32,944 nucleotides of DNA from positions 1-32,944 of the forward strand of contig JALSTB010000164.1 in assembly GCA_026983955.1 (NCBI GenBank), written 5' to 3'. Source of the stretch: Melioribacteraceae bacterium (lineage in GTDB: Bacteria; Bacteroidota; Ignavibacteria; Ignavibacteriales; Melioribacteraceae). This document shows positions 1-32,944 of the stretch, piece after piece (within the stretch, counting starts at the first letter, position 1; each line of letters starts with the position of its first letter). Under the pieces are notes generated by a model. That model saw nothing but the letters and a program-made list of their open reading frames with translations. It made no database searches and was not told where the DNA came from. The position numbers and the translations under genes are program-made.

Positions 1-1122
1 TGTCGGCAAACCCATATAACTCAATCTGGAACCGTCTGTACCGCCTCTTATTGCCGATTGAATCGGTTTTATACCAAGCCGGCGCAAGGCTTCCAAAGCA
101 AATTCTTCCACTTGCGGGTGCTTATCAAGTATATTTTTCATATTTCTGTATTGTTCAATCACCTTAAATTCCGAAGAAGAACCCGGGAATGCCTCAACCG
201 TTTTATCGGTTAATTCTTTAAGAAAATCTTCATATTCTTTTAACTTATCGTCGATAAAATCACGAATGATAAATTTAAGAGTTGTTTTTTCCTCGTTGCC
301 GTTAACGGAAACGGGATGAACATATCCTTCGCGTCCCTCGGTGGTTTCGGGCGATAGCCGGTCTTTAGGCAACAACTCGAGAAAATGCCCGGCCATTTTT
401 ATCGAGTTAATCATTTTGCCTTTCGCATAACCGGGATGCACGTTTCGACCGATAAAATCAATATTAACGGCATCTGCGCTGAAAGTTTCGGTTTCAACTT
501 CGCCTCTTGTTCCGCCGTCGATTGTGTAAGCGTATTTTGCACCGAACTTTTCAACGTCGAAATGCTCAGTGCCTCTTCCCACTTCTTCATCGGGTGTAAA
601 ACATACTTTAATAGTTCCGTGTTTTACTTCCGGGTGGGTTACCAAATAATTCATTGCGTCCATTATTTCGGCAATTCCTGCTTTGTCATCGGCGCCCAAC
701 AATGTTGTTCCGTCGGTTGTAATTATATCGAATCCGATCATATCTTTCAACTCGGGATTGCTTGCGGCTTCTATAACTTTTCCGTTTTCCAGCACAATAT
801 CGCCGCCTTGATAATTTTTATGAATTTTCGGTTTAACATCTTTACCGCTAACCGCCGGTGAAGTATCGACGTGCGCAATAAAGCCGATTACCGGTACGTC
901 CTTGCCGGTATTCGATGGAAGCGTTGCCATCACATATCCCCATTCATCCATGTGTGCATCTTCCAAACCGATTTCTTTCAATTCCTTTACCAATTCTTTT
1001 GATAATTCCAATTGCTTGGGATCGCTGGGAAAAGTTTCCGATTCTTCATTCGATTGTGTGTCGTATTTAACATATTTCAAGAACCGGTCAACACAAGTGA
1101 ACTTATAATTTTCGTCGAACAT
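1..1122 (-). CDS. pepT: Peptidase T (tripeptide aminopeptidase), C-terminus cut by window edge
   Basis: This is a zinc-dependent M20 family aminopeptidase that removes the N-terminal residue from tripeptides in the cytoplasm. The window holds the first 374 codons; the family is usually about 410 residues, so roughly 35 to 40 C-terminal residues lie beyond the left edge. Visible M20 landmarks are H84-V-D86 in AHVDTSP, the metal-bridging aspartates D145/D146 in LGADDKAG, the catalytic and ligand glutamates E179/E180 in TPDEEVGRG, and D202 in TIDGGTRGE. The ATG at 1122 is preceded by a GAGG Shine-Dalgarno on the minus strand. The gene diverges from the pyrimidine-nucleoside phosphorylase gene. 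The intergenic inverted repeat at 1167-1189 would fall in its leader or promoter. The family assignment is secure. Confidence 0.95.
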   Translation of the reverse strand, partial: MFDENYKFTCVDRFLKYVKYDTQSNEESETFPSDPKQLELSKELVKELKEIGLEDAHMDEWGYVMATLPSNTGKDVPVIGFIAHVDTSPAVSGKDVKPKIHKNYQGGDIVLENGKVIEAASNPELKDMIGFDIITTDGTTLLGADDKAGIAEIMDAMNYLVTHPEVKHGTIKVCFTPDEEVGRGTEHFDVEKFGAKYAYTIDGGTRGEVETETFSADAVNIDFIGRNVHPGYAKGKMINSIKMAGHFLELLPKDRLSPETTEGREGYVHPVSVNGNEEKTTLKFIIRDFIDDKLKEYEDFLKELTDKTVEAFPGSSSEFKVIEQYRNMKNILDKHPQVEEFALEALRRLGIKPIQSAIRGGTDGSRLSYMGLPT

Positions 1123-1166
1123 TTTTACCTCAAAGTTTTGGATATTTATTTATTTTGTAATCAATA

Positions 1167-1189
1167 ATATTGAAATTGAGTTTCAATAT
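1167..1189. promoter_or_regulatory. Perfect inverted repeat in the pepT/deoA divergent intergenic region
   Basis: ATATTGAAA and TTTCAATAT form 9-base arms with a 5-base spacer (TTGAG). The repeat lies between two divergent genes, 45 bases from the pepT start and 67 from the deoA start, which is a typical place for a regulator binding site. It could also form a weak hairpin in the pepT leader. The regulator is unknown. Confidence 0.45.
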
Positions 1190-1209
1190 CAAATTCACTT
1201 TCAAACATA

Positions 1210-1217
1210 CAAAGATA
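1210..1217 (-). promoter_or_regulatory. pepT: Possible Bacteroidota-type -7 element for pepT
   Basis: Read on the minus strand this is TATCTTTG, matching the TAnnTTTG -7 consensus described for Bacteroidota primary sigma factors. No TTTG -33 box is present at the expected 19 to 21 bases upstream, so only half of the promoter is visible. If used, transcription would start near 1200 and the inverted repeat at 1167-1189 would lie within the first tens of bases of the transcript. Confidence 0.25.
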
Positions 1218-1255
1218 AGAGACAAAATTTTATTTTTAATTAATGCGGATTGTAT

Positions 1256-2560
1256 ATGAACACAGTAGAATTAATCAAAAAGAAACGTGATGGGAAAACA
1301 TTAACGAACGAAGAAATTTCATTCCTTGTTGAAAATTACACGAAGAAAAAAATTCCCGATTATCAATTTTCGGCATTTCTAATGGCCGCTTTTTTGAAAG
1401 GTTTGAACAAACGTGAAACTTCGGCGCTGACCAACTCAATGCTATACAGCGGGAAAGTTCTGGATTTATCGGAAATTCCCGGCACCAAAGTCGATAAACA
1501 TTCCACCGGTGGCGTGGGCGACAAAACATCGTTAATTATAGCGCCTGTTGTTGCAGCTGCCGGCATTAACGTTCCCATGATTTCCGGAAGGGGTTTGGGG
1601 CATACCGGCGGAACATTGGACAAACTGGAATCCATACCCGGTTTTAACGTTAACCTCAATTTGAAAAAGTACAAACAAAATCTTAAAAAAACGCAAGCAG
1701 TGTTAATCGGGCAAACGAGAGATATTGCTCCGGCCGATAAATTAATTTACTCACTGCGCGATGTTACCGCAACCGTTGAATCCATTCCCTTTATTACGGC
1801 GAGCATAATGAGCAAAAAACTCGCAGAAGGGATCGACGGTTTGGTTTTGGATGTTAAAACCGGAAGCGGAGCTTTTATGAAGAAAAAATCCGGTGCCGTT
1901 GCCCTTGCACAATCATTAATCGGCACGGCAAAAAATTTCAACAAAAAGGTTATGGCGTTCATAACCGATATGAATCAACCGCTTGGCAATTACATTGGTA
2001 ACTGGTTTGAAGTTTACGAAAGCATTAAAGTTCTGCATGGAGAGAAAACCGGAGGTCTATGGGAGTTGTCTATGAATCTTTCCGGAGCCATGCTGATGCT
2101 TGGGAAAAAAGTAAAATCCTTGAAAGAAGGAGTTGAACTTTCCGTTGAAATGATCAAATCGGGCAAAGCGTTCGATAAATTTTTGGAAATTGTGGAAGCC
2201 CAAAATGGAAATACTTTTTATATTAAAAATCCGGAAAAATATCCTTCAAGTAAATTTTCACAAAAAATTCAATTTACACAAAACGGCTATGTGGAAAAAA
2301 TCGATACATACAAAATTGGAATTGCCGCTCTGGAACTTGGCGCCGGAAGAAAAACAAAAGAAGACAAAATAGATCCGAAGGCGGGAATTATTTTCAAAGC
2401 GAAATTAGGAAACAGGGTAAAAAAGAATGATATTATCGCAGAGGTTTTTTCGGATAATGAAGCCGGTATCGAACGGGCGGCCGGATTGATTTCCGGAGCA
2501 GTTTCGGTTTCGAAAACAAAACCGCCCATACCGAAATTAATTAAAAATGTAATTGATTAA
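1256..2560 (+). CDS. deoA: Pyrimidine-nucleoside / thymidine phosphorylase
   Basis: The enzyme catalyses reversible phosphorolysis of thymidine, deoxyuridine or uridine to the free base and (deoxy)ribose 1-phosphate in cytoplasmic nucleoside salvage. The 434-residue product has the normal family length. It carries the phosphate-binding KHSTGGVGDKTSL segment near residue 81 and the family signature SGRGLGHTGGTLDKLES near residue 112. The C-terminal alpha/beta domain contains the usual TKEDKIDP segment. A TTG six bases upstream (1250) is in frame, but the ATG at 1256 matches the usual start of the family and is preferred. No strong Shine-Dalgarno is seen. The overall sequence looks closer to the Pdp type with broad pyrimidine specificity than to strict DeoA; that distinction is uncertain. 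Confidence 0.93.
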   Translation: MNTVELIKKKRDGKTLTNEEISFLVENYTKKKIPDYQFSAFLMAAFLKGLNKRETSALTNSMLYSGKVLDLSEIPGTKVDKHSTGGVGDKTSLIIAPVVAAAGINVPMISGRGLGHTGGTLDKLESIPGFNVNLNLKKYKQNLKKTQAVLIGQTRDIAPADKLIYSLRDVTATVESIPFITASIMSKKLAEGIDGLVLDVKTGSGAFMKKKSGAVALAQSLIGTAKNFNKKVMAFITDMNQPLGNYIGNWFEVYESIKVLHGEKTGGLWELSMNLSGAMLMLGKKVKSLKEGVELSVEMIKSGKAFDKFLEIVEAQNGNTFYIKNPEKYPSSKFSQKIQFTQNGYVEKIDTYKIGIAALELGAGRKTKEDKIDPKAGIIFKAKLGNRVKKNDIIAEVFSDNEAGIERAAGLISGAVSVSKTKPPIPKLIKNVID

Positions 2561-2590
2561 TATTTAATAAAAATAAATCCGGAGGTTGAA

Positions 2591-3460
2591 ATGATTTTTA
2601 TAGTGGCAATCCTTATCGCCGTAATAGCTTTCGCGGCTTTTCTTAATTTAAAAAAGACGCACCGGAAACAGGAAATGGCCTTTACCGGTTTGGTTGCTTT
2701 TGGTGCACTTGTAGTTGCCGTTGCCCAAATATTTACGGTTGTTCCGGCGGGAATGGTTGGTGTTGTCGATTTCTTCGGAAACGTTAGCGATAATACATTG
2801 AAATCGGGTGTTAATCTGGTTAACCCGCTGGCAAAAGTTGTAAAATTTAATATTAAAACTCAAGAAATTAAAGAAGAAATGAATGTACCTTCAAAAGAAG
2901 GTTTGCCCATTCAGTTGGAAATCAGTCTGCTCTATAAATTAAATCCGGATAAAGCGAATGAAATATATAAAACGGTAGGACCGAATTACACACAAATAAT
3001 TTTAATTCCCCAATTCCGTTCGGTTGTTCGGGGGGTTACCGCAAAATATGAAGCGAAAGCCTTGTACACGGCATCGAGGGAAAAACTTGCAACCGAAATA
3101 ACACAAGAGCTTGACAGTTTGGTAGGTCCGAGAGGAATAGTTATCGAACGTGCGCCGATGCGGCAAATAATACTTCCTCCCAAATTGACCCAATCAATCA
3201 CGGAAAAACTTCAAGCCGAACAAGAAAGCCAAAGAATGACTTTCGTACTTAAAAAAGAAAAGCAAGAAGCGGAAAGAAAAAGAATCGAAGCGGAAGGTAT
3301 TCGCGATTTCCAAAGAATTGTTTCCGAAGGTATAAATACCAATTTACTAAAATGGAAAGGAATTGAAGCCACGGAAAAACTGGCAAATTCCCCCAACACA
3401 AAAGTGGTTGTAATAGGTTCCGGCAAAGACGGATTGCCTATTATACTCGGAAATAATTAA
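2591..3460 (+). CDS. SPFH/Band 7 (prohibitin-like) membrane protein
   Basis: The 289-residue protein begins with two hydrophobic segments (about residues 2-19 and 30-50). A Band 7/prohibitin domain follows, running from the VPAGMVGVVDFFGNV entry motif (about residue 52) to about residue 210. An alpha-helical, charged coiled-coil stretch (about 200-245, rich in KKEKQEAERKRIEAEG) precedes a short C-terminal tail. Proteins of this family form large ring- or cage-shaped membrane assemblies and often modulate membrane proteases such as FtsH. The start is fixed by a GGAGG Shine-Dalgarno at 2581-2585, five bases before the ATG. It lies 30 bases downstream of the phosphorylase gene and 24 bases upstream of the DUF971 gene, so co-transcription is likely. 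No specific partner can be assigned. Confidence 0.9.
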   Translation: MIFIVAILIAVIAFAAFLNLKKTHRKQEMAFTGLVAFGALVVAVAQIFTVVPAGMVGVVDFFGNVSDNTLKSGVNLVNPLAKVVKFNIKTQEIKEEMNVPSKEGLPIQLEISLLYKLNPDKANEIYKTVGPNYTQIILIPQFRSVVRGVTAKYEAKALYTASREKLATEITQELDSLVGPRGIVIERAPMRQIILPPKLTQSITEKLQAEQESQRMTFVLKKEKQEAERKRIEAEGIRDFQRIVSEGINTNLLKWKGIEATEKLANSPNTKVVVIGSGKDGLPIILGNN

Positions 3461-3484
3461 TTAAAAGTGAGGTGAAAAGTTAAA

Positions 3485-3814
3485 ATGGCTATGCCGACTA
3501 AAATAGAATTAAAAGACAACAAAACCCTTACAATAGTTTGGGATAACGGCAAAACTTATAACTACCCGTTAAAATTTTTAAGGGATGAATCGCCCGATGC
3601 GGGAAATAAAGGCGAAACCATTTTGTGGAAACATTATCCACCGCCGCCGCAAGGACCCGACAAACCGGGCAAATATGAAATTGCAAACATTGAAGTTGTT
3701 GGAAACTACGCTATCCAAATCCGTTGGAAAGACGGGTACGACCACGGAATTTATTCATGGGATTTGTTGCTCAAATGGGGTGAACTTCTGGAAAATGAAT
3801 CTGGAACAAAATAA
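3485..3814 (+). CDS. DUF971 domain protein (GBBH-like N-terminal domain)
   Basis: This is a 109-residue stand-alone DUF971 protein. The family resembles the N-terminal domain of gamma-butyrobetaine hydroxylase. Characteristic features are the early I-x-W-D-NG-x-x-Y segment (VWDNGKTYNYPLKFLRDESP) and the C-terminal GYDHGIYSWDLL motif. Stand-alone members are common near iron-sulfur cluster or Mrp-related genes in other bacteria, but nothing in this neighbourhood confirms such a role. The ATG at 3485 follows a GAGGTG sequence at 3469-3474 with 10 bases of spacing; an internal ATG two codons later is also possible. It is probably the last gene of the unit that ends at the hairpin 3854-3880. Confidence 0.85.
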   Translation: MAMPTKIELKDNKTLTIVWDNGKTYNYPLKFLRDESPDAGNKGETILWKHYPPPPQGPDKPGKYEIANIEVVGNYAIQIRWKDGYDHGIYSWDLLLKWGELLENESGTK

Positions 3815-3853
3815 ATCTTACTTTTCACTTACTAATTCTTCTTTAATTCAAAA

Positions 3854-3880
3854 GGGGAAGCCGGTTAAAGCGGCTTCCCC
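3854..3880 (+). terminator. Strong hairpin after the DUF971 gene, probable terminator
   Basis: Perfect 10-base arms GGGGAAGCCG and CGGCTTCCCC flank a 7-base loop (GTTAAAG). It lies 40 bases after the DUF971 stop and 39 bases before the sensor kinase ATG. There is no T-run on the plus strand after the stem, only GTAAATACTT, and on the minus strand only TTTT follows. Termination is therefore likely from stem strength and position, but this is not a textbook intrinsic terminator. Confidence 0.6.
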
Positions 3881-3918
3881 GTAAATACTTGATCTACACA
3901 ACTTTTTTGAGTATTAAA

Positions 3919-6900
3919 ATGAATAACAAAATCAAACAATTGTATAAACTTGCAGTCCGGTATTCATTATTCATATTAATCAGTGCTTTGCTTCTCTTTT
4001 TTCTTGCAAGGGAATTCGAAACCGCGTACGACATTACATTTAACCAAGGTGAAGTTGTATTTACCGTTTCGGAATTATTGAACAATGTAAATAACGCTCA
4101 CCTTAGTCTGCAATATTTCAGAGACTATCACAAATCCGCCGATTGGAAAGATTTTAACCAAAAAATCAAATCAGCTTTAACCGAAGTGGATTTAATACTA
4201 AACGGGTGGGAAACCGATGGAAAAAAAATTCAACCTGTCCGGTATAACAAAACCCGGAACAGCTTGAATAATGCCAAACTGCATATTAAAAACATAATCG
4301 AAAAAACCAGAAAATTTAAATTGAACTATAACCGGGAATTGCTTAAACAAAAATGGAACGATATACATCTCGAACTGAGTGGAATTACATCGGAATTGAA
4401 CAATGCAAAGAGATACATTTACAATCATTTTAACATTTCAAGACAAAATTTTTATAATTATAAAATTTTATCTATTCTGTTTTCCAGTATTATGTTGCTC
4501 TCACTGGGCTTCGTACTTGTTGCAAAAGACCGGCAAAAAGCAAAGGATTTGAAAAAACTTAACTCCATCAACACACAACTTCAGGAAAAAATCAACGAAC
4601 TTACAACAACGGAAAACCAACTGCGCAACGAGAGCCTTATTAACAAAACAATTCTGGAAACCAGTCTGAACGGGTTTCTTTTGATGGATACCGAGCAAAA
4701 TATACTTGATGCAAATCCCGCTTATTGCGAATTGACCGGTTATTCCAAAGAGGAGCTGCTACAAAAAAATGTCAAGGAATTGGATGTTGCGTTGAGCCCA
4801 TCCGAAACCGGAGAACTAATTAAAAAAATCATCAAAAACCGCAAAGCACAATTCGAAACCAAACACAAATGTAAAAACGGCTCGGTGGTCGATTTGGATG
4901 TAAGTGTTTCATTAATGTACCTTGACGACAAAATTTACGTTGCAACATTTGTACAAGACATTACCGAAAAGAATAAAGCTATCGGGAAATTAAAACAAGA
5001 AGAAGAGCGATACAGAATTATTCTAAATAACATAGACGAAATCGTTTACCAAGTCGAATGTACCGAACCGAGAAACTTATTTAACGGTAAAACCATTTTC
5101 GTAAGTCCAAAAACCGAACGGATTTTGGGAATACACCCCGGAAAATTTTACAACGATCCGGAATTGTGGTATAGAAATATCCACCCCGATGATTACGAAA
5201 AATTAAAAACGGATACTCAAAAAATTTTCGATAGCAAAGGCTCGGGGGAAAGAAACTATCGGATTAAAAATCCAAAAACCAATGAATACAGATGGATTGA
5301 AGACCGCATCACCGTTTTGCTGGATGAACAAAATAACTTTTTGGGATTTGTAGGTGTTGCCCGCGATATAACTGAATGGGTGAAAGCAAAACAGGCACTG
5401 GAAGAAAAAGAACTCAGATACCGGACCCTATTTAATTTGGCTCCAAACGGTATTATGCTGGTTGACAAAAACGGTACCATAATTGACGCTAACAAAGTTT
5501 TGTGTGAAATTTTCGGATATAACCGTAACGAATTAATTGGAAATAACGTACGTATTTTCGCGCATGATGAAAACAAAGACAAGGTGGAAAAAAATATTAA
5601 AAAGATTTTGAACGGTGAAACATTACGGCACAATTTAAAAAGCAGAAAAAAAGACGGAAATGAAATTTTCATCCGGCTTAATGAAACAAAAATTACGTTA
5701 CCTAATTTGGAAGAAGGCATTTTAAGTATTTCCGAAGATATTACCGATGTAATTAATATGCAGGATGCTCTTAAAAAAAGCGAAGAGAAATATAAAAACC
5801 TAATTGAAATTTCCCCCGTGGGAATTACCATTTTAAAAAACGGGAAAATAGTTTATGCCAATCCGGCACTTGCCAAAACCCTCGGCTTCGATTCTCCCGC
5901 AGAGCTAACGGGAAAATCAATGATCGATTTTGTTCATCCGGCATATCTTAAATTCGCAGAAAGAAGGTTGAAAAGTTTAATGAACAAAACACAAGACAAA
6001 GTATCGCTTGCAGAAGAAAAATTTATTAAAACCAACGGTGAAGTTATTGATGTGCTTGTTATCGGACAGACTACAGAATTCGAAGGCGAGGATGCTGTTC
6101 AAGGTTACATTTACGACATTACGAAACAAAAAGCACTTACAACCGAACTCGAAAAAAGCCGTTCAATGCTTAAAGAAGCGCAACACATTGCCCGCCTCGG
6201 AAACTGGCAGTGGGATTTGCAAACCAATGAACTTAGCTGGTCGGATGAAATATATAACATCTTCGAAATTCAGCCGACAGAAGTAAAGGCAACATTCGAA
6301 GCATTCAAACGTATGGTGCACAAAGATGACTTGTCCGCAGTACAAGCCGAGATCGACAAGTCCATCTCATCAAAAAAACCATTCGATATAATTCACAGAA
6401 TAAAATTGAGAAACGGTAAAATCAAATTCGTACAAGCGCGTGGAAGAACCTACTACACGGGGAAAGACGAACCCGTAAAAGTAATAGGAACATTGCAAGA
6501 TATAACGGAATTGAAAAACACGGAACTGGCACTTCAAGAAAGTGAAAAAAGATTGTCGAGCATAATGAAGGCGGCACCAATAGGTCTCGGATTAATTAAA
6601 AACCGCAAGCTGGTTTATGTTAACGATTTTCTCTCCAATTTTCTTGGATATGAAAAAAGTGAAATGGAAGGCGAAGCATCGAAGAAATTCTATGCCGACG
6701 AAGGTGAATATCATAAAATCGGGGAACTATATAAAATCGCGAAAGAAAGAGGGGTTGCTTACGGTGAAGCAAAAATAAAACACAAATCGGGTAAACTGTT
6801 CGATACCATAATCAGTCTCTGCCCCTTGGAAGAAGATGAAATTTCAGGAAATTCCATCTTTGCTGTTCTGGATATTACGGAACGGAAACAAATTGAAAAC

Positions 6901-8445
6901 AGATTACAACTCGAAAAAGCCCGCTATCACGGTTTGTTCGAACATGCGCCCATTTCAATTTGGGAAGAAGATTTTTCCGAAGGGAAATTATACATCGACA
7001 AACTAAAACGAACGGGGATAACGGATTTCAATAAATATTTTGCGGATAATCCTGATGAATTGACAGAATTAATTAAAAAAGTTAAAGTTGTAGATATTAA
7101 TATGGAAACCGTCAGAATGCTAAAAGCCGGAAGCAAACGGGAAGTTCTTGGCGGATTAGACAAAGTTCTAATACCGGAATCAATCGATGCATTTAAAAAA
7201 GAAATTATCACCCTTGCCGAAGGCGGACAGAAATTATCGCAGGAAAGCAAGCATAAAAATTTCGCAGGTGAAATCCGTGATATTTACGTTTCGTTTACAA
7301 TCGCACCGGGCTTCGAAGACAACTGGGGAAAAATATTCGTTACGGTTCTGGATATTACGGAAAAGAAAAAATCGGAAGAACAAATCCAATACCAGGCAAC
7401 ACTTCTCGATTCCGCACAAGATGCAATTATCGCCAGTAACGACAAGGAACTTCCGGTGGACCTGAACACTACAATTTCGTATTGGAACAGGGGAGCGGAA
7501 AGATTGTACGGTTGGAAAAAGGAAGAAGTTCTCGGAAAGAAAATCCGTGATGTGATAAAATCCGAACCGCTAAGTGCATCCGTGCAACAAATGAGAAAAG
7601 AATTGATTGAAAAGGGAAAGTGGTCGGGAGAAGTTATCCAATATAACCGGCAAGGTGAAAAAGTTATTGTTATGCTCTCAGTCAATACCGTTTACGAAAA
7701 TGGCAAACCCACCGGAACATTCGGAGTAAATCATAATATCACCGAATTGAAAGAAGCATACAATAAACTTGAAGAAAGTCAGAAACAACTCCAGGCACTT
7801 GCCGAATATTTGGAAAAAATCCGGGAGGAAGAAAGAACCTATATTGCAAGGGAAATCCACGACGATTTGGGTCAAACCCTTACAGCATTAAAAATCGACC
7901 TTTCATGGTTGAAACGGAACGCCGCTCAAGGAAAGTATCCGCAAGTAAGTAAAATAAACGGCATGATAAACCTTGTGGATAATACCATTAAAACGGTACA
8001 GAGAATATCATCGCAATTGCGCCCCGGAATTTTGGATGACCTCGGTTTAGTTGCCACACTTGAATGGGCAACAATGGAATTTGAAGAACGGACAAACATT
8101 GCTTGCAATCTTAATATTCAACCTAAAAATTTTGACATTGCCGAAAATACATCAATTGCACTGTTTAGAATTTATCAAGAAATTCTAACAAATATTTCAC
8201 GCCACGCAAATGCAAAAAATGTTAATATTAATATTGAGAAAAAGAACAATTTCATTTCTTTATATGTCCGCGACGATGGTAAAGGCATTGAACAAAATGA
8301 AATCAACAGTCCTAAATCATTGGGCTTAATCGGAATTAAAGAAAGGGTTCGCGGACTTGGGGGAACGGTTGAAATTGAAGGTATAAAGAACAAAGGTACT
8401 ACTATCAAAATAATTCTACCGTTAAACGGAACAAGTGAAAAATGA
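3919..8445 (+). CDS. Membrane sensor histidine kinase with about eight PAS domains (HisKA_3 type)
   Basis: The 1508-residue kinase has TM1 at about residues 13-32, a mostly helical extracytoplasmic region (33-182) and TM2 at about 183-202. Eight PAS or PAS-like segments follow, at roughly 243-360, 364-490, 501-620, 625-745, 750-870, 878-990, 1003-1145 and 1158-1280. Segments 2 and 5 resemble the PAS_3 subtype, and segment 7 is the most divergent. The dimerisation domain is the NarX/DesK-like HisKA_3 type, EEERTYIAREIHDDLGQTL, with phospho-acceptor H1314. The ATPase domain has the N-box EILTNISRHA and the DDGKGI and GLIGIKERV motifs. A TTG at 3889 would add ten residues, but the ATG at 3919 gives a natural cytoplasmic N-terminus. 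The stop overlaps the start of the NarL-type regulator gene by four bases, strongly implying a cognate pair. The signals sensed are unknown. Confidence 0.95.
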   Translation: MNNKIKQLYKLAVRYSLFILISALLLFFLAREFETAYDITFNQGEVVFTVSELLNNVNNAHLSLQYFRDYHKSADWKDFNQKIKSALTEVDLILNGWETDGKKIQPVRYNKTRNSLNNAKLHIKNIIEKTRKFKLNYNRELLKQKWNDIHLELSGITSELNNAKRYIYNHFNISRQNFYNYKILSILFSSIMLLSLGFVLVAKDRQKAKDLKKLNSINTQLQEKINELTTTENQLRNESLINKTILETSLNGFLLMDTEQNILDANPAYCELTGYSKEELLQKNVKELDVALSPSETGELIKKIIKNRKAQFETKHKCKNGSVVDLDVSVSLMYLDDKIYVATFVQDITEKNKAIGKLKQEEERYRIILNNIDEIVYQVECTEPRNLFNGKTIFVSPKTERILGIHPGKFYNDPELWYRNIHPDDYEKLKTDTQKIFDSKGSGERNYRIKNPKTNEYRWIEDRITVLLDEQNNFLGFVGVARDITEWVKAKQALEEKELRYRTLFNLAPNGIMLVDKNGTIIDANKVLCEIFGYNRNELIGNNVRIFAHDENKDKVEKNIKKILNGETLRHNLKSRKKDGNEIFIRLNETKITLPNLEEGILSISEDITDVINMQDALKKSEEKYKNLIEISPVGITILKNGKIVYANPALAKTLGFDSPAELTGKSMIDFVHPAYLKFAERRLKSLMNKTQDKVSLAEEKFIKTNGEVIDVLVIGQTTEFEGEDAVQGYIYDITKQKALTTELEKSRSMLKEAQHIARLGNWQWDLQTNELSWSDEIYNIFEIQPTEVKATFEAFKRMVHKDDLSAVQAEIDKSISSKKPFDIIHRIKLRNGKIKFVQARGRTYYTGKDEPVKVIGTLQDITELKNTELALQESEKRLSSIMKAAPIGLGLIKNRKLVYVNDFLSNFLGYEKSEMEGEASKKFYADEGEYHKIGELYKIAKERGVAYGEAKIKHKSGKLFDTIISLCPLEEDEISGNSIFAVLDITERKQIENRLQLEKARYHGLFEHAPISIWEEDFSEGKLYIDKLKRTGITDFNKYFADNPDELTELIKKVKVVDINMETVRMLKAGSKREVLGGLDKVLIPESIDAFKKEIITLAEGGQKLSQESKHKNFAGEIRDIYVSFTIAPGFEDNWGKIFVTVLDITEKKKSEEQIQYQATLLDSAQDAIIASNDKELPVDLNTTISYWNRGAERLYGWKKEEVLGKKIRDVIKSEPLSASVQQMRKELIEKGKWSGEVIQYNRQGEKVIVMLSVNTVYENGKPTGTFGVNHNITELKEAYNKLEESQKQLQALAEYLEKIREEERTYIAREIHDDLGQTLTALKIDLSWLKRNAAQGKYPQVSKINGMINLVDNTIKTVQRISSQLRPGILDDLGLVATLEWATMEFEERTNIACNLNIQPKNFDIAENTSIALFRIYQEILTNISRHANAKNVNINIEKKNNFISLYVRDDGKGIEQNEINSPKSLGLIGIKERVRGLGGTVEIEGIKNKGTTIKIILPLNGTSEK

Positions 8446-9074
8446 AACTATTAATTGCAGACGATCATTCGATTGTACGCAAAGGATTAAAGATGATAAT
8501 TTCGGAAATTCCCGGGGTCGAATCAATCGATGAAGCCTCTAACGGTTTTGAAGTCTTTGAAAAACTGGAACGGAATAAATTCGATTTGTTGCTTCTCGAT
8601 CTGTCAATGCCCGGTAAAAGCGGTCTCGACGTATTAAAAGAGGTTAAAAATATTTATCCCGATTTAAAAGTTTTGGTCTTGAGCATTCACCCGGAAAATC
8701 AATATGCCAAACGGGTATTACGTGCGGGTGCAAGCGGTTTCATTCCAAAACATGCAGACCCCGAAGAATTAAAAAGTGCAATTTTAAAAGTTATCCGGGG
8801 CAAAAAATATATTTCGAATCACTTTGCGGAATTACTTGCCGACGAAATAAGTAAACCCGAAACCGGGGAAAGACATCAAACTTTATCCGACCGGGAATTC
8901 CAAGTTTTCAAACTACTGGCAAAAGGCTACACCAATAAGGAAATATCCGGGATGCTGTTTTTAAGCGATAAGACAGTTAGCACTTACAAGAGCAGAATCT
9001 TTGAAAAATTGAATATCAATAACAATGCCGAGCTGATAAAATACGCTATTAAACACAACCTTCTCGAAGAATAA
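8442..9074 (+). CDS. NarL/FixJ-family response regulator, DNA-binding
   Basis: The 210-residue protein has an N-terminal receiver domain with acidic pair D7/D8, phospho-acceptor D53 (LLLLDLSMPG), S81 and K103 (FIPKHA). A C-terminal LuxR-type helix-turn-helix follows (about residues 148-205: LSDREFQVFKLLAKGYTNKEI then LSDKTVSTYKSRIFEKL). The ATG overlaps the kinase stop as ATGA, so the two are translationally coupled. HisKA_3 kinases pair with NarL-type regulators, so phosphate transfer from H1314 of the upstream kinase to D53 is the expected reaction. A plausible target site, an inverted repeat resembling NarL-family heptad sites, lies at 9085-9102 just after this gene. Confidence 0.95.
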   Translation: MKLLIADDHSIVRKGLKMIISEIPGVESIDEASNGFEVFEKLERNKFDLLLLDLSMPGKSGLDVLKEVKNIYPDLKVLVLSIHPENQYAKRVLRAGASGFIPKHADPEELKSAILKVIRGKKYISNHFAELLADEISKPETGERHQTLSDREFQVFKLLAKGYTNKEISGMLFLSDKTVSTYKSRIFEKLNINNNAELIKYAIKHNLLEE

Positions 9075-9084
9075 TCACCGGGAC

Positions 9085-9102
9085 TGTAAGAATATTCCTA
9101 CA
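9085..9102. promoter_or_regulatory. NarL-family-like inverted repeat ahead of the receiver/kinase pair
   Basis: TGTAAGAATATTCCTACA is an 18-base inverted repeat with eight of nine pairs matching. Its half-sites (TTCCTA/TTCTTA type, arranged around an AT core) resemble the inverted heptads bound by some NarL-family regulators such as BvgA. It sits 11 bases after the NarL-type regulator stop and 78 bases before the next gene. An outer GACTG/CAGTC pair (9082-9086 and 9110-9114) could make a longer stem, so a transcript-end structure is the alternative. Confidence 0.35.
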
Positions 9103-9179
9103 AAAAAATCAGTCAATTATTTAACAACCAAAAAGCCCTTTGTTGTATATTGTTTTTAGTCAAATAAAAATAATATAAC

Positions 9180-9542
9180 ATGAAAATTTTAATTGTTGAT
9201 GATTCGGAATTGCTGAGGGAAAGATTGATAGAACATTTGGCGAAATTGCCGGATGCACAGGCATTTATTGAAGCCGAAAATATTCTTGAAGCAAATAAAT
9301 TAATCGGCGAACTTAATCCCGATGTAATTATTACGGATATTCGCATGCCCGGCGGCAGCGGCATCGACCTTGTAAAAAAAATAAGAGCCACAGACAAATC
9401 CACATTAATAATCGTGCTTACCAACTATCCGTATGTGCAATACCGGGATGCAGCTTTGGAAGCAGGAGCAAATTACTTTTTCGACAAAACAAATGAATTC
9501 GAAAAAGTTTATTCAACACTGTACGAAATAAGCAACTCTTAA
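9180..9542 (+). CDS. Receiver-only (CheY-like) response regulator
   Basis: The 120-residue protein is a single receiver domain without an output domain: acidic pair D7/D8, phospho-acceptor D53 (VIITDIRMPGGSG), T81 and K103 (FFDKTNEF). Such proteins act through protein-protein contacts or as phosphate shuttles or sinks. The kinase gene starts eight bases after its stop, so the two are almost certainly one transcript and probably functional partners. No strong Shine-Dalgarno is visible before the ATG. Confidence 0.92.
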   Translation: MKILIVDDSELLRERLIEHLAKLPDAQAFIEAENILEANKLIGELNPDVIITDIRMPGGSGIDLVKKIRATDKSTLIIVLTNYPYVQYRDAALEAGANYFFDKTNEFEKVYSTLYEISNS

Positions 9543-9550
9543 ACAGAAAA

Positions 9551-11929
9551 ATGATTTTGAGTAAATCAAATAAAAAAATCGACAATATCATTAAAGGTTT
9601 TCTTCCCGCCTATAAGGAAATTAATAATCCCTTAATAATTACAGACGAGACAGGCAAAATAATTTTTTACAATAACAGCGCTCTGAAAATTTTAGGCAAT
9701 GAACTCGAAATAGGTGAAAAAATACACTCTTGCCTGCAAACCGGCGGTAAAAATCAAATGGAAGAATATTTCGCCAAAGCTTCCGGAACCGGCGAAAGCA
9801 TAACATTTGTCTATAAACTTAAGAACAAAACAGCCGGCAAGGTTAAAATTATACTCAATCCCGTAAAAGAAGGGAATAAACAACCTATCGGTTATGTGTT
9901 TTTAATAAAGCCGTTAAACTTTGAAACCAAAGCCGGTCAATTTTCCGGTGCGGTTTTACATGCCTTAACAAACGTATCCGAATTGGTCATCATTACCGAT
10001 ATAAATAAAAAGTTGATCTTTGCTAATAAATCAGCCGAATCGAAGCTGGGATATACTCAAGAAGAATTGCTTAATAAAAATCTGAAAGAATTAACCGGTA
10101 ACAAACTTTTCGATGAATTGAACCGCGCGGAAGATTTCACCGGCGGAGATAAGATTTGGGAAGGCGAATCGTTTTTAATTACAAAATCGGGTCGGACTTT
10201 CCCGGCAAAAATATCAATATCTAATATTTTTAATTCAAATAATCCGGCAAACAACTTATTGCTACTGACCGCCACGGATATTTCATTACAAAAAGAGACC
10301 GAACGGAAATTATATGAAAGCGAAAGAAAATTCAGAAGTCTTTTTGAGAATGCAACACTCGGAATGTACAGATCGGATAGAAACGGCAACATTATCATTG
10401 CAAATCCGCAATTGTTACACATCCTCGGCTACGACTCGATAGAAGACCTTAATGCAGGCGGCGGATATGTTGACCCGACTGTAAAAGAAAAATTAAGGGA
10501 AATTCTGGAAACCGAAGGGACAATATACGGCTTCGAAACCGCTTGGCAAAGACCGGACGGTAAAATCATTTACATAAGGGAAAGCTTGAAAGCCTTTTGG
10601 GATGAAAACGGATTGCTTAGTTATTATGAAGGCACCGTTGAAGATATTACGGATAAAATTATTGCTGAAGTTGAGGTACAAAAACATGCAAAAATTTTAT
10701 CGGCATTAAAGTCTATCTCGGAAATACTGCTCCGGCCGATTAATTGGTCGTCACAGCTGAATGAAGTATGTTCCGTTTTGGGTAAAACCCTTAAAATTGA
10801 TAGAGTTAGAATTTTTCAACATTTAAAGAATGATGATGAAAGAGGAAAATTTATATTCATTAAAAAAGCGGAATGGAACCGGAATAAAAATATCAATGAG
10901 ATCAAAGAATCAGTCGATTTCAAACAAATAGGACTTCAGAACTGGGTTGAAAAATTAATGCGGAACGAAATCGTTAGAAAAGATATTGACTCGGCAAATG
11001 CAGCGGAAAAAAGCTTTTTGATTAAAAATAATATTGCTTCAATTTTAATAGTTCCAATTTTCGTTAACAATGAATTTTGGGGCGGTATAGGAATGCACGA
11101 CTTTTCTAACGTACGGGAGTGGACAAACAGTGAAGTTGAAGCCCTACTTACCGCCGCCGAATCAATCAGTGCATCCATACAAAGATTGAATTACGAAGAA
11201 AGACTGATCGAAGCCCTTAACGAATCGGAAAAATCGGTAAGATTAAAATCGGAATTCCTTGCTCAAATCTCCCATGAAATCAGAACACCGATTAACAATA
11301 TTTTAAATTTTATAAGTTTAATCAAATTGCAGCTCGGAAGTAATCTTGACGAAGATCTTCAAACCAGCTTTAAAATAATTCAACGTTCTAGCGACAGGTT
11401 AATTAGAACAATCGATTTGATTCTGAACATGTCCGAATTACAAACGGGAAGTTACAAACCTAATAAAGTTATGTTCGATATTTTCTCCGAAATTCTGGAA
11501 AAAATTTACCTCGAGAACAAATACAAAGCAAAAGAACTTAATATAGAATTCAAACTTGTTAAAGAAACCGACGAAACTTTCATTTACGCCGATAAATATT
11601 CGGTTGAACAAATTTTTATCAATCTTCTGGATAATGCATTTAAATTCACCAAGGAAGGAAAAATCGAAATTAATATTCAAAGGCAGAACGAACAGCTGAT
11701 CGTTAAGGTTATCGATACGGGCATTGGCATATCGGAAGAATTTTTACCGGATTTATTCCACCCGTTCAGACAAGAAGAACAAGGTTACACCAGAAGTTTC
11801 GAAGGAAGCGGACTGGGACTTTCGTTAGTTAAAGAATACTGCGATTTGAACAATGCCGTAATATCCGTCGAAAGCCGCAAGGGTGGCGGAACTGTTTTCG
11901 AAATTAAATTCTCTTCTGCAAAAACTTAA
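9551..11929 (+). CDS. Cytosolic PAS-PAS-PAS-GAF sensor histidine kinase (HisKA type)
   Basis: The 792-residue kinase has no transmembrane segment. It shows a PAS domain at about residues 15-120 (NPLIITDETGKIIFYNNSALKIL), a second at about 134-250 and a third at about 260-375 (FRSLFENATLGMYRSDRNG). A GAF-like domain (about 380-550) precedes a classical HisKA domain with FLAQISHEIRTPINNI, phospho-acceptor H575. The HATPase_c domain (about 680-792) has N-box INLLDNAFKFTKEG, VIDTGIGI and GSGLGLSLVKEY. No receiver is fused to it; the adjacent 120-residue receiver protein may take that role. Dimerisation chemistry differs from the upstream HisKA_3 kinase, so the two kinases probably have separate primary partners even if they communicate. 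Confidence 0.94.
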   Translation: MILSKSNKKIDNIIKGFLPAYKEINNPLIITDETGKIIFYNNSALKILGNELEIGEKIHSCLQTGGKNQMEEYFAKASGTGESITFVYKLKNKTAGKVKIILNPVKEGNKQPIGYVFLIKPLNFETKAGQFSGAVLHALTNVSELVIITDINKKLIFANKSAESKLGYTQEELLNKNLKELTGNKLFDELNRAEDFTGGDKIWEGESFLITKSGRTFPAKISISNIFNSNNPANNLLLLTATDISLQKETERKLYESERKFRSLFENATLGMYRSDRNGNIIIANPQLLHILGYDSIEDLNAGGGYVDPTVKEKLREILETEGTIYGFETAWQRPDGKIIYIRESLKAFWDENGLLSYYEGTVEDITDKIIAEVEVQKHAKILSALKSISEILLRPINWSSQLNEVCSVLGKTLKIDRVRIFQHLKNDDERGKFIFIKKAEWNRNKNINEIKESVDFKQIGLQNWVEKLMRNEIVRKDIDSANAAEKSFLIKNNIASILIVPIFVNNEFWGGIGMHDFSNVREWTNSEVEALLTAAESISASIQRLNYEERLIEALNESEKSVRLKSEFLAQISHEIRTPINNILNFISLIKLQLGSNLDEDLQTSFKIIQRSSDRLIRTIDLILNMSELQTGSYKPNKVMFDIFSEILEKIYLENKYKAKELNIEFKLVKETDETFIYADKYSVEQIFINLLDNAFKFTKEGKIEINIQRQNEQLIVKVIDTGIGISEEFLPDLFHPFRQEEQGYTRSFEGSGLGLSLVKEYCDLNNAVISVESRKGGGTVFEIKFSSAKT

Positions 11930-12004
11930 TTTGGTTCAAACAAATTTCAGTTGGGCACATTTCTTTTCCCAATCAGCAAATAATTTGATATCTTTATCCA
12001 CACA

Positions 12005-12958
12005 TTGCAAAACTCTTACAACTGTAAAGTGAAATTCGAAAAACATATAGATCTGAAGTCGGCCGTACTCCAGCCTTTCCGGTTACCGGGGATTGACGAA
12101 TCCATTAAGTTTTATATAAAGCGGGAAGACAAATTCCATCCGGCAATATCAGGCAACAAATGGCGAAAGCTAAAATACAATCTGCTTGAGGCAAAAGAGC
12201 AAAACAAAAAAACTTTGCTCACTTTCGGCGGGGCTTATTCGAATCACATTTACGCAACGGCTTCGGCCGGAAAAATTTTCGGGTTCGAAACAATCGGTAT
12301 TATTCGAGGTGAAGAACATTTGCCCCTTAATCCCACATTGACTTTCGCAAAAGAAAACGGAATGAAGTTGGTTTACGTCAGCAGAAGCGAGTACAGACGC
12401 AGATACGATGAAGATTACATTCAAGAAATTTACAATGAATTCGGCAACGTTTATTTAATTCCGGAAGGAGGCACCAACTTGCTTGCCCTTAAAGGCGCTG
12501 CCGAAATTGTAAATGATATTGATACCGGGTTCAACTACATTTGTTCGGCTTGCGGTACAGGCGGTACACTTGCAGGAATTATTGCCGGTTTAAACGGTAA
12601 AAATTATGCCATCGGCTTTCCTGTGCTGAAAGGCGGCGCTTTTCTGAAAGAAAATATTTCACAATTGTTAAGGGATTTCACCGGTAAGGAGTATTTTAAT
12701 TGGCATTTGGAAACGAATTACCATACTGGCGGATATGCCAAAATAAACCGGGAGCTAATCGAATTTATATTTGAATTTGAAAACTTGAACGGAGTAAAGC
12801 TCGACCCCGTTTATACCGGCAAAATGATGTATGGAATTTACGACTTGGCACTAAACAACCGGTTTGAAAAAGGCTCCACCGTTATTGCCGTTCATACCGG
12901 CGGACTTCAAGGAATAGAAGGAATGAAACCCAAAATCGAAAAATTAATGAACAACTGA
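12005..12958 (+). CDS. PLP-dependent ACC deaminase / D-cysteine desulfhydrase family enzyme
   Basis: The protein belongs to the fold-type II PLP enzymes that include 1-aminocyclopropane-1-carboxylate deaminase and D-cysteine desulfhydrase. The PLP lysine is expected in SGNKWRKLKYNL (about residues 50-61). The family pattern FGGAYSNHIYATA follows, then the phosphate-binding loop ACGTGGTLAG, and a late VYTGKMMYG segment. Most uncharacterised members act as D-cysteine desulfhydrases rather than ACC deaminases, so the substrate is not assigned. The start is not settled: TTG at 12005 gives 317 residues, GTG at 12029 gives 309. There is no ATG nearby and no clear Shine-Dalgarno. A TATCTTTA sequence at 11989-11996 may be part of its promoter, which would favour the GTG. 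Confidence 0.88.
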   Translation: MQNSYNCKVKFEKHIDLKSAVLQPFRLPGIDESIKFYIKREDKFHPAISGNKWRKLKYNLLEAKEQNKKTLLTFGGAYSNHIYATASAGKIFGFETIGIIRGEEHLPLNPTLTFAKENGMKLVYVSRSEYRRRYDEDYIQEIYNEFGNVYLIPEGGTNLLALKGAAEIVNDIDTGFNYICSACGTGGTLAGIIAGLNGKNYAIGFPVLKGGAFLKENISQLLRDFTGKEYFNWHLETNYHTGGYAKINRELIEFIFEFENLNGVKLDPVYTGKMMYGIYDLALNNRFEKGSTVIAVHTGGLQGIEGMKPKIEKLMNN

Positions 12959-13008
12959 CTTGTTGGGTGTGCACCGAAATTTGTACTGACTTTTCAATTT
13001 TTACTTAA

Positions 13009-13016
13009 TATCTTTG
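13009..13016 (+). promoter_or_regulatory. Possible -7 element for the DUF2911 gene
   Basis: TATCTTTG matches the Bacteroidota -7 consensus TAnnTTTG. A TTTG at 12980-12983 is 25 bases upstream, longer than the usual 19 to 21 spacing, so the -33 box is doubtful. A start of transcription near 13023 would make the GTG at 13024 nearly leaderless and supports the ATG at 13060 as the translation start. Confidence 0.35.
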
Positions 13017-13059
13017 TACTTCCGTGAAAATAAAAACTTTAACTAACATGATAATAACA

Positions 13060-13611
13060 ATGAAACACAATTTTCATAATTTGATAAAAATATTTTTCGG
13101 GGTGCTTTTCCTTTCCGGTTACGTATTATGTCAAGAAAAGGAGCCGCCGAGGCTGAGTCCGAAAGCCTTCGTCGGACAAACCGTGGGTTACACCGACGTC
13201 ACAATCACTTACGGAACACCGGGAGTAAAAGGAAGAAAAATTTGGGGCGGACTTGTTCCCTACAATAAAGTTTGGCGGACAGGTGCAAACGAGGCAACCA
13301 CAATCGAATTCAGTACGGATGTAAAAGTTAACGGTTATTTTGTACCCAAAGGAAAATACGCTTTGTTCACAATTCCCAATCCGGATGAATGGACAATTAT
13401 ATTCAATAAAGTTCCCGACCAATGGGGAGCTTTCAAATATAATCCCAAAGAAGATCTTCTCCGTTTCAAAGTTAAGCCGGTCAAGCATCCGTTCAGGGAA
13501 CGTTTGATGTTCAGCATCGATTATAAAACCCCTTATTCCGCCGATATTAATATCGATTGGGAATACTTGAGAGTTTCTTTTACTGTCGATACTACACCGT
13601 CTAAAAATTAA
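13060..13611 (+). CDS. Exported DUF2911 domain protein
   Basis: With the ATG at 13060 the product is 183 residues and begins with a Sec signal peptide: KHNFHNLIKIFFGVLFLSGYV followed by a probable cleavage near LCQ-EK. The remainder matches the DUF2911 family, common in Bacteroidota: SPKAFVGQTVGYTDVTITYG, GRKIWGGLVPYNKVWRTGANEATTI, then a GKYALFTIPNPDEWTIIFNK segment. The family forms a beta-rich periplasmic or outer-membrane-exposed domain of unknown biochemical function. Longer starts at 13024 (GTG) and 13048 (ATG) would place charged residues ahead of the signal peptide and are less likely. It ends ten bases before ispH. Confidence 0.87.
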   Translation: MKHNFHNLIKIFFGVLFLSGYVLCQEKEPPRLSPKAFVGQTVGYTDVTITYGTPGVKGRKIWGGLVPYNKVWRTGANEATTIEFSTDVKVNGYFVPKGKYALFTIPNPDEWTIIFNKVPDQWGAFKYNPKEDLLRFKVKPVKHPFRERLMFSIDYKTPYSADINIDWEYLRVSFTVDTTPSKN

Positions 13612-13621
13612 AGTACAAACT

Positions 13622-14851
13622 ATGAAGAAATTCGAAATTCCGGAGCAATATACAAGCTCGATTATTTCACTGATAAAGCAAAAGAGAAAAACGGAAGATC
13701 CTAAAAAGCGGGATTATTCGCCAACCGAATTAGACTTCGGACCGGTTTCGTTTTTTATTGCGCGCCACTTCGGATTTTGCTACGGAGTGGAAAATGCAAT
13801 TGAAATCGCTTATAAAATCATCAATGAGAATCCGGGTAAAAGAATTTTTCTGCTCAGCGAAATGATTCACAATCCACTTGTAAATCAAGACTTGATGGAA
13901 CATGGTATTGAATTTATTATGGATACGCAAGGCAATATGTTCATCGACTGGGATGAAATCGAAAGTGACGATATTGTAATTATTCCCGCATTCGGCACCA
14001 GCATCGAAACAGAAGAAAAACTAAAGAGCAAGGGAATCGATACAAGAAAATACAATACAACTTGCCCCTTCGTTGAAAAAGTATGGAACCGTGCCGAAGC
14101 TTTGGGGAACAAAGGATATACAATTATTATCCACGGTAAACATAAACACGAAGAAACAAGAGCAACATTTTCCCACAGCAACAAAGCCGCTCCATCGGTG
14201 ATTGTTCGTGATATGGAAGAAGCAAAAAAATTGCGTTCCATAATTACCGGTGAAACCGAACCGGCAAAATTTTATGAAATTTTTCAAAACAAATATTCCG
14301 AAGGCTTTAACGTAAACACCGATTTGGAACGTATCGGAATAGTAAATCAAACAACCATGCTTGCTTCCGAAACACAAGAAATAGCGGATTTATTCAAAGA
14401 AACAATGATTGAAAAATTCGGTGAAGAAAACATAAAATTCCATTTTGCCGATACACGGGATACGCTTTGTTACGCCACAAACGACAACCAGCAAGCAACA
14501 TACGGATTATTGGATACAGATGCCGATATTGCAATTGTAGTCGGCGGTTACAAAAGTTCGAACACTTCACACATTGTGGAATTGCTCGAACAAAAATTTG
14601 ATACTTACTTCATTAACGACGAAACGAAAATCTTTTCACGAAACGAAGTTTATCATTTCGATATTCATTCTAAAACGGAAAAACATTCGCTTGACTTCAT
14701 TCCTTCAAAAGAAAAGGTAAAAATTATACTGACAAGCGGAGCCTCTTGTCCCGATTCCGTTGTTGATAATGTCCTTAGAAAGATCCTGGGATTCTTTCCT
14801 TCGGCAAAAGAAATGGATGCGGTTTACAAATCAATACATAATTCCCTTTGA
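13622..14851 (+). CDS. ispH: 4-hydroxy-3-methylbut-2-enyl diphosphate reductase, long form
   Basis: This is the last enzyme of the MEP isoprenoid pathway, converting HMBPP to IPP and DMAPP using an iron-sulfur cluster. The three cluster cysteines are C53 (HFGFCYGVENA), C148 (TTCPFVEKVW) and C376 (TSGASCPDSVV). Substrate-binding histidines H83 (MIHNPLVN) and H171 and E177 (HGKHKHEET) are present. At 409 residues it is about 90 longer than the E. coli enzyme, with an N-terminal extension of about 40 residues and extra internal sequence such as the DTRDTLCYATNDNQQATYGL region, like the cyanobacterial and plant form. The ATG at 13622 is ten bases after the DUF2911 stop. Confidence 0.93.
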   Translation: MKKFEIPEQYTSSIISLIKQKRKTEDPKKRDYSPTELDFGPVSFFIARHFGFCYGVENAIEIAYKIINENPGKRIFLLSEMIHNPLVNQDLMEHGIEFIMDTQGNMFIDWDEIESDDIVIIPAFGTSIETEEKLKSKGIDTRKYNTTCPFVEKVWNRAEALGNKGYTIIIHGKHKHEETRATFSHSNKAAPSVIVRDMEEAKKLRSIITGETEPAKFYEIFQNKYSEGFNVNTDLERIGIVNQTTMLASETQEIADLFKETMIEKFGEENIKFHFADTRDTLCYATNDNQQATYGLLDTDADIAIVVGGYKSSNTSHIVELLEQKFDTYFINDETKIFSRNEVYHFDIHSKTEKHSLDFIPSKEKVKIILTSGASCPDSVVDNVLRKILGFFPSAKEMDAVYKSIHNSL

Positions 14852-14956
14852 TTTTATTGCACGCGTCTATACTTTCCGACAGCTTTCTTAATGAATTGAA
14901 ATTAACACAAAATTTGATTACTATTGTTTTAACCCGTCATTTAATTTTTACGGAAA

Positions 14957-16072
14957 ATGATATCAAACAAAATTCAGTCGTTTGTCCTGCTGATTTCACT
15001 AATGATTTTTTATTCCGGTTGCACCACAACAATTACCAAAATCGAAAAAAACATACTGCAAGACGGAAAATACGACGGGGAATTTCCGTACGCCGATGCC
15101 ACAGGCACTTTTGAAGAAATTCTAAATTCGGTTAAACTTATTAATTCAATGGCATTTTTCGAAGCCTATGTGTTCGACAGAGCACAAAATATACGTTTCG
15201 ATAAAAAAGACTTCGAGAAAATTAAAAAACGTGCCGTTGAAGTTGAACATTTTCACGATACATTTTCGGGAACCGGTACGGTAATCTACTCAGATAACGA
15301 ACATGCATTATTGCTTACTTGTGCTCATTTGTTGAACTTCCCGGATACAACCGTCACTTATTTTGTTAATGATGACGGGACATTTTCCGGATATGTTGAA
15401 AGCATAATAATAAAAGTGAAACAAACCAACTTTTTACCCGAACTGAGCGACGGAATAGTTGTAAATATTTTAGCAAAAGACGACGACCTTGACCTTGCTT
15501 TGGTAGGGAATACTTTTTCACCGCCGAATCTTATGAAGTTGCACACATTAAATTTTCCCATCGGGAATCCCGCCGAATTGAATTGGGGTTCGTTGGTTTA
15601 TCTTTTCGGTTACCCGTTGAACAATAAATTGATTACAAGAGGAATTGTAAGCAAACCGCTTAAGAAAAAAACCGATTACTTTTTGCTTGATGCGGTTATC
15701 AATCGCGGTTTCAGCGGAGGTCCCGTTTTTGCAATCAGAGACGGCGTGCCCAATTTTGAATTTGTGGGAATTATCAGATCCACCTTTGCCGAAAAGCGTT
15801 TTCTGCTTAAACCGTCCGATCAAGAATCATATACACCCAATATTCCGTACGAAGGCAAGATTTATGTAAAACGGGATTACAAATTTAAATACGGTGTTTC
15901 CAAAGTTATTCCGGTTAATGTTATTGCCGAATTTATTAAATCCAACAAAGATGTACTAATCCGCAAAGGTTTTTTCACCCGGGAATTTTTCAGAAAAAAA
16001 ACGGACCCGCCGCAGAAAAAAGGTGAACTGTTTAATTATATCATAAACTTTAACAAACAACAGGTGAAATAA
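14957..16072 (+). CDS. Trypsin-like serine protease, predicted lipoprotein
   Basis: The 371-residue protein starts with a lipoprotein signal ending in FYSGC (C22), so it should be lipid-anchored in the cell envelope. A chymotrypsin/DegP-like fold is indicated by the catalytic triad: H124 in LLLTCAHLLN, D179 in DDLDLALVG and S253 in NRGFSGGPVFAI. No PDZ domain is evident; the C-terminal part after about residue 300 is short and charged. The N-terminal stretch (about 30-95) is unassigned. The stop is one base before the GTG start of the asparaginase-family lipoprotein gene, so these two envelope hydrolases are co-expressed. The physiological substrate is unknown. Confidence 0.85.
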   Translation: MISNKIQSFVLLISLMIFYSGCTTTITKIEKNILQDGKYDGEFPYADATGTFEEILNSVKLINSMAFFEAYVFDRAQNIRFDKKDFEKIKKRAVEVEHFHDTFSGTGTVIYSDNEHALLLTCAHLLNFPDTTVTYFVNDDGTFSGYVESIIIKVKQTNFLPELSDGIVVNILAKDDDLDLALVGNTFSPPNLMKLHTLNFPIGNPAELNWGSLVYLFGYPLNNKLITRGIVSKPLKKKTDYFLLDAVINRGFSGGPVFAIRDGVPNFEFVGIIRSTFAEKRFLLKPSDQESYTPNIPYEGKIYVKRDYKFKYGVSKVIPVNVIAEFIKSNKDVLIRKGFFTREFFRKKTDPPQKKGELFNYIINFNKQQVK

Positions 16073-16073
16073 A

Positions 16074-17102
16074 GTGGGAAAAACAATTGCTTTTATTTTG
16101 CTTCCGCTAATTTTAATTACCACATCATGTGTAAAAAAAGTGGAAGAAGAACCGCCACGTAAAGCCGGATTCGGGTTGGTTGTTCACGGCGGCGCAGGAT
16201 ATATAAACCCCGGTACATTTTCACCCCAAAAAAAGAAACTTTACATCAATAAACTGAAGGAAGCGATTGCCAAAGGTTCCGGCGTGCTTGCCAACGGCGG
16301 AACGGCACTGGATGCGGTTGAAACGGTAATAAATATTCTGGAAGACTCTCCCCTCTTCAATGCCGGCAAAGGAGCGGTGTTTACCGCCGAAGGAACAAAC
16401 GAATTGGACGCTTCTATAATGGACGGAAAAACACTAAACGCCGGCGCCGTTGCCGGAGTAAAACATATTAAAAATCCAATCAGTTTAGCCCGGCTTGTAA
16501 TGGAAAAATCACCGCATGTTATGCTTTCCGGTGAAGGCGCCGAAGCATTCGCCAAAGAACAGGGAATCGAACTGGTCGATAACAAATATTTTTTCACCGA
16601 AGAACGCTGGAATTATTATCAAAAAGTAAAGAAAGAAAAAATGAAAAATGAAACGGCCGGAATTAATTTGAATTCCGGACAAAAATTCGGCACCGTTGGC
16701 TGTGTGGCACTCGATAAAAACGGGAACCTTGCAGCCGGCACTTCAACGGGCGGAATGACATTCAAAAGGTTCGGAAGAATTGGCGACTCTCCGGTTATTG
16801 GTGCCGGAACTTATGCAAACAACAACACTTGCGCCATTTCATGCACAGGTCACGGCGAATTCTTTATCCGCAATGTGGTTGCTTACGATATTTCCGCTTT
16901 AATGGAATACAAAGGTCTTTCGCTCAACAAAGCCGCTGGTAAAGTTGTTTTGGATAAACTCGTAAAAGCCGGTGGAGACGGTGGAATAATCGGAATTGAC
17001 AAATACGGTAACATCGCAATGCCGTTTAACACAAAAAGTATGTTCAGGGGATTTTCGCTGAACGGACAAGAACCTGTGATAAAAATTTTTAAGGGAGGAT
17101 AA
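16074..17102 (+). CDS. Plant-type L-asparaginase / isoaspartyl peptidase (T2 Ntn hydrolase) with lipoprotein signal
   Basis: The enzyme hydrolyses L-asparagine and/or beta-aspartyl (isoaspartyl) dipeptides after self-cleavage into alpha and beta subunits. VVHGGAGYINPG near residue 36 and FNAGKGAVFTAEGTNELDASIMDG near residue 94 are classic for the family. The nucleophile is T207 in FGTVGCVALD, and GTSTGGM follows. The beta subunit is shorter than in many homologs but contains the GHGEFFIRN motif. The N-terminus has a lipobox ending in ITTSC (C19), so the protein should be envelope-anchored, unlike the cytosolic E. coli IaaA. The GTG start at 16074 is supported by an AGGTG at 16062-16066 and the one-base gap to the protease gene. 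Confidence 0.92.
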   Translation: MGKTIAFILLPLILITTSCVKKVEEEPPRKAGFGLVVHGGAGYINPGTFSPQKKKLYINKLKEAIAKGSGVLANGGTALDAVETVINILEDSPLFNAGKGAVFTAEGTNELDASIMDGKTLNAGAVAGVKHIKNPISLARLVMEKSPHVMLSGEGAEAFAKEQGIELVDNKYFFTEERWNYYQKVKKEKMKNETAGINLNSGQKFGTVGCVALDKNGNLAAGTSTGGMTFKRFGRIGDSPVIGAGTYANNNTCAISCTGHGEFFIRNVVAYDISALMEYKGLSLNKAAGKVVLDKLVKAGGDGGIIGIDKYGNIAMPFNTKSMFRGFSLNGQEPVIKIFKGG

Positions 17103-17261
17103 AGTTTGAAATTATAATATTTTAATAATAAAATTATTTACTTAATGTTATTAGTTCCGCATTGTAATCGAACTTAAAATATTTTCACTCGTCAAATCTT
17201 GCCTCTTGCTTCTTTCTTTTTTATTTTGAGTTTAATTAAAATATTTAAGGATGACACCGGT

Positions 17262-18614
17262 TTGCATAACATAAAAAAACCCGCAAACATTTATACGGCT
17301 TTGTTTCTTACAACCGGAATAGTAATCGAACTTCTCTTTTTGAGTTTTGTTATTTTCCAGAATTCCGAACCGGGTATTGTTTTGTACATGTCCGTTTATG
17401 CTTCCGTTTTTATCTTATTTTTGTTTGCTTACTTTTTAATAAAAAACAAAAAAATCGAGTTTAAGAACAAACTGTTATTAAAAGCCGGAAAAACGTTTAA
17501 CACCGGTGCGGTGCCCCTCGTCATTATTGCATTTGCCATGTTGTACAGGGTTACTTTAATTCCAACCGTTCCCTCAACTTCCGATGACGTTTACAGATAC
17601 ATTTGGGAAGGAAAGATACTGGCGCACGGATTCAATCCGTTTGAAACCGCTCCGGACGACCCGGAACTTAATTTTTTGCATTCCGGACAGCTGCCGGAAA
17701 AAGTAACTTTCCCGCACATGACGTCCATATACCCCACTGTGGCTCAAGCGGTTTTTCTGTTCAACTATTTCGTTGCAGGTGAATCGGATTGGGGAATGAA
17801 ACTTGTTTATTTGCTGTGTGAATTTTTCACATTAATTTTTCTGGTGAAAATTTTCCAATTACGTAATCAAAATCCTTCTTACGTAATTCTTTACGCTTGG
17901 CTTCCGTTGCCCATTATGGAATATTTTATCAATTCCCACATCGATGCAGTTGGTATAATGTTTTTCGTTGTGTTCTTATTCTTAATTCTTTCGGGAAAAT
18001 ATATTCAAGCCGCTTTCTTTTTCAGCTTATCCGTTATAACAAAATTAATTCCCGTAATAACTTCACCTCTGTTAATCAAAAAATTGGGCATAAAAAAGGC
18101 ATCGGTATTTGCCGTAATTTTTATCGTCATTTCGCTTATCCTAATCTATCCGCTTATTCCCGAAAGCCGCCCGCTTAATCAATCGCTTTTTACCTATCTT
18201 CAAAAATGGAGTTTTAACGGTTCGGTATATTCCTTTTTAAACGGGATTTTGGGAGACGGAATTTTATCAAGACAAATTACCGCTTTTCTGTTTGTTGTTA
18301 CTGTGTTGATTATATCGGTCAAATTTTCCGATTTTCTCAAAGCTGTTTATTCGGTGTTTATTGCATTTGTTGTATTTGCCGCAACTTTGTACCCGTGGTA
18401 TTTGGGTTATCTTGCCGCCATCAATCCGTTCTTCGGATTTTATTCGGTTTTATCCCTATTTTTCACAATCAATTTAACCAACTTGTCACCGCTGGCGGAA
18501 GTATGGACGGAATATACTTGGGTTTACATTGTGGAATACGTTCCGTTTTATTTTCTGCTTGCAATAGAATTACTGTTTTTGCTTAACAACAAATCTAAAG
18601 CGAATGAAAAATAA
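17262..18614 (+). CDS. Multi-spanning GT-C-like glycosyltransferase (mannosyltransferase/DUF2029-like)
   Basis: The protein is a polytopic membrane protein with about ten or more hydrophobic segments. After the second or third segment it carries a large extracytoplasmic loop containing TSDDVYRYIWEGKILAHGFNPF. Paired acidic residues following TS at such a loop are typical of GT-C enzymes that use polyprenyl-phosphate sugars. The best match is to the mannosyltransferase/DUF2029 group, but donor and acceptor are unknown. No ATG is available: the TTG at 17262 has an AAGGA ten bases upstream and gives 450 residues, while in-frame TTGs at 17226 and 17199 would extend it to 462 or 471. The last 11 bases overlap the YfcC gene, indicating translational coupling. 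Confidence 0.72.
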   Translation: MHNIKKPANIYTALFLTTGIVIELLFLSFVIFQNSEPGIVLYMSVYASVFILFLFAYFLIKNKKIEFKNKLLLKAGKTFNTGAVPLVIIAFAMLYRVTLIPTVPSTSDDVYRYIWEGKILAHGFNPFETAPDDPELNFLHSGQLPEKVTFPHMTSIYPTVAQAVFLFNYFVAGESDWGMKLVYLLCEFFTLIFLVKIFQLRNQNPSYVILYAWLPLPIMEYFINSHIDAVGIMFFVVFLFLILSGKYIQAAFFFSLSVITKLIPVITSPLLIKKLGIKKASVFAVIFIVISLILIYPLIPESRPLNQSLFTYLQKWSFNGSVYSFLNGILGDGILSRQITAFLFVVTVLIISVKFSDFLKAVYSVFIAFVVFAATLYPWYLGYLAAINPFFGFYSVLSLFFTINLTNLSPLAEVWTEYTWVYIVEYVPFYFLLAIELLFLLNNKSKANEK

Positions 18615-20001
18615 AAAAGCCGGCAGCCCCGATACATTTCTTATAATATTTTCGCTCATCGTTTTGGTTGCCGTTTTTACATGGATTATTCCCTCCGGCG
18701 AATTTGAAAAAAACATTGTTAACGGTAAAGAAGTGATTGTGCCCGGTTCCTATCATAAAGTTGAAAGTAATCCGCAAGGTGTTTTCGACGTTCTAACCGC
18801 GCCGGTAAAAGGAATCGTAAAAGCCGCATTAATTATCGGTTTCGTTTTAATTGTGGGCGGAGCGTTTTCCGTCTTTCAAAAAACCGGGGCAATTACCGCC
18901 GGAATATCGGCAGTTGTAAAAGCGCACGAAAAGCACAGAACGGTCAGAATATTTCTGATTCCGATTTTTATGACTTTGTTTTCATTGGGCGGAGCAATTT
19001 TCGGAATGAGCGAAGAAGTAATTCCATTTATTCTGATATTTGTTCCCATGGCGTTGATGCTCGGCTACGATTCAATTACCGGAGTTGCAATTCCTTTCGT
19101 TGGCGCCGGAGTGGGATTTGCCGGAGCTTTTTTGAATCCGTTTACGGTCGGTATTGCACAAGGAATTGCCGGTCTGCCTCTTTTTTCCGGTTTACCTTAC
19201 AGAATACTGATTTGGTTTACGGTAACTGCCGTGGCAATATTCTTCGTTATGCGGTACGCTGCTAAAATTAAGGCAAAGCCGGAATTAAGTCCGGTTTACC
19301 ACGCCGATAAAGAAAAACATTCGGTTTTGGACAGAAATAAAATCGACAGTTTTGAAAGTCTGGACTTATCCCACAAATTAGTGTTGCTTACGTTTTTGGC
19401 GGGACTGTTAATTTTGGTAATTGGCGTTTTGAAATACGGTTGGTACATTGAAGAGATAAGCGGGTTGTTTTTAGCCATGGGTGTTGCGGTTGGTGTTTTG
19501 GGAAAACTGAAAACCAATGAGATTACCGGAGCATTTGTAAGCGGAGCGAAAGATTTGGTTGCAACCGCTTTGATAATTGGTTTGGCAAGAGCAATTTTGG
19601 TAATTGCCGAAGACGGAAAAATTATCGGAACGGTTTTGTTTTACTTATCGGAACCGGTGAAAGATTTTCATCCGGTAATTTCGGCACAGGTTATGTTTGT
19701 TGTTCAAACGGCAATAAACTTTTTCGTTCCGTCCGGAAGCGGACAAGCCGCACTTACAATGCCTGTTATGGCGCCACTTAGCGATTTGGTCGGTGTTTCG
19801 AGACAGACTGCCGTGCTGGCTTTTCAACTTGGCGACGGTTTTACGAATTTGATTATTCCCACTTCCGCTGTAACAATGGGAATTTTAACTCTTGCTAAAA
19901 TCCCATGGCCCGTTTGGGCAAAGTGGATTTTACCACTACAAATTATTTTGTTTTTACTCGGTTTGCTTATGTTAATTCCACCCTTTTTTATAGGTTGGTA
20001 A
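18604..20001 (+). CDS. YfcC/DcuC-family carrier, probably for amino acids or C4-dicarboxylates
   Basis: The 465-residue polytopic membrane protein has about twelve hydrophobic segments. It opens with DTFLIIFSLIVLVAVFTWIIPSGEFE, the hallmark start of YfcC/ArcD-like members of the C4-dicarboxylate anaerobic carrier superfamily. Conserved glycine-rich hairpins include FSLGGAIFGMSEEVIPF and FVPSGSGQAALTMPVMAPLSDLVGVSRQ. Members are annotated as short-chain or amino-acid/peptide permeases and arginine/ornithine exchangers; the substrate cannot be read from sequence. The ATG at 18604 lies inside the end of the upstream gene. It is followed, four bases after its stop, by the convergent aldo/keto reductase. 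Confidence 0.85.
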   Translation: MKNKKAGSPDTFLIIFSLIVLVAVFTWIIPSGEFEKNIVNGKEVIVPGSYHKVESNPQGVFDVLTAPVKGIVKAALIIGFVLIVGGAFSVFQKTGAITAGISAVVKAHEKHRTVRIFLIPIFMTLFSLGGAIFGMSEEVIPFILIFVPMALMLGYDSITGVAIPFVGAGVGFAGAFLNPFTVGIAQGIAGLPLFSGLPYRILIWFTVTAVAIFFVMRYAAKIKAKPELSPVYHADKEKHSVLDRNKIDSFESLDLSHKLVLLTFLAGLLILVIGVLKYGWYIEEISGLFLAMGVAVGVLGKLKTNEITGAFVSGAKDLVATALIIGLARAILVIAEDGKIIGTVLFYLSEPVKDFHPVISAQVMFVVQTAINFFVPSGSGQAALTMPVMAPLSDLVGVSRQTAVLAFQLGDGFTNLIIPTSAVTMGILTLAKIPWPVWAKWILPLQIILFLLGLLMLIPPFFIGW

Positions 20002-20005
20002 ATTA

Positions 20006-20977
20006 TCAACCGGAAAAAACAGATTTAACAAACTCGAATTCATCACCGGTTAACGGTTTATCGGCAGCACTTAAATTTATTTTTACTTGTTTTAAGTTCC
20101 GGAAACCCGGGATTACCGAACCGACAACGGAATAATGTAATAAATATTGCAAAGCGACACGGGCTAAATCTTCCGCAGTGTTACCGAATTTTTCTTTCAG
20201 TTTATTTAATCTGGGTTCCAGCCATGCCAAATACTCCGGTTTAAATTTTTCGGAACGTGAACGGTGGTCTCCGTTTTCAAACTTCGGCGGATTTTCTTTT
20301 TTATATTTATCGAGCAATAAACCTTGTGCAAGCGGACTGAACGCCACGAAGGACATTTGTTCTTCTTCCAATAACTTCCTTACCGGTGTGCCTTCTGCAA
20401 TGTAGTGATCGTCAATAGCATTTGCCGAACTTTGAAGAACATCGGGTTTAACTTTGGGCACTAACTTAACGAAATCTTCGTTTGAATAAGCCGATTGACC
20501 GATGAGCCGGATTTTTCCTTCTTCTTTTAGTCTGTACATTACTTCAACGGCGTCGTCAAGATATTCATCGTTTTCACCGAAGTATCCGTGATGGAAATAA
20601 TAAAGATCTATGTAATCACGGTTCAAGTTTTTAAGAGATTGCTCGCATTGATGCCGAATATGCAAAGGATCATAGGCATGTGCCGCCGTTCCCTTAAACC
20701 AGCCGACTTTCGTAGCGATAATAAAATTATTGGTTCTGTTGCCTAAAATTCTTGCCAACATCCGCTCCGCCCTGCCGTTTCCGTAAACATCGGCATTATC
20801 GAAATGATTTACCCCTTGATCAATTGCATAATTAATCGCTTCGGCTACTTCGTTTTCGTCAACGTCAGCCCAACCAATCGAAACGCCGTTTTGCCAATTC
20901 AATCCGCCCATCGTCCAGCAACCCAAACCGATTTCGGAAACTTCTATATCGCTTTTCCCCAATTTTCTGTATTTCAT
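20006..20977 (-). CDS. Aldo/keto reductase
   Basis: This is an NADPH-dependent oxidoreductase with a TIM-barrel fold, 323 residues. The catalytic tetrad is visible: D60 and Y65 in FDNADVYGNGRAE, K90 in IATKVGW, and H129 in DLYYFHHGYF. The C-terminal cofactor region includes GSVIPGFRNLKQVKINLSA. It resembles the YdhF/general stress-type AKRs that take small aldehydes, but the substrate is unassigned. The ATG at 20977 is preceded on the minus strand by GAGGG. It converges with the YfcC gene; the short GGTTG/CAACC repeat across the junction is too weak to call a terminator. Confidence 0.92.
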   Translation of the reverse strand: MKYRKLGKSDIEVSEIGLGCWTMGGLNWQNGVSIGWADVDENEVAEAINYAIDQGVNHFDNADVYGNGRAERMLARILGNRTNNFIIATKVGWFKGTAAHAYDPLHIRHQCEQSLKNLNRDYIDLYYFHHGYFGENDEYLDDAVEVMYRLKEEGKIRLIGQSAYSNEDFVKLVPKVKPDVLQSSANAIDDHYIAEGTPVRKLLEEEQMSFVAFSPLAQGLLLDKYKKENPPKFENGDHRSRSEKFKPEYLAWLEPRLNKLKEKFGNTAEDLARVALQYLLHYSVVGSVIPGFRNLKQVKINLSAADKPLTGDEFEFVKSVFSG

Positions 20978-21190
20978 TTTTTCCCTCTTAATTTTTCGTT
21001 TTTCAATACCGATAATAAATTAACGATTTTTTTAGACATACTTTTAAAAGAATTATTATTTTAAATTAAATTATTATACTTGCTTACCGATTATTTAATC
21101 ATTTAATTTGGTGTAATAATTTTACAAATTATTGTTAAACAAAAATAAAATTTTACGATAATAGAAGTAAACTAAAACAGGTTTTGAAAA

Positions 21191-21595
21191 ATGAGCGACG
21201 CGGTACAAAACAAACCCAAACTTTTAATCGTTGAAGACGATTACGAAAATCAAAAATTTTTACAAATATTTTTAAAAAGAAAATTCGATTTGGAAATTTG
21301 CGATTCCGCCGAAACTTTTTACGAAAAACTTGATCAACATAAATTCGACATTATTTTGATGGATATTTCACTTCGCGGGAAAAAGGATGGTTTGCAACTC
21401 ACCCGTGAAATCCGCGAAATGGAAGAATATAAAAATCTGCCTGTAGTAGGGCTATCCGCACATGCTTTTCAACGTGATAAAGACAATGCGTACAAAGCCG
21501 GAGTGGATGTATTTTTAACCAAACCGGTTCAAAACGATGTGTTGATGGATACATTGGTAAGAACTTTGGAAGAAAAATCCGGCATTAAAGCATAA
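21191..21595 (+). CDS. Receiver-only (CheY-like) response regulator
   Basis: The 134-residue protein is a lone receiver domain: the acidic pair sits in LLIVEDDYEN, the phospho-acceptor aspartate in IILMDISLRGKKDG, and the conserved S/T and lysine in VVGLSAHAF and FLTKPV. There is no output domain. The sequence resembles the receiver domains of hybrid kinases, so it may belong to a phosphorelay whose kinase is elsewhere. No kinase is adjacent; the nearest candidates in the window are more than 9 kb away. The 213-base gap upstream, shared with the divergent aldo/keto reductase, is AT-rich and holds no gene. A terminator-like hairpin follows. Confidence 0.92.
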   Translation: MSDAVQNKPKLLIVEDDYENQKFLQIFLKRKFDLEICDSAETFYEKLDQHKFDIILMDISLRGKKDGLQLTREIREMEEYKNLPVVGLSAHAFQRDKDNAYKAGVDVFLTKPVQNDVLMDTLVRTLEEKSGIKA

Positions 21596-21611
21596 TTTAA
21601 CCTCACAAATC

Positions 21612-21638
21612 GCATTATTTCACGTAATGCCGCTTTTT
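21612..21638 (+). terminator. Possible intrinsic terminator after the receiver gene
   Basis: GCATTA and TAATGC form a 6-base stem around TTTCACG, followed by CGCTTTTT. It lies 17 bases after the receiver stop. The stem is short, so the call is moderate. Confidence 0.42.
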
Positions 21639-21704
21639 GGTATTATCATTTCCTTTTCATTTTAGCTAATTTAAAACCGTTAAAAAATAATTTTCGGTTG
21701 AATT

Positions 21705-22208
21705 ATGAAACATCGTGTTGTGGAAAAACAAAACAATTCCAAAATGTGTTTTGTCTGCGGTATCAATAACAAATTCGGTTTGAAAGCCTCTTTTTACGAA
21801 ATGGATAACGGTGAACTGGTTGCCATTTTTATTCCGGATGAATATCACCAAAGTTATCCGGGAAGATTGCACGGCGGAATTGCATCGACTATTCTGGACG
21901 AAACAATAGGAAGGGCAATGCTGATAAAAGATAAAAACATTTGGGGCGTTACGCTGGATTTGAACTTAAAATTCAGAAAACCCATTCCGTTGAATCAAGA
22001 GCTAAAAGTAGTGGCAAGGATAACAAACGAAACTTCCCGCATGTTCGAAGGAACGGGGGAAATCATTCTGGAAGACGGCAAAGTGGCTGTTACGGCATAC
22101 GGTAAATATTTGAAATTACCAATCGACAAAATCACCGACATGGAATTTACCGATGAGGAATGGTTTAAGATTGAAAACGAAAACGATCCGGAGGATATTG
22201 AATATTAA
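21705..22208 (+). CDS. PaaI-type hotdog-fold thioesterase
   Basis: The 167-residue protein has the single hotdog domain of acyl-CoA thioesterases. An N-terminal CFVCGINNKFGL segment is typical of the PaaI/4HBT-like subgroup that begins with a Cys-x-x-Cys-G pattern. The core helix is YPGRLHGGIASTILDETIGRA, with the HGG turn near the active site, and the domain closes with a LNLKFRKPIP strand. The expected reaction is hydrolysis of an acyl-CoA thioester; the acyl group is unknown. It is monocistronic, bounded by the hairpin at 21612-21638 and a 390-base intergenic gap. Confidence 0.87.
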   Translation: MKHRVVEKQNNSKMCFVCGINNKFGLKASFYEMDNGELVAIFIPDEYHQSYPGRLHGGIASTILDETIGRAMLIKDKNIWGVTLDLNLKFRKPIPLNQELKVVARITNETSRMFEGTGEIILEDGKVAVTAYGKYLKLPIDKITDMEFTDEEWFKIENENDPEDIEY

Positions 22209-22304
22209 AATATATTAATTTTAATTGTTCTTGCGGAACGACAAAAAAATTCATTACCGGAAATTTTTAATTTAATTAACTCAAGTTCACCGCTGAATTT
22301 TATA

Positions 22305-22422
22305 AACCGTTAAAACGGTTGTTATTTTTTAGTTTTGCTTATTAACCCACGACTTAAGTAGTGGGTTGACAATACCAGAAACCTTAATTTTACACCATTT
22401 CAACGGTATTTAATTAAATGGT
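22305..22422. repeat. Cluster of REP-like palindromes
   Basis: Three palindromes lie within 118 bases. The first, at 22305-22320, is perfect: AACCGTT, two bases, AACGGTT. The second, at 22344-22367, spans 24 bases with AACCCAC and GTGGGTT arms around an ACTTAAGT core and one mismatched pair. The third, at 22394-22407, has ACCATT and AACGGT arms with one mismatch; its left arm can alternatively pair with AAATGGT at 22416-22422. Clusters of such short palindromes in intergenic space are typical of REP/BIME-type repeats mobilised by RAYT transposases. No transposase is present in this window. Confidence 0.5.
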
Positions 22423-22491
22423 CAACTTGGGTTAATTAAACTAACCTTGCATTCATAAATTACAACTCAATTCCTTTCGCTACCGGTTAAA

Positions 22492-22513
22492 AAATATCAT
22501 TAAATGATATGAC
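22492..22513. promoter_or_regulatory. Palindromic element upstream of the AAA-M41 gene, copy A
   Basis: The core is a perfect 17-base palindrome, ATATCATT-A-AATGATAT (22494-22510), followed by GAC. The whole 22-base stretch recurs at 29312-29333 with a single mismatch. It lies 88 bases before the TTG start of the AAA-M41 gene. An operator is the simplest reading; the identity of the binding protein is not shown. Confidence 0.5.
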
Positions 22514-22591
22514 ATTAATATGAAATTTTCTTATTTATGCACACTGATTTTTCCTTCTGTTCTTTCATTTATTACTAACCACAAACAACAC

Positions 22592-22596
22592 GGAGG
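22592..22596 (+). promoter_or_regulatory. Shine-Dalgarno fixing the TTG start of the AAA-M41 gene
   Basis: GGAGG is five bases before the TTG at 22602. No in-frame ATG occurs near the N-terminal end, and the AAA+ module begins soon after, so the TTG is the start. Confidence 0.8.
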
Positions 22597-22601
22597 TTTG
22601 A

Positions 22602-24623
22602 TTGACTGCAAAAAACTATCCCACCGCAGAAGATTTCTTCAAAAAAAACGAAACATTAAACAAGGCAAAAACAATATTAAAAAAAGAATTTTTCGGGATT
22701 GACGAAATAATCGACCGGCTCGTCAATTCAATATCGGCATGGTACCTTTTCCCCCATTTACAAATGCGGCCCAGGATTATAAACTTATGGGGATTAACCG
22801 GTGTGGGCAAAACTTCCCTTCTACGCCGGTTGATTGAACTTATCGGGAAAAGCAACGATTGTTTGTTGTTCGAGATGGGCGAACCGAGAGGCGGCGGCAT
22901 TTTGTCATTTTACGATCAAATCACCAGCATACAACTGGGTGCCGTCAACCGTCCCGTTATTTACATTTTCGATGAATTTCAATTTGCAAAAACAATCGAT
23001 CATGACGGACATGAAATAACACATAACAGCAGCCGCATTATTTGGGAAATTTTAGGCAACGGCTTCTTCTATCTGTGGGATTATAAAAAACTTGAGATTA
23101 TTGAAGATTTATATATGAAATTCAAAGTTGCAATTTCCAAAGGTGTTAAAGCCGATAAAGGCTTAATTGTTAAAGGTGAGAACATCTATCAAAGGGTTTT
23201 TTCGGAAGATATTATCTATTCCGACAAAAAGGGTTCACCTAAATATTTTTACCCCGAGGAATATCTGAGCGATTTATTCAATCTGGTTAAAGATAAATTT
23301 AAAAACTCACTTGATTTACACAATTTACTTTTGACTTTTAACGAAACGGAAACATTGGACTATTTGAAAAAAGTTTTGCGCGAACATAATCCGCAAATTA
23401 AAGTCGATTGCACCAACGCACTTATTTTCATTGTTGGAAATTTGGATGAAGCATATCTGATTAACGATAATTTTAATCCCGATGTTTCTGCAGACGAGTT
23501 TTATAAATTTTCAAAAAAAATAAATATTTTAACAATTAAAGATGCATTACTTAAAAGATTCCGAAGTGAACAAATTGCAAGATTGGGAAACACGCATCTG
23601 ATTTATCCTTCACTTAACACCGGCGCTTATAAAAACATTATTAATGCCGAGCTTGACAAAATTGCCGCCAAGTATTCCGTAAATTTCGGAATTAAATTAA
23701 CCTTCGATGAATCATTGCGCGACTTGATTTACCGCGAGGGAGTTATTCCAACACTCGGGGCACGGCAAGTTTTTTCAACTATAGAAAATATTATTACTTC
23801 TAACATACCATCGATTTATTACGAACAAAAATTAAACAGATTACACGTGGATAAGTTTAATTTATCGACTGATAAAAATTTTCTTATTGTGGATTTTATA
23901 GAAGATAACAGAACTGTTCATACGTTAAAAATAAAACTGCACCTTTCCGTTGAAAATTTACGCAAAGCGGAAAACAACGACAGAACCGCCGTGGTATCCG
24001 TACACGAAAGCGGGCATGCGATTACAAGTGCGTTGCTTCTGAACAAAATTCCACAAAAAATACTTGCGTTTGCAGCCGTACCCGACACGGAAGGGATGAC
24101 CGTATTTGAATGGGACGACGAGCTCATCCCGCGCAATTCCGTAGTAAAAAGATTGGCCGTTTACCTTGCGGGTTACGCCGCCGAAAAAATTGTTTTCGGA
24201 GAAGATTTTGTTACAACCGGTTCGGGTAGCGATTTGCTCAAAGCAACAAGATTCGCATCACAAATGTTCAAAAGATACGGCTTGGGCTCAATCCAAGCTT
24301 ATTTTGAAAACGAACATACAGGGGAAACTCTCACCCTTTTCGATAACGATTACAGATTAAATTCTGAAATACGGAAATTACTTGGCGACGCCATGCAGCT
24401 TGCGGAAAAAACTTTATCCGAAAACAAATCTCTTCTTTTGCACACTGCCGATTCATTAAGAAAAAACGGATTCGTAAAAAAAGAAAATTTTATCCGGTTG
24501 CTGAACGAATACTCCGCATACACTTTTGATGAAAATTTACTTTATAAAAAATCCGCCACGGGTTATTATTCATCTATGCTCGATGAACAGCTGAGCTCCG
24601 AAAAATTAAAATTGGCAAATTAA
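22602..24623 (+). CDS. Clp-type AAA+ ATPase fused to an FtsH-type M41 metallopeptidase
   Basis: The 673-residue protein joins two modules that normally occur in different protease families. Residues 1-450 form an AAA+ module of the Clp/Hsp100 (ClpB D2-like) kind: Walker A GLTGVGKT (64-71), Walker B VIYIFDEF (119-126), sensor 1 IFIVGN (275-280), arginine-finger-like LLKRFRSEQIARLG (317-330) and sensor 2 LGAR (385-388). Between Walker B and sensor 1 lies an insertion of roughly 100 residues beyond the Clp norm. Residues 462-640 form an M41 peptidase: zinc motif HESGH (468-472), AGYAAEKIVFGE and third ligand D544 in TTGSGSD. There is no transmembrane segment, unlike FtsH, so a soluble hexameric ATP-dependent protease is expected. 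It leads a probable operon with sbcD and sbcC. Confidence 0.85.
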   Translation: MTAKNYPTAEDFFKKNETLNKAKTILKKEFFGIDEIIDRLVNSISAWYLFPHLQMRPRIINLWGLTGVGKTSLLRRLIELIGKSNDCLLFEMGEPRGGGILSFYDQITSIQLGAVNRPVIYIFDEFQFAKTIDHDGHEITHNSSRIIWEILGNGFFYLWDYKKLEIIEDLYMKFKVAISKGVKADKGLIVKGENIYQRVFSEDIIYSDKKGSPKYFYPEEYLSDLFNLVKDKFKNSLDLHNLLLTFNETETLDYLKKVLREHNPQIKVDCTNALIFIVGNLDEAYLINDNFNPDVSADEFYKFSKKINILTIKDALLKRFRSEQIARLGNTHLIYPSLNTGAYKNIINAELDKIAAKYSVNFGIKLTFDESLRDLIYREGVIPTLGARQVFSTIENIITSNIPSIYYEQKLNRLHVDKFNLSTDKNFLIVDFIEDNRTVHTLKIKLHLSVENLRKAENNDRTAVVSVHESGHAITSALLLNKIPQKILAFAAVPDTEGMTVFEWDDELIPRNSVVKRLAVYLAGYAAEKIVFGEDFVTTGSGSDLLKATRFASQMFKRYGLGSIQAYFENEHTGETLTLFDNDYRLNSEIRKLLGDAMQLAEKTLSENKSLLLHTADSLRKNGFVKKENFIRLLNEYSAYTFDENLLYKKSATGYYSSMLDEQLSSEKLKLAN

Positions 24624-24675
24624 ATATTCTTTAATGTTATATTTTTAATAATTTAAAAAATGGGAAGAAATCAAC

Positions 24676-25815
24676 ATGGCACTAAAATTTATTCACATTT
24701 CCGATTCACATTTGGGATTCAGCGATTTGGACATAACCGGAAACGACGGTAGAAACATACGCGAGGAAGATGTTTACAAAGCTTTTTCCGGTGCAGTTGA
24801 TATAATAATTAAGGAAAATCCGGATTTTGTCCTTCACACAGGCGATATATTTCATCGCTCTTCTCCAACCAACCGTGCGATTGTAATTGCCGCACGGGAA
24901 ATTCAACGCATAGCAAATGCAGGAATCCCTTTTTACATGATAGCGGGAAATCACGATTACCCCAAATCCGTTTTCACTTCACCTATTCACGAAATTTACC
25001 GCATTAACGATTCGGTTAATATCGCATATTCCGAAAAACTTGAAATATTTGAAGAGGATAATTTTATACTTCATCTTCTTCCGCATGTTAACGACGAGGA
25101 AAAATTTTTGCAAGAAGTGGAGAAAATTAAAATTACAGACAAAACCAAACCAAACATTCTGGCAATGCACATTGCGGTTTCGAGTTACGCTATGAACGAA
25201 TACGGCGAAAGGGTTTTCCCGGTTGAGAAAACACCAATGCTCAAAAAATTCGATTACGTTGCACTTGGCCATTGGCACAAATTCAATCATCTCAAAAAAT
25301 ACGGAAATGTTTATTATGCGGGCTCAACCGAAAGAACATCGGAATCACAAACCGGCTACGATAAGGGAATTGTGAAAGTAACTGTATCCGGAAAAACAAC
25401 CGTGGAATTTATTCCGCTTAAACTAAGAAGATACGAGAAAATTGTAGTTGACAATTGTAAGGGAAAATCGTTCAATGAAATTATATCTGAAATAAAAAAA
25501 CAATTGAACAAAGACAAAATTGAAGGCGGAATTTTCCGCATAAAACTGAATGATTTGCCAATCGAAAAAGCAAGCGAATTTTCTCGCGCGGTTTTTGAAG
25601 ATTTGCTTGAAGATGCTCTTCATTTCAATGTGGAGAAAAATATTTACGGCGTTCAACAAACAATTGAAATTGACAGCGAAAGCTTCGATCTAAAAAATTT
25701 TATACTCGATGAATTGGCTGCCGAGTTTAAAGGCAAAGATTTTCTAAAAGTGAAAAATTTGACTGAAAAACTTTGGTACGAAATTGAAGAGGAGGAAGCC
25801 TATGCAGATCAATAA
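24676..25815 (+). CDS. sbcD: SbcD/Mre11-type DNA exonuclease subunit
   Basis: This is the nuclease subunit of the SbcCD (Mre11-Rad50) complex, which cleaves hairpins and blocked double-strand ends using manganese. All phosphoesterase motifs are visible in order: HISDSHLG (D10, H12), HTGDIFHR, AGNHDYP, AMHIAV and ALGHWHK. At 379 residues the length is normal, with a C-terminal capping and Rad50-binding region. The ATG at 24676 follows GGGAAG. It is 52 bases after the AAA-M41 gene and overlaps the true start of sbcC by 14 bases, so the three genes are probably co-transcribed. Confidence 0.93.
   Translation: MALKFIHISDSHLGFSDLDITGNDGRNIREEDVYKAFSGAVDIIIKENPDFVLHTGDIFHRSSPTNRAIVIAAREIQRIANAGIPFYMIAGNHDYPKSVFTSPIHEIYRINDSVNIAYSEKLEIFEEDNFILHLLPHVNDEEKFLQEVEKIKITDKTKPNILAMHIAVSSYAMNEYGERVFPVEKTPMLKKFDYVALGHWHKFNHLKKYGNVYYAGSTERTSESQTGYDKGIVKVTVSGKTTVEFIPLKLRRYEKIVVDNCKGKSFNEIISEIKKQLNKDKIEGGIFRIKLNDLPIEKASEFSRAVFEDLLEDALHFNVEKNIYGVQQTIEIDSESFDLKNFILDELAAEFKGKDFLKVKNLTEKLWYEIEEEEAYADQ
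25790..25795 (+). promoter_or_regulatory. sbcC: Shine-Dalgarno fixing the sbcC ATG
   Basis: AGGAGG six bases before the ATG at 25802, inside the end of sbcD. It rules out the in-frame TTG at 25784 as the start and implies translational coupling of the pair. Confidence 0.8.
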
Positions 25816-28204
25816 ACTTGAACTGAAAAATTTCAAACAATACAAAGAAACGGTTCTGGAATTCCCCTCCGGCTTAACAGGCTTCGTCGGGAAAAACGGC
25901 TCGGGAAAATCAACAATTTTCGAGGCGATTGCGAACGCTTTATACGGTAAATTCGAGACAAATAAAGATTTGGTGAAAAACGACAAGGTCTCGCCGAAGG
26001 AAAACATGAGCGTTGTTTTACATTTCGAAGATAAAGGTGATGAATACAAAATTGTGCGTGATTACCGGGGCAAAAATTTAAACGCAAAAGCCGATTTGTT
26101 CAAAAACGGAAATCACCTTGTAACCGGTGCGGAAGAAGTGAACCGTGAATTGAGAAAAATTTTAAAAATCGATTATTCAAATTTCAAAAATTCTTTCTTC
26201 GCCCGGCAAAAAGAAGTTACTTCATTACTCGAGCTGGGAACAACCGAACGGCAACGTGCATTACGCAAAATGCTCGGACTCGAAAAAATGGACAAATTGG
26301 AAACCAAAATAAAAGAAGAAATTAAAGAGCAAACTACCGAGATAAAAGCGAAAAAAGATGAACTTCTCCCCGAGAGCGAAGTTAACAAAATGAAAAAGCA
26401 AGAAAACAAAATGACGAAAGAGCTTTCGGCAAAGAAAAAGGAATTGCAAAAAATCAATGCGTCCGTTAACAAAGCAAAGAAAGATTACTCCGCAATCAAA
26501 TCGGTTTTAAGCGAACTCGAGCAACAGAAAACAAAGCACGATTCACTGTCAAACGATTTGGAAATAGTAAAAACCAATACCGGCAATACTTCGGAAAATA
26601 TTGAAAAGGCCGAAAACGAGTTGAAGGAATTACGGAATGCGGTGAAAAAATACAAATCTCTTTTGCCCAAAAAAGAAAAATATGAAAAGCTTGAAAAGGA
26701 AATTGAGCTGTTACAAAAAGAAGAGCTTAAACTTAAAGATAAAATCAATAACGAAAAGAGAATTGAAAAGAACAATGAACAAATAGAAAATGAAAAACAT
26801 AATATTTCCGGTTGGCAAACAAACTTAAAATCTTTTGAGGGACTTGAAGAATCGTTGGAAGAAATCAAGACCAAAAGAAAAAAGCTGAAAGCGGACATTA
26901 ACGGACTTAAAAAGCATTTAACAACGGCAAATAAATTGACCGGAACATTGCAAAACAATCTCAATGAAAAAAGTGATCATCTGAAGGAAATCAAAAAGCT
27001 CGGTAAAAATTCCAATTGCCCCACGTGCGAAAGGCCTTTGAAAGATCACTACGATTTTTTGGTTAAAAAATACACTAAAGAAATTTCGGAACTGAAAGAA
27101 AAACTGATTGATGCCAAGTCAGAAGAAAAAAAATTGAAAGAATTAATTGACAAACATGAAAACGGCCTCGAAAAATTAAATTCGGAAGAATTAAAAACCG
27201 GGAAAAAACGCGAACGCAAGCAATCTTTGCTGGAAAAGATTGATGAAAGCAAAAAAAGAATAAAAGAATACCGGAAACAAAACAGGGCATTGCAAGCTGA
27301 AATAAAAAAACTCGGAATAATAAAATTCAACAAAGATGAACTTGTTAAAAAGAAAAACTTGAAGAAACAACTTGAACCGGATTACAAATTATGTATATCC
27401 CTTTCGAAAAAGAAAGACGAAGTACCGTTAAAAATGGAGGAAATAACGAAGCTCAAAAACCGATTGAAATCATTACAAACGGAGGAGAAAAAATTAAAAG
27501 AGAAAATAACCGGACTCAATTTCGATGAGAAGAAATATATTGTAACCAAAAAAGAAAGGGAAAAGAAAGAAAGTATTTTAAATGAATGGAAAGAAAAACT
27601 TTCGGAAAAGAAGGAAGAGATTGCAGAAATCAACAGCGCTTTGGCCCAAATTCAAACCAAATTGAGCGCCAATGAAAAACTGAAGAAGAAAATCGAAAAA
27701 TTGGAAAAAGAAGTTGAGTTGTTCAATAAACTTGCTACAACGGTGAAGATGATTAAAGAAAAAATCACCTCCAAAGAATTGCCGAAGATTTCCGCCGGAG
27801 CATCGGAACTGTTTACAAAAATAACCCGCGGAAGGTATTTCAATCTAAAGATTGACGAAGGCTTTAATTTTAAGGTTACGAGGGATGATAAAGAAGTTGA
27901 ATTAACGACGCTTTCCGGCGGCGAAAAAGACCTTGCCGCTTTGTGTTTGAGAATTGCCATAAGCAAAAGAATCTCAAATCTTGCCGGAAGAAGCAACATG
28001 GGTTTCCTTGCACTCGATGAAGTTTTCGGCAGTCAGGATGAAGACCGGCGCGAGGAATTGTTGAATGCCCTTCATGTTATTTCGGAACATTTCCGCCAGA
28101 TTTTTGTAGTTTCTCACAACCGGGATGTTCAAGATGAATTTCCCACGACAATTATTGTTTCCAAAAAAGGTGATTTCAGTCGCGCGGAACTTGTGATGAA
28201 TTAA
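25802..28204 (+). CDS. sbcC: SbcC/Rad50-type SMC-like ATPase
   Basis: This is the ATPase subunit of the SbcCD nuclease, 800 residues. The N-terminal ABC half has FVGKNGSGKSTIFEAIANALYG (Walker A near residue 35) and a Q-loop region ending in FFARQKEV. A long charged coiled coil (about 170-670) is interrupted by the zinc hook NCPTCERPL (C406 and C409), where two molecules join. The C-terminal half has the signature TTLSGGEKDLAALCLR and Walker B MGFLALDEVFGSQD. At 800 residues it is shorter than E. coli SbcC (about 1050), nearer to archaeal Rad50, because of a shorter coiled coil. Its stop is 15 bases before a strong terminator hairpin. Confidence 0.93.
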   Translation: MQINKLELKNFKQYKETVLEFPSGLTGFVGKNGSGKSTIFEAIANALYGKFETNKDLVKNDKVSPKENMSVVLHFEDKGDEYKIVRDYRGKNLNAKADLFKNGNHLVTGAEEVNRELRKILKIDYSNFKNSFFARQKEVTSLLELGTTERQRALRKMLGLEKMDKLETKIKEEIKEQTTEIKAKKDELLPESEVNKMKKQENKMTKELSAKKKELQKINASVNKAKKDYSAIKSVLSELEQQKTKHDSLSNDLEIVKTNTGNTSENIEKAENELKELRNAVKKYKSLLPKKEKYEKLEKEIELLQKEELKLKDKINNEKRIEKNNEQIENEKHNISGWQTNLKSFEGLEESLEEIKTKRKKLKADINGLKKHLTTANKLTGTLQNNLNEKSDHLKEIKKLGKNSNCPTCERPLKDHYDFLVKKYTKEISELKEKLIDAKSEEKKLKELIDKHENGLEKLNSEELKTGKKRERKQSLLEKIDESKKRIKEYRKQNRALQAEIKKLGIIKFNKDELVKKKNLKKQLEPDYKLCISLSKKKDEVPLKMEEITKLKNRLKSLQTEEKKLKEKITGLNFDEKKYIVTKKEREKKESILNEWKEKLSEKKEEIAEINSALAQIQTKLSANEKLKKKIEKLEKEVELFNKLATTVKMIKEKITSKELPKISAGASELFTKITRGRYFNLKIDEGFNFKVTRDDKEVELTTLSGGEKDLAALCLRIAISKRISNLAGRSNMGFLALDEVFGSQDEDRREELLNALHVISEHFRQIFVVSHNRDVQDEFPTTIIVSKKGDFSRAELVMN

Positions 28205-28218
28205 TGACAGTGTAGAAT

Positions 28219-28243
28219 GTCCGCCTGCAAAAAGCAGGCGGGC
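28219..28243 (+). terminator. Terminator hairpin after sbcC
   Basis: Ten-base arms GTCCGCCTGC and GCAGGCGGGC (one G-T wobble) enclose AAAAA. The downstream sequence ATTTATTG is only moderately T-rich. Position between the convergent sbcC and WYL genes supports a terminator, possibly acting in both directions. Confidence 0.7.
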
Positions 28244-28338
28244 ATTTATTGTTCAAAAAACATTCATTCGTAACCGTTCCGGAAACTGATGTTATTGAAA
28301 TTCACTGTTTTTACTTTTCAAAGCAAAGGCAAACCGGT

Positions 28339-29196
28339 TTAATTGTAGTTTTTCAAAACGCCATTGGCAAGCGAAATTACACGTTCCCTCAGTTCTTCCG
28401 GTTCAAGAACAATTATCCCCTCGCCACGGCTTACAATCCAGCTAGCAATTTCATTTAATGAATTGACGATGGTTTCGAAAATAATTGTTCCGTCTTTCTT
28501 CTCCGTTATTTTTTGTACTTCCATCAATTGGCGGGGTTTCAGCCTGCTTGCCCAAGGTTCTTTAATTTCGAGGACAACTTTGAATCTATCGTCGCCAAGC
28601 CAGCTGCGGAAAGATGTTTCGAAAATCTCACGGAGTAATTTTTTGGAAGGTTTGCGGAAAGTTTTGCCCGTTAAATTTACATCGAGAATTCTATCGAGCA
28701 AAAACTGTTTCAAGGTACCGTTGTCCCTTGCCAAAAGCCGCCACGCTTTTTCGCTCTGGAATATCATGTACGGTTCCAACAAATAAGATTTTTTCTCGGG
28801 TGGATCGGCTTTTTTGTAAACAATTTCCGTTTTCAAACCTTTTTCAACCGACTGATGAAGAATTGTAACGATTGGCATTGCGCGGTGTTTCAACTTTTTT
28901 ACAAGCAGCGCCGTAGCTTTGTCGATACTGTGTTCGTTAACCGTTACGGTGAAATAATTTTCAAGTAGTTCCACTGTTTGTTCGGTTGTTAAATTTTTTT
29001 CAAGAACAATTCCGTTTTTTCCTTTGGAGTGAACCGGAATGCCCATCGAACGTAAAGCTTGCATATCCCTTTTTATTGTTAATGCTTCACAACCGAACCG
29101 CCCGGCAAGGTCTTCTACTTTAACTACTCCGTCTTTCGAAATAATAATTCCGAGCAGTTCTATCTGTCTTCTAATCTTTGCCCGTATGCCTTTCAA
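28339..29196 (-). CDS. WYL-domain transcriptional regulator (DeoR-like HTH)
   Basis: The 285-residue protein has an N-terminal winged helix-turn-helix (about residues 8-60: LLGIIISKDGVVKVEDLAGRF then EALTIKRDMQALRSMGIPV). A WYL domain follows (about 125-200: VYKKADPPEKKSYLLEPYMIF and AWRLLARDNGTLKQFLLDRI), then a WCX-type C-terminal segment (EPWASRLKPRQLMEVQKI). WYL regulators sense ligands, probably nucleic acid, and often control DNA-repair or anti-phage genes. The start is TTG at 29196, supported by AGGAGG four bases away. It converges on the AAA-M41/sbcDC unit and diverges from the ARPP-1 gene; copy B of the 22-base palindromic element lies 116 bases upstream. Confidence 0.9.
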   Translation of the reverse strand: MKGIRAKIRRQIELLGIIISKDGVVKVEDLAGRFGCEALTIKRDMQALRSMGIPVHSKGKNGIVLEKNLTTEQTVELLENYFTVTVNEHSIDKATALLVKKLKHRAMPIVTILHQSVEKGLKTEIVYKKADPPEKKSYLLEPYMIFQSEKAWRLLARDNGTLKQFLLDRILDVNLTGKTFRKPSKKLLREIFETSFRSWLGDDRFKVVLEIKEPWASRLKPRQLMEVQKITEKKDGTIIFETIVNSLNEIASWIVSRGEGIIVLEPEELRERVISLANGVLKNYN

Positions 29197-29200
29197 GTTT

Positions 29201-29206
29201 CCTCCT
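29201..29206 (-). promoter_or_regulatory. Shine-Dalgarno fixing the TTG start of the WYL regulator
   Basis: On the minus strand this reads AGGAGG, separated by AAAC from the TTG at 29196. No ATG is available at the N-terminus. Confidence 0.78.
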
Positions 29207-29311
29207 GAATTTTTCGTAAAAATAATTATATGATTTTAAAAATACCTATTTAAGTCAACATCTTTTAATTACTTATTTTCAATTCCGGATTGTCATTAGA
29301 ATATAATAATT

Positions 29312-29333
29312 AAATATCTTTAAATGATATGAC
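29312..29333. promoter_or_regulatory. Palindromic element between WYL and ARPP-1 genes, copy B
   Basis: ATATCTTT-A-AATGATAT followed by GAC matches the element at 22492-22513 at 21 of 22 positions; the one difference breaks one pair of the palindrome. It sits 116 bases from the WYL start and 139 bases from the ARPP-1 start, so it could control either or both divergent genes. Part of it (TATCTTTA) also resembles a -7 promoter element on the plus strand, which is an alternative explanation for this copy only. Confidence 0.5.
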
Positions 29334-29360
29334 TATTTAACATAATTTATCTAATTTATT

Positions 29361-29382
29361 GTCGTTCCGTTTTTGCGGGAAC
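29361..29382. repeat. Hairpin element sharing GTCGTTCCG with the 22.2-kb intergenic region
   Basis: GTTCC (29364-29368) and GGAAC (29378-29382) can pair around GTTTTTGCG. The outer 11 bases TTGTCGTTCCG (29359-29369) recur in inverse orientation at 22234-22244, next to another GTTC/GAAC pair. This looks like a second, degraded family of REP-like repeats. Confidence 0.38.
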
Positions 29383-29426
29383 AAACATTCCGGAAAAAGC
29401 AATATTCCCAAATCCTAAATTACCGC

Positions 29427-29449
29427 TATTCCGGTCGGAATATTTTTTT
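29427..29449 (+). terminator. Terminator-like hairpin plus T-run in the ARPP-1 leader
   Basis: TATTCCG and CGGAATA form a 7-base palindromic stem separated by GT and are followed at once by seven Ts (29443-29449). The structure ends 22 bases before the ARPP-1 start and 12 bases before its AAGGGGG ribosome binding site. If the ARPP-1 promoter lies upstream, for example near 29320, this could act as an attenuator. If the promoter lies within it, the hairpin is fortuitous. Confidence 0.4.
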
Positions 29450-29471
29450 ACCAACTTTTCAAGGGGGAAAG

Positions 29472-30389
29472 ATGGAAATCTCAAATATTAACTTACAACA
29501 TGCCGGCGCGCTTTCAATCTTACAATTCAAAACGGATGAAACGGGCGAGTTTCAGTACATAGCTTTGAACGAGGCTTTAAAAAATAAATATCTGAAAATC
29601 ACCGAGGTTAATAAAGCCGGCTCGGTTAATGAAATTATTCTGGAAAACACCTCGGATAAATTCATATTCATGATGGACGGTGACGTTTTGGAAGGAGCGA
29701 AACAAAACCGTGTGGTAAATTCTTCGGTTCTCGTTGCCCCGCACTCCAAAATTATTTTACCGGTTTCCTGTGTTGAGCAAGGAAGATGGTCGTTTAAATC
29801 GGAGCACTTCGGCACCGCCGAGTACATTGCTCCAACGGAATTGAGGGCTAAAAAAGCTAAACGGGTAAGGGATTCGTTACGATCCACAAGGGAATTCGCT
29901 TCCAACCAATCGGAAGTTTGGGATGATGTGAGGTTTTTTTCCAATAAATTCAGTGTTAACTCACCAACACAAAACCTTTCGGATATTTTCCAGAAGAAAT
30001 CACATAACATCGATGAATTTGTAAAACAATTCAAAATTAATCCGGACTCAAACGGAATTGCAATTTTCTTGAGGAATGATCTGCACTCAATCGATATTTT
30101 CCACAGTGGGAATATCTACCGGACTTATTTTAAAAAAATATTGAAAGGTGCGGCTCTGGATGTTCTTAATTTGAAAAACGAAGATGAGGCGCCGGACAAA
30201 GCAGAAGCATACTACAAAACCGTTACATTGTTGGACGAATTGGCTGAAACCGGCTATTCGGTTCATAACGGAGTTGGTGTGGGTACTGAAAAAAGATACG
30301 ATTCGGATGATTATGCCGCTTTTGAATTGTGGTTTACCAAATATTTAATTCACCTCACGGTTCTAAATTCACGGAAAAAAACCGGATAA
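29472..30389 (+). CDS. ARPP-1 family domain protein (DUF6569-like)
   Basis: The 305-residue protein matches the ARPP-1 (ADP-ribosylglycohydrolase and rhodanese-phosphatase associated) domain family. The diagnostic core is FIFMMDGDVLEGAKQNRVVNSSV near residue 64, then LVAPHSKIILPVSCVEQGRWSF near residue 86. An S-E-V-W-D-D segment and a C-terminal extracted-domain strand region (NGIAIFLRNDLHSIDIFHSG) follow. No signal peptide is present, so it is cytosolic. The biochemical activity is unknown; the family name reflects gene associations with ADP-ribose/NAD-related conflict systems, as I recall. The ATG at 29472 follows AAGGGGG. It diverges from the WYL regulator, which may control it. Confidence 0.75.
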   Translation: MEISNINLQHAGALSILQFKTDETGEFQYIALNEALKNKYLKITEVNKAGSVNEIILENTSDKFIFMMDGDVLEGAKQNRVVNSSVLVAPHSKIILPVSCVEQGRWSFKSEHFGTAEYIAPTELRAKKAKRVRDSLRSTREFASNQSEVWDDVRFFSNKFSVNSPTQNLSDIFQKKSHNIDEFVKQFKINPDSNGIAIFLRNDLHSIDIFHSGNIYRTYFKKILKGAALDVLNLKNEDEAPDKAEAYYKTVTLLDELAETGYSVHNGVGVGTEKRYDSDDYAAFELWFTKYLIHLTVLNSRKKTG

Positions 30390-30440
30390 CATTTATATAG
30401 CTTGCAAAACCATTGCTCATTTCTCCCTTCCATTAGGTTG

Positions 30441-30483
30441 CCGGCGGATTACAAAGGAAAACCACCTCTCCTTTACACGCCGG
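30441..30483 (+). other. Nested inverted repeats after the ARPP-1 gene
   Basis: CCGGCG (30441-30446) pairs with CGCCGG (30478-30483), and inside it AAAGG (30453-30457) pairs with CCTTT (30470-30474). The predicted stem with one internal loop starts 51 bases after the ARPP-1 stop. No T-run follows directly. It may be a terminator or a small structured RNA. The rest of the 268-base gap (30390-30657) is AT-rich with no gene seen. Confidence 0.35.
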
Positions 30484-30657
30484 TTTCCTATTTGATTGAA
30501 AATGTTAAATATTAAAAATTCCGTATAACTTGCATCTCTCTTATATTTTCCGGTTGTTTTTCTGAAAAATTAAGTTTGTTTCAAAAATAAAATTTTTATA
30601 ATTTAAATTAATTCCAATTTACAAATTCCGTTTTCCCCAATTACTAATAGGGAAAAA

Positions 30658-31047
30658 ATGATAATGAGAAATATAATTTTTCCGGGTATTTTAATTTTTA
30701 CTTTGGTTTCCTGTTCCGCCCTTGAACCCGGAGAGTATATTTACAATTTGTGGGCGAGTGTTAACAAAATAGAAGTTACGCACAACAGAAACGGAAGGCT
30801 TTACCTTGATGTATATTTGACAATCCCCACTCCTTGCCACCAGTATCACCGCCGCGATATGAAAATTTCCGGGGACACGGTTTACGTCAGATATTACACA
30901 AAAATTAAAAAGGAAACCGTATGCATTCAAGTTCTGTCAGATAAAAAAATAACAGATTCGATTGAACTTGAACGGAGGAAAAATTATCTATTCAAGTTTT
31001 GGCAACTAGGCGGTTCGTATTTGGATACGCTGATTTACATCAATTAA
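30658..31047 (+). CDS. Small predicted lipoprotein of unknown function
   Basis: The 129-residue product has a lipoprotein signal ending in FTLVSC (C19) and a mature part of about 110 residues with mixed strands. Two further cysteines (in TPCHQYHRR and ETVCIQV) could form a disulfide in the periplasm. No family is recognised. The ATG at 30658 follows AGGGAAAA; an ATG two codons later is equally possible. Its last eight bases overlap the end of the convergent helicase gene. Confidence 0.72.
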   Translation: MIMRNIIFPGILIFTLVSCSALEPGEYIYNLWASVNKIEVTHNRNGRLYLDVYLTIPTPCHQYHRRDMKISGDTVYVRYYTKIKKETVCIQVLSDKKITDSIELERRKNYLFKFWQLGGSYLDTLIYIN

Positions 31048-32728
31048 AAAATATTTGTTGCTTTTTCCGTTTCCCCTTTTTTCTTTCCGTTGAAAATTTT
31101 CCGCTTTTCTTTTTTCCTTTTTTGGGTTTCCCGGCAATTTCCAAAACCAAACGGCGTTTTTTATAACTCGCTTTGTTGAATGCTTTAAGCATCAAATCCG
31201 CAAATTCCGCTCCGGCTTCAAAAAAAGTGAAGTTCTTTTGAATTTCGATTTCACCGACCGGAATGTTTCTTATTCCCGTCAAGTCATTTATCAATCCGAT
31301 AAGGCGCACAGGTTTTAAGTCCTCCCTTTTCCCGATGTTCAGAAAAAACCTCGTGAAAGAATTTGTTTCGCCATTGCCTGCAAACCGCTTTCTGGCATCT
31401 TCCGGCTCAATTAAATCGGGTAGGTTTTTATAGTAATTCAAAAACCTGTTGAATTCAACCGAGACGAACCGTTTAATCAGTTCTTCCCTGCTCATCCAAT
31501 CGAGTTTTTCATAAATTTCCGGCAAAAATTCTTCAACCTCTTCGTTCTTAACTTTCACGTTTTCAACTTTATTAACAAGATTAAAAAGCTGTGTCTTGCA
31601 AATTTCTTTTCCCGCAGGCACTTTCTTTTTGGTAAACTTTTTATTCAGAGTTTTTTCGAGCTGTTTAAGTTTCCCTTTTTCTTTTAAGTTGGCAATCACA
31701 ATGGAAATACCCGATTTACCTGCGCGCCCGGTTCTTCCGCTTCGGTGTGTGTAAACTTCCAAATCTTCCGGAAGGTTGAAATTAATAATGTGGGAAAGAT
31801 TGTTAACGTCCAGACCGCGTGCAGCAACATCTGTGGCAACCAGTATTTTAAGATGACGGTTTCGGAATTTGTTCATTACAATATCCCTCTGAAACTGTGA
31901 AAGGTCGCCGTGCAAAGCTTCGGCGTCGTAACCGTCGTTTAACAGTTTATCTGAAATTTCCTGTGTTTCCCTTCGCGTTCTGCAAAATACTATTCCGTAG
32001 ATACCGGGATAAAAATCCATTATTCTTTTTAACGCAATGTATCTATCGCGCGAATGCACGAAATAGACATGATGTTCCACATTTTCGGCGCCGGTATTTT
32101 TCTTTCCGGCGGTAATGTTCAACGGTTTACGCATATACTTTTTAGCAACATGCATAAGATGTTCCGGCATGGTTGCCGAAAACAGTAATGTTTGCCTGTC
32201 GCCAGTAATGCCGCTTAATATTGCGTCAAGTTCTTCCTTGAATCCCATATTCAAAATTTCATCGGCTTCATCCAAAACAACAGTTTTAACTGCGGAAACA
32301 TCAATCGCTTTTCTGTTAATCAGATCATTTAATCTGCCCGGTGTAGCGGAAATTATTTGACTGCCGTTTTTAATGCTCCGGATTTGCTTTTCCATACTGG
32401 AACCACCGTACACCGCAGTAACTTTTACGTTTGGTAAATATTTGGCATAAGTGGAAACATCCTTTGAAATTTGCACACACAATTCCCTAGTTGGACTTAT
32501 AATTAATACTTGAACTTTTTTATTACGTAAATTCAAGTTTTGAATAAGGGGTAAGCCGTAAGCTGCAGTTTTGCCTGTTCCCGTTTGTGCCAAAGCCACA
32601 ATATCAACATTTTTGTTCAGCAATGCCGGAATTACTTTTTTCTGAATGGGTGTCGGTTCCTCAAACCCCAAATCTTTTACCGCTTTTCTCAATTCGTTAC
32701 GGATTTCCAATTCATTAAATTTGCTCAT
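31040..32728 (-). CDS. DEAD-box ATP-dependent RNA helicase with DbpA-type RNA-binding domain
   Basis: The 562-residue helicase unwinds RNA duplexes, probably in ribosome assembly or cold-stress mRNA handling. Motifs in order are the Q motif FEEPTPIQ, I AQTGTGKT, Ia PTRELCVQ, Ib TPGRL, II DEAD, III SAT, IV IVFCRTR, V ATDVAARGLD and VI HRSGRTGRAG. A linker (about 370-450) and a DbpA/CsdA-like RRM domain follow (about 450-520: TRFFLNIGKREDLKPVRLIGLIND). The tail of about 35 residues is very basic (KKGKKKSGK, RKKGKRKKQQ), suited to RNA contact. The ATG at 32728 has AAGGAAG upstream. DeaD/CsdA is the nearest named relative, but orthology is not certain. Confidence 0.93.
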   Translation of the reverse strand: MSKFNELEIRNELRKAVKDLGFEEPTPIQKKVIPALLNKNVDIVALAQTGTGKTAAYGLPLIQNLNLRNKKVQVLIISPTRELCVQISKDVSTYAKYLPNVKVTAVYGGSSMEKQIRSIKNGSQIISATPGRLNDLINRKAIDVSAVKTVVLDEADEILNMGFKEELDAILSGITGDRQTLLFSATMPEHLMHVAKKYMRKPLNITAGKKNTGAENVEHHVYFVHSRDRYIALKRIMDFYPGIYGIVFCRTRRETQEISDKLLNDGYDAEALHGDLSQFQRDIVMNKFRNRHLKILVATDVAARGLDVNNLSHIINFNLPEDLEVYTHRSGRTGRAGKSGISIVIANLKEKGKLKQLEKTLNKKFTKKKVPAGKEICKTQLFNLVNKVENVKVKNEEVEEFLPEIYEKLDWMSREELIKRFVSVEFNRFLNYYKNLPDLIEPEDARKRFAGNGETNSFTRFFLNIGKREDLKPVRLIGLINDLTGIRNIPVGEIEIQKNFTFFEAGAEFADLMLKAFNKASYKKRRLVLEIAGKPKKGKKKSGKFSTERKKGKRKKQQIFFN

Positions 32729-32793
32729 ATTTCTTCCTTATTTGAATAAAACCTTTAATCGAGGCTTGTATCCAATTATTTTCTAATTAAATA

Positions 32794-32943
32794 TTAACGT
32801 GATTTCTTATTATTGGTTAGATAACTCGGAGTGGGAAAAACTAACAACAATACTGAAATAACAAAAAGCAATATACCTAAAAACAATTTAAAATTTTCAG
32901 TAAAAATAGTGGAATGAAATAATGAAAATCCGGCGGACGGAAT
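32794..32943 (-). CDS. C-terminal end of a probable membrane protein, cut by the right edge
   Basis: An open frame of 49 codons plus stop runs in from the right edge on the minus strand. It contains a hydrophobic stretch, LFLGILLFVISVLLLVF, followed by PTPSYLTNNKKSR and a TAA stop. The composition suits the last transmembrane helix and short tail of a membrane protein. It would end 65 bases before the helicase start, on the same strand. The product cannot be named, and a chance ORF is possible because only 150 bases are visible. Confidence 0.4.
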   Translation of the reverse strand: MPSAGFSLFHSTIFTENFKLFLGILLFVISVLLLVFPTPSYLTNNKKSR

Positions 32944-32944
32944 A

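Follow-up and report, generated by a model that had tools for sequence, protein, structure and literature searches.

The window (the whole stretch of DNA analysed here, 32,944 nucleotides) carries a protease gene at 22602-24623 (+), an intact open reading frame of 673 aa with the start codon TTG, and a ribosome-binding-like GGAGG, read directly from the letters, is present at 22592-22596 (+), 5 nt upstream of the TTG. The genes that follow downstream are, in order, an SbcD-like gene, an SbcC-like gene, an HTH-WYL-WCX regulator on the opposite strand (28339-29196, -) and an ARPP-1 protein gene (29373-30389, +). The regulator is the sole WYL protein over the cut-off in the window genome and is a candidate partner of the protease. 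The 673-aa product is assigned as a soluble Clp-D2-type AAA+/M41 protease on the basis of profiles, conservation, an AlphaFold2 model and structure alignment.

All parts of the enzyme are read on the forward strand. The ATPase module contains the Walker A motif GLTGVGKT (residues 64-71; 22791-22814), in which G69 and K70 are kept in 123/123 non-gapped family members, and Walker B (22959-22976), in which D124 is found in 124/124 members and E125 in 123/124, the remaining one having D. An inserted domain (residues 156-268; 23067-23405), recognized by family comparison and by structure prediction of the region alone, lies between Walker B and the sensor 1 region GNLD (residues 279-282; 23436-23447; N280 in 124/124). 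In the Arg-finger segment FRSEQIARLG (residues 320-329; 23559-23588), R327 is invariant across the 124-member alignment (124/124), and R321 is found in only 103/124. The Clp-type small domain (23616-23810; Pfam ClpB_D2-small, 4.3e-7 at residues 339-403) includes sensor 2 GAR at 386-388, with R388 in 124/124. The large ATPase domain gives weak AAA matches only in Pfam. The M41 peptidase domain (residues 462-631; 23985-24494) is supported by Pfam (Peptidase_M41, 6.6e-20), by PDB sequence matching and by hhalign, and contains the zinc-binding and catalytic motif HESGH (residues 468-472; 24003-24017), whose H468, E469 and H472 are each present in 123/123 non-gapped members. D544 (24231-24233), likewise present in 123/123 non-gapped members, is the expected third zinc ligand, a role that we assume by carrying it over from FtsH.

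These counts refer to 124 distinct proteins that reach 480 aa or more (483-874 aa, median 682), taken from the contig searches and whole-genome loci described below, with identical proteins counted once; the set excludes a second weak match in L178 and an L067 piece of 97 aa, and the ORF caller missed the L114 member, an open frame of 707 residues. The first-pass annotation had placed the HESGH motif, D544, the P-loop, an LGAR sensor 2 and the FRSEQIARLG segment at the correct positions, and its view that the catalytic residues are intact and the gene not decayed agrees with their near-invariance across the family. The catalytic residues of both modules are intact and conserved; ATPase and proteolytic activity are inferred. 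As the same annotation had read, a transmembrane helix is not expected in the window protein, whose 19-residue Kyte-Doolittle mean peaks at 1.09, at residue 473. Across the family, eight of the ten top hydropathy maxima fall at 469-480 within M41; the other two are at 439 and at the N-terminus of the viral member L140 (1.89). An S16 Ser-Lys domain was not matched in the window protein by Pfam to E 10, with filters dropping most matches above 0.1. The NCBIfam FtsH model TIGR01241 scores 59 bits against a cut-off of 600, with the alignment confined to residues 456-629, and the other NCBIfam matches are ClpA at 13-82 and ClpK, ClpV and ClpB within 267-418. PDB sequence matches lead from the peptidase to FtsH and from the ATPase, weakly, to ClpC-type proteins and Lon. 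It is near certain that the domain architecture of the protein is that of a soluble single-chain AAA+ metalloprotease.

The family and its ATPase motor

The protease belongs to a real, conserved family that is sporadic across Bacteroidota, Ignavibacteriota and a few other phyla. Whole-genome searches gave a full-length match in 2/58 genomes of relatives (the window's own and G032, 40% identical), in 5/391 genomes of a class draw including its own (the others 32-36%) and in 5/395 genomes of a phylum draw, again including its own. The G032 protease is the same 676-aa protein as that of L060, a Melioribacter genome. Single-sequence scans of genome_contigs and viral_contigs returned no relative, and an alignment was required as the query: of 186 candidate stretches in genome_contigs it identified 160 as relatives, from which the best 80 were used, and of 94 candidates in viral_contigs it identified 54, at 52 loci. 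The 79 genome_contigs members comprise Bacteroidota (72), Ignavibacteriota (3), Myxococcota (2), Chlorobiota (1) and one without a given phylum, a tally skewed to near relatives because the loci are the best-scoring half of the 160. Members also occur on IMG/VR virus contigs. Of the 52 viral loci, 44 records were searched for terminase: 11 gave a match and ten pass the cut-off, five of these being contigs of 297-385 kb. The other virus records could be fragmentary or of non-phage origin. The M41 part is missing from one member, L185, a protein of 483 aa. Plasmid and phage collections held no record covering 80% of the window protein, and the same was true of the plasmid collection with the L054 protein as the query. 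No PHROG matches both halves, the halves of five scanned proteins going to two different PHROGs, and the proteins matched in BFVD were FtsH-like or Clp-like, with none recognizably of the same architecture.

Regarding the motor, the family profile of the ATPase (window residues 8-415) was compared by hhalign with sets drawn from relatives of the window. These sets are small (ClpB/C 20, Lon 5, ClpV 3, ClpX 6 and FtsH 21), and the names of the ClpB/C, ClpV, ClpX and Lon sets were assigned via Pfam small-domain match, length and P-loop. The best match was to ClpB/C D2 (E 1.6e-15 over 272 columns), followed by Lon (5.8e-10 over 128 columns); ClpV D2 (4.9e-8 over 268 columns), ClpX (2.3e-6 over 88 columns) and FtsH AAA (2e-6 over 69 columns, in the P-loop surroundings) also aligned. 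The family peptidase matched FtsH M41 with 2.8e-29 over 177 columns. An IQ-TREE analysis of 63 ATPases with the insert removed recovers the family as a single clade (support 100/99). A branch supported at 80/86 separates this clade, together with ClpB/C and ClpV, from FtsH, Lon and also ClpX. The tree is supporting evidence only because several long branches meet in it, and the Clp grouping therefore rests on profiles and structure too. An AlphaFold2 model of the window protein, built with 98 sequences, reached pLDDT 92.0 and pTM 0.88. The top 20 rows of the structure aligner are Skd3/CLPB, ClpC, ClpB and ClpA (Z 23.0-24.1, rmsd 2.9-3.9), covering model residues within 1-445, and the FtsH chain 3kds_E aligns across both modules with Z 22.5, near the Clp rows, and rmsd 7.0. 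Foldseek, ranked by E-value, puts first FtsH-type chains that span both modules with a query TM of about 0.3-0.4, and ClpC and ClpB NBD2 come lower in the list.

Profiles, tree and model support an ATPase of the Clp/Hsp100 D2 type rather than the FtsH type, in line with the first-pass annotation, which had proposed a Clp/Hsp100-type ATPase joined to M41. Checks along the lines suggested there gave concordant answers: profiles of the separate halves point to Clp D2 and to FtsH M41, the ATPase does not fall inside the FtsH family, and the architecture is conserved at full length in the aligned members. The position of ClpX in the tree, the rank of Lon among the profiles and the Z of 3kds_E count against the Clp grouping. 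Features beyond what that annotation could see are the inserted domain, the lack of an aromatic pore loop 1 and the genes next to the protease in relatives (WYL, RtcB-PrfH).

Gene context and proposed role

Neighbours within six genes were surveyed at 124 loci (83 bacterial and 41 viral). Neighbour families were defined by single-linkage BLAST clustering of ORFs that a simple caller had predicted, Pfam and NCBIfam were run on cluster representatives and a few members only, and the counts are lower bounds because many contigs end close to the gene. WYL-cluster genes occur at 45/83 bacterial loci, 24 of the genes being adjacent to the protease and 12 two genes off. The identity of the cluster was confirmed by Pfam on its representative and on the window's own gene, and it includes two oddly long ORFs (L126 and L127). 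RtcB, an RNA ligase, is found at 17 of the bacterial loci and at a single viral locus, with 21/21 genes or pieces on the protease strand. PrfH, a release factor acting on cleaved ribosomes, is found at 11 bacterial loci, on the same strand in all and no more than two genes from the protease; nine of the 11 loci were tested against the PrfH cut-off, and all nine pass (222-291 bits vs 166.65). In six loci PrfH and the protease are separated by 0-33 bp; in five further loci the gene immediately upstream is RtcB, which overlaps the protease or ends within 10 bp of it. KptA/Tpt1 is present at six bacterial loci, 1-2 bp downstream of the protease in four, and RNA ligase and P-loop kinase cluster genes are present at four loci each. 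Altogether, 18 bacterial loci carry RtcB, PrfH or KptA together with the protease. As the phylum background is 11/198 genomes for PrfH over the cut-off and 92/198 for RtcB, this adjacency is far from what chance would give. The RtcB/PrfH-linked bacterial members, in which the protease comes after RtcB and often after PrfH, fall into two separate clades, with 11 linked members in a clade of 16 rows and six in a Bacteroidales clade of ten, the latter nested among WYL-linked members. The RtcB/PrfH label sits on 17/82 bacterial rows of the tree with six changes, which may represent two gains plus some losses.

Viral links to RNA repair are thin: in L173, RtcB is split around a LAGLIDADG ORF just downstream of the protease, in L169 a KptA gene lies four genes off on the opposite strand, and in L151 an RNA-ligase-cluster gene lies six genes off. 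A 'PrfH' in viral L181 is an RF1-like release factor and was taken out of the recount. Further neighbours of the family are GmrSD, McrB/McrC, PDDEXK_4, DUF2779 and RNase T, and the restriction genes among them suggest a defence-island setting rather more than one of RNA repair. No RtcB, PrfH, KptA, RNA ligase or kinase cluster gene was found within six genes at 65/83 bacterial loci, whose contigs often end early.

At the window itself, the protease falls in a WYL-linked clade, where it pairs with L060 (FastTree support 97). Neither rtcB nor prfH was found beside it, no PrfH over the cut-off was found in the window genome, and the sole RtcB of that genome is on another contig; the RNA-repair link therefore holds for relatives and not for the window copy. 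In G032, a homologue of the window WYL regulator (48% over 196 aa), truncated by a contig end, lies two genes upstream of that genome's protease. Similar WYL genes lie elsewhere in G032 and in G004, and no protease was found in G004 by whole-genome search, an observation that counts against a WYL partnership. The ARPP-1 protein has a homologue in L084 (29% over 284 aa), located 12 bp upstream of the protease and beside a divergent WYL-cluster gene. ARPP-1 is a weak candidate partner only, because an ARPP-1-WYL two-gene neighbourhood is already described (PMC9503650). The window SbcD gene is present in one of nine relatives searched, G032, with SbcC adjacent. The SbcD/SbcC genes were rejected as partners: the homologous pair of G032 lies in a 17-kb stretch without the protease, so the pair is treated as a separate module.

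The reading that we prefer, with a probability of roughly 0.58, is that of a soluble AAA+ metalloprotease family serving as the proteolytic arm of RNA-damage or conflict responses, the function being inferred. By analogy with FtsH and Clp, a Clp-type ATPase ring, probably hexameric, would unfold proteins or feed them to an M41 ring formed by the same chains; R327 would act in trans on the ATP of the neighbouring subunit, R388 would serve as sensor 2, and H468, H472 and D544 would hold zinc. The response that it serves may be inducible, set off when RNA or ribosomes are damaged during conflict with phages or toxins. At RtcB-PrfH loci it might destroy the incomplete polypeptides freed by PrfH, which would be untagged stubs, while alternative substrates could be a toxin, damage-bound proteins or factors stuck on the ribosome. 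RtcB and KptA would mend RNA while the protease clears proteins. At WYL loci, the window included, a nucleic-acid-sensing regulator would control the protease. The role of an RNA-damage or conflict protease is moderately likely, and hexamer formation, ATP-driven proteolysis and co-transcription are, like that role, inferences, the structure prediction being of a single chain only. The separation of the window copy from RtcB/PrfH, the many loci without repair genes and the restriction neighbours count against an RNA-damage reading.

The same neighbourhoods could instead reflect a WYL-controlled anti-phage effector, turned on at infection, that degrades phage proteins or essential host proteins, with RNA repair being one of several neighbours. 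The frequency of WYL-cluster genes, the GmrSD, McrB/McrC, PDDEXK_4 and DUF2779 neighbours, the sporadic distribution and the WYL-linked type of the window copy are all in its favour. We nevertheless regard it as rather unlikely: PADLOC-DB 2.0.0 contains no family matching the protease at E<=0.01, the tight same-strand arrangements with RtcB and PrfH would be left unexplained, and the members on terminase-bearing virus contigs suggest a use to phages too.

The inserted domain and remaining alternatives

The insert is 84-180 aa long across the family (median 118) and occupies what we take to be the position of Clp D2 pore loop 2. Predicted on its own (residues 154-273), it reaches pLDDT 90.5. 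No PDB match to it was obtained at E<=0.001, and the best structure-aligner Z is 3.5; this lack of a solved-fold match is no evidence of a new fold. The aromatic-hydrophobic-G motif of pore loop 1 was found in 0/124 members at residues 92-106, compared with 20/20 ClpB/C, 6/6 ClpX and 21/21 FtsH segments, where it was sought anywhere in the segment, which is a looser test. Clp-like threading is therefore questionable, and either the insert provides pore contacts or threading differs from that of Clp and FtsH. These features would also suit an unusual AAA+ remodeller that acts through the insert on one particular partner (a damaged ribosome or an RNA-protein complex, for example), its M41 part clipping a few sites non-processively. 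The absent pore motif and an insert without a recognized fold speak for such a remodeller, which remains doubtful, as the Walker, Arg-finger and sensor residues are near-invariant, as in a working motor, and the insert could itself supply pore contacts.

AAA+ proteases typically serve in quality control, and the family-wide conservation of the catalytic residues would be compatible with a general cytosolic quality-control protease, a soluble FtsH counterpart without any special tie to conflict. Such a role is improbable in view of the sporadic distribution, the protease being present, when the window genome is excluded, in 1/57 relatives, 4/390 genomes of the class draw and 4/394 of the phylum draw. 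The window genome already encodes a conventional FtsH (C61), and a further four of its ORFs exceed the Clp small-domain cut-off, so the M41-Clp enzyme is an extra protease there. Chance fusion, misassembly or a decayed gene has practically no standing, since no supporting evidence was found and a conserved family of more than 120 distinct sequences, from many assemblies and with one architecture, already refutes it.

Comparison with known systems

Bacterial ATP-dependent proteolysis is usually ascribed to a few architectures, namely Clp-ClpP, HslUV, Lon, FtsH and the proteasome ATPase, with M41 tied to the FtsH motor and to the membrane. The enzyme here is a soluble M41 protease with a Clp motor, an assignment that is near certain as far as the architecture is concerned. 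A wider proposal is possible and put forward only tentatively: the enzyme would represent a sixth bacterial AAA+ protease architecture and a dedicated arm of ribosome and RNA-damage rescue, whose insert, as a new receptor domain in the pore-loop-2 region, would serve to clear PrfH-released stubs or damage-bound factors, and which would have spread horizontally and be carried by large phages too. The pairing of a Clp motor with M41 in a conserved enzyme means that the peptidase module can be re-motored. It offers a natural chimera, apparently one that lacks the usual aromatic pore loop, for studying how substrates pass from an AAA+ ring to a peptidase. In addition, the adjacency to RtcB, PrfH and KptA makes the fate of peptides, factors and toxins on the damaged ribosome during RNA repair testable.

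The first-pass annotation had called the pairing a distinct cytosolic architecture, and no earlier description contradicts it in the open literature searched: no published Clp-motor/M41 protein was found there, with subscription papers, preprints and architecture lists outside the scope. The architecture is absent from the available passages of PMC7824862, PMC7159879, PMC1586002 and PMC12645872 and from section 2.4 of PMC6514570; it may still be listed somewhere as a domain arrangement. In PMC7159879, the FtsH ternary systems are described as FtsH-type, classical AAA+ enzymes.

With respect to gene context, the 18 bacterial loci with RtcB, PrfH or KptA resemble the RtcB2-PrfH operons. According to PMC9223846, RtcB2-PrfH releases fMet from ribosomes with colicin-E3-cleaved 16S rRNA and the rRNA is resealed, and PMC6514570 argues that RtcB-PrfH systems answer RNase effectors. 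The accessory genes that it gives near RtcB-PrfH encode a TPR protein, a Pol-beta NTase, a ZnR protein and a charged helical protein; by contrast with the present loci, no AAA+ or M41 protein is among the accessory genes in section 2.4 of that paper. The WYL-linked loci resemble the WYL-regulated defence loci of PMC9122601 and PMC9122588, as far as these sources were available, in that a WYL regulator lies next to a candidate effector. They differ in that the candidate effector is an AAA+ metalloprotease, and WYL regulation of it is inferred.

As an enzyme, the protease shares with FtsH, i-AAA and m-AAA proteases an M41 peptidase with HExGH plus Asp and the order of ATPase then peptidase on one chain. 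It differs from FtsH in its Clp-D2-type motor, in the absence of a transmembrane segment, in the insert of about 118 aa and in the P-loop, which reads GLTGVGKT compared with GPPGTGKT in the 21 FtsH ORFs compared. With Lon (LonA) it has in common solubility, an ATPase and a protease on one chain and a similar P-loop region (40% over residues 13-84 to an 815-aa ORF called Lon by length and P-loop), whereas the peptidase of Lon is of the S16 Ser-Lys type and that of the family is an M41 zinc enzyme. The likeness to the D2 of ClpA, ClpB and ClpC and to the single-ring Skd3/CLPB extends to the D2-type fold, the small domain, TGVGKT, the Arg finger and the GAR sensor 2. In contrast to Clp/Hsp100 proteins, the protease lacks a second AAA ring and carries an insert after Walker B, and no GYVG-type pore loop 1 was found in it. 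The peptidase of Clp/Hsp100 systems is separate (ClpP, HslV) or lacking, whereas here a metallopeptidase is covalently joined to the motor on the same chain.

RNA-repair genes beside the protease

At the bacterial locus L069, genes for RtcB (RNA ligase), PrfH (release factor for cleaved ribosomes), the protease, KptA, TatD, an RNA ligase and a P-loop kinase follow one another on one strand (3265-10958). This gene run is a nearly complete RNA-repair cassette, in which RtcB and TatD are identified by cluster membership only. Loci L126, L127 and L131 fall inside the RtcB-linked clade and have no RtcB nearby; at these three, a gene of the short-chain dehydrogenase cluster adjoins the protease on the opposite strand. 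On the virus contig L173, a LAGLIDADG ORF splits the RtcB gene, which lies directly downstream of the protease, into two pieces (11968-14099). A short RF1-like release factor of 179 aa is found near the protease on another virus contig (L181:9014-9553).

Variant family members

Two virus contigs, L185 and L186, encode a 483-aa form (9968-11419) that keeps the ATPase and lacks the M41 part. Locus L054 (2609-5574) holds a family member of 625 aa whose start shares a single base with a 362-aa ORF; by eye, this ORF has membrane-like stretches. The overlap suggests a different two-gene unit.

Nuclease-like and WYL neighbours

DUF2779-cluster proteins, with weak RNase H and Cas4 matches, lie within five genes of the protease in 13 bacterial loci (e.g., L067:5144-6628), 10 of which also carry a WYL-cluster gene. 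In the window, SbcD-like and SbcC-like ORFs on the forward strand (24676-28204) overlap by 32 bases. SbcD was present in one of nine relatives searched, the protease-bearing genome G032 (64%), where the adjoining SbcC matches the window's SbcC-like protein at 50%. The PADLOC mad3 and LmuB models score on the latter protein, and the pair is possibly a mobile nuclease module. An HTH-WYL-WCX regulator and an ARPP-1 gene are arranged divergently at 28339-30389 of the window; PMC9503650 already describes a two-gene ARPP-WYL pairing.
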